64,000 bases of DNA, from NCBI RefSeq assembly GCF_002902965.1, contig NZ_CP026107.1, forward strand, positions 434,001 through 498,000, read 5' to 3'. How positions within the stretch are numbered: the first letter of the stretch is position 1; each line of letters begins with the position of its first letter. Source of the DNA: Paraburkholderia hospita (GTDB taxonomy: Bacteria; Pseudomonadota; Gammaproteobacteria; Burkholderiales; Burkholderiaceae). Of this stretch, positions 1 through 64,000 are shown one piece after another. Position numbers and translations under genes: made by a program. The notes beneath the pieces are model-generated. The model had not been told where the DNA came from. It saw only the letters and a program-made list of their open reading frames with translations, and searched no databases.

Positions 1-1
1 G

Positions 2-1122
2 GCGACGCTGCTGATTGCCTGCCCCTGCGCGCTGGTGATCTCGACGCCTGCCGCCATCGCGTCGGGCCTTGCTTCAGGGGCGAGACGCGGGCTGCTGGTC
101 AAGGGCGGCGCAGCCCTCGAAACGCTCGGCAAGATTAAAACGGTCGCGTTCGACAAGACTGGAACGCTCACGCGGGGCAGTCCACGGGTGACAGACATTG
201 TCCCAGTCGAAGGGACGCGAGACGATGTTCTCGCAAAGGCGGCCGCGGTCGAACGCAAGGCGAGCCATCCGCTTGGCAGGGCCATCGTGGAAGCGGCGAG
301 TGGCCGCGGTCTTGAACTGCCAGCCAGTTTCGGCGCTGCGTTGACGAAGCCGGGCGAGTCGGTCACCGCGCGCCTGAAGGGCGGCTTCGTGTCGGTTGGT
401 TCGCCGCTCTATGCGAAAAAGCAAACGGTGCTCGACGCGCATATCGCGCAGCAACTGGAGGCGCTTCAGCGGCAGGGCAAGACAGTCGTAGTGGTGCTGT
501 CCGGCAAGCGGGTCGAGGGGCTTATCGCGTTGCGTGACGAGCCACGTAGAGATGCCGCAGAAGCGATCGCCACACTACAACGCATGGGCATTGGAACGAT
601 CATGCTGACGGGCGACAATCAAAGAACGGCGGACGCCATCGGGGCGACCCTGGGCGTGCAAGTCAGAGCAGAACTACTGCCTGACGCCAAGCTTGCCGAG
701 ATTGAAGCAATCAGGAAAAAAGGCCTGGTCGCGATGATCGGGGACGGCATCAACGACGCTCCGGCATTGGCCGCAGCGTCTGTCGGTGTCGCGATGGGCG
801 GCGGAGCCGATGTCGCGCTGGAAACTGCGGACGCTGCGCTACTGCATAACCGTGTGATGGCGTTGCCGATCTCATTGCATTGTCGAAATCCACACTCGCC
901 AACATCTGGCAGAACATCGGGCTCGCGCTCGGTCTGAAAGCGATTTTCCTGTGTACGACGCTGCTCGGCGTTACCAGTCTGTGGATGGCCATTCTCGCGG
1001 ATACAGGTGCCACTATTCTCGTTACTGCGAATGCGCTACGGCTGCTCCGTGTCAGGCATGACCGACCATTCCAACGCGCATCGAGGGGGCGTAACGAAGC
1101 TCTGCAACCCGAGACCCGATGA
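2..1122 (+). pseudogene. Zn/Cd/Pb-type P1B ATPase, 3' part, frameshifted
   Basis: The 5' end lies outside the window. The visible part begins at the metal-binding CPC motif (ACPCALVIS, bases about 17-43). It then has the phosphorylation site DKTGTLT, the P1B-specific HP pair (SHPLGRA) and the hinge GDGINDAPALAAA. In this family such pumps export divalent soft metals across the inner membrane. The C-terminal part (LGLKAIF...WMAILADTGA...NALRLLRV) resembles ZntA/CadA rather than copper pumps. The reading frame is broken at about base 860. After NRVM the frame-2 protein becomes nonsense and stops at 937, while frame 1 continues the expected sequence (VADLIALSKSTLANIWQNIG...) to a TGA at 1120-1122. 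Restoring one G in the GG at 859-860 would join the two. This is either a true one-base deletion or a sequencing error; the product as written would lose the last membrane helices. Confidence 0.85.
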
Positions 1123-1156
1123 GCTGCCGAGGTAACGCTTCCCCGCCATCAATCGT

Positions 1157-1181
1157 AAGCCCGCCCCGAGCGGGCTTTTTT
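1157..1181 (+). terminator. rho-independent terminator after the P1B ATPase
   Basis: A perfect 8-bp stem (AAGCCCGC / GCGGGCTT) with a 5-base loop is followed by a run of T. It lies 34 bases after the ATPase stop codon and in the right orientation to end that transcript. Confidence 0.85.
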
Positions 1182-1245
1182 GCATCCAATGTCCGGCATG
1201 CTCAGCAAACGCCGCTACGCCGATGCCAGCGAAAAGACAAAAGCA

Positions 1246-1638
1246 TCACGAACCTGGGTCCACGCCCATCCAACTCACATGCGCGCTCACCACGCGCCAG
1301 CCTTCGGGCATCTTCACCCACGTCTGACTTTGCCTGCCGACACGCGGCTCGTTATCGCGCCGAAACTCGATATTAGCGACGGCGAACGCATCGCCATAAG
1401 TGGTAACGACACGCGCCGTCACCGTGCGCTCAAGTCCCTTACCGGGCCGCGCAGCGCGAAACGCACGGATCGCGTCATACCCATAAAGATTTTCCGTCGC
1501 GCCATACCGCAGCGTATGCGGTGAATCAAAAAAGAGCGCATCGAGCACAGCGACATCATTGCTCACGAGCGCCCGTTCATAAGCATCGAATGCCGCGTTG
1601 ACTTCAGCGAGTACATCGGGCCGATTGATCTCGATCAT
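1246..1638 (-). CDS. AtzH-like protein (DUF3225, SnoaL/NTF2 fold)
   Basis: A 130-residue protein starting MIEINRPDV. It has the NTF2-like pattern of this family ([21 protein letters not shown] near residues 50-70, then a conserved [18 protein letters not shown]-terminus). AtzH is the small DUF3225 protein encoded with the 1-carboxybiuret hydrolase AtzE/AtzG in cyanuric-acid-degrading bacteria; its exact role there is uncertain. Its ATG overlaps the stop codon of the AtzE-like gene by one base (TGATG), so translation is probably coupled. It is the last gene of the minus-strand hydrolase operon. The longer reading frame starting at 1674 would overlap the AtzE-like gene without need. Confidence 0.8.
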
Positions 1639-3041
1639 CACTGTGCCCCTGCATCGAACGCCGGCGGCGGACAATACGCGACCTCCGCAGCTTCAAGCCG
1701 CCGCGCCGCTTCAAACGCAAGCTCCTCACGCCACGGCGGCGCGATCAACTGAACCCCGATCGGCAGGCCATTCCGCGTACGCATCGGCGCGACGACGACG
1801 GGCAGTCCGAGACAGGAAACCGGCTGCGTCAACAAACCTAGATTAGGCCGCACAGCAAGTCGCTCACCATTGACGTCCATGAACTCATCGCCAATGTGGG
1901 GCGCCACGACAGGCGTAGCCGGCGCAATCAGCACATCGTAATGCGAGAACAGTTCCAAAACGCGACGCCGCAACGCAGCCCGCACGCGTTGCGCCTGCAC
2001 GATCCACGCAGCGGGCAGCAACGCACCCGCAATCAGCCGATCACGCGACAAGGGTTCACGCTCGTCATAGCGCGCGTGCAGATTCGCCATATGCAGTTGA
2101 CCGCCCTCGGCCGCCGTAATCAGAAACGCCGCGCCGCGCGCCGCATCGGCATCGGGATATTCAACGGTATGCGTCGCCGACAACGCTTCAGCGGCAACGT
2201 GCGAGGCTTCACGTGCATCGTCATTTGCGTGTTCGTCGAAATAACCACCGAGCCGCGCCACGCGCAACACACCCGGCCGCGCATTCGCGGATTCGAAGCC
2301 ACGCTGCGCGCATGAGGGATCGAACGGATCCGTGCATTGCAACGCGTCGTAGACGGCGGCGAGATCGTCCACGCTACGCGCGAAAGCGCCCATATGATCG
2401 AGGCTTGCGACGAACGGCCAGGTGCCGTGCCCCGACAGGCGTCCATAAGTCGGCTTCACGCCGAACACGCCGCACAGCGAAGCAGGCACGCGCACGGAGC
2501 CGTTGGTATCGGTGCCGAGCGTGATGGGCACGAAGCCTGCCGCAACAGCCGCCGCGCTGCCGCCCGACGACCCGCCCGCGGTGCGCGTCAAATCGTGCGG
2601 ATTGCGGCACGGTCCCGCGTGATGGTTTTCGGTCGTGAAGCCATACGCGAACTCGTCCATGTTGAGCGCGCCGACCATGATTGCGCCTTGATCGCAAAGG
2701 CGTCGCACGAGCGTTGCATCGGCCGTGGCGGGCGGCGCGTCGGCAAGCACGCGCGACCCGGCGATCGTCGTAACGCCCGCTATATCGAACAGATTCTTCG
2801 CCGCAAACGGGACTCCCGCCAGCGGTGGCAATGTCTGACCGCTTTCGCGACGTGCATCGAGCGCGTCGGCTTCGGCAAGCGCACGTTCGCGCGTGACGGC
2901 GGTGAATGCGTTGATCTGCGCGTCGTGTGCGTCGATCCGGGCGAGCGTCGCCTCGATCAATTCACGCGCGCTGAAGGCGCCCTCGGCATACGCGCGCGCG
3001 ATGGACAGCGCGCTGCCTGAAATAGTGCTGAATGTCGTCAT
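1638..3041 (-). CDS. AtzE-family amidohydrolase (1-carboxybiuret hydrolase-like)
   Basis: A 467-residue amidase-signature enzyme. The Ser-cisSer-Lys triad is visible: Lys in [13 protein letters not shown] (about residue 80), and the serine-rich [14 protein letters not shown] followed by [18 protein letters not shown] (about residues 155-195). The overall wording matches AtzE, which with the small partner AtzG removes an amino group from 1-carboxybiuret. The gene overlaps the AtzG-like gene by four bases (ATGA) and is directly followed by an AtzH-like gene, which is the diagnostic AtzG-AtzE-AtzH order. No cyanuric acid hydrolase (AtzD) is visible nearby, so the natural substrate may be another ureido or amide compound. 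Confidence 0.85.
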
Positions 3042-3244
3042 GCGCGATACACCGTCGCGGGTTCGTCGTTTATATCGACGGGATAGGCCAGCACGGGCCC
3101 GGCAAGCTGTGCGACGCGCGCGAATTGCGCTTTCACGCGCGCGGCGACTTCCGCCGGAAGCCCCGGGAAATGCAGGGCGAGCGCGGCGTCGACATAGGCG
3201 TCGAGCGTGATCTCGAGGGAAGTTGACATGGGTGTCGGGTTCAC
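3038..3244 (-). CDS. AtzG-like small subunit (DUF4089)
   Basis: A 68-residue protein (63 if it starts at the ATG at 3229). It reads LDAYVDAALALHFPGLPAEVAARV...FARVAQLAGPVLAYPVD, the single-domain helical pattern of AtzG/DUF4089, which resembles GatC-type partners and completes the AtzE active enzyme. The GTG at 3244 overlaps the stop codon of the preceding amidase gene (GTGA). The end overlaps the start of the AtzE-like gene (ATGA). Neither candidate start has a clear Shine-Dalgarno site, which argues for translational coupling and mildly favours the GTG. Confidence 0.8.
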   Translation of the reverse strand: MNPTPMSTSLEITLDAYVDAALALHFPGLPAEVAARVKAQFARVAQLAGPVLAYPVDINDEPATVYRA

Positions 3245-4392
3245 AGAAGAGTGGGGAAGAGTTGGCGTGCCCGCGCGATCAACGCACGATCGCTGCCGCG
3301 CGGGCCGATGATCGACAGTGCGAGCGGCCGCTCGCTTTCGTTCGCGACGGGCACGGTGACTTGCGGCAAGCCGCCGAACGCGGCAATCGCATTCATGGTC
3401 AGCGCGTCGCGATAGAACGCATCAGTACGTTCGGGTGTTTCGTGCTTGCTCAACAACGAACGCGGCGTGGTCGGCAGCACGATCAGCGTGTCGCCCACTA
3501 TGCCGTCGATGCGCTGCGCAAACGCCGCGCGCATGACGTGGCAGCGTTCCACTTCGGCTGCGTCGTGCATTTTCAGGCGCGCGAAGCGTGCGGCGATATC
3601 CGCGCCGAAGTGTGGCTTGGTCGCATCGATCCACGCACCCAGCGACGCACCGATCGCATCGTCCTGCAACTGCTGATATACATGCAGCCAGCGCGCACGG
3701 TCATCCGCGATGACTTCGATCTCATGTTGTGTAGCGAACAATTCGCGCAGGCGCTGCGCGTCGCCGGGTTCGTTCGTTGCACGTGCATCGAATGCTTCCT
3801 TGCAGCGCACGAGGGCCGAGGGCGCATCGACGGCAGGCACGTCATCCAGCAACACGTCGGCGACGCGCGCGAGCATCGCGCCCGTGGGCGCAAACCAGCC
3901 GACGGTATCGAAGCAGGGCGCAAACGGCAGGACGCCTTCCAGCGATACAGCATCGTGAGTCGGACGAATTCCCCACAGTCCGCAGAACGCGGCGGGCACG
4001 CGCACCGAGCCGCCCGTATCGGTGCCGAGCGCGAAGTCCACTTCGCCGCTCGCCACGGCGGACGCCGAACCGCTCGACGATCCGCCCGGCAGCGCAAACG
4101 GCCAGCGCGGATTGAGCGGCGTTCCGTAGTGAGCGTTCACGCCTTCCAGACTGTAGGCGAGTTCATCTGTAATCGTTTTGCCGTCCACGGATGCGCCCGC
4201 GTCGAGCAATCTGGCGACACAAGGCGCATGCCGCGCGGCGGGACTGTGAGTTGCGAGCCAATCGGGGTTGCCGCCGCCCGTCGTCGTGCCCGCCACGTCG
4301 ATCAGATCCTTGACCGCGAAGCGCAAGCCATCAAGGGCACCGCGCGCGGTCGCGCTGACCCGGAGGCGCGGGCCTGGAATGAACGCGCTCAT
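3241..4392 (-). CDS. amidase-signature family hydrolase
   Basis: A 383-residue amidase. The catalytic Lys sits in LRFAVKDLIDVAGTTTGGGNP (about residue 30). The Ser-cisSer region is LPGGSSSGSASAVASGEVDFALGTDTGGSVRVPAAFCGLWG (about residues 110-150). It is shorter than allophanate hydrolase AtzF, whose extra C-terminal domain is absent. It lies between a biuret-hydrolase-type enzyme and the AtzG/E/H set and overlaps the former by four bases (ATGA), so all five are likely one transcript. Start chosen at MSAFIPGPRL because of that overlap. It could act on an intermediate released by its neighbours; the substrate cannot be read from sequence. Confidence 0.85.
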   Translation of the reverse strand: MSAFIPGPRLRVSATARGALDGLRFAVKDLIDVAGTTTGGGNPDWLATHSPAARHAPCVARLLDAGASVDGKTITDELAYSLEGVNAHYGTPLNPRWPFALPGGSSSGSASAVASGEVDFALGTDTGGSVRVPAAFCGLWGIRPTHDAVSLEGVLPFAPCFDTVGWFAPTGAMLARVADVLLDDVPAVDAPSALVRCKEAFDARATNEPGDAQRLRELFATQHEIEVIADDRARWLHVYQQLQDDAIGASLGAWIDATKPHFGADIAARFARLKMHDAAEVERCHVMRAAFAQRIDGIVGDTLIVLPTTPRSLLSKHETPERTDAFYRDALTMNAIAAFGGLPQVTVPVANESERPLALSIIGPRGSDRALIARARQLFPTLL

Positions 4393-5195
4393 ACTGCGGC
4401 TCCCTTCAGCGCGGCAGCGAATTGCAGCGAATCCGCGACAAAGCCGAAGCACTTCTTCACATTCCAGATGCTCGCTTCCGTGCAGTACGTGGGCGACGAT
4501 GTCGCGCAGCAATCGGTCAGCATCACGCAGCCGTAGCCGAGAAAGTTTGCGTCGGTGAGCGTGTGCAGCACGCACTGATCGGTGTTGACGCCCGCGAAGA
4601 ACACCGTGCGCGTGCCGACGTTACGCAGGATGCTGTCGAGCGGCGTGTCCCAGAAGCCGCTGATGCGGTACTTGTCCACGCAGATATCCTGCCGCTCGAT
4701 CTTCAGTTCGTCGACCACGGCGGCGGCCCACGAATCTTTCTCCAGCACGCGCGCGCCATGCTCCGGCAACGGCTCGCCGAGACCGATGCCCGTGCCTTTC
4801 GGCTTGTACAGATGGATCTGATTGGGCGGCATGTTCGCGAGATCCGGCCGGTTGCCCCAGTTCACCCAGATGACAGGAACGCCGCTTTCGCGCACCACGG
4901 GCAGCAGGCGCTGCAGTGGTGCAATCGGCTCGCGGTCCGCACTGTAATCGCCCCCAATGTGGTCCACCCACCCGCCTTTGGTGCAGAAGTCGTTCTGCAT
5001 GTCGATGATCACAAGCGCCGATTTTTCGATGTCGAAGCGCACGTTTTGCGGCTCGGAATCGAGGATGGCGATGCGCGGCGCAGGCGTCGGCGCGGCCATG
5101 TCGACGAGCGTTCCGGTGGCCGTCCAGCGCGTCTGCGCGAAAGCGCCGAGCGCGCCGCCAGGCGTTGCCAGGTCTGGGTTCGAGTTGTCGTTCAC
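4389..5195 (-). CDS. isochorismatase-fold cysteine hydrolase (biuret amidohydrolase-like)
   Basis: Catalytic residues of the cysteine-hydrolase family are all present: Asp in ALVIIDMQNDFC, Lys in VDKYRISGFWDT and the nucleophile Cys in FFAGVNTDQCVLHTLTDA. The length (268 residues) and the GFWDTPLDSILR segment fit the biuret amidohydrolase (BiuH)/triuret hydrolase/ureidoacrylate hydrolase group. These cleave a C-N bond of ureido compounds and release ammonia. A GTG at 5195 is preceded by GGAG at a spacing of six bases and is preferred over the upstream ATG at 5255. First gene of the minus-strand operon, divergent from the BMP importer. Reaction type is well supported, exact substrate is not. 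Confidence 0.75.
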   Translation of the reverse strand: MNDNSNPDLATPGGALGAFAQTRWTATGTLVDMAAPTPAPRIAILDSEPQNVRFDIEKSALVIIDMQNDFCTKGGWVDHIGGDYSADREPIAPLQRLLPVVRESGVPVIWVNWGNRPDLANMPPNQIHLYKPKGTGIGLGEPLPEHGARVLEKDSWAAAVVDELKIERQDICVDKYRISGFWDTPLDSILRNVGTRTVFFAGVNTDQCVLHTLTDANFLGYGCVMLTDCCATSSPTYCTEASIWNVKKCFGFVADSLQFAAALKGAAV

Positions 5196-5391
5196 GGGGT
5201 TCTCCAGAGCGTTGAGCGTGTGATGTCCGAGGGTTCCTGAAACGGCGATCTGCACGTCGCCAATGTCGCCCGCCGAATCGGAAACGCGGGAGCGTTCCGG
5301 CGGGATCGAACGCGCATTGGCATCGAAGTTGCAACGTGCATTTCAGTCATGAATAACCTACTTACCCAAATCCAACGCAAAAGGAGTGCCA

Positions 5392-6417
5392 ATGATGATC
5401 GGTTCGCAACAGGCATCGAACGGAAAACTGCGCCGTCGGCTCGTGGCTCGCGCGCTCGTCGTGGCGGGAATCGTCGCACTCGCCGCGCCGTCGTTCTTCA
5501 TTCCCGCCGCGCACGCCGCCGATGACGCGATGCGCGTCGGCGTGCTGATTCCTGGCTCGAAGACGGACAAGGGCTGGATGGAATCGGGCTACGACGGGGT
5601 GGTCGCCGCGCAGAAGGAATTCGGCCCGAAGCTGAAGACGCAGATCATCGAGAACATCAACTACGCGGACATGGAGCAGGCGCTCACCAATCTCGCGTCG
5701 AAGAATCAGCTGGTGATCGGCATCGGCGGACAGACGCAAGCGGCTGTGCTGAAGATCGCCAAGCGCTTTCCCAATGTGAAGTTCTCGGTTGTCGGCGGCA
5801 ACAAGGGCGAGAACATGCCGCCCAACGTCGCCGGGTACGACGTGAAGCAGGCCGAGATCGCATTCGTCGCGGGCGCGGCCGCTGCGATGATGTCGAAGAG
5901 TGGGGCGGTGAGCTACGTGGGCGGCATGGAGATTCCGTCCATCGTCAACGCGGGCAAGGAATTCGGCAACGGCGCGCGCTATATCAACCCGAAGGTGAAG
6001 TACTTCGAGAGCTATACGGGCGACTTCGACAACGTCGCCAAGGCACGCGAAGCGACGGCTGCCGCGATCGCGCAAGGTGCCGACGTCCACTATCACATCC
6101 TGAACCTCGGGCTGCGCGGACTGGAGCAGGCGGCGAAGGAAAAGAACACGCACGTCATCGGCAGCTATACGGACCGTTGCGGCACCGACCCGCTGTATGT
6201 GGCGTACAGCATCACGGGTGTCGGCTACCAGGCGCAGTACGCGATCGAGCAACTCGAGAAAGGCCAATGGCAGCCGGGCTATAAGGCCTTCGGCCTCGCG
6301 ATGGGACCGAAGGCGTCGAGCATGGTGATCTGCAAATCGACGCCCGCGATGGACGCGAAGCTCAAGCAGATCGAAGACGATATCCTGAGCGGCAAGATCA
6401 AGGTATCCGAAGGATGA
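5392..6417 (+). CDS. BMP-family ABC transporter substrate-binding protein
   Basis: A 341-residue secreted protein. The N-terminus has a positively charged stretch, a hydrophobic core and a likely signal peptidase site after PAAHA (about residue 42). The mature part (ADDAMRVGVLIPGSKTDKGW...GYDGV...) is typical of the BMP/Med/PnrA-like periplasmic binding proteins, which in characterised cases bind nucleosides or related heterocycles. Start ATG at 5392 follows AAGGAG by five bases; the neighbouring ATG at 5395 is an alternative. It opens a four-gene importer operon whose members overlap by four bases each. Because it is divergent from ureido hydrolases, the ligand is probably an N-rich ureido compound or purine/pyrimidine breakdown product (inference). 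Confidence 0.9.
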   Translation: MMIGSQQASNGKLRRRLVARALVVAGIVALAAPSFFIPAAHAADDAMRVGVLIPGSKTDKGWMESGYDGVVAAQKEFGPKLKTQIIENINYADMEQALTNLASKNQLVIGIGGQTQAAVLKIAKRFPNVKFSVVGGNKGENMPPNVAGYDVKQAEIAFVAGAAAAMMSKSGAVSYVGGMEIPSIVNAGKEFGNGARYINPKVKYFESYTGDFDNVAKAREATAAAIAQGADVHYHILNLGLRGLEQAAKEKNTHVIGSYTDRCGTDPLYVAYSITGVGYQAQYAIEQLEKGQWQPGYKAFGLAMGPKASSMVICKSTPAMDAKLKQIEDDILSGKIKVSEG

Positions 6418-7994
6418 GCACGCTCGCGTCTCCCGTCGCGCGTGCCGAGCCGATTCTTTCGCTGACGAACATCGGCAAGCATTTTGGCGCGTTCACGGCG
6501 CTCGAAGGCGTGTCGCTCGATCTGATGCCGGGCGATGTGCACTGCCTGATCGGCGAGAACGGCGCGGGCAAATCGACGCTGTGCAACGTGATCTTCGGCG
6601 TTCATCAGCCGGATGCGGGCGCGATGCAGGTGAACGGTGCGCCGTATCGTCCGCGTAATCCGCGTGAGGCGTTGGCGCACGGTATCGCGATGGTGCATCA
6701 GCACTTCAGCCTCGTCGACGACGCCAGCGTGCTCGACAATCTTCTGCTCGGGCAGGCGCGAGGCTGGCTCAACCGGCAGCGCGAAGCGGCGCGATTGCGT
6801 GAAGTGCTGGCGAGTGTCGGGCTGGAACTGGCGCTCGATGCGAAGGTGGCGGACCTGTCGGTCGGCGAGCGGCAGCGTGTTGAGATCGTCAAATGCCTGA
6901 TGCGCGAGCCGCGTCTCCTGCTGCTCGACGAGCCGACGGCCGTGCTGTTGCCCGCCGAGATCGACGCGTTGCTCGACACCTGCGAGCGCGTCGCTGCGCG
7001 CGGCTGCGCGGTGGTCCTCGTCACGCACAAGCTGAAGGAGATTTGCCGGATCGCCACGCATGCGACGGTGCTGCAATCGGGGCGCGTGGTGGCACGTTCG
7101 GCGGCGCCTTCGAGCGAAATCGACAGGCTCGTGCATGCGATGATTCATCGCCCGGGTAAAGACGGTGATGAGGACGACGCCGATCTGACGAACCGTCTGT
7201 CACTCGTTAGCGCGCGCTCGCCGTACTCGCGCCCGCTCGCCGAAGAGGTATTGCAGATCGACGGCCTGAGCGCACGCGATGCCGAAGGCGTCACGCGCCT
7301 CGAAGATTGCACGCTAGTCGTGAATCGTGGCGAGATCGTCGGCATTGCGGGTGTCGAAGGCAATGGACAAAGCGAACTCGGCGCGGTGCTCGCGGGCATG
7401 ACGAGCGCGTCGGCGGGACGCTTTTTTATCGCGGGGCGCGACATGACGAACGCGACGCCGCGCGAACTGACGCAAGCAGGCGTAGGCATCGTGCCGGAAG
7501 ATCGACACGCGGTGGGTTGCGTCACGGGCATGAGCGTCGCCGACAATCTGCTGCTCAATCATCTCGACCGCTACACGCGTGCTGGCTTTCTGCGCCGCCG
7601 TGCAATGCGCGCCGACGCGCTCGACCTGATGCAGCGCTTCGACGTACGCGCAAGCGGCCCTGACGCGCTATTCGGCGGGCTTTCGGGCGGCAATCAGCAG
7701 AAGGCCGTGCTCGCGCGCGAACTGACGCTCGATCCGCTGCTGTTCCTGCTCGCCGCGCAGCCGACGCGCGGCCTCGACGTAGGCGCGGTCGCCGCCGTGT
7801 ATTCACACATCCGCGCCGCGCGCGATCGCGGCGTGGGCGTGTTGCTGATTTCCTCCGAACTCGACGAACTGATGAGCGTCGCCGATCGCATCGTCGTGCT
7901 GTATCGCGGGCGCGTCATGGGCACCTGTACGCCCGAGGCGAGCAATCGCGGCCGCATCGGCGCGTGGATGGCGGGCTCGGGAGAACCTGCATGA
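6414..7994 (+). CDS. BMP-type ABC importer, dual-domain ATPase
   Basis: 526 residues with two ABC domains, as in sugar/nucleoside-type (RbsA/NupB-like) importers. Domain 1: Walker A GENGAGKSTL, signature LSVGERQRVEIVKCL, Walker B LLLLDEPTAVL. Domain 2 has the usual degenerate Walker A (GVEGNGQSEL), LSGGNQQKAVLAREL and a Walker-B-like LLAAQPTRGLD lacking the catalytic acid pattern. It powers uptake of the ligand caught by the upstream binding protein. The start codon overlaps the upstream stop (ATGA), and the end overlaps the next gene. Confidence 0.92.
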   Translation: MSTLASPVARAEPILSLTNIGKHFGAFTALEGVSLDLMPGDVHCLIGENGAGKSTLCNVIFGVHQPDAGAMQVNGAPYRPRNPREALAHGIAMVHQHFSLVDDASVLDNLLLGQARGWLNRQREAARLREVLASVGLELALDAKVADLSVGERQRVEIVKCLMREPRLLLLDEPTAVLLPAEIDALLDTCERVAARGCAVVLVTHKLKEICRIATHATVLQSGRVVARSAAPSSEIDRLVHAMIHRPGKDGDEDDADLTNRLSLVSARSPYSRPLAEEVLQIDGLSARDAEGVTRLEDCTLVVNRGEIVGIAGVEGNGQSELGAVLAGMTSASAGRFFIAGRDMTNATPRELTQAGVGIVPEDRHAVGCVTGMSVADNLLLNHLDRYTRAGFLRRRAMRADALDLMQRFDVRASGPDALFGGLSGGNQQKAVLARELTLDPLLFLLAAQPTRGLDVGAVAAVYSHIRAARDRGVGVLLISSELDELMSVADRIVVLYRGRVMGTCTPEASNRGRIGAWMAGSGEPA

Positions 7995-9109
7995 ATCCGC
8001 AGATGAAGGTGCAAACCCTGTTCGGCTCGACGCTTGACGCGCAAGGCTGGCGCGCGCGTCTGCCGCATGTGCGCGTCGCGTGCGTGATCGCCGGGGCTGT
8101 CGTATTCGCGATGCTGGCGGCGCTCGCGTTGATCGCGCTGATGGGCGTACCCATCGGCGACGCGCTCGCGGCCTTCGCCGACGGCGCATGGGGCTCGCCG
8201 TATGCAATCGGTGCGTCGATCAATCGCAGCCTCGCATTCGCGCTCGTCGGCACCGGCTTCGTGATCGCGAATCGCGCGAAGCTCACCAACGTGGGCGGCG
8301 AAGGGCAGCTCGCGATCGGCGGCATCGTCGCGACCGCGCTGAGTCTGTACGGCGGATGCGCGCATTTGCCGTTCGGCCTGTCGTTCATCGTGCCGATGCT
8401 CGGCGCCGCCGCCGCGGGCGCGCTGTGGGGCGGCGTACCTGGCGTGCTGAAAGCGAAAGCCGGCACCAACGAAGTGATCAGCACGTTGTTGCTGTCGTTC
8501 ATCGCCGTGTGGCTTCTTTACTGGTGCGTGCAAAGCGAAGCGCTGCTGCGCCAGCCGATGACGAACGGCGCGACCTTGCCCGAATCGCTCGAAATTCCCG
8601 ATCTGACCAAGCTCCCGGCGATTTTCGCCGCGAGCGGCATGAACCTCAATATCGGGCTGCCCGTCACGATCGCGCTGGCGATCGGTTCCGCCTTCCTACT
8701 CACGCGCACGCGCTTCGGTCTATCGCTGCGCGCGGCGGGCCTCAACGCGGTCGCCGCGAGGCGCGCGGGCTTGCCGATCACATCGTCAATCGTCGGCGGG
8801 CTGGCGCTTGCGGGCGCGTTCAGCGGGCTCGCCGGCGCGTTGATGCTGCAAGGCGATCAATACTCGCTGAAAGCGGGCTTCTCGTCGGGCTATGGATTCG
8901 ACGGTCTGGTGGTCGGCCTGCTCGCGCGCGGCTCGATCACAGGCGTATTCGCGGCGGCGCTGCTGTTCGGCTTTCTGCGCTCGGGTGGCATCAACATGGA
9001 AATGGTCGCGCAGGTGCCTTCCGCGCTCGTGCTGATCGTGCAAGGTATCGTCACCATCGCGCTCGCGGGCGGCGCGATGTGGCTCGATAAGGGAGATGCA
9101 CGCCAATGA
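7991..9109 (+). CDS. BMP-type ABC importer permease 1
   Basis: 372 residues, strongly hydrophobic, with about nine to ten membrane spans. It carries the family segment NRAKLTNVGGEGQLAIGGI and VPGVLKAKAGTNEVISTLLLSF typical of the first permease of nucleoside-type BMP importers (NupP/YufP-like). Start ATG at 7991 chosen because of the four-base overlap with the ATPase gene; the longer frame from 7964 would overlap it unnecessarily. Forms the channel with the following permease. Confidence 0.9.
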   Translation: MNPQMKVQTLFGSTLDAQGWRARLPHVRVACVIAGAVVFAMLAALALIALMGVPIGDALAAFADGAWGSPYAIGASINRSLAFALVGTGFVIANRAKLTNVGGEGQLAIGGIVATALSLYGGCAHLPFGLSFIVPMLGAAAAGALWGGVPGVLKAKAGTNEVISTLLLSFIAVWLLYWCVQSEALLRQPMTNGATLPESLEIPDLTKLPAIFAASGMNLNIGLPVTIALAIGSAFLLTRTRFGLSLRAAGLNAVAARRAGLPITSSIVGGLALAGAFSGLAGALMLQGDQYSLKAGFSSGYGFDGLVVGLLARGSITGVFAAALLFGFLRSGGINMEMVAQVPSALVLIVQGIVTIALAGGAMWLDKGDARQ

Positions 9110-10023
9110 ATCTCGAACTTCTCGCAGTCTTTGCGGGCGCGTCGATCCGCCTCGCCGCGCCGATGATGCTCGCGTCCACGGGCGAACTCGTGAGCGAGCG
9201 CGCGGGCGTGCTCAACATGAGCGTCGAAGGCATGATGCTGACGGGCGCGTTTCTCGGCGCGACGTTTTCATGGCTGACGGGCAATCCGTCGATCGGTTTG
9301 CTGTGCGGCATGCTCGGCGTGATTCCCCTCGCGCTGCTGCAGGCATTCCTGAGCGTGACAATGCGCGCGAATCAGATCGTGACGGGCATCGGCATCAACA
9401 TTCTGGCGCTCGGCGGCACGACGCTCGCTTACCGCGAAATCTTCGGCGAGCGTTCGAGCGCGGTGATTCCGGGCCTTGCGCACTGGTCGCCGCCCGTGCT
9501 CGGCACGCTGCCTGTCATCGGCGAACCGATATTCGGGCAAGTGTGGCTGCTGTATGCGGGGCTCGCGGTGCTGATCGGAACCTACGTGATGATGCGCTAC
9601 ACCGCGTTGGGCGTCGCGCTGCACGCGACGGGTGTCGCGCCTCGCGCGGTCGATCAGTCGGGTCTCGGCGTCGCGCGGATTCGCTACGGCGCGGTGGTGT
9701 TCTCGGGCGTGATGTCGGCGGCGGCGGGATGCTTCATCTCGATCGGCGACATTCACACGTTTACGGAAGGCATGACCAACGGCGCAGGCTACCTGGCCAT
9801 TGCCGCGATCATCTTCGGCAACTGGAAGGTCGGCCGCACGGCGCTCGCGTGCCTGCTGTTCGGCGCAGCGACGGCGATGCAGTTTCAACTGCCGATGTTC
9901 GGCCTGCATGTGCCGACGGCATTGCTCATCATGCTGCCGTATCTGCTCGCGCTCGTCGCCGTCGCGGGACTGATTGGCCGGCAATCCGCGCCGCCTGCGC
10001 TAACCCAGCCGTTCAGGCGTTGA
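9106..10023 (+). CDS. BMP-type ABC importer permease 2
   Basis: 305-residue membrane protein with the family motif ERAGVLNMSVEGMMLTGAF near residue 30 and VTGIGINILALGGTTL near residue 90, as in the second permease (NupQ/YufQ-like) of these importers. Overlaps the previous gene by four bases (ATGA). It completes the binding protein-ATPase-permease-permease set; the TetR gene follows 74 bases later. Confidence 0.9.
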   Translation: MNLELLAVFAGASIRLAAPMMLASTGELVSERAGVLNMSVEGMMLTGAFLGATFSWLTGNPSIGLLCGMLGVIPLALLQAFLSVTMRANQIVTGIGINILALGGTTLAYREIFGERSSAVIPGLAHWSPPVLGTLPVIGEPIFGQVWLLYAGLAVLIGTYVMMRYTALGVALHATGVAPRAVDQSGLGVARIRYGAVVFSGVMSAAAGCFISIGDIHTFTEGMTNGAGYLAIAAIIFGNWKVGRTALACLLFGAATAMQFQLPMFGLHVPTALLIMLPYLLALVAVAGLIGRQSAPPALTQPFRR

Positions 10024-10097
10024 GCGCGAGAGCACCGGGGGCGCGGCGGAGTACCATAACGAATCGCCGGGTCATTCTTCAATCATTCATCGACACC

Positions 10098-10811
10098 ATG
10101 CCACGCAACGCCTCTGCACCAAGCGCACCCGCCCGAACGGCGAAGGACGAGCCCACGCGTCGCCAGCAACTTGCAGCAAAGACGCGCGAGCGCATTTTCC
10201 GGATCGCCATCAAGGAGTTCGCTGACAAGGGCTTCAGCGGCGCGCGGGTGGAAGGGATTGCGAGTCGCTCGAAGGTCAATATCCGCATGATTTACCACTA
10301 CTTCGGCGGCAAGGAAATGCTGTATGTCGAAGTGCTGGAGCATGTGCTGGCGAAGCTGCGCGAAGCGGAACTGGCCGTCGAGCTGGATGAGAAGACCGTC
10401 GACCCCGCAACAGGCATCTTGCAGCTTTACGATTTCACCGAAGGGCACTTTTCAGCGCACCCCGAGTTGCTGTGTCTGCTTTCGTGGGAGAACCTGAATC
10501 GGGCGCGCTACCTGAAACGATCGAAGGTCATTCCCGCGATGTCGTCGCCCGTGCTCGACAAACTGCGCACGTTGATCGAACGCGGCGAGGCCGCTGGCGA
10601 GTTGCGCGAGGGGATCGATCCGCTGCATATGTACGTGACGCTCGTGAGCCTCGCGTATTTTCACAAGTCCAATGCGTACACGCTCTCACGGATGTTCGAC
10701 ACTGAAATGCTCGCGCCTGCATGGCAGGCCGCGCACAAGGCACAGGCGCACGAACTCGTGCGCGCGTTTTTGACGGGAGCGCGTGTGCCGGAATTGGCGG
10801 CGCACTTCTGA
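10098..10811 (+). CDS. TetR/AcrR-family transcriptional regulator
   Basis: 237 residues. The N-terminal helix-turn-helix is clear (TRERIFRIAIKEFADKGFSGARVEGIASRSKVNIRMIYHYFGGKE, residues about 30-75). The C-terminal half is a ligand-binding helical domain resembling RutR-like regulators of nitrogenous catabolism. Start chosen at ATG 10098, which directly precedes the low-complexity N-terminus MPRNASAPSAPA; the longer frame from 9096 is a shadow of the permease gene. By position it probably controls the importer and the divergent ureido-hydrolase operon, sensing the imported compound or a product (inference). Confidence 0.88.
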   Translation: MPRNASAPSAPARTAKDEPTRRQQLAAKTRERIFRIAIKEFADKGFSGARVEGIASRSKVNIRMIYHYFGGKEMLYVEVLEHVLAKLREAELAVELDEKTVDPATGILQLYDFTEGHFSAHPELLCLLSWENLNRARYLKRSKVIPAMSSPVLDKLRTLIERGEAAGELREGIDPLHMYVTLVSLAYFHKSNAYTLSRMFDTEMLAPAWQAAHKAQAHELVRAFLTGARVPELAAHF

Positions 10812-10824
10812 ATTTGCCGATAAG

Positions 10825-10848
10825 GCGCCGCGCAACGCCGCGCGGCGC
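10825..10848. terminator. GC-rich hairpin between convergent genes
   Basis: Perfect 9-bp inverted repeat GCGCCGCGC / GCGCGGCGC with a 6-base loop in the 47-base gap between the convergent TetR and permease genes. No T run follows on either strand, so it is a candidate bidirectional stop or mRNA-end stabiliser rather than a textbook terminator. Confidence 0.5.
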
Positions 10849-10858
10849 TATGCGTGCA

Positions 10859-11755
10859 TCAACCCGCAGTCGCCCGCTTCCGCGCGAGCGATCTCGCGAT
10901 GAGCATTCCGCCCACCATCACCGCAAGCGAGATCAACGTCGTCATCGTGCCGAGCGCGTAGATGACAGGCGTGGTCACTGAGGTCGTCAAACCCTGCAAT
11001 TCGAGCGGCAGCGTGTTCTGATCGCCGATCGCCTGCGACGTGCGCGCAATCTCATCCCACGAAAGCGTAAAGCCGAACATTGCGACGCCGATCACGGAAG
11101 GCCCGATGATGGGCAGCACGACATTGCGGAACGACTGCCAAGGTGAGGCGCCCAGATCGCGGGCCGCTTCTTCGAAGGCGGGATTGAAGCGGTTGAAGAC
11201 GGCGAACATCACGAGCAGGCCGAACGGCAAGGTCCACGTGAGATGTGCGCCGAGCGCGGACGTGTAGAGGCCCATCGACGTGGTCCAGCTATCCGCGAAC
11301 GACTGAAAGCCCCACGCGTTGGCCAGATACTTGATGAGCGTGTCGAGCAGACGGAAGGTCAAGCCGATGCCGAGCGATACGATGATCGACGGCATGATGA
11401 GACTCGCGACCGATACGTAGAACACGGCCGTATCGCCACGAAAACGCCGCCTGAACGCGAGGCCCGCGCTCACCGAGAACAGCACCGTCAGCACCGTGAC
11501 AGCAATAGCGAGTTTGACGGAGCGCCCGAACGCAGCCCATATATCGATATCACCCACTCCGTTGCGCAAGACCTCGAACCAGTGCAGCGAGACGCCGCGC
11601 ATCGGAAAAGTCAGACCGCCTTCCGGACCCTGGAACGACAGAATAAAAATCGTGATGACGGGACCATACAGAAACAGCACAAAGAGGCCGAAGAGCAGCG
11701 CGAGCCAGTAGAAGCTCGCGGGCCGGCGCTCGCGATGCCTGAGCGAAACACTCAT
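10859..11755 (-). CDS. PotC-like ABC transporter permease
   Basis: 298 residues, about six membrane helices. The cytoplasmic EAA loop that contacts the ATPase is visible as EEAARDLGASPWQSFRNVVLPI. Family: spermidine/putrescine-type (MOI) importers, second permease. Start at MSVSLRHRER (11755), one base after the upstream permease stop. Last gene of the operon ATPase-binding protein-permease-permease read from 15113 leftwards. Confidence 0.88.
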   Translation of the reverse strand: MSVSLRHRERRPASFYWLALLFGLFVLFLYGPVITIFILSFQGPEGGLTFPMRGVSLHWFEVLRNGVGDIDIWAAFGRSVKLAIAVTVLTVLFSVSAGLAFRRRFRGDTAVFYVSVASLIMPSIIVSLGIGLTFRLLDTLIKYLANAWGFQSFADSWTTSMGLYTSALGAHLTWTLPFGLLVMFAVFNRFNPAFEEAARDLGASPWQSFRNVVLPIIGPSVIGVAMFGFTLSWDEIARTSQAIGDQNTLPLELQGLTTSVTTPVIYALGTMTTLISLAVMVGGMLIARSLARKRATAG

Positions 11756-11756
11756 G

Positions 11757-12671
11757 TCAGAGTTCCTTTCTGATGTCGACGGCACGCGTCAGCGCCCACA
11801 CGATCATGAGCACCACCGCGAGCAAAATGATTGCGTTGGCGGCAGCGGCGGGAAACTGCAGATAGCCCGTTTGCACCTGGATGATCTTGCCGACCGATGC
11901 GATCTGCTGTCCGCCCATCACGCCCACCGTGAGGAAATCGCCCATCACGATAGTGACGACGAAGATCGAGCCGATCACAATGCCCGTCTTGGACAAGGGC
12001 AACACGACGTCGCGGATCACCTGCCTGCCGCTCGCACCGCCGTCGCGCGCGGCTTCGAGCAGCGAGCGGTCGATGCGCATCATCGCGTTGAAGATCGGCA
12101 CGATCATGAAGAACGTATAGAGATGCACGAAAGCCAGCACGACGGAAAAGTTCGAATACAGCAACCATTCGAGCGGCTGGTCCACCAGATGCGCGGACAT
12201 GAGCGCCTGATTGACGAGCCCGTTGCGACCGAGCAGCGGAATCCACGAGATCATGCGGATCACGTTGGACGTCCAGAACGGAATCGTGCAGATGAGAAAC
12301 AGCACAGTCTGCATCGCCGTCGTGCGCACATGGAACGCAAGAAAATACGCGATCGTGAAACCGAGCACGAGCGTCACCGCCCAGACCATCGCGCAGAATT
12401 TCAGCGTGGACCAATACGTCTTGAACGTGACGCAAACGTCCGTGAGCGACGTGCAGCCGTCAAAGATCGCCGCGTAGTTCTTCAGCGTGAACGCTGGGAT
12501 GATCTGATACTCGTTGAAGTCCCAGAAGCTGACGATCAACGTGATCACGAGCGGCACGATAAAAAACAGCGCGAACGTGACTGTGAGCGGCGTGGCTTGC
12601 AGCCATGCGCTCACACGCCGATGGCGCACGGCCGTTGGCTTCGCCTGCTGGAGATACTCGACCGAGGCCAT
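11757..12671 (-). CDS. PotB-like ABC transporter permease
   Basis: 304 residues with a cytoplasmic N-terminus, six or so membrane helices and the EAA loop LLEAARDGGASGRQVIRDVVLPL. It matches the first permease of polyamine-type ABC importers. ATG at 12671 has GGAG seven bases upstream, so it is preferred over the GTG at 12677. A 31-base gap separates it from the binding-protein gene and it is followed immediately by the PotC-like gene. Confidence 0.88.
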   Translation of the reverse strand: MASVEYLQQAKPTAVRHRRVSAWLQATPLTVTFALFFIVPLVITLIVSFWDFNEYQIIPAFTLKNYAAIFDGCTSLTDVCVTFKTYWSTLKFCAMVWAVTLVLGFTIAYFLAFHVRTTAMQTVLFLICTIPFWTSNVIRMISWIPLLGRNGLVNQALMSAHLVDQPLEWLLYSNFSVVLAFVHLYTFFMIVPIFNAMMRIDRSLLEAARDGGASGRQVIRDVVLPLSKTGIVIGSIFVVTIVMGDFLTVGVMGGQQIASVGKIIQVQTGYLQFPAAAANAIILLAVVLMIVWALTRAVDIRKEL

Positions 12672-12702
12672 CTTCACACTCCGCGCGTGTTCTTGTGCAT
12701 TG

Positions 12703-14004
12703 TCATGCCGCGATGAATTCGTTCCACTTCTGCACCATGTAGATGTTCTCGTCCATCACGGCGTTCCAGCATGCGATTGCACCCATGCGCTGGTTGTACG
12801 AACCGCCGTCGCGCACGGCACCCGTCTTTTCGAGCAACTGACCGTCGGGCGCCTTGATGTCCTGCGCCGCAGGCTTGCCTTCCATCCAGTAGTCCCATTC
12901 GTAGCCCTGCATATGCGTCCTCGCCGTTTCCGTGACGCCGGGGTAATAGCCCTGGCGCATCAGGTAAGCGCCTGCCCAGCCGTCCTGAAACCAGTTGACG
13001 AATTCATACGCGGCATCGAGCTTTTTGCCTTGCAGCGAGCGCGGAAAGCCGAAGCCGGACGCCCATGAGCGATAACCTTCCTTCAACGGTTGGAACTTGC
13101 AGGCAATGCCCATCGTGCGGACCTTCGTGACAGCGGGCGACCACATCGACTGGATCACGACTTCGCCCGAAGCCATCAGGTTCACGCTCTCGTTGAAGTC
13201 ACGCCAGAACGCGCGGAACTGGCCGGCGCGCTTCGCTTCGATCAGGATCTTGATGGTCTGATCGATCTCGGCCTTGGTCATGTTGCCTTTATCGCCGTAT
13301 TTCACGCGGCCCATCGCTTCGATTGCCATCGCCGCATCCATGATGCCGATAGCGGGAATGTTGAGCAGCGCCGCTTTCCCCTTGAATTGCGGATTGAGCA
13401 GGTCCGCCCATGTCGTCACGGGCCGCGCAATCAGGTCGGGGCGAATGCCGAGTGTGTCGGCGTTGTACGTGGTGGGGATCAGCGTCATCCACTCGGTCGG
13501 CGTCGCGGAGAATTCGGTTGAGCGTGCGCCTTTGAGGAACATCACTTTTTTCGGCGCCGTGCCTTGATCGCCGATCTTCTTGCCGTCCACTTCGCCCTTC
13601 GTCAGCACGGGCGTGATCTTGTCGGCGAGCTTGATGCGCTTGGCGTCCATGCCCGCGAGCGTGCCCGCCGGGATGAGCTTCTTGAGCGAGAAGTACTCCG
13701 TGTCGACGATATCGAAAGAGTTGGGTTGCGTGATGATGCGTTTGGTGACGTCATCGGTCGTCACGGGAATGTATTGAATCTCGATTCCCGTGTCTTCCTT
13801 GAACTTCTTCGCAATGTCCGCGCTCTGGTTGACGGCGGTGCCGAGGTAACGCAGCGTGATCTTCTCTTGTGCATGCACGTACGGGAAACCGGCGATGCCC
13901 GCAGCCGCGACGGCGCCCTTGATGAACGTGCGGCGCGATAAACCTTTACCTACGGTCTCGTCTCCAGCCTGTTGTACGTTTGCGGCCACCTTGTCGTCGT
14001 TCAT
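12703..14004 (-). CDS. PotD-like extracellular solute-binding protein with Tat signal
   Basis: 433 residues. The N-terminus carries a twin-arginine signal (LSRRTFIKGAVAAAGIAG) with cleavage probable after YVHA, so export is likely by the Tat pathway in folded form. The mature part (ITLRYLGTAVNQSADIAKKFKEDTG...) is a family-1/PotD-type binding protein. Start codon is preceded by GAGGAG. The operon partners are polyamine-type; the ligand could be a polyamine or another cationic or amide compound. The divergent deacetylase-type hydrolase makes an acylated amine plausible (inference). Confidence 0.88.
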   Translation of the reverse strand: MNDDKVAANVQQAGDETVGKGLSRRTFIKGAVAAAGIAGFPYVHAQEKITLRYLGTAVNQSADIAKKFKEDTGIEIQYIPVTTDDVTKRIITQPNSFDIVDTEYFSLKKLIPAGTLAGMDAKRIKLADKITPVLTKGEVDGKKIGDQGTAPKKVMFLKGARSTEFSATPTEWMTLIPTTYNADTLGIRPDLIARPVTTWADLLNPQFKGKAALLNIPAIGIMDAAMAIEAMGRVKYGDKGNMTKAEIDQTIKILIEAKRAGQFRAFWRDFNESVNLMASGEVVIQSMWSPAVTKVRTMGIACKFQPLKEGYRSWASGFGFPRSLQGKKLDAAYEFVNWFQDGWAGAYLMRQGYYPGVTETARTHMQGYEWDYWMEGKPAAQDIKAPDGQLLEKTGAVRDGGSYNQRMGAIACWNAVMDENIYMVQKWNEFIAA

Positions 14005-14057
14005 TGCTTCTCTCCTCTAAAGAAATTGTCGTTGCGTTGTCGTTGTCAGTGCACTTG

Positions 14058-15113
14058 CTAGGCTGCGAGCGGATGGGCGTTCTGCTCGTCCCACCAGACC
14101 GTCACGCGCGCATTCGGCCCGAGACGTTGCGGATCGTAGTCGGCGTCGCTCATCAGCGATACGAGCGCGGGCGAGCCGTCTTGCGGATCGAGCGTGATGC
14201 GCAAATGCGTGCCCTGGTATTCGGCTTCACGCACCGTGCAAGCGAGGCCGCCGATCCGGCTCAAGCCGCTTTCTCCCGCGCTCGTGCCCGGCGTGACGCC
14301 TTGCGGCGCGATGCGCAAGCGGTCGGCGCGCACGGTGAAGAGCCCGCCCTTCGCGCCAAGCACGTTATGGCCACCGAGAAAGCGCGCGACGAATTCCGTG
14401 CGCGGCCGGTTGAATACTTCGAACGGCGTACCCATCTGTTCGATATGACCGTGACTCATCACCACCACGAGATCGGCGAGTGCCATCGCTTCTTCCTGCG
14501 AATGGGTGACGTGGACGAAGGTGATGCCGAGTTCCTTTTGCCAGCGCTTCAGTTCGGCGCGCATCTGCACGCGCAGGAACGGATCGAGCGCGGACAGCGG
14601 TTCGTCGAGCAAGAGGCAGCGCGGTTCGTTGAGCAATGCGCGCGCGAGCGCGACGCGCTGCTGCTGGCCGCCTGAGAGCTGGGCGGGCCTGCGGTTCGCG
14701 TAGGCCGACATCGCGACGAGTTCGAGTAGTTCGCCCGCGCGTTTTCGCCGCGCCTCTTTGGCGACGCCGCGCATCTTCAGGCTGAACGCGACGTTATCGA
14801 GCGCGGACAGATGCGGGAATAGCGCATAGCTCTGGAACACCATCGCGGTGCCGCGCGCGGCAGGCTGCTCATGTGTCACGTTGCGCCCACCGATCAGCAC
14901 GTCGCCTTCGGAGACCGACTCGTGACCCGCGATCATGCGCAGCGTCGACGTCTTGCCGCAGCCCGACGGGCCAAGCAGGCAGCAGTAAGCGCCGCCGGGA
15001 ATGCGCAGGTCGATCGCATCGACGGCGAGCGAATCGGCATAACGCTTCGAAACGTGCACGAGCTCGATGTCGGCGGGGCTTGCATGAACCACGGTTGATG
15101 CCGGCTGAACCAT
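14058..15113 (-). CDS. PotA-like ABC transporter ATP-binding protein
   Basis: 351 residues. Walker A GPSGCGKTST, Q-loop FQSYALFPHLS, signature LSGGQQQRVALARAL, Walker B CLLLDEPLSALD, H-loop VTHSQEEAM, then a TOBE-type C-terminal domain. Energises the PotB/PotC-like channel. Start set at MVQPASTVV (15113); upstream residues in the open frame (to 15188) lack family similarity. First gene of the minus-strand operon; the 288-base region before the divergent deacetylase gene must hold both promoters. Confidence 0.88.
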   Translation of the reverse strand: MVQPASTVVHASPADIELVHVSKRYADSLAVDAIDLRIPGGAYCCLLGPSGCGKTSTLRMIAGHESVSEGDVLIGGRNVTHEQPAARGTAMVFQSYALFPHLSALDNVAFSLKMRGVAKEARRKRAGELLELVAMSAYANRRPAQLSGGQQQRVALARALLNEPRCLLLDEPLSALDPFLRVQMRAELKRWQKELGITFVHVTHSQEEAMALADLVVVMSHGHIEQMGTPFEVFNRPRTEFVARFLGGHNVLGAKGGLFTVRADRLRIAPQGVTPGTSAGESGLSRIGGLACTVREAEYQGTHLRITLDPQDGSPALVSLMSDADYDPQRLGPNARVTVWWDEQNAHPLAA

Positions 15114-15279
15114 GAAGGTTTGTCCTGTCAGATGACGCGAATGGAATACGGCGCACGACGCATGCAGCCGGGAGCTTCTGCAAGTCATATGCCATTCGCG
15201 ATTTCATCCGCCGCCAGCACGTACTCGCACGAGTGCCGCAACGCCCGCTGACAACGCGTGTCGACAGGTTGGCGCGCAT

Positions 15280-15337
15280 ATTGCACACGATTGCGGACCT
15301 CGATCGTCAGCACTTGCGGATTGGTTGCGTGTGCAAT
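15280..15337. promoter_or_regulatory. two 10-bp inverted half-sites in a divergent promoter region
   Basis: ATTGCACACG at 15280-15289 and its exact reverse complement CGTGTGCAAT at 15328-15337 lie 38 bases apart between the divergent ABC operon (start 15113) and deacetylase operon (start 15402). Arrangement suggests paired operator half-sites, possibly for the GntR regulator encoded in the plus-strand operon. Confidence 0.45.
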
Positions 15338-15401
15338 CGCAGTGCAGGTTTCGTTCGGATTGGGGCACAACCTAACCAAACCGGATCATTCACACCCGAC
15401 A

Positions 15402-16343
15402 ATGAACGACTTCAAGCGCGAGCCGTCCGGTTCATTCGATTCACTGACAACACATGGCCGCTTCGGCTATCAGCCGATTCATGAGGGCGATGCCTACCAC
15501 TGGCCGAACGGCGCTCGGCTTGCGGTCTATCTCGGCTTCAACCTGGAGCACTTCGCGTTCGGCGAGGGCCTGGGTGCGGCGTTGGGGCCGCTGTCTCCGC
15601 AGCCCGACGTCCTGAACTACAGCTGGCGCGAGTACGGCAATCGCGTCGGCGCGTGGCGCTGCATCGAATTGTTCGATTCGCTCGACATGCCGGCGGGCAC
15701 GCTCATCAACACGTCGCTTTACGATCACTGTCCGGCGCTCATCGAAGCCTGTGCCGCGCGCGGCGACGAGCTGATTGCTCACGGTCACACGAACGCGCAG
15801 CGCCAGAGCGATCTGGACGAGGACGGCGAACGCGCGCTGCTGGCGCATTGCCGCGCACGCATGATCGAACAATCCGGCGCGGAGCCGACGGGATGGCTGT
15901 CGCCATGGATCTCCGAATCGCATCGCACGCCGGACCTGCTCGCCGAGACGGGGTATCGCTATACGCTCAACTGGTGTCACGACGACCGGCCTGTGCGTAT
16001 GCAAACGAAGGGCGGGCCGCTGTGGTCGATTCCGTATCCACAAGAGTTGAACGATCTGCCGATGATCATGGCGCGCCAAATGGACATGCGCGATTTCGCC
16101 GACATGATCGTCGACCAGTTCGATGAGATGCTCGAGCAAACGCAGCGTGCGCGCACTGCGCAGCCGCTCGTGATGGGTATTGCGCTGCATCCGTACATAG
16201 TCGGGCAGCCATACCGGTTGCGGCACTTGCGGCGCGCGCTCGCGCATATCGCCAGTGCGCGAGACGACATCTGGCTCACGACGCCCGGCGCCATCGCGCG
16301 CCACGCAGAAGAAGCCGTGCCCGTCGCGGCGCAAGCCGCATGA
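15402..16343 (+). CDS. polysaccharide-deacetylase-family hydrolase (CE4/PuuE-like)
   Basis: 313 residues. The NodB-homology pattern is seen as LAVYLGFNLEHF, LINTSLYDHCPALIEACAARGDELIAHGHTN (the metal-binding HGHT) and GWLSPWISESHRTPDLLAETGYRYT. CE4-type folds remove N-acetyl groups from sugars or open amide rings (as in PuuE allantoinase-type enzymes); no signal peptide is seen, so it acts in the cytoplasm, which argues against cell-wall work. Start at ATG 15402 (MNDFKREP). First of three coupled genes with GntR and flavin reductase, divergent from a polyamine-type importer; probably hydrolyses the imported amide (inference). Confidence 0.8.
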   Translation: MNDFKREPSGSFDSLTTHGRFGYQPIHEGDAYHWPNGARLAVYLGFNLEHFAFGEGLGAALGPLSPQPDVLNYSWREYGNRVGAWRCIELFDSLDMPAGTLINTSLYDHCPALIEACAARGDELIAHGHTNAQRQSDLDEDGERALLAHCRARMIEQSGAEPTGWLSPWISESHRTPDLLAETGYRYTLNWCHDDRPVRMQTKGGPLWSIPYPQELNDLPMIMARQMDMRDFADMIVDQFDEMLEQTQRARTAQPLVMGIALHPYIVGQPYRLRHLRRALAHIASARDDIWLTTPGAIARHAEEAVPVAAQAA

Positions 16344-17074
16344 GTGCGGTGCAGGCGGGCATGAGGCCCGATAAGCGCGAGCGGGCGGACGCGGACGCTC
16401 GCATTTATCAAACGATCTTCGAAGGCGTCTTGAATCACAGGCTCACGCCGGGCACCAAGCTGCCCGAGCCGGAACTGTGCGAGCTGTTCGGCGTCGGGCG
16501 CGCAGTGGTGCGGCGCGCGCTGGAGAAACTGGCGCACGACGGCATCGTCGTGTTGCGTCCGAACAAGGGCGCCGTCATTGCGCAGCCGACGCGCGAAGAA
16601 ACACGCGAGATTTTCGAGGCCCGCTGCGCGGTGGAACGCGCGCTGGTCGAACTCGCGGCGCAACGCGCGAGCGTCGACGATATCGGCGCGCTGCGCAAGC
16701 AGCTTGCCGACGAGCACGAGGCGATGCATCGCTTCGATCAGCCGTCATGGGCGCGCCTTGCCAGCGAATTTCATCTGCGCATCGCCGCGCTGGCGGGCAA
16801 CGCGACGCTCGAGCGCTATCTCACTGAACTGATTTCGCGCTGCTCGCTGATCGTCGGTGCTTACGAGCCGGTCGGCAACGCGCCGTGCGAGCACGACGAG
16901 CACACCGCTATCCTCGATTGCCTGGAAGCTCGCGATGCCGCGGGCGCAATTGCGCATATGACGGCGCATCTCCGGAGTCTGGAGGCGCGCATCGAAACGT
17001 CGCGCATGCCTGGCAAGAAGCGGCTTGCGCAACTGCTTGGCATCGAACCCGATCGACAAACCGCGATGGAGTGA
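16340..17074 (+). CDS. GntR-family regulator (FCD domain)
   Basis: 244 residues. Winged helix at residues about 20-85 (TPGTKLPEPELCELFGVGR...ALEKLAHDGIVVLRPNKGAVIAQPT) and a FadR-type all-helical ligand domain (EIFEARCAVERALVELAAQRA...FHLRIAALAGN...EHTAILDCLEARDAAGA). Overlaps the deacetylase gene by four bases (ATGA). Likely regulates its own operon and the divergent ABC importer; see the half-sites at 15280-15337 and the palindrome at 17673-17688. Confidence 0.88.
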   Translation: MSAVQAGMRPDKRERADADARIYQTIFEGVLNHRLTPGTKLPEPELCELFGVGRAVVRRALEKLAHDGIVVLRPNKGAVIAQPTREETREIFEARCAVERALVELAAQRASVDDIGALRKQLADEHEAMHRFDQPSWARLASEFHLRIAALAGNATLERYLTELISRCSLIVGAYEPVGNAPCEHDEHTAILDCLEARDAAGAIAHMTAHLRSLEARIETSRMPGKKRLAQLLGIEPDRQTAME

Positions 17075-17075
17075 C

Positions 17076-17663
17076 ATGGAAATCGACTTCGAAGCGATCA
17101 CCGAGTACCAGCGCTACAAACTGATGGCGAGCCTGATCGTGCCGCGGCCCATCGCGCTCGTGACCACGCTCGGCGTAGACGGCACGGTGAACGCCGCGCC
17201 GTTCTCCATGTTCAACATGCTGGGCGAGGAGCCGCCCATCGTAATGATCAGCATCAACCGGCTGACGGACGGCACGTTGAAGGACACGGCGGTGAACATT
17301 CCGCGCGAAAAGGAGTTCGTCGTGCATCTTGCCGATGAGGCGATTGCGCAGCAGATGCATCGCTGCGGCGAGCGCTTTTCGCCGGATGTCAGCGAACTGG
17401 ACGAAGTGGGTTTCACCGCGCTGGCGTCGACGCGCGTCAAGCCACCGCGCATCGCGCAGGCGCCTGTTGCCTTCGAATGCGAGCTTTGGGAGACGCTTGA
17501 AACGGCGAGCCGCCATATATTCATCGGCAAGGTACTGGTGCTGCACGCGCGCGACGAACTGATCGATCGTGACGCCTGGCGCGTCAGGTTGCAGCATTAC
17601 TTTCCCGTTGGCCGTTTCGGTGCGAGCGATTATGTGACGACGCGGGATCGGTTCGAGCTTTGA
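17076..17663 (+). CDS. flavin reductase-like / FMN-binding split-barrel protein
   Basis: 195 residues. The FMN-binding split-barrel signature is visible in SLIVPRPIALVTTLGVDGTVNAAPFSMFNMLGEEPPIVMISI near the N-terminus. Members hold FMN and either supply reduced flavin or carry out small reductions; the DIM6/NTAB-like architecture here lacks a partner monooxygenase in the window. ATG at 17076 follows the GntR stop by one base. Confidence 0.82.
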   Translation: MEIDFEAITEYQRYKLMASLIVPRPIALVTTLGVDGTVNAAPFSMFNMLGEEPPIVMISINRLTDGTLKDTAVNIPREKEFVVHLADEAIAQQMHRCGERFSPDVSELDEVGFTALASTRVKPPRIAQAPVAFECELWETLETASRHIFIGKVLVLHARDELIDRDAWRVRLQHYFPVGRFGASDYVTTRDRFEL

Positions 17664-17672
17664 GTTGCACGC

Positions 17673-17688
17673 GTTCTTTGGAAAGAAC
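17673..17688. repeat. palindrome GTTCTTT-GG-AAAGAAC
   Basis: Perfect 7-bp arms with a 2-base centre, 9 bases after the flavin-reductase stop and 109 bases before the next gene. Too tight a loop for a hairpin terminator; its symmetry suggests a dimeric regulator binding site. Confidence 0.45.
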
Positions 17689-17797
17689 AAATGCTGACAT
17701 CTATTTCCAGTTTCCATTGAACGGGCTTTGTTTGCTTCAGGTATATGCTTCGCCATATCGATTGGTAGCAACATGATTCATTTCACCTGGCGATGCA

Positions 17798-18823
17798 ATG
17801 AACTCGACCCGAATTCCAGGCAATCCCATTCGCAGCGAAGTCGATTTCGATGCGCAAGGCAAGCATGCCGGCTATCTGCGCCTGCCACATTCCGTGCACC
17901 GTTCGGCATACGGCTGGCTGCCGATTCCAGTCGCATCGATACGGAACGGGAACGGACCTGTCGTGCTAGTCATGGCGGGCAATCACGGCGACGAATACGA
18001 AGGGCAGATTCTCGTATCCGAACTGATCCGGCAGATCGACGCAGCCGACGTGTCGGGTCAACTGATCCTGCTGCCGATGGCCAACGCGCCTGCGGCGGAA
18101 GCGGGATTGCGCACGTCTCCACTCGATGACGGAAACCTGAATCGCGCCTTTCCGGGCGATCCGTCCGGCTCACCGACGCAGGTCATCGCGCATTACATCG
18201 AGCATGAGTTGCTGGCGCGCGCGGACTTCCTGTTGGATCTGCATTCCGGCGGTAGCTCGCTGCTTTACCACGGCAACAACATGCTCGCGATCGATCCACG
18301 CGACGAAGATGAACGGCGTCAATTGACGCAGGCATTGCAGGCTTTTGGATTGCCGAACGCGTTTCTGCATGCGGAAAATCCTGTGCATGCTGCATCGGCG
18401 GCACGCCGTCAGGGGGCACTCTCGATCACGGCGGAAATCGGCGGCGGTGGCTCTGTCAATCCGCCATTGCTGATTGAAGCAAGGCAGGGCTTGCTGCATT
18501 TCCTGGCGCACATCGGCGTGCTGCGCGGTCCACTCGTTCCTGACGCGCCACCTGCGGCAACGCGCTTTCTGCGCGTGGCGGGTGCGCGGCACTACGTTTA
18601 TGCCTATGACAGCGGCATATATGAACCGCTCGTTGAACTGGGACAGCGCGTTAGCGCCGGTCAGCCGGCAGCGCGCATCCATTTCCCCGATACACCGCTC
18701 AAGGAGCCAGTGACCTGTCACTTCGCGAGCGACGGAGAGGTGGTCTGCAAACGCGTACCCGCTCTCGTGAAGCGGGGAGATTGCCTCTTCCATCTGGCGG
18801 ATGAAGATCGCTCTTTCACTTGA
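17798..18823 (+). CDS. AstE/aspartoacylase-family zinc deacylase (DoeB-like)
   Basis: 341 residues. Zinc ligands are seen in VMAGNHGDEYEGQ (HxxE, about residue 55) and FLLDLHSGG (about residue 145). The C-terminal part (YDSGIYEPLVELGQRVSAGQPAARIHF) is the biotinyl-like beta domain common to DoeB-type N-acyl-diaminobutyrate deacylases and relatives. The enzyme removes an acyl group from an N-acyl amino acid or amine. Located downstream of the deacetylase-GntR-flavin reductase genes with a 134-base gap, so it may have its own promoter. A role in the same amide/amine catabolism is inferred. Confidence 0.82.
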   Translation: MNSTRIPGNPIRSEVDFDAQGKHAGYLRLPHSVHRSAYGWLPIPVASIRNGNGPVVLVMAGNHGDEYEGQILVSELIRQIDAADVSGQLILLPMANAPAAEAGLRTSPLDDGNLNRAFPGDPSGSPTQVIAHYIEHELLARADFLLDLHSGGSSLLYHGNNMLAIDPRDEDERRQLTQALQAFGLPNAFLHAENPVHAASAARRQGALSITAEIGGGGSVNPPLLIEARQGLLHFLAHIGVLRGPLVPDAPPAATRFLRVAGARHYVYAYDSGIYEPLVELGQRVSAGQPAARIHFPDTPLKEPVTCHFASDGEVVCKRVPALVKRGDCLFHLADEDRSFT

Positions 18824-19065
18824 TCCGCTTTTCTAAAGCGTGTGTTGAAACGTCAATCCCGCTGTGGAATTGGCGCATTCACCTGTCGTTGCATCATTAA
18901 TTGTGGCGATTTGATTCATTTGCATCGCACGATATTCATATAGAAATTGCTTGTGTAGCGCTGTCGGAACCTGGCGCTATCGTATGAGCTCCTGAACACA
19001 GATCGACATCGCTGTCGATGATTCATGAGCACGATCGTCGTTGACACCACGCCACAAGATCCGCG
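18824..19065. other. AT-richer spacer without a recognisable gene
   Basis: Noticeably richer in A/T than the flanks. It holds a 7-bp inverted repeat ATCGACA-TCGC-TGTCGAT at 19002-19019. The minus-strand open frame of 121 codons (18916-19281) has no family-like pattern and overlaps the relic described next, so I do not call it a gene. Confidence 0.5.
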
Positions 19066-19242
19066 CGCACCGACGTGGCAATTGCGACACGTAAAGGCAG
19101 CGGTCTCGTCGATGCGCTCACCGTCGCGACGAACGGTCTGATCGCCGATGGCAGCTATACGAGGTCTCTTATGCGTTGGGGCATTCAGTCGGAAGCGTTG
19201 GGCCGCTCGGAAAGCAATCCACCTGGACTGCCGAAGTTCTGA
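19066..19242 (+). pseudogene. C-terminal relic of an amino-acid ABC transporter binding protein
   Basis: Frame 1 from about 19066 to the TGA at 19240-19242 reads AIATRKGSGLVDALTVATN, then GLIADGSYTRSLMRWGIQSE, ending SNPPGLPKF. This is the typical C-terminus of family-3 polar amino-acid binding proteins (AVRKG...ALIADGTY...KWG...). There is no start codon and a stop at 19042 in the same frame, and the rest of the protein (about 200 residues) is missing. It is a remnant of a deleted transporter gene next to a decayed spacer. Confidence 0.7.
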
Positions 19243-19420
19243 TGCGTTCGGTTGCGCGCTGCTGATTAAGCAGCGCCGCATATAACCATGTGCAGATTAG
19301 TTGTTGGCGGTTCGATGCGACGCGCGGAGACAATCGCCGCGAGTTTCGCCGCACTTCTGGGTAACGCGAGCTTTCTCTGTGTTCGTGTTCCGCATTTGAC
19401 CCGCAACTATCCCAATCGTG

Positions 19421-21058
19421 ATGAATTCCCGAACCCTTCTTGACCCTGCGCATGTCCGGCGCATCCTTTCCCGCATTTCATTCGTGCTGGGCCTTACCGT
19501 GTTCTCCGCTGCCGCTCAGGCCGCACCATCGGGCACGCTCGTCTTCTGCTCGGAGGGCAGTCCCGCCGGTTTCGATCCGGGCCAGCATACGACGAGCACG
19601 GATTTCGACGCGAGCACCAACACCGTGTACAACGAACTCGTGCAGTTCAGGCGCGGCACGCTCGATCTCGAACCTGCACTGGCGACGAGTTGGGATGTAT
19701 CCGCCGATCAGCGCACGTACACGTTTCACTTGCGCAAAGGCGTGAAGTTCCAGACAACGGCATGGTTCAAGCCGACGCGCGAGTTCAATGCCGACGACGT
19801 GCTGTTCACGTTCAACCGGATGCTGCACGCCGACGATCCTTTCCGTAAAGCGTATCCGACGAGTTTCCCGTATTTCAGCGATCTCGGTTTCGAGAAGAAC
19901 ATCGAGAGTATCGAACGCGTTGACGACACCACGGTGCGCTTCCGGCTGAAAGAACCCGACGTGATCTTCGTACGCAATCTCGCGATGAGCTTCGCGTCGA
20001 TTCTTTCCGCCGAATATGCCGCGAAGCTGACGGACGCTCACCGTGAAGCCGACATCAACCAGTTGCCGGTCGGAACCGGGCCGTTTGCGTTCCGCTCCTA
20101 TCAGAAGGATGCGGTGATCCGCTACGACGCGAATCCCGATTACTGGCGGCCCGACGACGTCAAGCTCGCGCATCTGGTGTTTTCGATCACGCCGGATCCG
20201 GCGGCGCGCATCCAGAAGCTGGCGAATGGTGAATGCCAGGTGTCGGTATTCCCGCGACCCGCGGATCTCGACGTGGTCAAGCGAAACCCTTCACTGACGC
20301 TTGTTTCGGGCGTCGGCTTCAACGTGGGTTTCGTCGCGTACAACACGCAGCACGCGCCTTTGAACAAGCTCGACGTTCGCCGCGCGCTCGACATGGCCAT
20401 CGACAAGCCCGCGATCATCCAGGCGGTGTTCTCCGGCAACGCCACGGTGGCGACCAACCCGATGCCGCCGGCGCAATGGTCTTACGACAAGCAACTCAAA
20501 GACGCGCCTCATGATCCGGCAAAGGCCAAGGCGTTGCTCGCGCAGGCAGGCTTTCCTGATGGCTTCGATCTCACATTGTGGGCGATGCCCGTGCAGCGCC
20601 CCTACAATCCCAACGCACACCTGATGGCGCAACTGATCCAGCAGGACTGGGCGAAAATCGGCGTGCGCGCGAAGATCGTCAGCTACGAATGGGGCGAGTA
20701 CAACCGGCGCGCGAAGCAGGGCGGCGAACATGACGCAATCCTGTATGGCTGGTCCGGCGACAATGGCGACCCCGACAACTGGCTCGGCACCTTGCTCGGC
20801 TGCGCTGCAGTGGGTGGCAGCAATGTATCGAAGTGGTGCGACCCGGCATTCAACGGGCTGATCGAGAAGGCGCGCGAAACGTCGAACACCAATGAGCGCA
20901 CGCGTCTTTACGAGCAGGCACAGGTCATCTTCAAGCAACAGGTGCCTTATACGCCTGTCGCGCATTCGATCATTTCACTGCCCGCGTCGAAACGTGTTAG
21001 CGGACTGGTGTTCTCGCCGCTCGGCAGTCATCGGTTCGATGGCGTGTCGCTGAACTAG
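19421..21058 (+). CDS. family-5 (DppA/OppA-type) ABC solute-binding protein, orphan
   Basis: 545 residues. Signal peptide MNSRTLL...LGLTVFSAAAQA, then a mature protein with the family-5 landmarks TLVFCSEGSPAGFDPG, TNTVYNELVQF, TYTFHLRKGVKFQTT and YGWSGDNGDPDNWLG. DppA-like proteins bind dipeptides or related ligands in the periplasm. There is no permease or ATPase beside it, so it must share a transporter encoded elsewhere (as DppA paralogues do) or be a left-over of a rearranged operon. ATG 19421 is preferred; a GTG lies one codon upstream. Confidence 0.88.
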   Translation: MNSRTLLDPAHVRRILSRISFVLGLTVFSAAAQAAPSGTLVFCSEGSPAGFDPGQHTTSTDFDASTNTVYNELVQFRRGTLDLEPALATSWDVSADQRTYTFHLRKGVKFQTTAWFKPTREFNADDVLFTFNRMLHADDPFRKAYPTSFPYFSDLGFEKNIESIERVDDTTVRFRLKEPDVIFVRNLAMSFASILSAEYAAKLTDAHREADINQLPVGTGPFAFRSYQKDAVIRYDANPDYWRPDDVKLAHLVFSITPDPAARIQKLANGECQVSVFPRPADLDVVKRNPSLTLVSGVGFNVGFVAYNTQHAPLNKLDVRRALDMAIDKPAIIQAVFSGNATVATNPMPPAQWSYDKQLKDAPHDPAKAKALLAQAGFPDGFDLTLWAMPVQRPYNPNAHLMAQLIQQDWAKIGVRAKIVSYEWGEYNRRAKQGGEHDAILYGWSGDNGDPDNWLGTLLGCAAVGGSNVSKWCDPAFNGLIEKARETSNTNERTRLYEQAQVIFKQQVPYTPVAHSIISLPASKRVSGLVFSPLGSHRFDGVSLN

Positions 21059-21072
21059 CGGCTTCGCGTAGT

Positions 21073-21696
21073 TCAACCCGGATCGAACACCTTGAGGCCG
21101 CGCGCGAGCGCGGGCCTCGCTTCGACCTGTTCATACCAGCGGCGCAGATTGGGCAGTTGAGCCCAGGGCAGTTGTGACATGACCGACTGAGTGATCGTGA
21201 AGGCCGCGATGTCCGCGATCGAAAATGTCTTTCCTGCCATATACGGTTCGTCACTGACATACCGCTCTGCCGATTCGAGCGCCGCGAACATCCGTTCGAC
21301 AAGCAGCGCTTGCCCCGCCGGAACACCCGCGCTACGAAGAAAAAAAGCAGCGTGACTGACGGCTATCACGTCGGTGACGAAAAAGAAAAATCGCTCATAA
21401 ACGACGGCTCGTGCAAGGGAGTCGTCGGGTAACAGGCGACCCGACGCCCTCTCTGCCGCGTAAAGAATGATCGCGTTCGATTGCGTGATCACGACCGGCG
21501 GCCCGTTCTCCTGGCTTTCAACCAGCACGGGTACTTTTCCCGCGGGGTTCAGCGCAAGATACGCGGCGCTTCGATGCTCGCCGTTCGCAAGATCGACGGA
21601 TTGGACGGTGTACGGCAAGCCCGCTTCTTCAAGCGCGATGGCGGCGCGAATGCAGTTCCCCGTCGGCGCGCCGTAAAGCTCATAGGTCGTATTCAT
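21073..21696 (-). CDS. glutathione S-transferase family protein
   Basis: 207 residues. N-terminal thioredoxin-like domain (YELYGAPTGNCIRAAIALEEAGLPY...LNPAGKVPVLVE...ITQSNAIILYAAE) with the cis-Pro KVPVL and the QS glutathione-contact pair, then a helical C-terminal domain (FSIADIAAFTITQSV). Substrate unknown. ATG at 21696 is favoured because AAGGG lies seven bases upstream; the ATG at 21702 is too close to it. Divergent from a TetR gene with a palindrome in between. Confidence 0.88.
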   Translation of the reverse strand: MNTTYELYGAPTGNCIRAAIALEEAGLPYTVQSVDLANGEHRSAAYLALNPAGKVPVLVESQENGPPVVITQSNAIILYAAERASGRLLPDDSLARAVVYERFFFFVTDVIAVSHAAFFLRSAGVPAGQALLVERMFAALESAERYVSDEPYMAGKTFSIADIAAFTITQSVMSQLPWAQLPNLRRWYEQVEARPALARGLKVFDPG

Positions 21697-21924
21697 CTCC
21701 ATGCCCTTTTAATGACAATGCGAAAGCTGCCTATCCAATTGCAGTCGATCAAATGAATGATTTCCGTGCACCTATGTCGCCAGAAGTGGCGATTAATGAT
21801 TCAATTGCACGAACAACAATAGTTATTTGTCGAATGCCCCAAGCGGATTTCATTGACTATACTGCGTGAGGCTGTGGTCGTCGGCGCGTGCGCATGGCAC
21901 GTCCCCATAATGAAGACACGTAGC

Positions 21925-21947
21925 GGAAACTCGCCAGTGGAGTTTCC
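21925..21947. promoter_or_regulatory. operator-like palindrome upstream of the TetR gene
   Basis: Perfect 8-bp inverted repeat GGAAACTC-(7 bases)-GAGTTTCC, 22 bases before the chosen TetR start. Symmetry and spacing fit a TetR dimer site, suggesting autoregulation. Its presence also argues against the upstream in-frame ATG at 21910 being the start. Confidence 0.6.
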
Positions 21948-21969
21948 ATGCGGCACGTTTTCGGACGCC

Positions 21970-22617
21970 ATGAATCCAGATCGCAAGCACGGGCCGGGTG
22001 GACGCTTGACGCGATGCGAGTCGAAGGCTCGGCTTCGCGCAGTGGTTGCGAGCGCCAAAAAACGCTTCCTGACGGTTGGCTTCCGGGAGACCAGTCTTGA
22101 CGACATCGCTCGCGATGCGGGCGTGGCGAAGAAGACGCTTTATTGTCATTTCGGCAGCAAAGAGCAGTTGTTTAGCGCGATTCTGGAAACGCTGGGGCGG
22201 ACCTGGCAGGAGCAACTCCGGCACATCGTCACGAGCGGCGGCGAACCGGTCGACGTGCTCGAAAGAGCGGCGCTGCACCTGCTCGACATCGGCACTCGCG
22301 ATGAAATGACCCAGCTTTACTGGGTGCTGTTGGTCGAGACACGCCGCTTTCCCGCGCTCTCGGCCGGGCTTTATCAGGAGCGTGGACGGCTGATCGGCAT
22401 CGAACCGCTCGAAGGCTATCTGCGCGCAGCGGTGGAAAACGGTGAGCTCGAATTCGACGACGTCGAACTCGCCACCGAGCAGTTCGTGCATCTGGTGCTA
22501 GGCGGTGTGCGCGCCAGAATGCTGCTCATGGGCGCGCGGCGCCCGAGCGCAGCGAGACGTCAATTGATTGCGAAGCAGGCGGTCAGGATTTTCACCGCAG
22601 GGTGCTTGACTCGGTGA
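21970..22617 (+). CDS. TetR-family regulator, likely of the RND pump
   Basis: 215 residues. Helix-turn-helix at about residues 22-66 (VVASAKKRFLTVGFRETSLDDIARDAGVAKKTLYCHFGSKEQLF) and an AefR-like C-terminal domain (LVLGGVRARMLLMG). Same direction as, and 102 bases before, the efflux operon; a dedicated repressor is likely. The start at 21970 places the palindrome in the leader. Confidence 0.85.
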   Translation: MNPDRKHGPGGRLTRCESKARLRAVVASAKKRFLTVGFRETSLDDIARDAGVAKKTLYCHFGSKEQLFSAILETLGRTWQEQLRHIVTSGGEPVDVLERAALHLLDIGTRDEMTQLYWVLLVETRRFPALSAGLYQERGRLIGIEPLEGYLRAAVENGELEFDDVELATEQFVHLVLGGVRARMLLMGARRPSAARRQLIAKQAVRIFTAGCLTR

Positions 22618-22719
22618 AACAAAGCTTTCAAAACATTTTCGTTTTTCATTCAATTAAATTAGTCATACGAAGTAAATCGCGTTTGTCGGAATGCCGATCC
22701 AGTCAATGGAGGCACATGC

Positions 22720-24297
22720 ATGAAAACAGCTTCGCGTGCGTCGAGTGTTGTGCGCGCAGGGTGTGCAAGAACGCAATGGCGATTCGCGGCGCTGGGCGGC
22801 GTCGTGCTCGTCGTCGTCATGTCGCTGGGCGCTTGCATGATGGGCCCGGACTATCGCAGGCCCGAAGCGCAGATTCCCGAAGGATTCAAGGAAGGCGTCG
22901 ACTGGCAGCGCGCCGATGCGAACCCGCAAGCCGCGATCGACAGTACGTGGTGGCGGATGTACGGCGACGACAAGCTCAACGACCTCGTCGATCAGGCGTT
23001 GCGGGCGAATCAGTCGATCGCCGCGGCGGAGGCCGCCTATCGTCTCGCGCTCGCGACAGTCGAGGCCAACCGCGCGGGCCTGTTTCCGACCGTGACGGCC
23101 GGTCTGTCCGGCGCGCGCTCCGGCGGCAACGTCGCCGGGCTGAGCGCGAGCCGTGGGTCCGGGGCATCGACGTCGACGTCGGCGGTGGGCGGGGCGGGCA
23201 ACAGCGTGGTGGCGCTCGGGGCCGTGACCTGGGAACTGGACCTGTGGGGCCAGATACGACGTCAGATCGAGGAAGCGAAGGCCAACGCGCAAGCGTCGGA
23301 CGCGCAACTTGCCGGCGAGCGCATTTCCATTGCGGCCAGCGTCGCGACCGATTACTTCCAGCTGCGGCAAGCTGACTATGACATCCGCGCGCTGAAGGAA
23401 CAGCTGGACGCTTACGGGCGCATCCTCGCGATCGTGCAGACGGCCTACGCCCAGGGCGGCGCCTCCAACGACGACGTGCTGGTCGCGCAAGAAGATCTGG
23501 AGACGGTGATCGCCGATCTGCAGACGACGGAAATCAACCGCGAACATGATGAGCACGCGCTCGCCGTGCTGGCGGGCGTGCCGCCTGAGTCGTTCAGTAT
23601 TCCGCCCGATCCCGACTACCACTTCATGGCGCCCGCCGTGCCGACGTCGCTGCCATCGCAACTGCTCGAGCGGCGTTACGACGTGGTCAGCGCCGAGCGC
23701 ACGGCGGCAGCCGCGAATGCGAGCATCGGCGTGGCCGAAGCCGCGTTCTTTCCGACCTTGACGCTTTCGGCTGAAGGCGGTTTCGCGCACAGCACGCTCG
23801 CCCATCTGTTCACGGTGCCGAACCGCTTCTGGACGCTCGGGCCGGATCTGGCGCAAACCATTTTCGACGGCGGCGCGCGCACGGCTGCTGTGCACCAGGC
23901 GCGCGCCACGTATGACGAAGACGTGGCCAACTACCGCAATACGGTGCTCACGGCATTCCAGAGCGTGGAAGACAGCCTGTCGTCGATGAATCATTTGCGG
24001 GCGCAGGAAAGTGCGTTCGCACGTGTGCTCGACAGCAACGTGCGATTGTTCGCGAGCGAAGAGGCGCAGTTCAATGCCGGCGCAGTCAGCCAGCAAAACG
24101 TGTTGAATCAGCGGCTGACATTGATCCAGGCGCAACAGAGTCTGCGCGATACGCAGGCCTTGCTCGCGCAGAATCACGTGCTGCTCGTGAAAAATCTCGG
24201 CGGCGGCTGGCAGCGCGATGACGCCGAGGTGGCATCGCCGGCTTCGGGAAGCGCTGTACGACCTGTCGCGCAGCAATCTACCAGTTCCGCGGACTGA
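22720..24297 (+). CDS. RND efflux outer-membrane lipoprotein (NodT/OprM family)
   Basis: 525 residues. Lipoprotein signal with lipobox LGAC (about residue 40) followed by MMGPDYRRPEAQIPEGFKE, the usual N-terminus of OprM-type channels. Two outer-membrane-factor repeats: TWWRMYGDDKLNDLVDQALRANQSI and later LLERRYDVVSAERTAAAANASIGVAEAAFFP. Forms the exit duct of the tripartite pump. ATG 22720 has GGAGG seven bases upstream. First gene of the three-gene pump operon. Confidence 0.92.
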   Translation: MKTASRASSVVRAGCARTQWRFAALGGVVLVVVMSLGACMMGPDYRRPEAQIPEGFKEGVDWQRADANPQAAIDSTWWRMYGDDKLNDLVDQALRANQSIAAAEAAYRLALATVEANRAGLFPTVTAGLSGARSGGNVAGLSASRGSGASTSTSAVGGAGNSVVALGAVTWELDLWGQIRRQIEEAKANAQASDAQLAGERISIAASVATDYFQLRQADYDIRALKEQLDAYGRILAIVQTAYAQGGASNDDVLVAQEDLETVIADLQTTEINREHDEHALAVLAGVPPESFSIPPDPDYHFMAPAVPTSLPSQLLERRYDVVSAERTAAAANASIGVAEAAFFPTLTLSAEGGFAHSTLAHLFTVPNRFWTLGPDLAQTIFDGGARTAAVHQARATYDEDVANYRNTVLTAFQSVEDSLSSMNHLRAQESAFARVLDSNVRLFASEEAQFNAGAVSQQNVLNQRLTLIQAQQSLRDTQALLAQNHVLLVKNLGGGWQRDDAEVASPASGSAVRPVAQQSTSSAD

Positions 24298-24420
24298 ACA
24301 CGTTTGACCCGACTGACACATTGACGCGCACGCAGTTCAACACGATTCACCCGACACGGGAGCACCGGCGTGCAGACATGCAGCCCGCGCGTGCCAGTGT
24401 CACGCAACAACGGAGTTCTC

Positions 24421-25656
24421 ATGAAGTCACGTTTGGAACGCGTGTCGTTGTTATGTCTGTGTCTGATCGTGCTCGCCGCGTGCTCGAAAAAGGCGCCGCC
24501 GCCACCGCCGCCGCAGGTCTCGACAGTGAAGGTGCAAGCGCAGTCGGTGCCGCTCGAACGCCGCTTCGTCGGGCGGCTTTCGCCTTACTACAGCGCGAAC
24601 GTCACGGCGCGCGTCTCAGGCGTGCTGCTCAAGCGCAATTACGCGGAAGGCTCGCAGGTGCGCGCGGGACAACTGCTATTCGAAATCGATCCGACGTTCT
24701 ATCGCGCGCAGCTCGACAACGATCTCGCGATCCTGGCGCAGGACCGCGCGACCTACATCAACGATCACATCACCGCCGAGCGCAACCGCAAGCTGCTGCC
24801 CGTCGGTTCGATCTCGCAGCAAACCGTCGACAACTCCGACGCCGCCGAACGCAGCGCGGCGGCCAAGGTGAAGGCCGACGAGGCGACGGTGCAGAGCGCG
24901 CGCATCTCGCTCGATTACACACGCGTGACGGCGCCGATCGGCGGCATCGCCGGCCAGCAGCAGGTGACGGCGGGCGCGGTAGTCGGCAGCAGCACGACCG
25001 ACTCGGGCGGCAACGGTACATTGTTGACGACGATCCAGCAGATCGACCCGATGTACGTGAACTTCACCATCAGCTCGGCCGATCTCGCGACGCTGCAGCA
25101 ATCGCAAACGGGCGGCACCGTCGACCTGTCGCAGCAGAACCAGGTCTCGGTGCGTATCGCGTTGCCCAATGGCGCGGCATACGGCAGCGCAGGCACGCTC
25201 GATTTCTCCGACGTGACGGTGAACGCATCGACGGGCGCCGTCAATCTGCGCGCGCTGGTCGCGAATCCGCAGCGGCGTCTTCTGCCCGGCATGTTCGTCT
25301 CGCTGACGGTCGATTTCGGCCGGCAGAACGATGTGTTCCTGGTCCCGCAGCAGGCCTTGCTGCGCGATACGACGGGCGGCTATATGCTGCTGGTCGGCGG
25401 AGACGGCAAGGTGGCGCGCAGGGACGTCGAGACGGTGAATAGTCTCGGCAACAACTGGATCGTGACGCACGGCCTGAACGACGGCGACGAGGTCATCGTG
25501 ACGGGCGTGCAGTTTGCGCATGAAGGAGCGCCCGTCAAGACCGTTGCGTGGCAGCCGCCGGCTGCCGCGTCGCCGGGTTCATCGGGCGCGGCGGCTTCTT
25601 CTCCGGGCGCGGCGGCATCATCGGCCGCAGCGGCTTCGGCCGGCATGGCGAAGTAG
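24421..25656 (+). CDS. RND efflux periplasmic adaptor (membrane fusion protein)
   Basis: 411 residues, lipoprotein signal with LAAC lipobox (residues about 16-20), proline run PPPPPP, then lipoyl half-motifs (YYSANVTARVSGVLLKRNYAEGSQVRAGQLLFEID), a coiled-coil hairpin and beta-barrel domain (LRALVANPQRRLLPGMFVSLTVDFG). Joins the inner pump to the outer channel. The last 35 residues are an Ala/Ser/Gly/Pro-rich low-complexity tail, unusual for AcrA-type adaptors. ATG 24421 has GGAG upstream; the upstream frame to 24370 is untranslated leader. Confidence 0.92.
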   Translation: MKSRLERVSLLCLCLIVLAACSKKAPPPPPPQVSTVKVQAQSVPLERRFVGRLSPYYSANVTARVSGVLLKRNYAEGSQVRAGQLLFEIDPTFYRAQLDNDLAILAQDRATYINDHITAERNRKLLPVGSISQQTVDNSDAAERSAAAKVKADEATVQSARISLDYTRVTAPIGGIAGQQQVTAGAVVGSSTTDSGGNGTLLTTIQQIDPMYVNFTISSADLATLQQSQTGGTVDLSQQNQVSVRIALPNGAAYGSAGTLDFSDVTVNASTGAVNLRALVANPQRRLLPGMFVSLTVDFGRQNDVFLVPQQALLRDTTGGYMLLVGGDGKVARRDVETVNSLGNNWIVTHGLNDGDEVIVTGVQFAHEGAPVKTVAWQPPAAASPGSSGAAASSPGAAASSAAAASAGMAK

Positions 25657-25666
25657 GAGACCGCTC

Positions 25667-28600
25667 ATGCCGAGTTTCTTTATCGACCGCCCCGTTTTCG
25701 CGTGGGTCATCGCGATCCTGATTTGCCTGTTCGGCATCATCGCCGTGCGCGGCATGGGGATCGATTCGTATCCGGACATCGCGCCGCCGCAAGTGACCGT
25801 CACGGCGCAATACCCGGGCGCGAGCGCGCAGACGATGGAATCGACCGTGACGCAGGTGATCGAGCAGCAGCTCACGGGCATCGACAATCTGCTGTACTTC
25901 AGCTCGACGTCGAGCTCGAACGGCCAGACGCAGATCATCCTCACGTTCGCGACGGGCACCGACCCGGACATTGCGCAGGTGCAGGTGCAGAACAAGGTCA
26001 CGCTCGCACAGCCGTTGTTGCCTTCGCAGGTGACACAACAGGGCGTGATCGTGGCGAAGTCCAGCCCGGACATTCTGCTATTCATCGCGCTGCAGTCGGA
26101 CAATGCGTCGATCGATGCGGGACGGCTCTCCGACATTCTCGCGTCGCAGATCCAGCCTGTCATCGGGCGGGTGACGGGCGTCGGCAACACGACGCTGCTC
26201 GGCTCGGAGTACGCGGTGCGGATCTGGCTCGATCCCGACAAGCTGCAGAGCTATGGCCTGTCGACCACGCAGGTGCTCAACGCCGTGAGCGGACAGAACG
26301 CGCAATTCGCGGCCGGTTCGCTCGGCGCCGATCCTGCCGTGAAGGGCCAGGTGTTCACGGCAACCGTCTCCGGCGACAGTCTCTTTTCGTCGCTCCAGCA
26401 GTTCCGCGACATCATCGTCGTATCGAACAGCAACGGCACCACAGTCAAACTGAGCGATGTGGCACGCATCTCATTCGGCTCGCAGACTTACGGGCAGGCG
26501 CCCGTGTACAACGGCAAGCCGGCCGGCGGCCTTGCCGTGTTCCTGTTGCCGGGCGCGAATGCGCTGAAGGTCGAGAAAGCAGTGAAGGCGACGATGGATA
26601 CACTCGCCCGCGATCTGCCAGAAGGCGTCACATGGAGCGTGCCGTACGACACCACGCCTTTTATCACCGCATCGATCACGGACGTGATCCGCACGCTCAT
26701 CGAGGCCATCCTGCTGGTGTTTTTCGTGATGTTGATTTTCCTGCAGAACTTGCGCGCGACGATCATTCCGACGCTCGTGATTCCCGTCGCATTGCTCGGC
26801 ACCTTCATCGGTCTTTCCGCGCTGCATTACACGCTCAACCAGTTGACGCTGTTCGGCATGGTGCTCGCAATCGGCATCGTGGTGGACGATGCGATCGTCG
26901 TGATCGAGAACGTCGAGCGCATCATGAGCGAAGAACATATGGAGCCACGTGAGGCGACCCGCAAGGCGATGAAGCAGATCACGGGCGCCATCATCGCGAT
27001 CACGGTGGTGCTGACGGCGGTGTTCGTACCGTCCGCGCTGCAGCCTGGCGCAACGGGCATCATTTACGCGCAGTTCGCGCTGACGATTGCGGTGTCGATG
27101 GGATTCTCCGCGTTTCTGGCGATGTCGTTCACGCCTTCGCTGTGCGCCGCCATTCTCAGGACCGAACACCAGGCGAAGAAGAACGCGTTTTATCGATGGT
27201 TCGACCGGACCTTCGACTGGACGACAAAACACTATCTCAGCCATGTGGGCAAGGCCGTGCATCATGCGCCGCGCTGGATGGTGGCGTTTGCGCTCGTGCT
27301 CGTGCTGACGGGCTTCCTGTACACGAAGCTGCCGACCAGCTTCGTGCCCGACGAAGATCAGGGCTTCGTGCTGGCACTCGTCAACCTGCCATCCGGTTCG
27401 ACCTTGCAACGCACCGATCACGTGATGGCCGAGTTGCGCGACAAGCTCGCCAAAAGCCCGCTCGGCAAGGACATCGTCGGCATCTTCCAGCCCGAGGGTT
27501 TCAGCTTTGTCGGTACGAGCGAAAACGTCGGCATGTCGTTCATCAAGCTATCTGACTGGAAGGACCGCTCCGAAACGGCAATGCAGATGATCCCGCAGAT
27601 CAACCGTATTCTGTCGTCGATCCCCGACGCGCAGATTTTCGCAGTGAACCTGCCGACCATTCGCGGCCTGAGCCAGTTCGGCGGCATCGACATGTATCTG
27701 CAGGCGCGCTCGGGGCAATCGCGTGCCGAACTTGGCGAGGCGGAGCGCACGCTGCTCACGAGTGCGGCGAAAAGTCCCGTGCTGTTCGGCATCCGGCCGA
27801 ACTCGCTGCCGAACTCGCCGCAACTGGACATCGCGGTGGATCGCACGCAGGCGCAGGCGATGGGCCTGTCGCTGACGGATGTCTATCAGACGCTCGAGAT
27901 GGAACTCGCGCCGTTCTACATCGACCAGTTTACGTACGGCGGCCGCGTGAAGCGCGTCTATATCCAGGCGGATGCGCCGTTCCGGATGTCGCTCGACGCG
28001 CTTCAGCACCTCTACACGCCGAGTGTTTTCGCGGCCGGCGGGTCGTCGAGTCAGGCGTCTTCCAGCAAGAGCAGTTCGGGCACGACGGGAAGCACAGGCA
28101 CGGCCGTCGGCTCGAACGGGTTCGTCACACCCGTCGATCCGTCGCCCGCCAATACGTCGATCGCGCCATACAACATGGTGCCGCTCGCCAGCGTCGTGAA
28201 TGCCAAATGGGCTTTTGGGCCGACGGTGCTGCCGCGCTACAACGGCTATTCGGCAATCGAGATTGTCGGCAACTCCGCGCCCGGTTACTCGACGGGGCAG
28301 GCGATCGATACGCTCAACGACATCATCAACCATCAGTTGCCGCGCGGCTTCGCGGGTGACTGGACCGGGCAGTCGTATCAGGAGCTGCTGTCGGGCTCGT
28401 CGGCGACCACGCTGATGGCGCTGTCGATCGTGGTGGTGTTTCTGTGTCTCGCCGCGCTGTACGAGAGCTGGTCGATACCCGCGTCGGTGCTGCTGGTGGT
28501 GCCGCTTGGCATGCTCGGCATGCTCGCGTTCTGCCTGACCTTCAGCGTGCCGAACGACATCTACTTCAAGATCGGGCTTGTGACGGTGATCGGTCTCGCG

Positions 28601-29035
28601 GCGAAGAACGCGATCCTGATCGTCGAGTTCGCGGTGGAGGGACAGCTGCGCGGCATGACACTGCGCGACGCGGTGCTGACGGCGGCCCGATTGCGGCTGC
28701 GTCCGATCCTGATGACGTCGATGGCGTTCATTCTCGGCGTATTCCCGCTCGTGATCTCGTCGGGGGCGGGCGCCTCTTCACGTCACGAGATCGGCACGGG
28801 CGTGATCGGCGGGATGCTGTTTGCAACGTTTCTCGGTCTGCTGCTGATTCCCGTGTTCTATGTGGTCGTGCGCCGGCTGCTCGGCGACAAGCTCGACGAG
28901 GTGTCGCACAAGATGCCGCATCACGGCGGCGATGGTGCTGCGTCTGGTGGGCACGGAGATGGAACGCCGAAGGACGGTGCGCCGCCCGACGGACCGCCGC
29001 CCGGCGGTACGCCAGGGACGGGGGCGCCGGCTTGA
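25667..29035 (+). CDS. RND multidrug efflux inner-membrane pump (HAE1 family)
   Basis: 1122 residues. Starts MPSFFIDRPVFAWVIAIL like AcrB. The proton-relay acids D407/D408 (GIVVDDAIVVIENV) and the lysine (LAAKNAILIVEFA, K980) are present; in AcrB the lysine is 940, the 40-residue offset being explained by an inserted Ser/Gly/Thr-rich stretch at about residues 788-838 inside a periplasmic loop. The C-terminus has a His/Gly/Pro-rich cytoplasmic tail. Exports hydrophobic or aromatic toxins with the two genes before it. ATG 25667 follows AGGAGA; the open frame extending to 25514 is a shadow of the adaptor gene. Confidence 0.93.
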   Translation: MPSFFIDRPVFAWVIAILICLFGIIAVRGMGIDSYPDIAPPQVTVTAQYPGASAQTMESTVTQVIEQQLTGIDNLLYFSSTSSSNGQTQIILTFATGTDPDIAQVQVQNKVTLAQPLLPSQVTQQGVIVAKSSPDILLFIALQSDNASIDAGRLSDILASQIQPVIGRVTGVGNTTLLGSEYAVRIWLDPDKLQSYGLSTTQVLNAVSGQNAQFAAGSLGADPAVKGQVFTATVSGDSLFSSLQQFRDIIVVSNSNGTTVKLSDVARISFGSQTYGQAPVYNGKPAGGLAVFLLPGANALKVEKAVKATMDTLARDLPEGVTWSVPYDTTPFITASITDVIRTLIEAILLVFFVMLIFLQNLRATIIPTLVIPVALLGTFIGLSALHYTLNQLTLFGMVLAIGIVVDDAIVVIENVERIMSEEHMEPREATRKAMKQITGAIIAITVVLTAVFVPSALQPGATGIIYAQFALTIAVSMGFSAFLAMSFTPSLCAAILRTEHQAKKNAFYRWFDRTFDWTTKHYLSHVGKAVHHAPRWMVAFALVLVLTGFLYTKLPTSFVPDEDQGFVLALVNLPSGSTLQRTDHVMAELRDKLAKSPLGKDIVGIFQPEGFSFVGTSENVGMSFIKLSDWKDRSETAMQMIPQINRILSSIPDAQIFAVNLPTIRGLSQFGGIDMYLQARSGQSRAELGEAERTLLTSAAKSPVLFGIRPNSLPNSPQLDIAVDRTQAQAMGLSLTDVYQTLEMELAPFYIDQFTYGGRVKRVYIQADAPFRMSLDALQHLYTPSVFAAGGSSSQASSSKSSSGTTGSTGTAVGSNGFVTPVDPSPANTSIAPYNMVPLASVVNAKWAFGPTVLPRYNGYSAIEIVGNSAPGYSTGQAIDTLNDIINHQLPRGFAGDWTGQSYQELLSGSSATTLMALSIVVVFLCLAALYESWSIPASVLLVVPLGMLGMLAFCLTFSVPNDIYFKIGLVTVIGLAAKNAILIVEFAVEGQLRGMTLRDAVLTAARLRLRPILMTSMAFILGVFPLVISSGAGASSRHEIGTGVIGGMLFATFLGLLLIPVFYVVVRRLLGDKLDEVSHKMPHHGGDGAASGGHGDGTPKDGAPPDGPPPGGTPGTGAPA

Positions 29036-29095
29036 CGAACGAACACTTGCCGCGCGCCGCGCTTCCTGGCCAGTCTCGAACCGGTACAACGACCG

Positions 29096-29743
29096 ATGAG
29101 GCGAACACGACAACAGGCGCGGGAAACGCGCGACCAGATTCTCGATGCAGCCGAGCGGCTGTTCGCGGAGCATGGCGTGTCCCGCACGTCGCTGGAGGAC
29201 ATCGCGATGCGCGCGGGGTGTACGCGTGGCGCGATATACGGACACTTCCGCAACAAGAGCGATCTGTTCGTCGCGATGACGAACCGCGTGATGCTGCCGA
29301 TGGAAATGCTCGTTGCAGCGACCACGGATGCCGCCGAGCCGGACCCGCTCGGCAGGATCAGGCAACTGCTGGTGTATTTCCTCGGTAAGGCCGTGGTCGA
29401 GCCGCACAGCCGCCGCGTGTTCGAAGTGTTGTTCACGAAGTGCGAGAATACAAAAGACATGGTGCTGGTGATCGAGCGGCAACACGACGCGGCGCGTAAC
29501 GGAAGGATGTATCTCGAGCGCGGCTTGCGTAATGCAATCGCGAGGGGACAACTGCCGTTCGATCTCGATACCGAGCGTGCATCGAGCGTCGTGCATGCGT
29601 TCCTTGGCGGCGTGCTGCGAGACTGGCTGCTGGAACGCGATTCGATCATGCTGCCGCGCGATGCGGAGTTTCTGACGGACGTGTGTATCGGCATGTTCAG
29701 CTATTCGCCTTCGTTGCGGCGCGCCCAGGGGGCGTGCGGATAG
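29096..29743 (+). CDS. TetR/AcrR-family regulator downstream of the RND pump
   Basis: 215 residues of the AcrR/TtgR/MtrR type: QQARETRDQILDAAERLFAEHGVSRTSLEDIAMRAGCTRGAIYGHFRNKSDLF as the DNA-binding domain and a TetR_C_2-like effector domain. Sixty bases after the pump gene and in the same direction, so possibly the end of that operon. Two TetR genes therefore bracket the pump. No strong Shine-Dalgarno site is visible at the ATG. Confidence 0.87.
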   Translation: MRRTRQQARETRDQILDAAERLFAEHGVSRTSLEDIAMRAGCTRGAIYGHFRNKSDLFVAMTNRVMLPMEMLVAATTDAAEPDPLGRIRQLLVYFLGKAVVEPHSRRVFEVLFTKCENTKDMVLVIERQHDAARNGRMYLERGLRNAIARGQLPFDLDTERASSVVHAFLGGVLRDWLLERDSIMLPRDAEFLTDVCIGMFSYSPSLRRAQGACG

Positions 29744-29882
29744 CAGCAATCTTGCTCATTTTTCTGGCGCGCTTTCGTCAGCACGTGCGCTTTGTCGAGT
29801 GGCCTTCATGTTTTGAAGTAGTATTGTTCGCGTCTGATCGCAAGGTCGATGAACGAACAAAACGCTACGAATGAGGCTTCCG

Positions 29883-30263
29883 ATGAATAGGGCGATCAAG
29901 GCGCTACTGCTCGGCATGGCAGCTTATCCGATGGTTTGTACGGCTCAGACAGGCGGATGCGATGCAAAGCGCACTTCGATAGAGAGAGAAATCAGCTATG
30001 CGCAAGCGCACGGCAATGCGAAACGGGTCGATGGGCTCGAAACCGCGCTCGCTCAACTGAACGCGAACTGCACCGATGCGGTGCTGCGCAGCGATGCACA
30101 ACGCAAGGTGGCTGCGGCGGAGAAAAAACTGTCGGAGCGCCAGCGCGAGTTGCAGCAAGCAAAGGCCGATGGCAAGAGCGCGAAGAAAATCGCCGAGCGG
30201 CAACACAAGGTCGACGAGGCGCATGCGGAGCTCGAAAAAGTTCAGACGGAAGCGATGCAGTGA
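29883..30263 (+). CDS. DUF1090 periplasmic protein (YqjC-like)
   Basis: 126 residues: signal peptide ending near PMVCTAQ, then TGGCDAKRTSIEREISYAQAHGN and a Lys/Gln-rich coiled-coil region (AAEKKLSERQRELQQAKADGKSAKKIAERQHKVDEAHAELEK), the DUF1090 pattern. Function unknown; YqjC-type proteins are secreted and often stress associated. ATG 29883 has GAGG six bases upstream and is preferred over the ATG at 29871. Confidence 0.82.
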   Translation: MNRAIKALLLGMAAYPMVCTAQTGGCDAKRTSIEREISYAQAHGNAKRVDGLETALAQLNANCTDAVLRSDAQRKVAAAEKKLSERQRELQQAKADGKSAKKIAERQHKVDEAHAELEKVQTEAMQ

Positions 30264-30277
30264 TTGGGAGCAACAAG

Positions 30278-30736
30278 ATGCAAGTGCTGGTTGACGCAGA
30301 CGCCTGCCCGGTTGTCATCAAGGACATGCTGTTTCGGGCCGCGCGTCGCGCCGAAGTGTGTGTGACGCTCGTGGCAAACCGGTATCTGCAGACGCCGCCT
30401 TCGCCGTATATCAAGTCACTGCAAGTACCGGCGGGCGCGGACGCAGCCGATATGCGCATCGTTGAACTGGCCGTGGCCGGCGATCTGGTGATTACCGCGG
30501 ACATCCCGCTGGCCGCCGCTGCGCTCGACAAGGGCGCCTTCGTGCTCGACCCGCGTGGAGGCTGGTTCAGCCGCGAGAATATCGAGGAACGCCTGACGAT
30601 GCGTGCCGTGATGGATCAACTGCGCAGCACGGGCGTCGATACGGGCGGTCCAGCGCCCTTCAGTCCGCGCGACAGCAAGACCTTCGCGGGGCAACTGGAC
30701 CGGTTTCTCGCGCGGCATCGCGCGGCGCCAGGCTGA
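30278..30736 (+). CDS. YaiI/YqxD family protein (UPF0178, DUF188)
   Basis: 152 residues with the family hallmarks QVLVDADACPVVIKDMLFRAA at the N-terminus, GDLVITADIPLAAAALDKGA in the middle and FAGQLDRFL near the end. A PIN-like fold of unknown biochemical role. Start supported by GGAG at an eight-base spacing. Follows the DUF1090 gene by 14 bases. Confidence 0.9.
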   Translation: MQVLVDADACPVVIKDMLFRAARRAEVCVTLVANRYLQTPPSPYIKSLQVPAGADAADMRIVELAVAGDLVITADIPLAAAALDKGAFVLDPRGGWFSRENIEERLTMRAVMDQLRSTGVDTGGPAPFSPRDSKTFAGQLDRFLARHRAAPG

Positions 30737-30750
30737 ACGTCGAATGTGAT

Positions 30751-30786
30751 TTGCCGGGTTTTCAACCGGCGAATTGGAACTATACT
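30751..30786 (+). promoter_or_regulatory. hairpin plus promoter before the unknown gene
   Basis: GCCGG at 30753-30757 pairs with CCGGC at 30766-30770, which could end the YaiI transcript. It overlaps a possible -35 (TTTTCA, 30759-30764) with a good -10 (TATACT, 30781-30786) 16 bases later. An unusually strong Shine-Dalgarno site CAGGAGG follows at 30793-30800. Confidence 0.45.
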
Positions 30787-30805
30787 GGGGCACCAGGAGG
30801 TTTCA

Positions 30806-31609
30806 ATGGCCGATCAAGAGAAACTGCATCCGCTACGCCCGTTTTTGAAGAACTGGATTTGGGAGCATGGTCGAGTCGGGACGCGCTATCTGGATTACGT
30901 CGATGGCGAAATCAAGTTCGATGAAGGCAAGAAATCACGTTTCGCTGCTGAGAAGTATATTTATGTACCGCTCGACAAGGACGGTGAAGATGCTGTAGTC
31001 GCAGAGGGTCCTGCAATCCAGGAAGCGGGGCTTGCCCGCTTCTTGCGGGCTGCGCAGCTGGGCACGCCAGATGAGGCGGGTTCTGTAGCGGAGATTCAAC
31101 GCGCCGTGCAGGACTGTGTGGAACTCGGCCTCTTCAGCGCCTATCAGGCGGAGGCTCGCGAGGCAACGGCCCGCTATGCGCAGGAGCCGATGTTCGAGGA
31201 CGAGATCCGTGCGGCGGTTGTCGATGACATCCGGCGTATTTACACGGGGGTGCGGGAGCAACTGTCGCTGTACGATTTCAGTGTGCTTTACGGCTTGCCC
31301 TCGCCGCTGCTGATCAGCGAGACGCCATTCATCGATTGGCGCGTGCGTTCAAGTCCGGCACTACCGTTTGTATCGCTTCCGTTGGGGCCTTATTGCCTGC
31401 TGGTGGGCGCGCCCTCGGGCCGCAAGAGCCGCATCGGCCCGGTGGTCTGGAAGGCCGCAGCGGCGATGGGCCCGTTGAAGGACCACAACCGCCAGATCAT
31501 GGAGCACGCACGTCTATGGCTGGTGGCGACCACGGATGACCAACTCGTCGCGGCACAAAGCCGGTTTGCTGCCGCTACGGGCGCGAAGCAAGAGAATGTG
31601 AAGCCTTAA
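30806..31609 (+). CDS. unrecognised 267-residue protein (weakly DUF4238-like)
   Basis: Starts MADQEKLHPLRPFLKNWIWEHGRVGTRYLDYVDGEIKF. It has no signal peptide or membrane span and is rich in acidic helices. The C-terminal region (SPLLISETPFIDWR...LPFVSLPLGPYCLLVGAPSGRKS) recalls the ending of DUF4238 proteins (display of a conserved 'Tsd/SETPf' plus 'PLsp' stretch), but the N-terminal HYVPQ-type motif of that family is absent, so this is only a hint. ATG 30806 has the strongest Shine-Dalgarno site in the neighbourhood. Stand-alone gene with its own promoter. Function unknown. Confidence 0.7.
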   Translation: MADQEKLHPLRPFLKNWIWEHGRVGTRYLDYVDGEIKFDEGKKSRFAAEKYIYVPLDKDGEDAVVAEGPAIQEAGLARFLRAAQLGTPDEAGSVAEIQRAVQDCVELGLFSAYQAEAREATARYAQEPMFEDEIRAAVVDDIRRIYTGVREQLSLYDFSVLYGLPSPLLISETPFIDWRVRSSPALPFVSLPLGPYCLLVGAPSGRKSRIGPVVWKAAAAMGPLKDHNRQIMEHARLWLVATTDDQLVAAQSRFAAATGAKQENVKP

Positions 31610-31656
31610 GGTAGTCGGCAACATCTTTCGTTGAGTTACTTAAACAGGGGAAACTA

Positions 31657-32013
31657 ATGAACGCAATCAAAACACTCAAGCTGGCTGGCGCTGCATTGAT
31701 CGTCGTTGCTTCCGTCAATGCCTGGGCTCAGGGAAGTGAAGCCGCCAGCGCAACGACGACAACGACGCAAGGCGCATCGAAATCCTCCATCAGGAAGGCG
31801 AACCGGGCATTGAGTAAAAAAGTGGCCAAGGCGCTTTCGAAGGGCGGTGTCGATACGACGGGGATCAATGTTCTCGTGAAGGGCGGCGCAGTGACGCTCG
31901 CTGGGGGCGTGACCGATCCGTCCCAGATCGATAAGGCAACGTCGATAGCGAAGGGTGTTTCCGGCGTCACGTCTGTGAAGAATGCTCTGACGATTCGGGA
32001 AGGCGGGCAGTAG
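31657..32013 (+). CDS. BON-domain periplasmic protein
   Basis: 118 residues: signal peptide MNAIKTLKLAGAALIVVASVNAWA, a Ser/Thr-rich linker, then one BON domain (SKKVAKALSKGGVDTTGINVLVKGGAVTLAGGVTDPSQIDKATSIAKGVSGVTSVKNALTI). BON domains bind membranes or polysaccharide and occur in OsmY-like stress proteins. AGGGGA precedes the ATG. Monocistronic. Confidence 0.85.
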   Translation: MNAIKTLKLAGAALIVVASVNAWAQGSEAASATTTTTQGASKSSIRKANRALSKKVAKALSKGGVDTTGINVLVKGGAVTLAGGVTDPSQIDKATSIAKGVSGVTSVKNALTIREGGQ

Positions 32014-32136
32014 GACAAAGAGAAGCGTGCGCGAGAAACAGGCGGCGCTTCCATCCGGGTTGTCACAAGGAGACGCCGCTCGCATTCCAGCGAGCGGCTC
32101 ATCCGGGACGGAACTCGACCGCTCGGCATTCACGCA

Positions 32137-32394
32137 TCATTGTCGACGACTGATCCCGCGAGTCTCCGGTGAGAAGAATGTAGCGACAAAGCTGATCCCC
32201 GCCAGCACCGCGATGTAGGTAGCAATCGGCCAGTACGCACCTTGTGCCCACGCAAGCAACGCAGCCGCTATAAAAGGCGCGATTCCGCCGGCTGCGACGG
32301 CAGTGAACTCCTCGCTGACCGCGATGCCCGTGTATCGATAGCGGGCATTGTTCACCGACGACGCTGAAACTGCAGACGTTGCCCGTGCTGTCAT
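32137..32394 (-). pseudogene. C-terminal relic of an MHS-type MFS transporter
   Basis: 85 codons. From about residue 17 it reads ARYRYTGIAVSEEF, GGIAPFIAAALLAW, YWPIATYIAVLAGISFVATF and FSPETRG, which is the last two membrane helices and end of a metabolite:H+ symporter (typical wording: RVRYTG...GGGFAPLIATALL...PET). The ten helices before it are missing and the first residues are unrelated. Lies between the BON gene and the 3' end of the large catabolic operon, so probably a deletion scar. Confidence 0.7.
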
Positions 32395-32434
32395 GCTTCG
32401 TCTCCAATCGGGCTCGCGATGCGCGTACCGGTTT

Positions 32435-33607
32435 TCAGTTATCGATACCCGCAGCTAAGCTCAGAAACTCGCTCATGCGACGGCGAGCCAGTTCGGGGCG
32501 AGTCAAAACGCCCGCGACGTCCGCCTTCCTGAACACCTCTGCGTAGTGCGCGACGGATCGCGCCGACTGCATCCCGCCTGCCATCGAGAAGTGCCGTTGA
32601 TGCCCGTTGAGCCACGCGAGAAAAACGACGCCAGCCTTGTAATACTGCGTGGGCGCAGCGAAGAGTTCGCGCGATAGCGCAACCGTCGGATCGATAAGCT
32701 GGCGATATGAATCGGTATCCCCGGCGGCGAGCTTCACCAATGCGCGCGATGCGACAGGCGCGATCGGGTCGAAGATGCCGAGTAGCGCGTGCGAATGGCC
32801 GGTGCTGTCGCCCGCGATGAGTTCGCCGTAGTTGTAGTCGTCACCTGTGAACATCACGACGCCCTCGGGCAACTGCGATCTGAGTTGACGCTCATATTCC
32901 GCGTTGAGCAGCGAGATCTTGATGCCTTCGATCTTGTCCTGATGAAGCCGGATGATGTCGAGCACAGTCGCCATCGCTGTCGCGACGTCGCGGCTGCCCC
33001 AGTAGCCGGAGAGCGAAGCATCGAACGCGTCGCCCAGCCAATGCAGCACGACCTTGTTGCGTGACGCGGAGATCACGGCATCGTAGACATGCTTGTAGTC
33101 GTCGGCGGACTGCGCTGCTGCGCACAGGGCACGGCTCGCCATCATGATCGGCCGGCCGCCCGCTGATTCGATCACTTCGAACTGGTCCTTGTAGGCGCCG
33201 ACAATGTCGGCAAGCGCATGGCTGCGCGTGCCGTCGAGATGATCGGTGCCCGCTCCGCACGCCAGGTCCGCGCCGGGAATGCTGCGCGCGTGCGCGATGC
33301 TGCGTCGGATCAGTTCAGCGGCTGTTGGCCAGCCGATACCCATGCCGCGTTGCGCGGTATCCATCGCTTCGGCCACCTTGAATCCCAGGCCGTACAGGTA
33401 GCTGCGAAATGCAAGCGTAGCGTCCCAGTCAACACGCGGCGTATCGCCCCAAGGCTCGTACGCACACGATGGATCGACGACGACGTGCGCCGCCGCATAC
33501 GCGACGCGGCTAAACGTCGGCGCGGTGGACGGCGGAACCTGGTCTTCCCGGTGCTGCATCGTGTACGGGCTGATTGAACCTTCCGGCGTTGGCAGATTGA
33601 TGTTCAC
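32435..33607 (-). CDS. DUF993 family, dihydrodipicolinate-synthase-like (TIM barrel aldolase)
   Basis: 390 residues. Family wording: INLPTPEGSISPYTM at the start, DWDATLAFRSYLYGLGFKVAEAMDTAQRGMGIGW, and VVLHWLGDAFDASLSGYWGS; DUF993 proteins are annotated as aldolase-like relatives of the DHDPS/NAL superfamily but have no assigned reaction. GTG start at 33607 is supported by AGAGG five bases upstream; the gene overlaps the end of the GMC gene by 98 bases. As the last gene of the eleven-gene operon it could cleave the carbon skeleton (inference). Confidence 0.85.
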   Translation of the reverse strand: MNINLPTPEGSISPYTMQHREDQVPPSTAPTFSRVAYAAAHVVVDPSCAYEPWGDTPRVDWDATLAFRSYLYGLGFKVAEAMDTAQRGMGIGWPTAAELIRRSIAHARSIPGADLACGAGTDHLDGTRSHALADIVGAYKDQFEVIESAGGRPIMMASRALCAAAQSADDYKHVYDAVISASRNKVVLHWLGDAFDASLSGYWGSRDVATAMATVLDIIRLHQDKIEGIKISLLNAEYERQLRSQLPEGVVMFTGDDYNYGELIAGDSTGHSHALLGIFDPIAPVASRALVKLAAGDTDSYRQLIDPTVALSRELFAAPTQYYKAGVVFLAWLNGHQRHFSMAGGMQSARSVAHYAEVFRKADVAGVLTRPELARRRMSEFLSLAAGIDN

Positions 33608-35234
33608 GGAAACCTCTCGATGTCTGGGATTGAATGATCATGTCGGCGGCTTTTTCGGCGACCATGATCGTCGGTGCATTTGTGTTGCACGAAGGCAGAT
33701 AGGGCATGACGGATGCGTCGACGACTCTGAGGCCATCCAGTCCGATAAGACGCAGGTCCGGTGTGACGACGCTATCGGGATCGTCGGGGCGGCCCATGCG
33801 GCAGGTGCCGACCGGGTGGTGGTCGGTTTTTGCATTTGCGCATGCATAGTCGAACAGTTCCTGATCGGTATTCACGTGCGCTCCCGGCAGAACTTCGCTT
33901 TGCACGTAGCGCTTCATCGCTGGGGCGCGCAGGATGTCGCGCGCGAGCCGCAAGCCCTTGATCGCCATGTCGCGATCGTATGGATCGGCCCAGTAGTTCG
34001 GGTCGAGCAGCGGCGCGGCAGCGGGGTCCGCGCTGGCGAGACGAACCGTGCCGCGCGAGCGCGGGCGAAGGTACGCGGTGTTGAGCGTAACGCCCGCATT
34101 GTTCAGCTTGGCCATGCCCGCTTCGATACCGGACCCGAGGCCGAGATGAAACTGGATGTCGGGCGAGCGGTCGCGCGCGTCGCGATCCGCATACCAGAAG
34201 CCGCCCGTTTCAAAGAGACTCGATGCAACCGGGCCTTTCTTCAGCAACAGGTACTGCAGTCCAGCCCATGCGGCGTTGTGCAGCTTGTTGTACTTGTCGT
34301 AGGTGTGATCGCCTGTGCATTCGGCGATGACGAAGAGGTCGAGGTGATCCTGCAGATTGGAGCCGACGCCGCGAAGATCGTGGACAGGTTTAATGCCGAC
34401 AGACTCCAGGTGCCCGGCGGGACCGATGCCCGACTGCATCAACAGTTTCGGCGAACCGATCGCGCCCGACGACACGATCACTTCACGCGACGCGCGCACG
34501 ATCTGCGGATCGCGGCTATCGCCCGTCACGTATTCGACGCCTGTCGCGCGGTTTCCCTCGACGATCACGCGCAGCGTTCGCGCCTGCATCGAGACCGTCA
34601 GATTCGCACGCCCGAGCACCGGTCGGATAAAGCCTGCTGCCGTTGATGACCGCCGCGCATCCAGTTGCGTCAACTGGTAATAACCGAGACCTTCCTGGCT
34701 CGCACCATTGAAGTCGGGATTGAACGGAATGCCGAGTTCCTGTCCAGCCTGAAAAAACGCTTCGCAGATCGGCAGCGGGCTGATCGGATTCGATACGCCG
34801 AGCGGGCCGCCATAGCTGTGATACTCATTCGCGAAGCGCTGGTTGTTCTCGGACTTCTTGAAGTAGGGCAGCACATCGCGATAAGACCAACCCGTCGCGC
34901 CCGCTTTCTGTTCCCAATCGTCGTAATCAGCAGGAACGCCGCGCGTATAGATCTGCGCATTGATCGAAGAACCGCCGCCGATCACCTTCGCTTGCGTGAA
35001 GCGCAGCACGCGATTGTTCAGATGCTTCTGTGGCACGGTGAACCAGCCCCACGAACCGATGCCGCGCGTCATCTTCGCGAAGCCGGCAGGCATCGAGAAG
35101 AACGGGTGGCGATCGGAACCGCCTGCTTCGAGCAGCAGGACCTTGATCGAGGGATCGGCGCTCAGGCGATTGGCCAATACACAGCCGGCCGAGCCGCCGC
35201 CCACGATCACGTAGTCATATGTCGTCGTTTTCAT
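33510..35234 (-). CDS. GMC-family flavin oxidoreductase (choline-dehydrogenase-like)
   Basis: 574 residues. FAD-binding MKTTTYDYVIVGGGSAGCVLANRL at the N-terminus, the GMC signature around GGGSSINAQIYTRG, and the catalytic His/Asn region DHHPVGTCRMG...PYLPSCNTNAPTIM near the end. Such enzymes oxidise an alcohol to an aldehyde or ketone. Normal family members end near EKAADMI; this one carries about 35 extra residues that overlap the next gene, as if the original stop had been lost. Ten bases after the SDR gene. Confidence 0.9.
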   Translation of the reverse strand: MKTTTYDYVIVGGGSAGCVLANRLSADPSIKVLLLEAGGSDRHPFFSMPAGFAKMTRGIGSWGWFTVPQKHLNNRVLRFTQAKVIGGGSSINAQIYTRGVPADYDDWEQKAGATGWSYRDVLPYFKKSENNQRFANEYHSYGGPLGVSNPISPLPICEAFFQAGQELGIPFNPDFNGASQEGLGYYQLTQLDARRSSTAAGFIRPVLGRANLTVSMQARTLRVIVEGNRATGVEYVTGDSRDPQIVRASREVIVSSGAIGSPKLLMQSGIGPAGHLESVGIKPVHDLRGVGSNLQDHLDLFVIAECTGDHTYDKYNKLHNAAWAGLQYLLLKKGPVASSLFETGGFWYADRDARDRSPDIQFHLGLGSGIEAGMAKLNNAGVTLNTAYLRPRSRGTVRLASADPAAAPLLDPNYWADPYDRDMAIKGLRLARDILRAPAMKRYVQSEVLPGAHVNTDQELFDYACANAKTDHHPVGTCRMGRPDDPDSVVTPDLRLIGLDGLRVVDASVMPYLPSCNTNAPTIMVAEKAADMIIQSQTSRGFREHQSANAGRFNQPVHDAAPGRPGSAVHRADV

Positions 35235-35244
35235 GTCAGTCGGC

Positions 35245-36024
35245 TCAGAATGCAGGGATGGACAGGCCGCCATCCACGTTGATCACGCTGCCTGTTGCGA
35301 AGGGCAGCAGGCCGCCTGCAAGCGTCGCGACTGCCTGGCCCACCTCGTCGCTTTCGCCCCAGCGGCCGGCGGGAACCAGGCCCTCGCGGAAACGCGCCTC
35401 GTATTTCTCCGCGACGCCGGACGTCATCGGCGTGCGGATAATGCCGGGCCGCACTTCGAACACGCCGACATTCGCGCCCGCGAGCCGCAATGCAAAGAGG
35501 CGCGTCATCATCGGCAACGCGGATTTGGACAGGCAGTACTCGGCGCGCTCGGGCGATGCCATGTCCGCCGATACCGACGAAACCGTCACGATCGACCGGG
35601 CGGCCGTCGACGATGTCGCACACATGTGGCGAGCGACGGCCTGCGTCATAAAGAACGTGCCGCGCAGATTGACGCCGAGCACGGCATCGAATGCTTGCGG
35701 CGATACGTCGAGCAGATCGCCGCGGCTCGGCGAACCGATGCCCGCGTTGTTGACGAGACATTCGATACCTCCCTTGAAGCGCACGGCTTCCTCGACGACG
35801 CTTTCATGCGAGCCGACGTCGCTGAGATCGCTCTGAATGAAGAGCGCCTCCTGGCTTTCGTCGCGTACGAGCGCACAGGTCGTCGCGGCGTCCTCGTCGT
35901 TCACGACATCCGTCAGCACGATGTCGAAGCCGCGCCGCGCGAGCGCGACGCAGATCGACCGGCCGATGCCGCGTCGCGCGCCCGTCACCAGCGCGGTTGA
36001 ACACTTTCCAGCTATCTTGCTCAT
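35245..36024 (-). CDS. short-chain dehydrogenase/reductase
   Basis: 259 residues. Rossmann motif TALVTGARRGIG, NNAG in LVNNAGIGSP, catalytic Ser in VTVSSVSADMA and YxxxK in AEYCLSKSAL, ending in VINVDGGLSIP. Classical SDR that oxidises a secondary alcohol with NAD(P). Length and ending resemble 3-oxoacyl/3-hydroxyacyl-type SDRs and sugar dehydrogenases. In the operon it could perform the 3-hydroxyacyl-CoA oxidation after the hydratase, or act on the free sugar (inference). Confidence 0.9.
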   Translation of the reverse strand: MSKIAGKCSTALVTGARRGIGRSICVALARRGFDIVLTDVVNDEDAATTCALVRDESQEALFIQSDLSDVGSHESVVEEAVRFKGGIECLVNNAGIGSPSRGDLLDVSPQAFDAVLGVNLRGTFFMTQAVARHMCATSSTAARSIVTVSSVSADMASPERAEYCLSKSALPMMTRLFALRLAGANVGVFEVRPGIIRTPMTSGVAEKYEARFREGLVPAGRWGESDEVGQAVATLAGGLLPFATGSVINVDGGLSIPAF

Positions 36025-36054
36025 GGCTGCACCATCCGTCGTTGTGCTGGGCGC

Positions 36055-37161
36055 TCAGTGAATGCGGACTTCCGTGTCGGCGTCGAACAGCACGAGCTTC
36101 GACAGATCGACGCGCAGCTCGCATCGTTCGCCGGACGCGTGCGGCATGTCGGCGCCGAGTCGCGCGGAGACTTCCATGCCGCCGAGATCGAGCACGGCGA
36201 GCGTGTCGGGGCCTGTCGGTTCGAGCACATTGATCGTGACGGGCACGGTGCGCAGTGCCGACGTGGCGCGCTCGTTTTCCACGCCGATCGCCTCAGGGCG
36301 CAGACCCGCAATCACCTTCTTGCCGATGTAGCGCTCGACGGCGGCCGGTTGCGGCGGCAACACAAGATCGATCGCCTTCTGGCCTTCACCCACCAGCAGA
36401 TGCAGTGCGCCGTTCGCGCGCTCGATGCGCGCCGGAATCAGGTTCATCGACGGCGAGCCCATGAACGTCGCGACGAACGTGTTGGCGGGTGTGTTATAGA
36501 CCTCGGCGGGCGTGCCGAGCTGTTGCAGTGCGCCGCCCTTCATCACGGCGATGCGCGTCGCCAGCGTCATCGCTTCGATCTGGTCGTGCGTGACGTAGAC
36601 GATGGTCGCGCCCAAACGCTGATGCAGCTTCTTGATCTCGGTGCGCATATCGACGCGAAGTTTTGCATCGAGATTCGACAGCGGCTCATCGAACAGGAAG
36701 ATCTTCGGATGACGCACCAGCGCGCGTCCCATCGCGACACGCTGACGCTGACCACCCGACAGCTGGCCCGGACGCCGGTCGAGCAGGTGCTCGATCTGCA
36801 GCAGACGGGCGGCATCTTTCACTGCTTTCTCGCGTTCGGGCTTCGATACCTTGCGCATCTCCAGACCGAAGCTGATGTTCTGCCCGACGGACATGTTCGG
36901 ATACAGCGCATAGCTCTGAAACACCATCGCGATGTCGCGCTCGCTCGGATGCAGATCGTTCACCTTGTCGTTGCCGATACGAATCTCGCCACCTGAGAGC
37001 GTGTCGAGTCCGGCGATCAGAGAAAGGAGCGTCGATTTCCCGCAGCCCGAGGGTCCGACGAGAACGAGAAAATCGCCATCTTCGACATCGATGTTGATCT
37101 CCTTGAGGATTTCGGTGGAGCCGTAGGCTTTGCGAACGTTGGATACGTGCAGAGAAGACAT
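36055..37161 (-). CDS. sugar-type ABC transporter ATPase (MalK/UgpC-like)
   Basis: 368 residues. Walker [65 protein letters not shown] and a C-terminal MalK-type regulatory domain ([13 protein letters not shown]...GLRPEAIGV). Energises the MalF/MalG-like permeases upstream. Shine-Dalgarno AAGGGG lies inside the end of the preceding permease gene. Confidence 0.92.
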
Positions 37162-37164
37162 GAT

Positions 37165-38058
37165 TTACCCCTTGACCGAGCCGGCCATCAGACCGCGTAC
37201 GAAGTAGCGACCACCGATCACATAGACGAGCAGTGTCGGCAGCGCGGCGATCATGGCCGTGGCCATGTTGACGTTGTATTCCTTGACGCCCGTCGATGTA
37301 TTGACGATGTTGTTCAGCGCGACGGTGATGGGCGCGGAACTGCCTGTCGTGAATGAAGCGCCGAACAGGAAGTCGTTCCAGATGTTCGTGAATTGCCAGA
37401 TCACGGTGACGGTGATGATGGGCACCGAGTTGGGAAGCAGGATGCGGAAAAAGATGCGAAAGAAGCGTGCACCGTCGATCATCGCCGCTTTCACAAGTTC
37501 ATCGGGAAACGCGATGTAGTAGTTGCGGAAGTACAGCGTCGTGAAGCACAGGCCATAAACGACATGCACGAACACGAGGCCGCTGATCGATTGCGCGAGG
37601 CCGACCTTGCCGAGGAACGAAGCCATCGGAATCAGTACGATCTGGAACGGGATGAAGCATCCGAACAGGATCAGGCCAAACAGCGTGTTGTCGCCTTTGA
37701 AGCGCCATTTGGTCAGCACGTAGCCGTTCAATGCACCGAGTAACGTGGAGATCGCTACGGCAGAGAAGACCATCCGGAAGGAATTCCAGAAGAAGCCTTT
37801 TACACCGGAGCATTCCAGTCCCACGCATGCCGAGCCCCAGGCTTTTTCCCACGCTTCAAGCGTCCACTGATGCGGCAGCGCGAGGATATTGCCGGAATAC
37901 ACCTCGGGCAGCGGCTTGAACGACGTTAGCAGCATCACGAGCAGCGGTACGAGATAGACCACGGCCGCAATCGCCAGCATCGAATAAATCACGATCCGCG
38001 AGACGTAGTTATGCTTGCCCACCACCATCTGTGGTGAGTCCCATGTCTTGGTAGCCAT
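37165..38058 (-). CDS. sugar ABC transporter permease (MalG-like)
   Basis: 297 residues, six membrane helices, EAA loop DELVKAAMIDGARFFRIFFRILLPNSVP and a C-terminus GGRYFVRGLMAGSVKG characteristic of CUT1 permeases. Start preceded by AGGAGA. Three bases separate it from the ATPase gene. Works with the MalF-like partner from which it is separated by a strong stem-loop. Confidence 0.92.
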   Translation of the reverse strand: MATKTWDSPQMVVGKHNYVSRIVIYSMLAIAAVVYLVPLLVMLLTSFKPLPEVYSGNILALPHQWTLEAWEKAWGSACVGLECSGVKGFFWNSFRMVFSAVAISTLLGALNGYVLTKWRFKGDNTLFGLILFGCFIPFQIVLIPMASFLGKVGLAQSISGLVFVHVVYGLCFTTLYFRNYYIAFPDELVKAAMIDGARFFRIFFRILLPNSVPIITVTVIWQFTNIWNDFLFGASFTTGSSAPITVALNNIVNTSTGVKEYNVNMATAMIAALPTLLVYVIGGRYFVRGLMAGSVKG

Positions 38059-38072
38059 CGTTGTCTCCTGTT

Positions 38073-38107
38073 GGCCAGAGTTGGTTCTTTAGAGCCTTAC
38101 TCTGGCC
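38073..38107 (-). other. stem-loop between the two permease genes
   Basis: Perfect 9-bp arms GGCCAGAGT / ACTCTGGCC with a 17-base loop that can itself pair (GGCTCT..AGAACC on the minus strand). It sits in the 84-base gap between permease genes; without a U run it is more likely an mRNA-stability or partial-termination element than a full terminator. Confidence 0.55.
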
Positions 38108-38142
38108 CCATGCAAAAGGTTGCTAGGGGGTATCGGTTGAGT

Positions 38143-39117
38143 TCAATGGCCGCCGCTCTTCCGGCGAGGTCTCATTTCGGAGTAGAGGTAGGGCACCATG
38201 ATGGCCGCCACCGTACACAGCATCATCACGGCGCTGGCCGCACCCATGCCGAGTTCGTTGCGGGTGAAGGTGAACGAGTACATGAAGGTGGACGGCAGTT
38301 CTGTCGAGTAGCCGGGACCGGCGCCCGTCAATGCGATGACAAGCTCATAGCTCTTGACCGCAAGGTGCACGAGAATCACGAACGCGGATACGAAGACGGG
38401 CCGGAGCTGCGGAATGATGACTCGCCGATAGATCGAAGGCATGCGCGCACCGTCGATCGACGCGGCCTTGATCTGTTCCTGGTCGATGCCGCGCAGGCCG
38501 GCCAGAAACATCGCCATCACGAAGCCCGACGCCTGCCAGACAGCGGCGATGACGACGGTATAGATCGCCATGTCGTCGTTGATGATCCAGTCGAACTGGA
38601 AGCTCGTCCAACCCCAGTCATGGAACAGCTTGGTGAGGCCCAGTCCCGGATTGAGAATCCATTTCCATGCGGTGCCCGTGACGATGAACGAGAGCGCCAT
38701 GGGATAAAGAAAGAGCGCCCGCAATCCGCCTTCAGCGCGAATCCGTTGATCGAGCAGAATGGCGAGGCCGAGACCGATCGCCATGCACAGCACGACATAG
38801 AGCGATGCGTAGATGCCGAGGTTGACGATCGCCACATGCCAGCGCGGATGCTCCCAGACGCGGCCATACTGAAGCAGACCGGCCCAGTGGAAGTTCGCAA
38901 AGGCGCGTGAGCGGGTGAACGAGAGCACCGTCGTCCACGCGATAAAGCCATAGACGAAGATCAACGTGATGATCAATGTCGGGCTAAGGACGATCTTGGG
39001 CAGAACCGCTTCGAAGCGGTTTCGAAACGTCGATCGCTTTCGTGTCGGGCTTTGTCCCGAGCTGTTGTTCAGATCATCAAGCGTGGTCGCCGCATGGGCG
39101 CGATTGTGCAATAGCAT
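38143..39117 (-). CDS. sugar ABC transporter permease (MalF-like)
   Basis: 324 residues with a charged cytoplasmic N-terminus (TRKRSTFRNRFEA), six predicted membrane helices and EAA loop QEQIKAASIDGARMPSIYRRVIIPQLRP. First CUT1 permease of the importer. AGGTG lies six bases before the ATG. Preceded by the binding-protein gene and a stem-loop. Confidence 0.92.
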   Translation of the reverse strand: MLLHNRAHAATTLDDLNNSSGQSPTRKRSTFRNRFEAVLPKIVLSPTLIITLIFVYGFIAWTTVLSFTRSRAFANFHWAGLLQYGRVWEHPRWHVAIVNLGIYASLYVVLCMAIGLGLAILLDQRIRAEGGLRALFLYPMALSFIVTGTAWKWILNPGLGLTKLFHDWGWTSFQFDWIINDDMAIYTVVIAAVWQASGFVMAMFLAGLRGIDQEQIKAASIDGARMPSIYRRVIIPQLRPVFVSAFVILVHLAVKSYELVIALTGAGPGYSTELPSTFMYSFTFTRNELGMGAASAVMMLCTVAAIMVPYLYSEMRPRRKSGGH

Positions 39118-39149
39118 GGCAACACCTACCGTCGGAGATGACGGGCCTC

Positions 39150-39179
39150 GCGGACAGCGGCGTTGGGTGCCGCATCCGC
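39150..39179 (-). other. stem-loop between binding-protein and permease genes
   Basis: Imperfect GC-rich hairpin: GCGGA/TCCGC and GCGGC/GCCGC stems separated by a small internal bulge, 7-base loop. Position right after the binding-protein gene is where such hairpins commonly protect the upstream mRNA so that binding protein exceeds permease. Confidence 0.5.
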
Positions 39180-39195
39180 ACGAGGACCATTTGGC

Positions 39196-40452
39196 TTACT
39201 GCGAGTTCTTCACTGCCGCGACGAGCGCTTTCACGGCATCCGCAGACGACTGATTCGAATTGAAGAAGTGCGTGACGACGTCATACACGGCGTTCTTCGG
39301 ACCATCGGGCATCGCGTGTCCGTGCGCGAAGCTGCCGACCATCGAGTCCGTCTTGAGGGCGGCGCGCATGTCGTTCATCGACTTCTTGCCGCATTCGTCG
39401 AAGCCGTCCTGAGGCACATCGAGACGCGCAGGAATCGAGCCTTTGATCTGGTTGAATTTCGCCTGGACGCCCTTGTCCATGATGGTCGACGCAAACGCGT
39501 ACTCGCCGGGGAGACTCGCGTCGCCCTTCTTGAAGCCCGCGAACTGGTCGGTGTTGAAGATGAATGCGCCATCCGTTCCGGGATAGTTGAAGCAGAGGTA
39601 GTCGACATTCGGCTGCTTGCCTGCCGACGCAAACTCGCCCTTGGCCCAGTCGCCCATGATCTGCATGGCAGCCTTACCGTTGATGACCATCGATGTGGCG
39701 AGATTCCAGTCACGGCCCGGGAAGTTCGGGTCGACCATGCCGCGCAATGCGCGCATCTGGTCGAAGGCCTTTTCCATCGTCTTGGAGCCGAGCGCGCTGG
39801 GGTCCAGCTTGACCAGCGCCTGCTGATAGAACTTCGGGCCGCCCGCCGACATCACCGCGCTATCGAAGATCGTCGCTTCCTGCCATGCCTGGCCGCCGTG
39901 CGCCAGCGGAATGTAGCCGGCCTTGCGGATCTTGTCGGCGTCCGCGACGAGTTCTTCGAAAGTCTTCGGCGGCGTGAGCTTCAGTTGATCGAAGATCTTC
40001 TTGTTCGCCCAGATCCAGTTCGTGCGGTGCACATCGACAGGTGCGGCAACCCAGTGACCATCGACTTTCGAAAATTTCTGGATTGGACCGGGCACGAGCT
40101 TGTCCCAGCCTTCCTTCGACGCGACAGGATCGAGGTTCTGCAGATAATCCTCTTGCGCGTATTCAGGGATCGTGAAGCCGAGCATCTGGATCGCATCGGG
40201 CGGATTGCCGGACGCGACGCGCGCCTTCAGCACCGTGCGTGCGGCTTCACCGCCGCCGCCCGCGATCGGGCTGTCCTTCCATGCATAGCCCTTGGTTTTG
40301 AGGCCGTCTTTCAGTACGGAAAGGGCCTTGGCTTCGCCGCCGGAAGTCCACCAGTGCATGACTTCCACGGTTTTCGTATCGGCCGCGCCAGCGGACAGCG
40401 CGTGGCAGGCAACGAGGCCGACTGCAATTGCAGCAATGCGTTTCTTGTACAT
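39196..40452 (-). CDS. sugar ABC transporter solute-binding protein (family 1)
   Basis: 418 residues: signal peptide MYKKRIAAIAVGLVACHALSAGA, then KTVEVMHWWTSGGEAKALSVLKDGLKTKGY, typical of CUT1 glucose/mannose-type binding proteins, and later NGKAAMQIMGDWAKGEF and PGTDGAFIFNTDQFAGF. Captures a sugar or polyol in the periplasm for the MalFGK-like complex. ATG 40452 follows GGAG; the longer frame to 40743 has no support. Ends 78 bases before the MalF-like gene. Confidence 0.92.
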   Translation of the reverse strand: MYKKRIAAIAVGLVACHALSAGAADTKTVEVMHWWTSGGEAKALSVLKDGLKTKGYAWKDSPIAGGGGEAARTVLKARVASGNPPDAIQMLGFTIPEYAQEDYLQNLDPVASKEGWDKLVPGPIQKFSKVDGHWVAAPVDVHRTNWIWANKKIFDQLKLTPPKTFEELVADADKIRKAGYIPLAHGGQAWQEATIFDSAVMSAGGPKFYQQALVKLDPSALGSKTMEKAFDQMRALRGMVDPNFPGRDWNLATSMVINGKAAMQIMGDWAKGEFASAGKQPNVDYLCFNYPGTDGAFIFNTDQFAGFKKGDASLPGEYAFASTIMDKGVQAKFNQIKGSIPARLDVPQDGFDECGKKSMNDMRAALKTDSMVGSFAHGHAMPDGPKNAVYDVVTHFFNSNQSSADAVKALVAAVKNSQ

Positions 40453-40498
40453 CTTTGTCTCCTTGATGACGCTCTCTTGGCGGGCTTTCTTGTGGACA

Positions 40499-40518
40499 CC
40501 ACGGCGGGCATGCCGTGG
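40499..40518 (-). other. stem-loop between aldehyde dehydrogenase and binding-protein genes
   Basis: Perfect 7-bp arms CCACGGC / GCCGTGG with a 6-base loop, inside the 88-base gap of the operon. Could be an internal processing or partial termination point separating enzyme and transporter parts of the transcript. Confidence 0.45.
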
Positions 40519-40540
40519 CGCGATCTGGATGGATTCGTGA

Positions 40541-42082
40541 TCAGGCGGCTGGACGCGGCAGCCACCAGTTCTTGCGCTCTCCGATGTGAAGCTGAATCGT
40601 CTTTGTCTCGGTGTAGTCCTCGACGGCCTGCTTGCCGAGTTCGCGTCCCACGCCGCTCGACTTGAAGCCGCCGAACGGCAGTTCTGGGTAACCGTCGAGG
40701 AAGGTGTTGACCCAAACGGTGCCCGCATCGACGCCGCGCGCAACGGTCAGGCAAGTGTTGATGTCGTTGCTCCAGACGGCGGCGGAGAGTCCGTAGGCGG
40801 TGTCGTTCGCGATGTCGATCGCGTTCTGCGTGTCGGAGAAGGGGATGATCGTGAGCACGGGGCCGAAGATTTCTTCGCGGGCGATGCTCATGTCGGGCGT
40901 GACATCGCTGATGACGGTCGGCTCCAGATAGAGGCCGTTCGCGTCATAGCGTTTGCCGCCCAGGCGCAGGCGCGCGCCTGCCGCAACGCCCTTGTCGATG
41001 TTGCCGAGAATCTCGACCAACTGGTTCTCGCTGACGATCGCGCCGATCTTGCATTCAGGATGCAGAGGATCGCCAACAGGCACTTGCCGTGCGCGCTCGA
41101 CGACTGCTTGCGCAAAGCGCTCCGCAATCGATTCGTGCACGAGCACGCGGCTACCGCTGTTGCAGCATTCACCCGCGTTGAAGTACACGCCGAACACGAC
41201 GGCATCGACCATCGCATCCCAGTCGCAATCGGGGAAAACGATCTGCGGATTCTTGCCGCCGAGTTCGAGCGCGACCTTTTTCAGCTTCTTCGATGCGAGT
41301 CCGCCGAGCAGGCTGCCGACGCGCGTCGAACCGGTGAAGGACAGCATATCGATGGCATCGTGTTCCGCGAGCGGCTGCCCGACGGACGGACCTTTGCCCG
41401 TCACGACGTTGACGACGCCCGCCGGCACGCCGGCCTGTTCGAGAATCTCCATCAGCATGACGGTCGTGCTCGACGTCAGTTCGCTCGGCTTGACTACGCA
41501 GGTGCAACCCGCCGCGAGTGCGAACGGCAGCTTCTGCGAGAGGATCCACAGCGGAAAATTCCACGGCGTGATGAGTCCGACAACGCCGATCGGCTGGCGC
41601 AGCACGATGCCGAGCATGTCTTCGCCGAGGGTGTCGTAGGCATCGCCGCTGGTCGTGCGGGCAAGGCTTGCCGCGTATTGCCAGAGATCGATGCAGCCGG
41701 ACACTTCGCCGCGTGCCTGCGCAAGCGGCTTGCCTGTTTCGAGCGATTCGAGCAGCGACATCCTGTCGACGCGTGCCTTGATGCCGTCAGCGATCGCGAG
41801 AAGAATCCGTGCGCGTTCCGCGCCTTTGAGCTTCGACCATGGACCGTGACGGAAGGCGAGGTCGGCGGCGTTGATGGCTCGCTCGACGTCTGCCGGTGTC
41901 GCTTCCGGAAACGAACTGACAACGTGTCCATGCGCAGGGCTGCGGCGCTCGAAGCGCTGCTTGTCCGTGGATTCGGTCCATGCGCCGTCGATGTACATGC
42001 GGCCGTTGAAGGCTTCGTGCACGGGCGCCTTAGCGTTTGTCAAAAGCGCGGTTGCAGCGGGAATTGCGGTGTCGTACGTCAT
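40541..42082 (-). CDS. NAD(P)-dependent aldehyde dehydrogenase
   Basis: 513 residues. The general-base Glu in KVALELGGKNPQIV and the catalytic Cys in VYFNAGECCNSGSRV are present, as is the cofactor loop ITPWNFPLWILSQKLPFALAAGC and FTGSTRVG. Similar in layout to betaine-aldehyde-type dehydrogenases. Oxidises an aldehyde to a carboxylate; in this operon it would follow the GMC oxidoreductase and precede CoA activation (inference). Starts one base after the hydratase stop. Confidence 0.92.
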   Translation of the reverse strand: MTYDTAIPAATALLTNAKAPVHEAFNGRMYIDGAWTESTDKQRFERRSPAHGHVVSSFPEATPADVERAINAADLAFRHGPWSKLKGAERARILLAIADGIKARVDRMSLLESLETGKPLAQARGEVSGCIDLWQYAASLARTTSGDAYDTLGEDMLGIVLRQPIGVVGLITPWNFPLWILSQKLPFALAAGCTCVVKPSELTSSTTVMLMEILEQAGVPAGVVNVVTGKGPSVGQPLAEHDAIDMLSFTGSTRVGSLLGGLASKKLKKVALELGGKNPQIVFPDCDWDAMVDAVVFGVYFNAGECCNSGSRVLVHESIAERFAQAVVERARQVPVGDPLHPECKIGAIVSENQLVEILGNIDKGVAAGARLRLGGKRYDANGLYLEPTVISDVTPDMSIAREEIFGPVLTIIPFSDTQNAIDIANDTAYGLSAAVWSNDINTCLTVARGVDAGTVWVNTFLDGYPELPFGGFKSSGVGRELGKQAVEDYTETKTIQLHIGERKNWWLPRPAA

Positions 42083-42083
42083 G

Positions 42084-42866
42084 TCATTGACCCTCGTATT
42101 GCGCCGGGCGCCGTTCGCGGAAACTGGCCATGCCTTCGCGGGCGTCGTGCGTCGACGCGGACAGAGCGCCCGCCATGGCTTCCAGGGTTGCGCCGGTCCC
42201 GAATCCCGAGGCGGCGTTGATCAGTTGCTTCGTCAGTTGCACGGAGACGGGTGCGAGCGTCGCGATCTTTTCAGCGATGGCGATGGCTGCCGCAACGGAC
42301 TCTTTCGGCGTGGAGATTTCGTCGACCAGTCCGATGCCGTATGCGCGTTGCGCGTCGATCCGCTTCGCCGTGAGCGCAAGCGACTTCACATGGCTCGGAC
42401 CAATCAGCGAAACCAGCCGTTGCGTGCCGGACCAGCCGGGGCAGGTCGCGATACTCGCTTCGGGCAGTGCGAACGTGGCAGCCGGGTCCGCGACGCGCAC
42501 ATCGGCGACTGCGGCCAGTTCGAGGCCGCCGCCGAATGCGGGGCCGTTGATCGCCGCGACGACGGGCAGACGCAGCGCTGCCCAGCGGTCGAAAATACGA
42601 TGACCGCGTGAGACCCATACGCGCCACATGTCGAGCGGCGCGAGTGCCGACCACTGGTTGATGTCGGCGCCGACACAGAAGGCACGTTCACCCGCGCCTG
42701 TCAGCACGACGGCGCGCACGCTCGCATCCGATTCAAGCTGTGCCGCTCCGGCTTCGAGTTGATCGAGCATTTCCGGTGTCAGCGCGTTGAGCTTGTCCGG
42801 CCGATTGAGGGTGACGACAGCAACGGCGTTCGTCTTCTCGATCTGGATCAGTTGCTGGTCAGCCAT
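42084..42866 (-). CDS. enoyl-CoA hydratase/isomerase family protein
   Basis: 260 residues. Crotonase-fold motifs: oxyanion loop FCVGADINQW, second oxyanion/catalytic segment GPAFGGGLELAAVADVRVA with the first catalytic Glu, and FALPEASIATCPGWSGTQRL with the second catalytic Glu. Both acids of true hydratases are therefore kept. Overlaps the CoA-transferase gene by eight bases, which couples CoA loading with hydration. Confidence 0.92.
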   Translation of the reverse strand: MADQQLIQIEKTNAVAVVTLNRPDKLNALTPEMLDQLEAGAAQLESDASVRAVVLTGAGERAFCVGADINQWSALAPLDMWRVWVSRGHRIFDRWAALRLPVVAAINGPAFGGGLELAAVADVRVADPAATFALPEASIATCPGWSGTQRLVSLIGPSHVKSLALTAKRIDAQRAYGIGLVDEISTPKESVAAAIAIAEKIATLAPVSVQLTKQLINAASGFGTGATLEAMAGALSASTHDAREGMASFRERRPAQYEGQ

Positions 42867-44451
42867 GACGCGCCTCCTTCAGCTTCAGACCGAACGGAGC
42901 GTCCGTGAAAATGGATGCATCCATCGTCTTCAGGGCAGGGGAGACGGCCAACTCGATATCGCACTGGTCGAGTACATCCTTTTGCAGATCGATGCCGGGC
43001 GCGATCTCGATCACTTCGAGACCCTTGTCGCTGAGTTGGATCACGCAGCGTTCCGTGACATACAACGCTTGCTGATTCCGCTGTCGTCCCATACGTCCGC
43101 TGAAGGTCACGTGGTCCACATCGGCGATGAACTTCTTCTTGCCTTCCTTGACGATCTTCAGACGTCCATCGCCGACTTCGATCTTTGCGCCCGCCGTGAA
43201 ATAGCCGCTAAAGACCACACGCTTCGCATGCGTCGTGATGTCGATGAAGCCGCCGCATCCGGCAGTGAGATAAGGCTTGCTCGGCAGCTTCGACACGTTC
43301 ACATTGCCGAAGCGGTCCACTTGCAGGAACGACAGCAGCGATACATCGAAGCCGCCGCCCTGGAAGTACACGAATTGCGAAGGCGAAGGCATGATGGCGT
43401 CGGCATTGCCCGAGCATCCGAAGGCGAAACCGAGCAAGGGCACGCCGCCGACAGCGCCTTGTTCGATGACCCATGTCACGTCGTCGCGGTAGCCTTCTTC
43501 GAGCAGAATGCGCGGTACGTTTGCAGAGATGCCGAAGCCCAGATTCACCGCATCGTTCTGCGCGAGTTCCATTGCCGCCCGGCGTGCGATGACCTTGTCC
43601 GCGTGCCATTCGGCAAACGCGAATGCGCTTTCGGGCAGTTTGATTTCGCCGCTGATTTCCGGGTCGTATTCGATCTGTGTCGTCTGCTTCTGCTCGGCGT
43701 CAACGACCACGTAATCGACGAGATTGCACGGAATGTGTACCTGCTGCGTATGCAGCGAACCGACCTTCACGACACGCTTCACTTGCGCGATGACGATGCC
43801 GCCGTTATTGCGCACGGCTAGCGCCTGATCGCGTCCGCCCAGCAGCGCGCCTTCGTGTTCGAACGACAGGTTGCCGCGTTCATCCGCTGTCGTTGCGCGC
43901 ACGATTGCAACGCGCGGCACGAAGTTTTTGTAGTGCAGCCACTCGTCGCCCGCGAACGTGACCTTTTCGACGATGGGATGTTCGGCGGCCTGCGCGTTCA
44001 TCGCGCCGCCCTGGCGTTCAGGATCGACATAGGTATCGAGGCCGACCTTGGTCAACACGCCTGGACGTTTCGCCGCGACCTCGCGATGCATGTCGAACAT
44101 CACGCCGCTCGGCAGGTTGTACGCGCGGATGTCGTTGTCGGTGATGAGATGCCAGATGTCGGGCATCGGCAGGCTCGATGGACCGCTCGGAAACGACCCG
44201 GCGATGACCGTATGAATCAGCCCTTTCTTCGCGATGTGATCGATGCCCTTGATGCCGTACATATCGCCAGCGGCGATCGGGTGCAGCATCGTCAGATTGC
44301 GCGGATGGTTTTCCGCCTCGAAGCGGGCGCCGATAGCAGCGAGCATTGCATCGGGACAACCCAGGCCGCTCGACGAACTGACGGTGACGACATCGTCATC
44401 GTTGATCAGGCTCGCCGCGTGGGCCAATGAAACAACCTTGCTGGAACGCAC
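42859..44451 (-). CDS. acyl-CoA:carboxylate CoA-transferase (family I, fused subunits)
   Basis: About 530 residues, the size of fused alpha-beta family I transferases (propionate/acetoacetate CoA-transferase type). N-terminal VVSLAHAASLINDDDVVTVSSSSGLGCPDAML; the catalytic Glu lies in DVTWVIEQGAVGGVPLLGFAFG, where the active-site thioester forms. Start is a GTG at 44451 preceded by GAGGAG at seven bases; the TTG at 44466 lies inside that ribosome site. Loads CoA onto the acid made by the aldehyde dehydrogenase (inference). Confidence 0.9.
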   Translation of the reverse strand: MRSSKVVSLAHAASLINDDDVVTVSSSSGLGCPDAMLAAIGARFEAENHPRNLTMLHPIAAGDMYGIKGIDHIAKKGLIHTVIAGSFPSGPSSLPMPDIWHLITDNDIRAYNLPSGVMFDMHREVAAKRPGVLTKVGLDTYVDPERQGGAMNAQAAEHPIVEKVTFAGDEWLHYKNFVPRVAIVRATTADERGNLSFEHEGALLGGRDQALAVRNNGGIVIAQVKRVVKVGSLHTQQVHIPCNLVDYVVVDAEQKQTTQIEYDPEISGEIKLPESAFAFAEWHADKVIARRAAMELAQNDAVNLGFGISANVPRILLEEGYRDDVTWVIEQGAVGGVPLLGFAFGCSGNADAIMPSPSQFVYFQGGGFDVSLLSFLQVDRFGNVNVSKLPSKPYLTAGCGGFIDITTHAKRVVFSGYFTAGAKIEVGDGRLKIVKEGKKKFIADVDHVTFSGRMGRQRNQQALYVTERCVIQLSDKGLEVIEIAPGIDLQKDVLDQCDIELAVSPALKTMDASIFTDAPFGLKLKEARHG

Positions 44452-44470
44452 AGTCAATCTCCTCAAATTT

Positions 44471-45490
44471 TTATTCAGCGAAACGGGATGGCACCGTCAC
44501 GTGGCCGCCTGCTTCGGCGGATTTCACGAGCGACAGCGCGGCGACGAGCGAGCGATAACCATCGATACCCGTCGCGGCAGGGTGCTGTCCTTCCGTAATC
44601 GAGCGATGGAATTGCGCGACGGCCGTGCAATACAGGTCGCGAGGTTCGACTTCGATGTCTCGCGTGCCTTCTGCCGAGCGCAACGTGATCTCGCCGACCG
44701 GGCGCTGCGTCATCACGTCCTTCGCGAACAGCGAACCCTCCGTGCCGTGAATTTCGAGCCCCGTGGGCGCGTAGGGCACGGTGAACGCATCGTGGAGTTG
44801 CGCGAGCACGCCGTTTTTGAAGCGCACGATCGCCATCACGCCGTCCGCGAGTCCCGTCGTCGACATCGTTCCCGACGACGTCATGGCGCTGACTTCGACG
44901 GGTTCGTCGTCGAGCAGGAAGCGCAGCGTGTCGATGTCGTGAACGGAGATGTCGAGAATCACGCCGCCGCCCGCATCGGGCCGTTCGATACGCCAGCCGC
45001 GCAGATGTGGCGGCAGCGAGACCGCATGGAAGACGCGTACGAAGAGGGGCGTGCCGATTGCGCCGGCGCGAATGAGTTCGCGCATCTTCCGGTGCGTCGC
45101 CGCGCAACGCAGATGATGGTTCGTGCCGAGCTTCACGCCGTGGGAGGCGCACGCTTCGATCATTTGCGCCGCTTCGTCTTCCGCCAGCGCGAGGGGCTTT
45201 TCGCACAGCACGTGCTTGCCGGCTTTCGCCGCCGCGAGCACTTGCGGCAGATGTTTCTCGTTGGTGCTGCTGATGTAGACGGCCGTGATAGACGGGTCGG
45301 CGAGTACGGCGTCGAGGTCTGCCGAGTGCGAAGGTATGGCGTGCTTTTCAGCAAACTCGCGTGCACGCTCCGCGCTGCCGCTCACCACGGTGGCGATCTC
45401 GCCGTCAGGCTGCGAGCGGATGGCGTTGACCATCCATTCGTCGGCGATGGTGCTGGCGCCGATCAGCGCCCAGCGGATTCTTTCTGTCAT
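44471..45490 (-). CDS. Gfo/Idh/MocA-family oxidoreductase
   Basis: 339 residues. N-terminal Rossmann IRWALIGASTIADEWMVNAIRSQ, the CEKPLALAEDEAAQMIEAC segment with the family's EKP motif, and GGGVILDISVHDIDTLRFLL holding the D/H active-site residues. Oxidises or reduces sugars or inositols with NAD(P). ATG at 45490 has GGAG five bases upstream. First gene of the eleven-gene operon, directly behind the operator-rich promoter. Confidence 0.92.
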   Translation of the reverse strand: MTERIRWALIGASTIADEWMVNAIRSQPDGEIATVVSGSAERAREFAEKHAIPSHSADLDAVLADPSITAVYISSTNEKHLPQVLAAAKAGKHVLCEKPLALAEDEAAQMIEACASHGVKLGTNHHLRCAATHRKMRELIRAGAIGTPLFVRVFHAVSLPPHLRGWRIERPDAGGGVILDISVHDIDTLRFLLDDEPVEVSAMTSSGTMSTTGLADGVMAIVRFKNGVLAQLHDAFTVPYAPTGLEIHGTEGSLFAKDVMTQRPVGEITLRSAEGTRDIEVEPRDLYCTAVAQFHRSITEGQHPAATGIDGYRSLVAALSLVKSAEAGGHVTVPSRFAE

Positions 45491-45500
45491 GTCTCTCTCC

Positions 45501-45516
45501 ATTGGAACGTTCCAAT
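45501..45516. promoter_or_regulatory. LacI-type operator O1
   Basis: Perfect 16-bp palindrome ATTGGAACGTTCCAAT, located between the operon promoter and the Gfo/Idh start codon. Central CG step is typical of LacI-family operators. Confidence 0.85.
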
Positions 45517-45524
45517 TAGCGTTC

Positions 45525-45540
45525 GTTGGATCGTTCCAAC
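45525..45540. promoter_or_regulatory. LacI-type operator O2
   Basis: GTTGGATCGTTCCAAC, the same palindrome as O1 with one central mismatch, centred 24 bases from O1 and touching the operon -10 region and start point. Its left end also supplies a possible -35 (TTGGAT) for lacI-type transcription with TAGACT at 45550-45555. Confidence 0.8.
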
Positions 45541-45542
45541 AA

Positions 45543-45571
45543 ACTGTAGTAGACTGATTTCACGATGTCAA
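45543..45571 (-). promoter_or_regulatory. promoter of the catabolic operon
   Basis: On the minus strand: -35 TTGACA (45571-45566), exact 17-base spacer, -10 TACAGT (45548-45543). Near-consensus sigma-70 promoter firing towards the Gfo/Idh gene and flanked on both sides by operators O2 and O3. Confidence 0.8.
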
Positions 45572-45577
45572 ACACTT

Positions 45578-45593
45578 TTTGGAACGTTCCAAT
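45578..45593. promoter_or_regulatory. LacI-type operator O3
   Basis: TTTGGAACGTTCCAAT, sharing the 14-bp palindrome TTGGAACGTTCCAA with O1. Lies just upstream of the operon -35 and 14 bases before the regulator's start codon, so it can repress the regulator gene as well. Confidence 0.85.
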
Positions 45594-45606
45594 TGTGCAA
45601 AGCAAC

Positions 45607-46647
45607 ATGAAATCTGGACCGACCATTCAGGACATTGCCGCTGCGGCTGGCGTATCGAAATCGACGGTGTCGCTCGTTTTGCAGGAAAGTCCGCGTATCA
45701 AGGCCGAAACGGCCGACAAGGTGCGCGAGGCGGCTCGCGCGCTCGGCTATGTCTACAACCGCGGGGCGGCCATCCTGCGCGGAAGGCGCAGCACGACGAT
45801 CGGCATGGTGATCAACGATCTGACCAATCCGTTTTTCGTCGAATTGCTGGTGGCGATCGAGCGGGTGTTGGCTCAAGCCGGATATACGACGCTGATGGCC
45901 CACACTGCCGAAAGCCTCGAAACGCAGACGAGGGTTCTGCGGTCCATGCGCGAGCAGAATGTCGCTGGACTGATCATGTCTCCCGCACTTGGGACGCCGG
46001 ATGAGTTGCCCGCCGAAATTCAGTCGTGGGGAATTCCACTTGTACTGGTCATGCGTCCGATGGGGCCCGACGTCGATACCATTGGTGTCGACAACAGCTA
46101 CGGATTCGCATTAGCTACCGAGCATCTGATCGGGCAGGGACATACGCGCATCGCTTTCGCTGGCAACCGGAAGGGCTATGCAGTTGCCAATCAACGCAGG
46201 CAGGGCTATCTGTCGGCGATGGCGGAGCACTCACTGCCTGTCGATGACCACTGGATCATCGATGTCCCTTTGACGCCGGAGGGTGGGCGCAATGCGGTCC
46301 GCGCGATCTTCGACATGAAGCCGCGGCCGACGGCCGTGGTTTGCTACAACGATCAGGTCGCAATCGGCGTGCTGCACGAACTCGACAGAATGGGCAAGCG
46401 CGCGGGCAAGGCTCTGGCAGTTGTGGGTTGTGACAATGTCGTCGCGGCCGAGCACACCAATCCGCCTTTGACGACGCTGTTCGCAGGCGCGGATAAGCTC
46501 GGCACCATTGCTAGCGAGACGCTGCTGGCTCGACTGAGCGAAACCTCTGAAGACGAAAAGCCGCCAGTGCAATACTTTGCGGTGCCTGAACTCGTTGTCA
46601 GGGAATCGAGTATCGGTGCGGGGTCATCTCGCGCCAGTGCTGCGTAA
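45607..46647 (+). CDS. LacI-family transcriptional regulator
   Basis: 346 residues. N-terminal helix-turn-helix TIQDIAAAAGVSKSTVSLVLQ plus hinge helix region, then a periplasmic-binding-protein-like sensor domain (STTIGMVINDLTNPFFVELLVAIERVLAQ... ). Start ATG at 45607 (MKSGPTIQD) places the HTH at the usual distance from the N-terminus. Divergent from the operon it very probably controls through the three palindromes; the inducer is likely the imported sugar or polyol or a derivative. Confidence 0.92.
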   Translation: MKSGPTIQDIAAAAGVSKSTVSLVLQESPRIKAETADKVREAARALGYVYNRGAAILRGRRSTTIGMVINDLTNPFFVELLVAIERVLAQAGYTTLMAHTAESLETQTRVLRSMREQNVAGLIMSPALGTPDELPAEIQSWGIPLVLVMRPMGPDVDTIGVDNSYGFALATEHLIGQGHTRIAFAGNRKGYAVANQRRQGYLSAMAEHSLPVDDHWIIDVPLTPEGGRNAVRAIFDMKPRPTAVVCYNDQVAIGVLHELDRMGKRAGKALAVVGCDNVVAAEHTNPPLTTLFAGADKLGTIASETLLARLSETSEDEKPPVQYFAVPELVVRESSIGAGSSRASAA

Positions 46648-46729
46648 CAGCGGTCCGAGTTGTGTCTTTAGACCATATCGATGAACGCCGCGATCGCGAA
46701 TCATGACCACGCTTTCTGTATTGCCGATA

Positions 46730-47176
46730 TTACAGCGCCGCCTGCGGTGGATTCCGAAAGCTGATTGCCATCCGGTTATACGCGTTCATCAACCCTATCG
46801 CGATCGTCAGATCCACGATTTCTCGCTCGTCGAATACCTTCCGCGCGGCCTGGTATGCATCATCGGGAACGCCGGTGTCCGCCACGCGCGTCACTGTTTC
46901 TGCCCACGCCAAGGCCGTACGTTCGCGCTCATCGAATAGCGTGCCAGCTTCCGCCCATGCCTGCACCAGTGTGAGCTTCTCGACCTTCTGGCCTCTTTTG
47001 AGCAGATCGCGCGTGTGCATATCCAGGCAATACGCGCAGTTATTGATTTGTGAAACTCGCAGGTAGACGAGATCGACCAGTATTGGCGAGAGGCCGCTTT
47101 GCGTGACGTATCCATACACGCCTCCAAGGGCCTTGATGCCTGCGGGTGCAATCTGGGTGTAGTCGAGACGTTTCAT
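46730..47176 (-). CDS. carboxymuconolactone decarboxylase/AhpD-like protein
   Basis: 148 residues with the redox motif NNCAYCLDMHTRDLLKRG (CxxC plus His), found in AhpD-like alkylhydroperoxidases. Probably a small peroxidase or thiol-based stress protein. ATG 47176 with GGAG upstream; the start lies one base after the cupin stop codon, so the two are translationally linked. Confidence 0.88.
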   Translation of the reverse strand: MKRLDYTQIAPAGIKALGGVYGYVTQSGLSPILVDLVYLRVSQINNCAYCLDMHTRDLLKRGQKVEKLTLVQAWAEAGTLFDERERTALAWAETVTRVADTGVPDDAYQAARKVFDEREIVDLTIAIGLMNAYNRMAISFRNPPQAAL

Positions 47177-47177
47177 C

Positions 47178-47603
47178 TCACTCTCCATGTTTAACGGGTG
47201 TGGTCAAGGTGTGATCGTCACTATCGACGATGAACACGGCAAGCAGCTTTGCGGGCTGTGTCTTGCTGCCATTGCGGCTGATGCGATGACGAGCGCCGGG
47301 CAGTTCATAGAAGCTCTCGCCTGCGTGATAAACGCGAGCGGGCGCATCGTTCACTTGCGACTCGATCGAGCCCGAGACGACGTAGCCGTAGATAAACGCC
47401 GATGGAGCGTGTACGTGGGGCGGAGAAGCTCCCCCCGGCGCATAGTCGACGACGACAGCGACGAGCGACTTGCCGGGGACGTTCGGTATGGCCCGGTTGA
47501 AATTCGGCGTGACTGTTTCCCCAGTACCTTGTGCGGAAGCCGAAAAGCAGGAAAAGATGGCAATAGCGGCGCAGGCTGTGCCAATGAAGGATCGTGTATT
47601 CAT
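47178..47603 (-). CDS. secreted single-domain cupin
   Basis: 141 residues: signal peptide ending around CFSASA, then a cupin barrel with metal-ligand pattern PPHVHAPSAFIYGYVVSG and a second motif YELPGARHRISRN. Function unknown; such proteins are often found with AhpD-like enzymes. Middle gene of the MFS-cupin-AhpD set. Confidence 0.82.
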   Translation of the reverse strand: MNTRSFIGTACAAIAIFSCFSASAQGTGETVTPNFNRAIPNVPGKSLVAVVVDYAPGGASPPHVHAPSAFIYGYVVSGSIESQVNDAPARVYHAGESFYELPGARHRISRNGSKTQPAKLLAVFIVDSDDHTLTTPVKHGE

Positions 47604-47648
47604 AAATCGTTCGGATCACTGATGTTTAAACGAGAAATGGATGATCAT

Positions 47649-48839
47649 TCAGACAGGCTCGGTCTCGCGATTGATCGTCGCGCGCTGCTGTATGGACGAC
47701 CTCTGCATGCAACGATGCGCGGCTTCTGCAAGCACGAAAGCGATCGCAATCAACGCAGCCGCAACGAGGCTCAGGTACTGCCCGCCGATCGACTGCAGCA
47801 CGGCACCGCCAAGCACGCCGGAGCACGCGAGCCCGATGTATGTCGCGGTATTGTTGAGGGCCAGCAGCAGCGGCGCCACGCCCGGCTTGAGGTGCACCAG
47901 CCGATGTTGTTGCGGGACGATCAGCCCCCATCCGCATATGCCCCAGATCACGAGCGACACCGCGGCGCTGAATGCATGTGCGGATGTCCACGGCAACGCG
48001 CAAAAATTGATGACGGCAACCCAAAGCATCGCGTTGATAATGTTGCGGCTCTCGAATCGGTCCACGAGACGGCCGGCCAGCAGGTTCCCGGCCGTCGCCG
48101 CCACGCCCCACAGCAGGAACATCCCGGCAAGAATCCGTTCGTCGCCGTGCGTGACACGCTGCAGCACCACGCCCGCATACGTGTAGACCATCAGGAACCC
48201 GCCGAAGGCGAACAACGAAGTGAGCAAGGTGAGCGCGATCCGCACATCGCGCACGGGTGCAAGACGTTCTCGCAACCTGACGGGTGCAGGGCGGGGAACG
48301 GATGGCAGCATCGTCCAGACGCCGATCATCGCCACCATCCCGAGCAGCGTGACGAACCAGAGGGTCGTTCTCCAACTGCCGAATCCACCGATAAACGTGC
48401 CGATCGGTGAGCCGAGCGCTGTCGCCCCGGTCAATCCCGCCGTTACGGCAGCTAACGCACGGCCGCGTTTCTCCGGCGGTGCGAGCGCGGACGCAACGCC
48501 CAATGCAGTCGGCGAGAACAGAGCGGCGCCGAATCCCGACAGCGCGCGGCTGAACAAAACCCAGTGCAAGTCCACGGCGACCGCGCTGACCATGTTGCCG
48601 GCGACGAAAATGCCTAGCGCGGAAACCAGCAGGAGCTTGCGCGGCCAGCCGCCCGCCAGAGCCGCCATGACGGGAGCAGCCACCGCGTAGGTCAGTGCGT
48701 AAAAGGTGACCATCAGCCCCGCGAGGCTGACGGATGTATGCAGCGACGCAGCGACGCCGGGAAGAATACCCGCGACGACGAAGTTGTCGGTGCCCATGGC
48801 GAACATGCCCAGGGCCAGTATCAGTAGTCGACGATCCAT
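47649..48839 (-). CDS. MFS transporter, DHA1 (AraJ/YdhP-like) family
   Basis: 396 residues, twelve predicted helices. Starts MDRRLLILALGMFAMGTDNFVVAGILP and has the family A motif variant LAGGWPRKLLLVSALGIF. Exporter of drugs or sugars in characterised relatives. Start at 48839; the open frame to 48986 runs into the divergent promoter. Divergent from the GlxA-type regulator, 45 bases before the cupin gene. Confidence 0.9.
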   Translation of the reverse strand: MDRRLLILALGMFAMGTDNFVVAGILPGVAASLHTSVSLAGLMVTFYALTYAVAAPVMAALAGGWPRKLLLVSALGIFVAGNMVSAVAVDLHWVLFSRALSGFGAALFSPTALGVASALAPPEKRGRALAAVTAGLTGATALGSPIGTFIGGFGSWRTTLWFVTLLGMVAMIGVWTMLPSVPRPAPVRLRERLAPVRDVRIALTLLTSLFAFGGFLMVYTYAGVVLQRVTHGDERILAGMFLLWGVAATAGNLLAGRLVDRFESRNIINAMLWVAVINFCALPWTSAHAFSAAVSLVIWGICGWGLIVPQQHRLVHLKPGVAPLLLALNNTATYIGLACSGVLGGAVLQSIGGQYLSLVAAALIAIAFVLAEAAHRCMQRSSIQQRATINRETEPV

Positions 48840-48971
48840 ACGAAAGGTTCTTGCGATAAGCGGTTTGAGGTTCAGCCTGAAGTTGCGCGTCGCAATCTGT
48901 CTGGCGCGCGATCGCGGCATCGGCCCGGCCGTTTTTTGCGCCGCCACGGTATGGGTAGAGAATAATCGCCG

Positions 48972-49000
48972 TTGACCGTGTCTCAAATGTCATATATACA
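48972..49000 (+). promoter_or_regulatory. promoter of the GlxA-type regulator gene
   Basis: -35 TTGACC, 17-base spacer, -10 TATACA, placing the transcript start about 23 bases before the ATG at 49030. Confidence 0.7.
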
Positions 49001-49029
49001 AGCGATTCAGGACATGACGCGGGCAAGCT

Positions 49030-49992
49030 ATGCACACGATCGGCTTCGTTGTATTCCCAAATTTCTATCTGATGGGCTTCGCGGCAGTGACCGCCTTTGA
49101 ACTGGCGAACGTAGTGATCGGAGAGCCGGCATACGAAGTGACGCTCCTGTCTGAAGAGGGCGGACTCGTAGTGTCCTCGGCAGGTATTCGTGTCGAAACG
49201 CAGCCCTTCAGCGACGCCGCCTTCGACACCGTCATGTTTGGCTCTGGTGTCGAGATTGACATTGTCTCGGCTGAATTGACTGCGTTCGTCAGGCGCGCCT
49301 TGAAAACATCGAGACGCATCGCGGCACCCTGCACAGGCGCGTTTATCCTGGCCGGTGCAGGGGTGCTCGATGGCCGTCGAGCGACGACACATTGGCGCTT
49401 CGCACACGATCTGCAGCGTCGTTATCCATCCATTGCCGTCGAAGAAGATCAGATTTTCATCGTCGACGGACCGATCTGGACGTCGGCAGGCATGACTGCC
49501 ACGATCGACATGGCACTGGCGATGATCGAGAAGGATCATGGCCAGGACGTGTCACGCGCCGTTGCCCGCAAGCTTGTGGTCTATCATCGCCGCGCGGGCG
49601 GGCAATCGCAGTTCTCCACATTGCTCGACCTCGAGCCCAAATCCGACCGGATCCAGAAGGCAATCGACTATGCGAACGCCAATCTGCGCAATGCGTTGAC
49701 CGTCGAGGAATTAGCCGATGTCGCGGGCCTGAGCCCGCGCCAGTTCAGCCGGGCTTTTACTGCTGAAACGGGGCAATCCCCTGCCAAAGCCGTTGAACAT
49801 TTGCGCGTGGAAGCCGCGAGGCTATTGTTGGAGAAGGGACGTTTATCGCTGGATGTGATCGCGGACGAAGTCGGCTTCTCGGATCGGGAGCGGATGAGGC
49901 GGGCGTTCCTGCGGACTCTTGGGCAACCGCCGCAGGCGGTCCGTCGCTTTAGCAGGGAAAGCCGTGAGCCGACTGGAAACGCACGACCATGA
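49030..49992 (+). CDS. GlxA-family AraC-type regulator
   Basis: 320 residues. N-terminal DJ-1/PfpI-like amidotransferase-fold sensor (HTIGFVVFPNFYLMGFAAVTAFELAN...RIAAPCTGAFILAGAGVLDGRRATTHW, with the nucleophile-elbow Cys) and C-terminal double helix-turn-helix (LTVEELADVAGLSPRQFSRAFTAETGQSPAKAVEHLRVEAAR...VIADEVGFSDRERMRRAFLR). Probably activates the divergent MFS-cupin-AhpD genes. Confidence 0.92.
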   Translation: MHTIGFVVFPNFYLMGFAAVTAFELANVVIGEPAYEVTLLSEEGGLVVSSAGIRVETQPFSDAAFDTVMFGSGVEIDIVSAELTAFVRRALKTSRRIAAPCTGAFILAGAGVLDGRRATTHWRFAHDLQRRYPSIAVEEDQIFIVDGPIWTSAGMTATIDMALAMIEKDHGQDVSRAVARKLVVYHRRAGGQSQFSTLLDLEPKSDRIQKAIDYANANLRNALTVEELADVAGLSPRQFSRAFTAETGQSPAKAVEHLRVEAARLLLEKGRLSLDVIADEVGFSDRERMRRAFLRTLGQPPQAVRRFSRESREPTGNARP

Positions 49993-50134
49993 ATCGCGCA
50001 CCGGCCCGCGCGCGATACGCGCTAGTCCCAGCAGCGTGAATGGCGACCCGCGCAAGTAGCCGACCATGTCTCGATTGGTCTCAGGCTTGCTGCGGGAGAC
50101 CAAACCGCTCTCGCTATATGCAGGGTTGCTCCAC

Positions 50135-50752
50135 TTAGTCGAATGTTCCTGTACGTACCTCGCCATCGCGCAAGTAGCGGGTAATCAACACGCCGCCAGG
50201 CGTGCTCATCGAGTGCGCCAGAGTGAAGGCAGACGCTAGTGCGTTGTCGCCGAACAAGCGCTTGCCGCGCCCAAGCATGATGGGGTATATCACAAGCCGA
50301 AGCTCATCCACCAGGCCGACTGCGAGCAGTTGGCGCAGCATGTCGCCGCTGCCGAAGGTCAATAGATTGGCGCCATCCTGACGTTTGAGCGCGCGTATCG
50401 CGTCGGCAAGGTCGCCCTTCAGCGTATGACTGTTCTGCCAGTCGAGTGCGCCGGACTGATGCGTGGCGACATGTTTGGGTACGCTGTTGAACAGGTCGGC
50501 GATGGCGCGGCTGTGAGAACCGGCCGGTACATGTGGCCAATACGACGCGAATATGTCGTAGGTGCGACGTCCCAGTAGCAACTCGAACGGCTGCGAGAGC
50601 AGATCCTGCAAGTTCTGGCCAATGGCTTCGTCGGCATAGGGAACTATCCAGCCGCCAAGTCGGAAATCGCCGCTGCGATCTTCGTCCGGCCCGCCGGGGG
50701 ATTGCACTACGCCATCCAGACTGATGAAAACGGAAACAACGAGCTTGCGCAT
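50135..50752 (-). CDS. dihydrofolate-reductase-like (RibD C-terminal domain) protein
   Basis: 205 residues: MRKLVVSVFISLDGVVQSPGGPDED, ELLLGRRTYDIFASYWP and ELRLVIYPIMLGRGKRLF are the family landmarks. Reductase fold; reaction not assigned in this YyaP/YwjB-like group. ATG 50752 has GGAG six bases upstream. Convergent with the GlxA gene. Confidence 0.88.
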   Translation of the reverse strand: MRKLVVSVFISLDGVVQSPGGPDEDRSGDFRLGGWIVPYADEAIGQNLQDLLSQPFELLLGRRTYDIFASYWPHVPAGSHSRAIADLFNSVPKHVATHQSGALDWQNSHTLKGDLADAIRALKRQDGANLLTFGSGDMLRQLLAVGLVDELRLVIYPIMLGRGKRLFGDNALASAFTLAHSMSTPGGVLITRYLRDGEVRTGTFD

Positions 50753-50889
50753 GATGTTCTCCAGGTCGACGGACCTGATCGATCCATCTATACGACGAAC
50801 GAATCGCACGTCGATCGACAATCACTCAAACCGATTTCCAAAGAAAGCGCTCTTGCACCAGCAATAAAAGGCAACGCCGCTTCGACATA

Positions 50890-50910
50890 GTGAATCGCCA
50901 GACGATTCAC
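50890..50910. repeat. inverted repeat in the porin upstream region
   Basis: Perfect 8-bp arms GTGAATCG / CGATTCAC with a 5-base loop, 130 bases before the porin start. Could be a regulator site or transcript end. A weak promoter pair TTGCTG (50961) and TATGCT (50983) lies between it and the porin. Confidence 0.45.
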
Positions 50911-51039
50911 ACGCATCCATGCAGTACGGCAAATAAACAACACCTCTTTGGCAGATCGCTTTGCTGCAACGAATTGACAGGCTATGCTCCCTGTTCACGA
51001 AATTGATCCAGCTGGCTCACTAATTACTGTGGATCGCTG

Positions 51040-52215
51040 ATGAAAAAGATCGTTATCTCCAGTGCCATTGGCGCACTTTTCGCTGCCGCGACTCCGCTGG
51101 CATTCGCTCAAAGCTCGGTCACGCTATACGGCATCGTCGATGAAGCTATCCGCTATCAGACGAACACCGGCCCGGGCGGCGACGACCAGGTCGTCATGAC
51201 CTCGGGTCCGGAAACACACAGCCGGTGGGGCTTGAAAGGCAGCGAGGATCTGGGCGGCGGATGGTCCGCAGTCTTCCACCTCGAAAACGGCTTCGAAGCC
51301 TTCAATGGGACACTCCACGTTCCCGGCACATTGTTCAGTCGACAGGCTTACGTGGGCCTGTCGAACGACAAGTGGGGCGCACTGACTTTCGGCAGGCAAT
51401 ACGCGCCCGCTTACGACACCCTGGGCGATATTTTCGACCCGTTGACCGTTGGCAATTATTGGCAAAACAGTTGGCCCTATAACAACATCGGCAATTACCT
51501 GGAAATCAATAACGCGGTCAAGTACAAAGGCACGTTCTATAACCTGGCGATCGATGCGCTTTATGGTTTCGGCAACCAGCCAGGCGCGCTCGGTCTCGGC
51601 GCCATCTACGCCGTGGAACTGACGTACACATATGGCCCAGCCATGCTCAACGCAGGCTTCCAGCAGGTGTCGGTACCGACCTCCGCGACGGGCTCCGCGG
51701 TCGGCACCAGTGTCGGCAGTGCAATCAATGGTGGCAAGACGAACTTCCTGCACGTCAGCGGCGCCTGGCAGGTCACTCACGACGTTCGCCTGCTGGCCGG
51801 CTGGCTTCACGGCCAGGACCAGACAGGTTTGACCGACGTCAACATGCAGCAAGCTGGCTCGCCGACATTGAAGGGTGCCAGCCCCAACCGCATCGACGAC
51901 ACCATTTATGTCGGTGCGAACTGGAAAGCCACCGCGCCACTGCTATTCACGTTCGCCTACTACTACGGGCACGCGCGCAATGCTGAACGGCTCGACGGTT
52001 CGCTCGGTACGGGGGTGAACCAGTCGGCTACGATTCTCGCTGAATACTCTTTCTCGAGGCAGTCGGAAATCTACGCGATCACGGACTGGGCGCGCGGCAC
52101 GGGTGCCTTCGCAGCCGACTATCCAGGCGGAGTCAATTCCGCCGGTGTGCCGACCAATACCATTGGCCGAACCAACCAGTTGGGCGTGGCAGTCGGTCTT
52201 CGCAAGATGTTCTAA
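51040..52215 (+). CDS. Gram-negative trimeric porin
   Basis: 391 residues: signal peptide MKKIVISSAIGALFAAATPLAFA, then SSVTLYGIVDEAIRYQTN and repeated amphipathic strands (RWGLKGSEDLGGGWSAVFHLENGF, AYVGLSNDKWGALTFGRQ), ending in a C-terminal Phe (GLRKMF) recognised by the BAM machinery. Typical of the abundant 16-strand porins of Burkholderiales. Monocistronic. Confidence 0.93.
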   Translation: MKKIVISSAIGALFAAATPLAFAQSSVTLYGIVDEAIRYQTNTGPGGDDQVVMTSGPETHSRWGLKGSEDLGGGWSAVFHLENGFEAFNGTLHVPGTLFSRQAYVGLSNDKWGALTFGRQYAPAYDTLGDIFDPLTVGNYWQNSWPYNNIGNYLEINNAVKYKGTFYNLAIDALYGFGNQPGALGLGAIYAVELTYTYGPAMLNAGFQQVSVPTSATGSAVGTSVGSAINGGKTNFLHVSGAWQVTHDVRLLAGWLHGQDQTGLTDVNMQQAGSPTLKGASPNRIDDTIYVGANWKATAPLLFTFAYYYGHARNAERLDGSLGTGVNQSATILAEYSFSRQSEIYAITDWARGTGAFAADYPGGVNSAGVPTNTIGRTNQLGVAVGLRKMF

Positions 52216-52245
52216 GGACGGGTATTCGGGCTGCGCGCACGACTA

Positions 52246-52767
52246 TCAGCGCTTGTCGGCGGGATCGCGCTTGAAGCCGGTCAGCATCGAGCCGATCAGA
52301 TTGTCGCGTGTCCAGATGCTCATGATGATGGCCGCGAGGATGTGTACGCACACGCAGACTTCTAGTGCAATAGAAAGAACCGTGTGAAGGTCATGCGGCC
52401 AGTCTTCGCCCCAGAATGCGTCGAGGCGCATCAGCCAGCCGCTTAGCGCCAGTGCCAGAATCAGCAGCCAGAGTGCGATTGCCATCAGGCCGCCGAGCGG
52501 ATTGTGCGACAGATGATGCAGCGGCTTGCCGGCGGCCAACGAGCGCACGTAGTCTTTCAGATGCGCAGGCGTCGGCCACCAGGCGGAGAATCGTGCGTAG
52601 GGCGTGCCGAGAAATCCCCACACGAAGCGACAGGCAACCAGACCGGCAGCGATATATCCAAGTACTCGATGCGCCTGGTCAGTCGGCCCGAACAGATTCC
52701 ACACGACGATGCCGGCGACGGTCCAGTGTGTGAACCGCACACCTATGTCCCAGGTTTTGACGGGCAT
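52246..52767 (-). CDS. cytochrome b561-type membrane protein
   Basis: 173 residues, four membrane helices with heme-ligand histidines in VRFTHWTVAGIVVWNLFG, HRVLGYIAAGL and DLHTVLSIALEVCVCVHILAA. Di-heme b-type electron carrier of the inner membrane. Fifteen bases after the PepSY gene and probably co-transcribed, a frequent pairing in which PepSY protein sits in the periplasm. Confidence 0.88.
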   Translation of the reverse strand: MPVKTWDIGVRFTHWTVAGIVVWNLFGPTDQAHRVLGYIAAGLVACRFVWGFLGTPYARFSAWWPTPAHLKDYVRSLAAGKPLHHLSHNPLGGLMAIALWLLILALALSGWLMRLDAFWGEDWPHDLHTVLSIALEVCVCVHILAAIIMSIWTRDNLIGSMLTGFKRDPADKR

Positions 52768-52782
52768 CGCGCGCGCCGGGCG

Positions 52783-53046
52783 TCATTCGATCTCGGACTT
52801 CACGACGGCAAGCGTCTTGGTGTCGTAGTAGATCTCGACCTTCTTGCCCTCTTTGTTGTGTCCGTAGATTTCGTAGCAGTTGCCGTCGACCTTGAACTTC
52901 TTGATCTTGTAGCCTTGCGCTTCGAGCTGCGCGCGCGCATCCGATTCCTTCATCCACTCGCTCTTCGGATACACCGGGCAATCGGCTTTAGCGAGCGCCG
53001 TGCCGGAAACGCCCATTGCCACGCATAACGCCAGGAACTTGAACAT
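52783..53046 (-). CDS. PepSY-domain periplasmic protein
   Basis: 87 residues: signal peptide MFKFLALCVAMGVSGTALA, then a PepSY domain (WMKESDARAQLEAQGYKIKKFKVDGNCYEIYGHNKEGKKVEIYYDTKTLAVVKSE). ATG 53046 has GAGG six bases upstream, better than the ATG at 53058. Partner of the b561 gene. Confidence 0.85.
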   Translation of the reverse strand: MFKFLALCVAMGVSGTALAKADCPVYPKSEWMKESDARAQLEAQGYKIKKFKVDGNCYEIYGHNKEGKKVEIYYDTKTLAVVKSEIE

Positions 53047-53160
53047 CCGCCACCTCATGTGCTGGTTTGTCGAGCGGTTACTCTACGTGCACCCAGACTG
53101 GTTCGCAAGCTTATTGTAGGGTTTAAGCGAATGCTGCTGGTATCACCCGCGTTCGAACAT

Positions 53161-53877
53161 TCAGATTCCCTCGACGCGCCCCGCTGCAAGTACGGGCCCG
53201 GTGGGTTGCCCGGTTAGCGATCCCCCTTGCGGTTCAAGAGACACCGCAAGCGTGGTCTGTGCGCCGAGTTGCTGAAGCTGATCCCGCGCGACGTGCACGA
53301 TCGTCGGATGCTGCGGATCGATGACGCCCAGGGAGACGGGTTTCGAGCCGGGCGGAATCATCCACATCTGCGTGGAATGGTTGGCGGCAATCGCAAAGTC
53401 GCGAGGCGGAACGACGACGATCTGTGCATGTTGCGCATCCACCGTTGCCGTCCAGGCTGCGCCCGCGCCTTGCCGTTCGAGCGTCGCAACCAGATATTGC
53501 GCGCCTGCGGGCGGGGCCTCGGCTTCGTGCAACACGGTGCGTGTCAGGACGATGGCGAGGGCGCAAGCTGCAACGACCGACGTCAATCCCGTCCAGCGCC
53601 AGAACGACAGGCTGTTCCATAGACCCGCGCGGCGCCCGTTCTGCGTCCAGCCCAACTGCGCTTGCAAACGGTCCCACACATGTGAAGGCGGCATCACCTC
53701 CGCCACGTCTTCGTTCAAAGGCATCAGGCGCGCTTGCCAACGCGCGAGCGATTCGGCCATGCCCGCTTCCTGCTGCATCGCGAGCTCGATTTCGCGGCGC
53801 TCCTCGTCGCTGAGCACGCCTAGTACGTACTCCGCGCAGCGAAGGTCTTTTTCGTCGGAAGAGGCGGGCGTATTCAT
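53161..53877 (-). CDS. anti-sigma factor (RskA-like)
   Basis: 238 residues. N-terminal anti-sigma domain (DLRCAEYVLGVLSDEERREIELAMQQEAGMAESLARWQARLMPLNE), a single membrane helix (LTSVVAACALAIVLTRTVL, about residue 95) and a periplasmic RskA domain (MWMIPPGSKPVSLGVI...LAVSLEPQGGS). Holds the sigma factor at the membrane until a signal arrives. Overlaps the sigma gene by four bases (ATGA). Confidence 0.9.
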   Translation of the reverse strand: MNTPASSDEKDLRCAEYVLGVLSDEERREIELAMQQEAGMAESLARWQARLMPLNEDVAEVMPPSHVWDRLQAQLGWTQNGRRAGLWNSLSFWRWTGLTSVVAACALAIVLTRTVLHEAEAPPAGAQYLVATLERQGAGAAWTATVDAQHAQIVVVPPRDFAIAANHSTQMWMIPPGSKPVSLGVIDPQHPTIVHVARDQLQQLGAQTTLAVSLEPQGGSLTGQPTGPVLAAGRVEGI

Positions 53878-54476
53878 CGTTCAAGACACGTCTTCAGCTG
53901 CATCAGACTGCGGCGGATCCAGCTCTTCATGGTGCCCAGCGGAACACTCATTCGCGCGGCCAGTTCGGCGTACGACAAACCCGTGAAGAATGCCTCCCTG
54001 ATCGCGTTTCTCTGGATGTCGGGCAGCGCTTGCAGACACAACTCGAGCCGCTGGCGCTCCTGACTGAGTTGAGCAAGGGCAGCGGGAGTGGGTGATTCAT
54101 CGACGATCTCTTCGACGGTTGTTTCGTCGAGCGAGACCGTGCGGCGGCGCCTGATGCGATCGATTGCGCGATTGCGCGCGATCGTCCCGAGCCAGGTGAG
54201 AGCGCTGGATAGCTGCGGATTGAATGTGGCTGCCTGGTTCCAGGCTGTGACGTACACGTCCTGAAGCGTGTCCTCGGCTTCGGACCGGTCACGCAGTACC
54301 TTGATGCAAATGGCGAATATCTTTGGCGATGTACGACGATAGAGCGTTTCAAACGCAGCCCGGTCACGCAACGCAACAGCCGATAGCATGCGATCCAGAT
54401 CGTCGCGCCCCACGGTGTCCGAAGACGTGGGCGTACGCGTCGCGTCACGCATTTCCTTCGGTTGCCTTGAGGACAT
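53874..54476 (-). CDS. ECF RNA polymerase sigma factor (SigK-like)
   Basis: About 200 residues. Region 2 (AFETLYRRTSPKIFAICIKVLRDRSEAEDTLQDVYVTAWNQA) and region 4 (LELCLQALPDIQRNAIREAFFTGLSYAELAARMSVPLGTMKSWIRRSLMQLKTCL). Group typical of sigma factors paired with RskA anti-sigmas. Start uncertain: ATG 54476 (MSSRQPKE) or 54452; the open frame to 54578 lacks family similarity. First gene of the pair. Confidence 0.88.
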   Translation of the reverse strand: MSSRQPKEMRDATRTPTSSDTVGRDDLDRMLSAVALRDRAAFETLYRRTSPKIFAICIKVLRDRSEAEDTLQDVYVTAWNQAATFNPQLSSALTWLGTIARNRAIDRIRRRRTVSLDETTVEEIVDESPTPAALAQLSQERQRLELCLQALPDIQRNAIREAFFTGLSYAELAARMSVPLGTMKSWIRRSLMQLKTCLER

Positions 54477-54769
54477 GTTCCACCCGGGCTGGCTGTACTC
54501 GGTACGCTTTCGTGCACGTAGTGTATCAGCGCGATGCGCATCCAGTAGCCCGTCGCCGGGCAATGGTCGCGAGGGCATCGGATCTCCTGGACGGTCGTGA
54601 ACGCGGATTCAATTCCCTTTTTACGTTGCTGGACGTGTTGCGGATGCAAAGTGGTAAGGCATTACCGTTCTTCCCGCCACTGCTTGATCTGATGGTAGAC
54701 AGATTTGCGCCGCTGAGCGCGGAATGGCCCTTTCTTCCCGATACGCATGAAGGTCAGTTTCCACCGACG
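54477..54769. other. spacer upstream of the sigma gene
   Basis: Holds the sigma promoter region and the 3' flank of the racemase-like gene. No RNA gene, terminator or convincing small gene was recognised; open frames here are short and without family pattern. Confidence 0.5.
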
Positions 54770-55492
54770 TTATTGGCGGCAGATAGTCATGCTCGCCAAT
54801 AGTGATCCATATCCCTGCGGCCGTTCGGAAATCCGAAGCTTCGAAAGGCAATACCACAGCAAAGCGGCATTGCTCGTCACCACGGGTACATCGAGCATGC
54901 GCTCGATCTCTTCGATCACAGGACTCACCCGAATCCCCGCGCAACTGACAAGCAGCGCATCGAACCGTCCACGTAGCTGCCTCGCCAGTTCCACCCACGC
55001 CCCGGGCGCGATCATTCCTTGCTCGAAGGGCGTGTTACACGGGATGCTCAGGTGCTCGTTGATCTCGATGCCTCGCCCGGCGAAGAATTCGATCTCTTTC
55101 ATCACCACCTGCTCACGATAGGGCGTCAGCAGCCCGATCGTCCTGACGGAAAGCGCGTTGCATGCAGCGAGCACGGCCTCGATGGTGGTCACGGCAGCGA
55201 TACCAGTGGCAGCCTCGATCCGCGCGTTGATGCTGTCCGGACCGTTCACGACACCTGCCGCCGTGCAGTTGAGCGCAATCAGATCGACCTTGGCGTCGGC
55301 GAGTAGCGCGGCGTGGGCTTCGAGATCATCGACGATGGTTTTGTCGGATTCGATTGAGGTGTCCCGAAAGGGCAGGCGCGTGGTGAGAAACTGCACACCT
55401 GGCGGCGCCATCAACTGGATCTCGAAATCGCACAGGCCGCCTGACGGGTAAAGGTGGCCGATCCGGGCCAATTCTCCGAAGCCGATGCTCAT
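54770..55492 (-). CDS. Asp/Glu racemase-superfamily enzyme (maleate isomerase-like)
   Basis: 240 residues. The two Cys regions of the superfamily are seen: LIALNCTAAGVVNGP (about residue 75) and DALLVSCAGIRVSPVIEEIE (about residue 195), with SIGFGELARIGHLYPSG at the start. This pattern suits maleate cis-trans isomerase or arylmalonate decarboxylase relatives. Just upstream on the same strand is the AAHS transporter, separated by 79 bases, suggesting joint work on an aromatic-acid breakdown product (inference). Confidence 0.8.
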   Translation of the reverse strand: MSIGFGELARIGHLYPSGGLCDFEIQLMAPPGVQFLTTRLPFRDTSIESDKTIVDDLEAHAALLADAKVDLIALNCTAAGVVNGPDSINARIEAATGIAAVTTIEAVLAACNALSVRTIGLLTPYREQVVMKEIEFFAGRGIEINEHLSIPCNTPFEQGMIAPGAWVELARQLRGRFDALLVSCAGIRVSPVIEEIERMLDVPVVTSNAALLWYCLSKLRISERPQGYGSLLASMTICRQ

Positions 55493-55571
55493 TGCTCTGC
55501 TCCTCAGTCAGCACGTGACGCCGCGGCGAACCGGCATTGCGGCTGCCGCGACACAGTTACGGATGAGCACG

Positions 55572-56921
55572 TCAACTTTCGAGGGGAACGCCCGCAGTTT
55601 CGACGAACGCATCGCTCGACCGTGAGTTGCGTGTCAGCGCAATGGCCGTTGCTGCGACGAGCGCCGAGGCTGCGAACGCGTAGAAATTCCACTTTACGTC
55701 GACGTTCAGCGTTGCGAGGTAGGCGCCCACCATCGGACCGGCCATCGCGCCGAAACGTCCGATGCCGACGGCCCAGCCTGTCGCGCTCGCGCGCGCGTGG
55801 GCACGATAGTAGTTCGCGATGAAGCCCAGCTGAACCATCGCGACGCCAATGCTACCGAAGCCGGCGAGTGCGACCAGCAAATAGTTCATCACGAGGCTGC
55901 CTTTCATAGTCAGCCCTGCAACCGCGAGCGCGCCAATCAGATAGCCGCCGACGATGGTCTTGCGCGCGCCGAGCCGGTCGCTGATACGGCCGATCAGAAT
56001 CCCGCCAAGCGCTGACGACAGCATGAACACGGCGAGGAATGAGAGGCTCGAGCCGAGGTCGTAGCCAAGTTTGCGCATCAGTTGAGGCAACCACGTTCCG
56101 AGCCCGTAGATGACGAGGACGGCCGCCACCTGCGCGACCCACAGGCAGATCGTGGTCCAGAAGTTCTGCTGTGAAAACACTTCGCTGAACACGGCGCCGA
56201 GCGACGGTTTGGACGCCGCAGTGTCCGTATGGCGGCGAGGGGCAGACAACTTTATGCCGAGACGGCTTGCCAATCGTTGTGCGCGAGCGTCGTCGCCGCG
56301 GGCCAGCAGAAAGTCGAGCGACTCAGGTAGCAGCTTGATGAGAAACGGCACGGCGAGCAGCGGGCTCGCGCCGAGTGCGACGACGAACCGCCAACCATGT
56401 GATGACAGGAACGCAATGCCAATGACGGCTGAAAGCAAGGCGCCGATCGAGTAACCGGAGTACATCAATGCAAAGTTGAGGTTGCGTTTTTCAGTCGGCG
56501 AATATTCGACGGTCAATGCCGCCGCTGCCGAAATCACCCCGCCCAGTCCAAGACCCCCGATGAAGCGGCTCACCGAGAAAAAGGACGGCGAAGGCGCCCA
56601 CGCCGCGCCCAGCATCGAGAGCGAGAACAGTACGACGCAACTGATCAGAAGCAGCTTCCGTCCGACGAGATCACTGATCACGCTGATGATGTACGAACCG
56701 AACAGTGTGCCGAACAGCGCGGCACTGCCCATCGCGCCGATCTGCATCGGCGTTAGCTTCCAGGCGGGATCGGCGAGCAACGAGGGAACAATCGTTCCCA
56801 TGACGCCGATGTCGTACCCTTCAGCCACGATCGTGAGAAAGCAGAGCACGAGTACCAGGTAAGTCGTTCTGGCTGGAGGATCGAAGAAACGCTGTTGCGA
56901 ACCGTCGGAGAGCGCGGCCAT
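55572..56921 (-). CDS. MFS aromatic acid:H+ symporter (AAHS family)
   Basis: 449 residues, twelve helices. The AAHS wording VAEGYDIGVMGTIVPSLLA with the acidic residue in helix 1 and SDLVGRKLLLISC (motif A) are present. Relatives import benzoate, 4-hydroxybenzoate, gentisate or similar acids. ATG 56921 has GAGG eight bases upstream. An operator-like sequence identical to the one in the Rieske promoter lies about 200 bases upstream. Confidence 0.9.
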   Translation of the reverse strand: MAALSDGSQQRFFDPPARTTYLVLVLCFLTIVAEGYDIGVMGTIVPSLLADPAWKLTPMQIGAMGSAALFGTLFGSYIISVISDLVGRKLLLISCVVLFSLSMLGAAWAPSPSFFSVSRFIGGLGLGGVISAAAALTVEYSPTEKRNLNFALMYSGYSIGALLSAVIGIAFLSSHGWRFVVALGASPLLAVPFLIKLLPESLDFLLARGDDARAQRLASRLGIKLSAPRRHTDTAASKPSLGAVFSEVFSQQNFWTTICLWVAQVAAVLVIYGLGTWLPQLMRKLGYDLGSSLSFLAVFMLSSALGGILIGRISDRLGARKTIVGGYLIGALAVAGLTMKGSLVMNYLLVALAGFGSIGVAMVQLGFIANYYRAHARASATGWAVGIGRFGAMAGPMVGAYLATLNVDVKWNFYAFAASALVAATAIALTRNSRSSDAFVETAGVPLES

Positions 56922-57116
56922 GCGAGACACCTCTGCTGATTAGTATGTCAAACAGTAATCGAGCCACCAACTGCCTGCTGCAACAAGGAACACGATGCCG
57001 CCACGCCGGCGTGCGGCAACCGCATCATCGATGCAACGGTCGAGCGTGGGCGAAGCGGCTCACGCATCCGACAGTCGGATTCTCGGGCACGGCGTGGCTA
57101 GCGTCACGGCCTAAAT

Positions 57117-57148
57117 ACAGAATGACATTCTTTTTTCTGCGCTGTCAA
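57117..57148 (-). promoter_or_regulatory. shared operator and possible promoter upstream of the AAHS transporter
   Basis: ACAGAATGACATTC (57117-57130) contains the near-palindrome GAATG-A-CATTC. Twelve bases away on the minus strand is a consensus -35 TTGACA (57148-57143). The same 14 bases occur at 57931-57944. The clear -10 is not obvious, since the operator occupies its place. Confidence 0.65.
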
Positions 57149-57207
57149 AGCATTTTCAAAATTCCGCTTCAATTCAGTTTCGTCGATAGCAGCAGGGAGC
57201 GTATTCG

Positions 57208-57798
57208 TCAGCGTGTATCGGCAGATCGTTCGCCTAGCAGCAGGTCGGCCATCATCGTCGAGACCTTGTCGATATCACGGTCGTCGCCGATGCGGTGATT
57301 GATCACGAAGCCATCGAACGCCATCCAGATCAGGTGCGCAAGCAGGTCGCCGTGTACGACGTCGGCACGCTCCGGCGGAAGGGACTCGAGCAGCAACTGG
57401 GTCAGGAATGCTTCGACCGGTTCGAGCAGATTGACCGGCTTTCGCATCTCCGCGGGTGCCGTCGCCAGCGCATCGATCAGCGAATTGGCGAACGAATGAT
57501 CGGCGGCGGGGATGTCCGCCCAGATACCCGTAATGATGCGACGAATCTTTTTTCGGGGGTTCGACAGCAGCGCCACTTCGGCGCGCAGCGCCTGCAACTG
57601 CTGCGTCAGCCACGGCTGATAGATCTCATAGAGGATGATCAGTTTGGAATCGAAGTACACATAGAGATTCGCGACGGTGGTCCCCGCCTGCCGCGCGATC
57701 TCGGTCATCGTCGTCGCCGAATAGCCTTTGCTGCTGAACGCAGAGAAGGCAGACGCCAGGATCGCCTCCCGGATTTCTGCTTTTTTTACCTGCGGCAC
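57208..57798 (-). CDS. TetR-family regulator of the Rieske operon
   Basis: About 196 residues. DNA-binding domain KKAEIREAILASAFSAFSSKGYSATTMTEIARQAGTTVANLYVYFDSK followed by a helical effector domain ending DKVSTMMADLLLGERSADTR. A GTG at 57798 is preceded by GAGGAGG at four bases; the ATG at 57840 is an alternative. Divergent from the Rieske gene, and flanked on both sides by the 14-bp operator, so it likely represses both the oxygenase operon and the AAHS transporter. Confidence 0.87.
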   Translation of the reverse strand: MPQVKKAEIREAILASAFSAFSSKGYSATTMTEIARQAGTTVANLYVYFDSKLIILYEIYQPWLTQQLQALRAEVALLSNPRKKIRRIITGIWADIPAADHSFANSLIDALATAPAEMRKPVNLLEPVEAFLTQLLLESLPPERADVVHGDLLAHLIWMAFDGFVINHRIGDDRDIDKVSTMMADLLLGERSADTR

Positions 57799-57908
57799 CG
57801 CGCCTCCTCGGGTAAGTGAAACAACCAATTGACCCGCCATTCTAGCAATCGCCGCGCGCGCGACGCGTCGCCACGGCACGCCGGTTCAAAAAGTTTTCAC
57901 GGAAGGGC

Positions 57909-57944
57909 TTGACAGCCGTTTCTACTGAAAACAGAATGACATTC
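57909..57944 (+). promoter_or_regulatory. Rieske operon promoter overlapped by the shared operator
   Basis: -35 TTGACA (57909-57914), 17-base spacer, -10 CAGAAT (57932-57937). The operator ACAGAATGACATTC (57931-57944) covers the -10 completely, the classical layout for repression. Start codon of the oxygenase follows at 57988. Confidence 0.75.
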
Positions 57945-57987
57945 ATTATTCAGCCATTCGGCTTTCACCCCACGAAGGACGCAATAC

Positions 57988-59277
57988 ATGAATGCGATTC
58001 CCGCCCCGGACGGCACGTTGACCGCGCGTTACGCAGAACTTGGCGCTGGACTGATCCCCGTCGAACCCTATATTTCGCCCGAGTACTACGAGCGCGAGAA
58101 GGCGCACATCTTCAAGAAGACGTGGTTGCATGTGGGCCGCGTCGAGGAGATACCCGAGGCGGGTGACTATTTCGTCAGAAGGCTGGATGCCTGCGACACC
58201 GAGATCATCGTCGTGCGCAACAAGCGCGGCGAAATCCGCGCGATGCACAACGTCTGTTCGCACCGCCTGAATCAGATTGCGTATGACAGAACGGGGCATA
58301 CGCGCAAATTCTTCTGCAAGTTTCATGGCTGGGCCTATGACCTCGACGGCAACCTGACAGGCGTGCCTGACGAAAAGTGCTTTTTCGGTCTGGATTTCAA
58401 AGACTATGCGCTTACGCGCGTCGCATGCGACGTCTGGCAGGGATTCATCTTCGTCAATATGGAGCCTGAACCGAAGATGTCGCTTGCCGACTTTCTGAGG
58501 CCGATGTACGGCGACGTCGAAGGGTATCCGTTCGACAAGATGACGGTCGGCTTCGCGTGGGAAACCGTCGTCGATTGCAACTGGAAGCTCGCGCTCGATG
58601 CGTTTCAGGAGGCGTATCACGTCGCGTACGTTCACGGCAATTCGATTGCCGATGCGATCGACAAGTCGGCAGGCGGCAGCATGCCGCCGCTCGACGCGTT
58701 GTGCGGCGAGTTCCATCGACGCCTCTCGCTCGCGGGCAATCAGAAATCGGTTTACGGCAACCCGAAGGCCGTGACGTCAGGCGGCGCCGCTGCAGCGGAA
58801 GCCTTGTCGGACGCAGGATCGAAGCGCCCGGTTGCGGCGGCCGCGCTGCGCGCCGGTATCGGCAGCGCGCGCCATGAATTTCCACTCGACGCACTGCCGA
58901 AGGGCGTCAACTGGACGAAGAGCGCGAACTGGCTGTTCGACATCAACGTGGTGTTTCCGGACTTCTATCTGTCGCTGCGCCCCAACTACTGCCAGGCGTA
59001 CAACTTCCGCCCGATCGCACACAACAAGACGCTTTTCGAAGCGCGGGTGTACTACCCGGAAATGACGACGCCCGGCGGCCGCTTCTTCCTCGAATACATG
59101 AAGGTGGCGTTGCGCGATGTGCTGCTCGAAGACCTCAGCACGCTCGAACGCACGCAGCGCGCTGCCGAAACAGGCGTGAAGAAGTTCATGGTGCTGCAAG
59201 ACAACGAACTGCTGGTGCGTCACAGCTATCACGTCATCGAACGTTTGCTGGCGCAAGCCGAAGCGACTGCGGAGTGA
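57988..59277 (+). CDS. Rieske aromatic-ring-hydroxylating oxygenase, alpha subunit
   Basis: 429 residues. The [2Fe-2S] Rieske ligands are C90, H92, C110 and H113 (NVCSHRLNQ and FFCKFHGWAYD). The mononuclear iron site includes H211 and H216 (DAFQEAYHVAYVH). Such enzymes insert oxygen into aromatic or other unsaturated or methylated substrates using electrons from a reductase. No beta-subunit gene follows, pointing to an alpha-only (homotrimeric) type. First gene of a tightly packed operon with flavin and iron-sulfur reductases and cupins. Confidence 0.9.
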   Translation: MNAIPAPDGTLTARYAELGAGLIPVEPYISPEYYEREKAHIFKKTWLHVGRVEEIPEAGDYFVRRLDACDTEIIVVRNKRGEIRAMHNVCSHRLNQIAYDRTGHTRKFFCKFHGWAYDLDGNLTGVPDEKCFFGLDFKDYALTRVACDVWQGFIFVNMEPEPKMSLADFLRPMYGDVEGYPFDKMTVGFAWETVVDCNWKLALDAFQEAYHVAYVHGNSIADAIDKSAGGSMPPLDALCGEFHRRLSLAGNQKSVYGNPKAVTSGGAAAAEALSDAGSKRPVAAAALRAGIGSARHEFPLDALPKGVNWTKSANWLFDINVVFPDFYLSLRPNYCQAYNFRPIAHNKTLFEARVYYPEMTTPGGRFFLEYMKVALRDVLLEDLSTLERTQRAAETGVKKFMVLQDNELLVRHSYHVIERLLAQAEATAE

Positions 59278-59282
59278 GGATC

Positions 59283-59690
59283 ATGGAAGAGAAAGTCATT
59301 GTTATCGCGAGGCGCGCCGATGCCACCGCAACGGATGCGCCCACGCGCGCGGCGCTGCCCGCCGCGTTTGCCGAACTGAACCGGTTTGTCGACACGTGGG
59401 CGCTCGAAACCGAAACGGCGCGCACGACGCGGCGCCATACGGCCGGCATGCCCGCGATCGTCGAGTTCAAGGACGCCATGCTTGCGAGGGTCGACGAGAT
59501 CGTCGCGTGGCTCAATCAGTACACGCTCGACACGCTGCCCGGCGATGCGAAGACGCTGATGTATCTGTTGCTTTCGCTAGCCGAGGTCGCGCCTGCCGTC
59601 GAGTTCTATCAGCAAGCGGCTGTGATCGACGGCTATGACCCGTTTCGCTTCGTGGCCGACGAAACCTTTTCGATGCGCCCGGTCGTCTGA
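59283..59690 (+). CDS. unrecognised 135-residue protein of the Rieske operon
   Basis: Starts MEEKVIVIARRADATATDAPTRAALPAAFAELNRFVDTWALETE and is mainly helical (PAIVEFKDAMLARVDEIVAWLNQYTLDTLPGDAKTLMYLLLSLAEVAPAVEFYQQA). No cysteine cluster, so it is not a ferredoxin. No signal peptide. I do not recognise the family. GAGG lies three bases before the ATG; a GTG at 59274 overlapping the oxygenase stop is an alternative start. Its place right after the oxygenase suggests an accessory or assembly role. Confidence 0.75.
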   Translation: MEEKVIVIARRADATATDAPTRAALPAAFAELNRFVDTWALETETARTTRRHTAGMPAIVEFKDAMLARVDEIVAWLNQYTLDTLPGDAKTLMYLLLSLAEVAPAVEFYQQAAVIDGYDPFRFVADETFSMRPVV

Positions 59691-59725
59691 CGCTCGACAG
59701 GCAAACCCAGTTCAAGGATTCGACC

Positions 59726-60142
59726 ATGCCTAAATGCCGCATTTTTGGAATCGATCACGGACTCAAGGAGGTCGTCGCCGACGGCCTCTATATGAAGACG
59801 ATGATCGGCGAGACGATGAGTGTCGCTGTCATCAAGTTTGTCGAAGCGGCGGGTCGCAGCCTGCCGGCAAAGGCGCATAGCCACGGCGAAGAGGCATCGT
59901 TGCAGGTGAGCGGCGGCTGTTCGATCTTCGAGGTGCACGCCGATGGCGAAGCGTTCGAGCGGCGCCTGAATAGGGGCGAGGGCATGATCATTCCCGCCGG
60001 TTTGAGTCACTACGGCGTCAACACGTATGAAGGCGCGGGCATGAGCATGCGTCTGAACGTGGTGACGCCACCGCGTGCCGAATATCGCAGTGAAGACGAG
60101 CCGCCGTATTACCCGCTCGCCGATCGGGAGCGTGCATCGTGA
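59726..60142 (+). CDS. cupin-domain protein 1
   Basis: 138 residues. Cupin motif 1 HSHGEEASLQVSGGCSIFEVHADGE and motif 2 GMIIPAGLSHYGVNTYEGAG, with His/Glu ligands kept. No signal peptide, so cytoplasmic. Could be a metal-dependent enzyme (isomerase or dioxygenase) or a small-molecule sensor. Its last bases overlap the next cupin gene (GTGA). Confidence 0.82.
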   Translation: MPKCRIFGIDHGLKEVVADGLYMKTMIGETMSVAVIKFVEAAGRSLPAKAHSHGEEASLQVSGGCSIFEVHADGEAFERRLNRGEGMIIPAGLSHYGVNTYEGAGMSMRLNVVTPPRAEYRSEDEPPYYPLADRERAS

Positions 60143-60513
60143 GCGCCGCGATCCCGACGAATTCCCGCATTGCACATTGCACGCTATTGCCCGCCGTTCA
60201 GGCGGACAGCGCATCGTCTTCGACGACAGGCCAGCGAAATGTAGCCGACGGCGTGGCACTGTCAGCGTCGACTCAACTCATGACCTGCGATGAGTCAGTC
60301 GGGTTCGAAGCGAACCTGCTTGGCGAAGAACTCGCAGCCGTGCTCGAAGGGCGGGTCGACATCGTCGCGGCGGATGAGCACTACGTTCTCTCGGCAGGCG
60401 AAGCGATCCTGATTCCGCCGCGCGAGGCACGCAGCTATCGGTGCGTCACGCCTCATTGCGTGCTGTATCGCGTGACGTGCAGTCCCGCACAAAGCGAGGA
60501 GGACCACGCATGA
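60139..60513 (+). CDS. cupin-domain protein 2
   Basis: 124 residues. Cupin pattern LGEELAAVLEGRVDIVAADEHYVLSAGEAILIPPREARSYRCVT without the usual His of motif 1, so metal binding is doubtful. GTG start overlaps the stop of cupin 1 (GTGA); its own end overlaps the reductase start (ATGA). Tandem cupins in one operon suggest two parts of one enzyme or a non-catalytic partner. Confidence 0.78.
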   Translation: MSAAIPTNSRIAHCTLLPAVQADSASSSTTGQRNVADGVALSASTQLMTCDESVGFEANLLGEELAAVLEGRVDIVAADEHYVLSAGEAILIPPREARSYRCVTPHCVLYRVTCSPAQSEEDHA

Positions 60514-61769
60514 GTTCCCCACATGTCGCGATCGTCGGCGCGGGTCATGCGGGCGGCCGCGTCGCCCAGCATCTCAAGGCCTTCGGCCATACCGGGCCAG
60601 TGACGCTGATCGGCGACGAGCCGCATGCACCGTATGAGCGTCCCGCGCTGTCGAAAGAACTGCTGCTCGGCACGAAGACGCAAGAGAGCATCGCGTTGTC
60701 GCCGGCTGCGTACTGGACCACAGAGTCGTTGCTGCAAGCCGGCATCGCACGCATTCACGCGAGCGCGCAGTCGCTCGATGTCGATGCTCGACGGCTGCAA
60801 CTCGACAACGGCGTCACGGTGGACTTCGACCTGATGGTGGTCGCCACAGGCGGCATCGCGAGGCGTCCGCGCTTCGTCAGGCAGCCTATTGAAGGCGTCC
60901 ACGCACTGCGGACGCTCGACGATTGTCTGACGTTGCGCTCGTCGCTGCAAGGCTGCCGCAAGCTCGCGATCATCGGCGCAGGCGTGATTGGTATGGAGGT
61001 GGCGTCGTCGGCAATTGCTCTCGGCGTGCCGGTGACGGTGCTGGAGGCGGGTGACGGCATCATGGCGCGCTGCCTGCCTTCGCAGGTGGCCGGATGGCTT
61101 GCACATGAGCATGTCGCGAAGGGTGTCGACTTGCGAACACGCGTCAACGTTACAGACATCGCACGTGCCGGTGCTATCGACGGCGATACGTTCGCGCTGC
61201 GCATCGACGCAACGCAAGATGGCGTGCCGTTGAGCATCGGAGCCGACTGCGTGCTGATTGCGATCGGCGTCGATTGCAATCCCGCGTTCCTGCATGGATC
61301 TGGGCTCTCGGACGAGCACGGCGTGCTGGTGGACGCGTTTTGCCGCAGCCCCTCTGCGCCGTGGCTCTATGCGGCAGGTGACGCGGCGTGCACGTTGGAC
61401 ACGGGTTCCAGCCGTCACATCAGGCAGGAAACGTGGCGCAACGCTGAGAATCAGGCGCGTGCAGTGGCCGGGATCATCACGGGGAGAACGGAGCCCTATT
61501 CGGAGATCCAATGGATGTGGACCGATCAGCTCGGCCACACGATCCAGGTCACGGGCGTCCATGAACCCGGCGATGAAACGGTTGTGCGCGGGTCGCTTGC
61601 ATCGGCGGATGCGACGGTCATTTCGCTGCGCAACGGCTGCGTCGCCGCGGGCGTGACGATCAACCAGAGCCGTGAACGGCGGCATCTGGAACGTCTCGTA
61701 AGCGGGCGCAGGCGTGTCGATGCAGGCAGGCTGGGCGACACGTCGGTCCCATTGAAGGAGCTCGTTTGA
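60510..61769 (+). CDS. FAD-dependent ferredoxin/rubredoxin reductase-type oxidoreductase
   Basis: 419 residues. FAD motif HVAIVGAGHAGGRVAQHLK, NAD(P) motif KLAIIGAGVIGMEVASSAIALG, and the PWLYAAGDAA segment near the end, as in aromatic-dioxygenase reductases (BphA4/TodA-type). Passes electrons from NAD(P)H. It probably feeds the Rieske oxygenase, but no separate ferredoxin gene is visible, so the carrier is unknown or lies elsewhere. Overlaps cupin 2 by four bases. Confidence 0.9.
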   Translation: MSSPHVAIVGAGHAGGRVAQHLKAFGHTGPVTLIGDEPHAPYERPALSKELLLGTKTQESIALSPAAYWTTESLLQAGIARIHASAQSLDVDARRLQLDNGVTVDFDLMVVATGGIARRPRFVRQPIEGVHALRTLDDCLTLRSSLQGCRKLAIIGAGVIGMEVASSAIALGVPVTVLEAGDGIMARCLPSQVAGWLAHEHVAKGVDLRTRVNVTDIARAGAIDGDTFALRIDATQDGVPLSIGADCVLIAIGVDCNPAFLHGSGLSDEHGVLVDAFCRSPSAPWLYAAGDAACTLDTGSSRHIRQETWRNAENQARAVAGIITGRTEPYSEIQWMWTDQLGHTIQVTGVHEPGDETVVRGSLASADATVISLRNGCVAAGVTINQSRERRHLERLVSGRRRVDAGRLGDTSVPLKELV

Positions 61770-62353
61770 TGTCGGACCCTCATTCGACGCTTCATTCGCT
61801 TGAAACGCGTGTCGCACGACTCGAAGCGATCGACGCGATCCGCTCGCTGAAGGCGCGCTATGCCGCGCTCGCGGATGCGAAATACACGCGCGACTATCAG
61901 CGCCAGTCAGAGCACGTGATGCGTGAAATCGCCTTGCGCCAGGCAGAGTGCTTTACGGAACGCGCCGTTTGGCGCGGCGGCGCGGGGTTCGGCAGCGATC
62001 TGGTCGGGCGCGAGCGGCTTTACGACTGGTTTCAGCGCTCGCCGTGGCGCTTTGCAATGCACTACTACGTCAGCGAAACACTCGATGTGACAGATGCACT
62101 TCATGCCACGGGCAGTTGGCGGCTTTGGCAACTCGCGTTGCGTGACGACGACGCGCATGCCGTACTGCTCGGCGCCGTCACCGAGGAGCAGTACGAGCGC
62201 ACGCCCTCCGGCGAGTGGCTGATCAGTGACATGCGTTTCACACAGCTTCACATGATGGAGCCTGACGACCGGATGCTGCCGTTGGCGAGCGATTTCGCTT
62301 CGTTGACTGCGCTGCGCAAATCCGGATCGAGCGAAATCACCCAAACCGTTTGA
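61769..62353 (+). CDS. SnoaL/NTF2-like protein
   Basis: 194 residues. LEAIDAIRSLKARYAALADAKYTRDYQ, then ECFTERAVWRGGAGFGSDLVGRERLYDWF and MHYYVSETLDV give the SnoaL_4/ring-hydroxylating-beta-like pattern. This fold serves small hydratases, isomerases and oxygenase beta subunits; a beta-subunit role is possible since none else is present. AAGGAG precedes the ATG by eight bases, and the start overlaps the reductase stop (TGATG). Confidence 0.82.
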   Translation: MSDPHSTLHSLETRVARLEAIDAIRSLKARYAALADAKYTRDYQRQSEHVMREIALRQAECFTERAVWRGGAGFGSDLVGRERLYDWFQRSPWRFAMHYYVSETLDVTDALHATGSWRLWQLALRDDDAHAVLLGAVTEEQYERTPSGEWLISDMRFTQLHMMEPDDRMLPLASDFASLTALRKSGSSEITQTV

Positions 62354-63309
62354 TGGATGGAATGCTGATGAACACACTTTCGACAGACCCGAATGCGCCG
62401 CGAGACAGTGCGATAACCGACCCGTCGCGTGCGCGCGTGATCGCGTTGTGTCCGGACCGCGCGAACGCGGATACGGGCCAGACATGCCGGACTGCGCCGA
62501 CGATTGCGGAGAACCAGTGCGAAGTGCGCTCGAACGCATGGGTCAATGCGGAGTACAAGCATCTCGTGCTGACGGCGCCCGGGCTTGCGCTGACGGCGTG
62601 CGCTGGACAGTTCTTTCATCTCGCGTGTCCCGCGTCTAACGACGACTCACCGTACCTTCGCCGGCCGATGAGCATCTACTGCGTGAATGCAGAAGACGGC
62701 CGCATCGAATTTCTCTACAAGGTGCAAGGCGCGGGAACACGCGGCCTCGCGCAGCTTCAGCCAGGCGATACGCTCGATGCATTGGGGCCGCTCGGGAAAG
62801 GGTTCGAGCTTCCCGCATCGTCGGAGCCCGCGCACGTGCTGCTGCTTGGCCGTGGCGTCGGCCTCGCGACGATGGCGCCGCTCGCTCAGCAGGCGATCTC
62901 AGCGGGTGCCCGCGTGACGGCAATTCTCAGTGCGCGCAGCCAGGCGTTGATGATGTCGGCAGACTTTCTGCAAGCGACAGGCGCGGATGTCATCACAGTC
63001 ACCGATGACGAGCAGACCAGCGACGTCGTTCAGGTCGAAAGCATCATCCGGCGGGTCTACGAGCGCAGGCGCATCACCTACGCCGCCACATGCGGTTCGA
63101 ACCGGCTGCTCGTCATGCTGCAACGCGTGGCTTCGCAATTGAACATCCCCGGGCAGGTCGCGCTAGAGCAGCGCATGGGTTGCGGCTACGGCGCCTGCTA
63201 CGCATGCGTGCGGCCATTTCGCAAAGAGCCGGGTTCCGAAGAGCTCAGCTACCGCCGCGTGTGCTGGGAAGGCCCCGTCTTCGATCTTCAGGAAACGACA
63301 TCATGGTAG
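62353..63309 (+). CDS. PyrK-like iron-sulfur flavoprotein (DHOD electron-transfer subunit type)
   Basis: 318 residues. FAD-binding RRPMSIYCV near residue 105, nucleotide fold HVLLLGRGVGLATMAPLAQ and a C-terminal [2Fe-2S] cluster site with C277, C282, C285 and C304 (MGCGYGACYACVRPF and RRVC). This is the PyrK architecture that links NAD(H) to dihydroorotate dehydrogenase 1B. Here it sits in a catabolic Rieske operon and carries an extra N-terminal stretch of about 50 residues. Start at ATG 62353 by coupling (TGATG); ATG 62368 is possible. Confidence 0.88.
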   Translation: MDGMLMNTLSTDPNAPRDSAITDPSRARVIALCPDRANADTGQTCRTAPTIAENQCEVRSNAWVNAEYKHLVLTAPGLALTACAGQFFHLACPASNDDSPYLRRPMSIYCVNAEDGRIEFLYKVQGAGTRGLAQLQPGDTLDALGPLGKGFELPASSEPAHVLLLGRGVGLATMAPLAQQAISAGARVTAILSARSQALMMSADFLQATGADVITVTDDEQTSDVVQVESIIRRVYERRRITYAATCGSNRLLVMLQRVASQLNIPGQVALEQRMGCGYGACYACVRPFRKEPGSEELSYRRVCWEGPVFDLQETTSW

Positions 63310-64000
63310 ACCTCAGCGTCAATATCGGCTCGCTTGCGCTGGCCAATCCCGTCATGCCGGCGTCGGGCACGTTCGCCGAAGGCACGTCGCAGATATTCGA
63401 CCTCAACTGCCTGGGTGCGATCGTTACGAAGACGATCACCCATGACGTGCGCGAAGGCGTTCCGCCGCCGCGCGTTGCGGAGTTTCGCGACGCGACACTC
63501 TTTTCGATCGGCATTCCCAGCAAGGGCAGCGACTACTATATCGAACAGACGGTGCCGTACTACCGGAGGTACAGTCCGCCACTTGTCGCCAGCATCTCGG
63601 CGAACACGATCGAAGAGTTCGGCAGGCTCGCCGCAAAAATCAGTGTGCCGGGCGTCGCTGCGATCGAGGCGAATGTGTCGTGCCCGAACCTGAAGAAGAA
63701 CGGTCAGGCGTTCGGCATGGACCCCGACGCCACCTGGCAGGTCGTCAAGGCGATGAAGTCGGCGACCTCGTTGCCTGTCTGGCCGAAGATGACGCCGAAT
63801 GCGGGCAACGTCGTCGAAGTCGCGCTTGCTGCCGAAGACGCGGGTGCGGATGCCCTGGTCGTCAGCAACGCGATCCTCGCGATGGCCATCGATGTCGAGA
63901 CTTTCCGCCCTCGCGTGGCGAATGTCATGGGTGGGCTGACGGGCGCGGCCACGCGGCCGATCATGCTACGGATCGCTTACCAGTGCGTGCAGACCGTGAA
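63303..64000 (+). CDS. PyrD-like dihydroorotate dehydrogenase family protein, 5' part
   Basis: Open from ATG 63303 to the window edge, 232 residues visible. Starts MVDLSVNIGSLALANPVMPASGTF, then the family's IEANVSCPNLKKNGQAF, where the class 1 active-site Cys lies, and LPVWPKMTPNAGNVVEVALAAEDAGADALVVSN with the FMN-contact Lys. Fits type 1B DHODs and dihydropyrimidine-dehydrogenase-like enzymes. Overlaps the PyrK-like gene by seven bases. In this context it more likely reduces or oxidises a ring intermediate than makes orotate (inference). Confidence 0.88.
   Translation, partial: MVDLSVNIGSLALANPVMPASGTFAEGTSQIFDLNCLGAIVTKTITHDVREGVPPPRVAEFRDATLFSIGIPSKGSDYYIEQTVPYYRRYSPPLVASISANTIEEFGRLAAKISVPGVAAIEANVSCPNLKKNGQAFGMDPDATWQVVKAMKSATSLPVWPKMTPNAGNVVEVALAAEDAGADALVVSNAILAMAIDVETFRPRVANVMGGLTGAATRPIMLRIAYQCVQTV

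Follow-up and report, generated by a model that had tools for sequence, protein, structure and literature searches.

A conserved Rieske oxygenase operon with PyrK-PyrD-like and asparaginase-like enzymes in Paraburkholderia hospita: a candidate route for N-aromatic compounds

Three-component dioxygenases of the AndA, Hca and phthalate 3,4 types combine an alpha subunit carrying Rieske and mononuclear iron motifs with a Rieske ferredoxin and a FAD-containing reductase. Class 1B dihydroorotate dehydrogenases (DHODs) pair an FMN-binding PyrD bearing a catalytic Cys with a FAD/[2Fe-2S] subunit, PyrK. In type II L-asparaginases we take Thr12, Tyr25, Thr89 and Lys162 (in that enzyme's numbering) to be the catalytic residues, and Asp90, Gln59 and Glu283 to contact the alpha-amino group. 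Relatives of all three systems meet in one operon of Paraburkholderia hospita, which we analysed in a 64,000-nucleotide stretch of DNA (the window). The initial annotation read this operon as a possible undescribed ring-degradation pathway. Its named genes all lie where that annotation placed them (Table 1), and their overlapping or near-touching arrangement is real; the described fusion of the Rieske operon to a PyrK-PyrD module does not extend to any fused gene. Taken as a whole, that interpretation is partly supported, and its substrate and chemistry are what we infer below.

Layout and predicted control of the locus

The operon runs beyond the window edge. Genes for a Rieske ferredoxin, an asparaginase-like enzyme (likely start at window-equivalent position 64606) and an EthD-like protein follow the PyrD-like gene in the same direction, and a LysR gene and M20 amidohydrolases come next. 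The importer and EutA/AMDase-like genes lie upstream of the operon on the opposite strand.

Table 1. Features of the locus, in window coordinates
Feature	Position	Strand	Evidence or remark
EutA/AMDase/maleate-isomerase-like protein	54770..55492	-	PF17645 2.5e-23; Cys motifs NCTAA and SCAG conserved
MFS importer, aromatic acid/H+ symport type	55572..56930	-	TIGR00895 6.7e-84, under curated cut-off
Second TetR-type operator, TACAGAATGACATTC	57116..57130	.	Between importer and TetR genes
TetR-family repressor	57208..57879	-	PF00440 2.4e-12; divergent from oxygenase operon
Promoter-like TTGACA (57909-57914) and palindromic operator AACAGAATGACATTC (57930-57944)	57909..57944	+	
Rieske oxygenase (RHO) alpha subunit	57988..59277	+	PF00355 and PF00848; CSH..CKFH and ExxHxxxxH motifs
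u138, small helical protein	59274..59690	+	Partner of this RHO clade
Cupin 1	59726..60142	+	Metal-site motif HxHGEE ... H
Cupin 2	60139..60513	+	PF07883
FAD ferredoxin reductase of the RHO system	60510..61769	+	PF07992, PF14759; 60510 is the likely start
SnoaL_4/NTF2-like protein (RHO small subunit or dehydratase-like)	61766..62353	+	PF13577 4.4e-12
PyrK-like FAD/[2Fe-2S] subunit	62353..63309 (ORF from 62350; 62353 is a start choice)	+	PF10418 9e-14
PyrD-like FMN subunit	63303..64000, continuing to window-equivalent 64241	+	PF01180 1.3e-62

The operator ahead of the oxygenase genes (AACAGAATGACATTC) would overlap the -10 box. Among ten aligned upstream regions, TTGACA is present in all and the exact palindrome in nine, with L009 differing by one mismatch, and none of 100 shuffles reproduced such a palindrome; across the 32 loci described below, the exact palindrome was not found in 16. 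Allowing up to one mismatch, the 11.5-Mb genome contains only two copies of the operator, one ahead of the oxygenase operon and the other ahead of the importer. We propose that TetR represses the promoter of the oxygenase operon as well as that of the importer (together with the EutA-like gene), and that a ligand derived from the substrate relieves this repression. The repressor and its operator could provide a ready biosensor to find the substrate.

Conservation of the gene set and of its active sites

Six core genes are present in all 32 related loci from Beta- and Alphaproteobacteria; u138 is found in 32/32. The ferredoxin and asparaginase-like genes occur in 31 of these (one locus ends at a contig end), PyrK-PyrD lies within the operon in 25 of the 31 uncut loci, and TetR and the MFS importer accompany 25 and 21 of the 32, respectively. 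The EutA-like gene was seen in 17 loci, some of the other 15 being short. L038, which holds only the RHO (30% identical), was excluded from these synteny counts, and of the more distant plasmid RHO records (H3-H13) six of 11 were examined. The gene order, on whose conservation in relatives the initial annotation had staked its reading, is kept across orders and classes well above chance expectation, in bacteria from soil, plant-associated and marine settings.

Within the same family, an RHO alpha match (E up to 1e-50) was found in six of 100 genomes, including the own genome and one partial 43% match. Cupin 1 was found in four of 369 genomes of the class, own included, the other three matches being weak (37-39% identity), and in one of 398 genomes of the phylum, which is the own genome. 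Of 300 genomes from the order, two matched the u138 profile, one of them the own genome, with up to 14 candidates per genome scored. The stretches surrounding the cupin 1 matches L086-L088 hold no comparable operon; an RHO with u138 lies near the match in L087.

The RHO alpha subunit contains both the Rieske cluster motif (CxH/CxxH) and the mononuclear iron ligands (ExxHxxxxH with an Asp further on; PF00848), CSH..CKFH and ExxHxxxxH being conserved in a 33-row alignment, and the system has its own ferredoxin and its own reductase, the latter matching NCBIfam HcaD at 5.6e-93, under the cut-off. Phthalate 3,4- and phenylpropionate dioxygenases are the best solved-structure matches of the alpha subunit. 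Among the operon proteins scanned, none matched the beta-subunit family PF00866, which not every RHO has, and a SnoaL_4 protein is present, whose best solved relative is the bile-acid dehydratase BaiE (profile match, 1.5e-7). No match to u138 was found in Pfam or NCBIfam. Cupin 1 has no Pfam match; its metal-site motif is nonetheless conserved in relatives, and cupin 2 lacks those histidines.

The PyrK-like subunit, which also contains PF00970, reaches 150.6 of 314 bits in NCBIfam, and the PyrD-like subunit, at 325.3, exceeds the cut-off of 269 that NCBIfam sets for dihydroorotate dehydrogenase. The catalytic Cys and both Lys are kept in all 28 PyrD rows. At two pocket positions, the Asn of LNxIG and the Thr of NT, which we take to be orotate-contact residues, all 28 rows carry Phe and Ala instead (neither is kept, 0/28); both Asn and Thr are present in L. 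lactis PyrDB, in two orotate-operon paralogues and in the own PreA. The initial annotation would have yielded if the pair were the cell's only DHOD, and the own genome encodes a class-2 PyrD and a PreA elsewhere, each over its curated cut-off. For the gene adjoining preA, NCBIfam gave no hit at E 1e-100, and its label PreT-like comes from reading only. PyrKD was not found in the genomes behind L019 and L024, which have one class-2-like DHO_dh match each, nor on the plasmid of L046. There, a PyrD profile match was rejected as false, given that no PyrD is annotated and PF01180 finds none on the plasmid. Because PyrKD and EthD1 are missing from some clusters, the reductive step is not universal.

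In the asparaginase-like enzyme, Thr12, Tyr25, Ser58, Thr89 and Lys162 are kept in 31 of 31 rows. In the same 31 rows Asp90 is replaced by Ala, Gln59 by Thr or Val, and Glu283, in a column that adjoins an alignment gap, by Phe, Tyr or Trp; judged from this alignment, the enzyme has lost its alpha-amino site. It scores 220.6 against an NCBIfam asparaginase cut-off of 314.3, and the names 'dihydroorotate dehydrogenase' and 'asparaginase' given to genes in such operons are probably mis-assigned. The EutA-like protein retains two active-site Cys in all 16 rows. It remains under the cut-offs of NCBIfam ectoine_eutA (3e-35; 121.9 vs 318) and arylmalonate decarboxylase (78.5 vs 225), and its structure matches are led by arylmalonate decarboxylase (4.2e-12), with a putative maleate isomerase at 1.3e-11.

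A candidate pathway and its alternatives

A muconate cycloisomerase gene lies within 25 kb of the cluster in six of 23 genomes or records (the census covered 23 of the 32 loci along with the own genome), compared to 0.28 expected from random placement, an optimistic expectation because it ignores that catabolic genes cluster in general and that the two Rhodobacterales are related. This linkage points to catechol. In Azospirillum, catechol ortho-pathway genes are linked to the cluster, and in three Cupriavidus loci an intradiol dioxygenase gene follows the operon. In the own genome no catechol gene lies near the operon; catechol 1,2-dioxygenases (over cut-off) and cycloisomerases number three each, all on other contigs. 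The L008 genome has one cycloisomerase on the same contig, about 45 kb off, and the genomes of L018, L029 and L030 (3/23) gave no cycloisomerase match. Together with the shared TetR operator, the catechol linkage backs the catabolic reading put forward initially.

We tentatively favour the reading that the locus forms one inducible unit, which converts an N-aryl amide or a benzo-fused lactam to catechol and an amide, with PyrKD as an NADH-linked ene-reductase or dehydrogenase. NADH would supply electrons to the FAD reductase, from which they would reach the RHO alpha subunit by way of the Rieske ferredoxin; u138 and the SnoaL-like protein may be partners of that subunit, as their strict co-occurrence suggests. 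The RHO would dioxygenate a nitrogen-bearing benzene ring, most likely that of an aryl amide or benzo-fused lactam; rearomatisation could release the nitrogen as a free carboxamide, and the ring would proceed via catechol to ortho-cleavage. From its active site, the asparaginase-fold enzyme is predicted to cleave a carboxylate-bearing amide without an alpha-amino group. This might be the released amide or, because the former amino site now holds an aromatic residue, an amide with an aryl group ahead of the RHO step. PyrK-PyrD may reduce or desaturate a C=C bond adjoining a carbonyl in a compound with a related ring, either to supply the RHO step or to clear a by-product.

Possible, and more doubtful, is an undescribed pathway in which PyrKD, its orotate pocket altered from Asn to Phe and from Thr to Ala, ene-reduces (driven by NADH) or desaturates a benzo-fused or aryl-substituted N-heterocycle. 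The RHO and its new small partner u138 would then split the aryl C-N bond, yielding catechol, and the asparaginase, re-tooled with a hydrophobic site where the amino site was, would deamidate the rest. A related RHO, u138 and NTF2 gene set in Acinetobacter, adjoining acetamidase/formamidase, indole-type monooxygenase and cycloisomerase/catC genes, supports the favoured reading above. As to the joint Rieske and PyrKD pathway first suggested for this operon, the gene set is conserved and we found no description of it in the open-access literature, neighbouring pathways included; PyrKD itself is not indispensable (L019, L024, L046). We count the clusters without PyrKD and EthD1, and the lack of a catechol gene near the own operon, against the favoured pathway. 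If right, that pathway would add an N-aromatic route in which oxygenation and amide hydrolysis are joined with redox chemistry of the DHOD type, with two folds of essential metabolism (DHOD 1B and asparaginase) re-tooled for catabolism by clear residue changes, and it would give the uncharacterised family u138 a role.

One relative RHO and u138 cluster includes an isochorismatase-family gene as well as a 2,5-dihydroxypyridine dioxygenase, and Mo-hydroxylases neighbour several clusters. The dioxygenase in that cluster, which we also count against the favoured pathway, suggests a pyridine route. PyrKD would reduce a single-ring N-heteroaromatic of the pyridine or pyrimidine type first, as PreTA does with uracil, and the RHO would hydroxylate it; cupin 1 or a partner would open the ring, the asparaginase-like enzyme deamidate a maleamate-like acid, and the EutA-like protein turn maleate into fumarate. 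The paired Cys and maleate isomerase match of the EutA-like protein would fit, as would an asparaginase-like site that retains its carboxylate residue and not the amino site. However, we consider this route unlikely: catechol genes lie near the cluster oftener than random placement predicts, the EutA-like gene was unseen in 15 of 32 loci (some short), the operon has no known ring-opening enzyme of such a route, and the aromatic residue that replaces Glu283 fits a larger substrate.

No SDR dihydrodiol dehydrogenase was recognised in the operon, the RHO is closest to phthalate 3,4- and phenylpropionate dioxygenases among solved structures, and the importer belongs to the aromatic-acid type. PyrKD could accordingly be imagined as a stand-in cis-dihydrodiol dehydrogenase, or an electron supplier, in an RHO pathway of the usual kind whose substrate is an aromatic acid without nitrogen. 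This is improbable, since DHOD chemistry is C-C dehydrogenation and not alcohol oxidation, a ferredoxin and a reductase are already in the operon, loci without PyrKD retain the remaining genes, and the conserved amidase would be left without a role.

Several host genera are known from plants, and M20 genes recur near the own operon (whose copy is a TIGR01891 amidohydrolase, over cut-off) and in L017, L020, L033 and L070. A further auxin route, in which indole-3-acetate, or amino-acid conjugates cleaved by these M20 enzymes, would yield catechol, might also draw on the Mo-hydroxylases of some relatives, and the iac pathway likewise ends in catechol (PMC9613470). A further auxin route is nevertheless quite improbable: the gene content is unlike that of iad, described with a CoA ligase and a thiolase (PMC12633357), and among the operon genes we recognised neither a flavin monooxygenase nor an SDR like those of iac. 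Judged from gene content against these descriptions (PMC9613470, PMC12633357), no iacA/iacE- or iadF/iadG/iadH-type genes were found with the RHO. The M20 genes also lie outside the 32-locus core, and some relatives are marine. Finally, a housekeeping DHOD hitchhiking in the operon is very improbable despite the PyrD score, as the own genome has a separate class-2 PyrD, the orotate pocket is altered in 28/28 rows and the placement in a TetR-linked operon is conserved.

Comparison with described systems

In contrast to the AndA, Hca and phthalate 3,4 types, the operon has u138 and a SnoaL_4 protein and no PF00866 match, and where its RHO alpha matched named RHO families, it scored far under their curated cut-offs. 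The Acinetobacter plasmid cluster L077 likewise combines RHO alpha, u138, NTF2 and ferredoxin, with amidase and cycloisomerase/catC genes adjoining. It differs in its indole-type flavin monooxygenase, SDR and acetamidase/formamidase, and no cupin, PyrKD or asparaginase-like gene is annotated there. Its gene names and spacing recur in a table of skatole-induced genes of A. piscicola p38 (PMC11434297).

The asparaginase-like enzyme has the fold and the Thr12, Tyr25, Ser58, Thr89 and Lys162 positions in common with type II L-asparaginase, whereas Asp90, Gln59 and Glu283 are gone and the score falls under the NCBIfam cut-off. Similarly, the PyrKD pair shares its subunits and catalytic Cys with DHOD class 1B, and departs from it in the two replaced pocket residues, the catabolic-type operon and not being the sole DHOD of the cell. 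A close paralogue is the orotate-breakdown-like PyrD of Cupriavidus L072 and Pandoraea L071 (52% identity, vs 41% to L. lactis PyrDB). The L072 setting is also catabolic, with aspartase, dihydroorotase and a carbamoylase-family hydrolase, but these PyrD proteins keep the Asn and Thr lost in the window family. The window PyrKD is probably a relative of the pyrimidine-making enzyme that was recruited from the orotate/dihydroorotate branch.

Content and conservation of the oxygenase operon

The initial annotation described a string of genes for a Rieske oxygenase (RHO) alpha subunit, a small protein (u138), two cupins, an FAD reductase, a SnoaL-like protein and a PyrK/PyrD-type pair. Gene calls and family profiles recovered all of these in the window (bases 434001-498000 of contig 3 of the 11.5 Mb genome), and the string was confirmed as an operon that is conserved in relatives and completed past the window edge. 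PyrD ends at window-equivalent position 64241 and is followed, in order, by genes for a Rieske ferredoxin, an asparaginase-like enzyme and an EthD-like protein (EthD1). RHO alpha thus has its own ferredoxin and its own FAD reductase, and therefore constitutes a three-component system. Its best segment is 95-96% identical to proteins of Paraburkholderia ginsengiterrae and P. haematera.

With RHO alpha as query, the GTDB-species contig collection yielded 31 loci, 30 of which carry the cluster (the exception being L038); two annotated plasmids extended these to a set of 32. With profiles built partly from the same 32 loci, RHO alpha, u138, cupin 1, cupin 2, the FAD reductase and the SnoaL-like protein were each found in 32/32, and the ferredoxin and asparaginase-like protein in 31/32, the lone miss (L010) being ended by a contig edge. 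By gene position, PyrK-PyrD lies between the SnoaL-like and ferredoxin genes in 25 of the 31 uncut loci. The pair is close by in a separate operon with EthD1 in L018 and L022, and elsewhere on the cluster's contig in L023; a PF01180 search of the genomes of L019 and L024 gave no cluster-type pair and a single DHO_dh match each, and a search covering the L046 plasmid did not find it. Rhodobacterales and Pinisolibacter have the reductase gene upstream, on the opposite strand, and Azospirillum has it upstream on the same strand. Among the hosts are Paraburkholderia, Caballeronia, Cupriavidus, Pandoraea, Herbaspirillum, Novosphingobium, Sphingobium, Azospirillum and Rhodobacterales, including one from the Mariana Trench. 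The cluster is rare: RHO alpha occurs in 6/100 same-family genomes, our own counted.

No Pfam or NCBIfam match was obtained for u138; its predicted structure is a small helical bundle, for which structure comparison gave no convincing match. Among the distant plasmid relatives of RHO (33-38% identical; six of the 11 listed were examined), a u138-family gene adjoins RHO in 6/6 (L076-L081; E 1.9e-27 to 1.2e-18), and u138 is therefore an uncharacterised partner family of this RHO clade, beyond the present pathway. Pathway genes differ in several of these loci. The best match of the SnoaL_4 protein is the bile-acid dehydratase BaiE, with Tyr, Asp and His invariant, and the protein may thus be an enzyme akin to dehydratases, not simply a small subunit.

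Several further features were noted. The module downstream of the operon (L004:17224-20183 and L005:182-3670 of the same contig) comprises a LysR gene, two M20 amidohydrolases, another EthD-like gene, a gene for a porin-like protein and one further M20 gene. Several relatives have portions of this module near the cluster; in L070, the module lies within 10 kb of PyrK-PyrD-EthD1. Judged by eye, an EthD-like and a LysR gene accompany an acyl-CoA-dehydrogenase-like gene in L055 and a flavin-reductase-like gene in L058. Three loci of one gammaproteobacterial family (L086, L087, L088) encode relatives of cupin 1, at 37-39% identity, whose N-termini are extended by stretches resembling signal peptides; in L087, RHO and u138 are close by on the other strand. 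From the ORF list, window 36055-40743 encodes an ABC sugar-type import system (ATPase, two permeases, binding protein) adjoining dehydrogenase and CoA-transferase-like genes.

Residue changes in PyrD and the asparaginase-like enzyme

The PyrK/PyrD pair had been read as catabolic rather than as a housekeeping dihydroorotate dehydrogenase (DHOD), and this reading is well supported. Our genome has three PF01180 matches, namely a quinone-type PyrD and PreA, each scoring over its curated cut-off, and the window PyrD. Among relatives or records, 21/22 gave a PF01180 match (the sole blank being the L046 plasmid), and all 19 relatives with cluster-type PyrD carry at least one additional match over the cut-off. 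In 28/28 cluster PyrD rows, the catalytic Cys is retained, as are the Asn following it and both Lys; all of these rows have Phe at the Asn of Lactococcus lactis PyrDB (LNAIG) and Ala at the Thr (NT), two positions that we take to touch orotate. Cluster PyrD is 41% identical to L. lactis PyrDB and 52% to a paralogue in Cupriavidus necator (L072) and Pandoraea (L071). Both paralogues, as well as our PreA, retain Asn and Thr; the closest catabolic cousin met therefore keeps the orotate residues, whereas the window family has lost them. In C. necator (L072:4578-11506), the paralogous PyrK/PyrD accompanies aspartate ammonia-lyase, dihydroorotase, a hydantoinase/carbamoylase-family hydrolase and an MFS transporter, and in Pandoraea (L071:7777-12541, neighbours read by eye) a hydantoinase/carbamoylase-type hydrolase and an MFS transporter. 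This gene set looks like an orotate-breakdown operon, of which the open PMC literature gave no fitting description.

The asparaginase-like enzyme retains Thr12, Tyr25, Ser58, Thr89 and Lys162 in 31/31 rows. Ala stands at the Asp90 position in all 31, Gln59 is replaced by Thr in 18 and by Val in 13, and at Glu283, whose column adjoins an alignment gap, Phe occurs in 25, Tyr in 5 and Trp in 1. In type II enzymes, Asp90, Gln59 and Glu283 presumably hold the alpha-amino group of asparagine and Ser58 its carboxylate. The natural reading of these residues would be a carboxylate-bearing amide as substrate, its alpha-amino group missing and that place perhaps taken by a hydrophobic or aryl moiety. The changes would be compatible with amide hydrolysis either before or after the RHO step.

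Operator sequences and linkage to catechol genes

The motif TTGACA is common to all ten aligned upstream regions, the window among them, and a palindrome, GAATGNCATTC, stands at the expected place of the -10 box, exact in 9/10. Querying our genome with the upstream copy of the extended site gave two occurrences at up to one mismatch; the reversed control gave none.

Occurrences of the extended operator site in the window
Feature	Window coordinates	Location	Source
Operator site	57927-57944	before RHO operon	extended-site search
Operator site	57120-57137	before importer	extended-site search

The exact palindrome lies just upstream of RHO in 12/32 loci, between TetR and the MFS gene in 11/32, and at one or both places in 16/32. 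Given these paired operator copies, the importer, the EutA-like gene and the oxygenase operon look like one regulon at the sequence level.

In Azospirillum, the cluster adjoins genes for an intradiol dioxygenase, cycloisomerase, muconolactone isomerase, enol-lactonase, thiolase and CoA-transferase. An intradiol dioxygenase gene also lies downstream of the operon in three Cupriavidus loci; that of L022, the only one scanned, scored 366.4 bits as catechol 1,2-dioxygenase, below the cut-off of 392. Near the cluster of Novosphingobium lindaniclasticum are a muconate cycloisomerase and a pcaF gene, both over cut-off, and a pcaD-like gene (251, cut-off 255.85). A census of 23 genomes or records, our own included, which took in 23 of the 32 loci, found a muconate cycloisomerase gene in 20, within 25 kb of the cluster in six (G104, G120, W01, G110, G111, G113), where random placement would give 0.28 (P about 5e-7). 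In our genome, the genes for three cycloisomerases and for three catechol 1,2-dioxygenases that exceed the cut-off all lie away from the operon.

Possible route and related systems

Beyond the directly observed gene content, conservation, residue changes, operator sequences and linkage counts, we tentatively propose a route that, taken as a whole, we rate a little short of an even chance. RHO would attack a ring carbon bearing nitrogen, the nitrogen would be released as a carboxamide and deamidated by the asparaginase-like enzyme, and catechol would be channelled into ortho cleavage. PyrKD would perform NADH-dependent C=C redox chemistry on an orotate-like, bulkier or less polar ring, presumably as an accessory branch because some clusters are devoid of PyrKD.

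Related RHO and u138 genes occur in other settings. In Acinetobacter (L077), they adjoin, together with an NTF2 gene, acetamidase/formamidase, indole/styrene-type monooxygenase, SDR, ferredoxin, cycloisomerase and catC genes. In a study on A. piscicola p38, gene1684, 1687 and 1690 appear in the skatole-induced table, and gene1684 in the indole table too (PMC11434297). These genes match those of L077 in names and spacing, and we infer that they represent the same cluster. In Variovorax (L076), RHO and u138 are located with a 2,5-dihydroxypyridine dioxygenase and an isochorismatase-family gene; a neighbouring gene annotated 'ester cyclase' was unmatched by the SnoaL profile. Mo-hydroxylase genes are close to the cluster in L029, L031, L032, L034, L045 and the L025 genome. 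The open PMC literature, including that on auxin, indole and skatole routes (subscription papers being outside this scope), gave no description of the gene set, the general kind of which, RHO-based aromatic catabolism, is already known.
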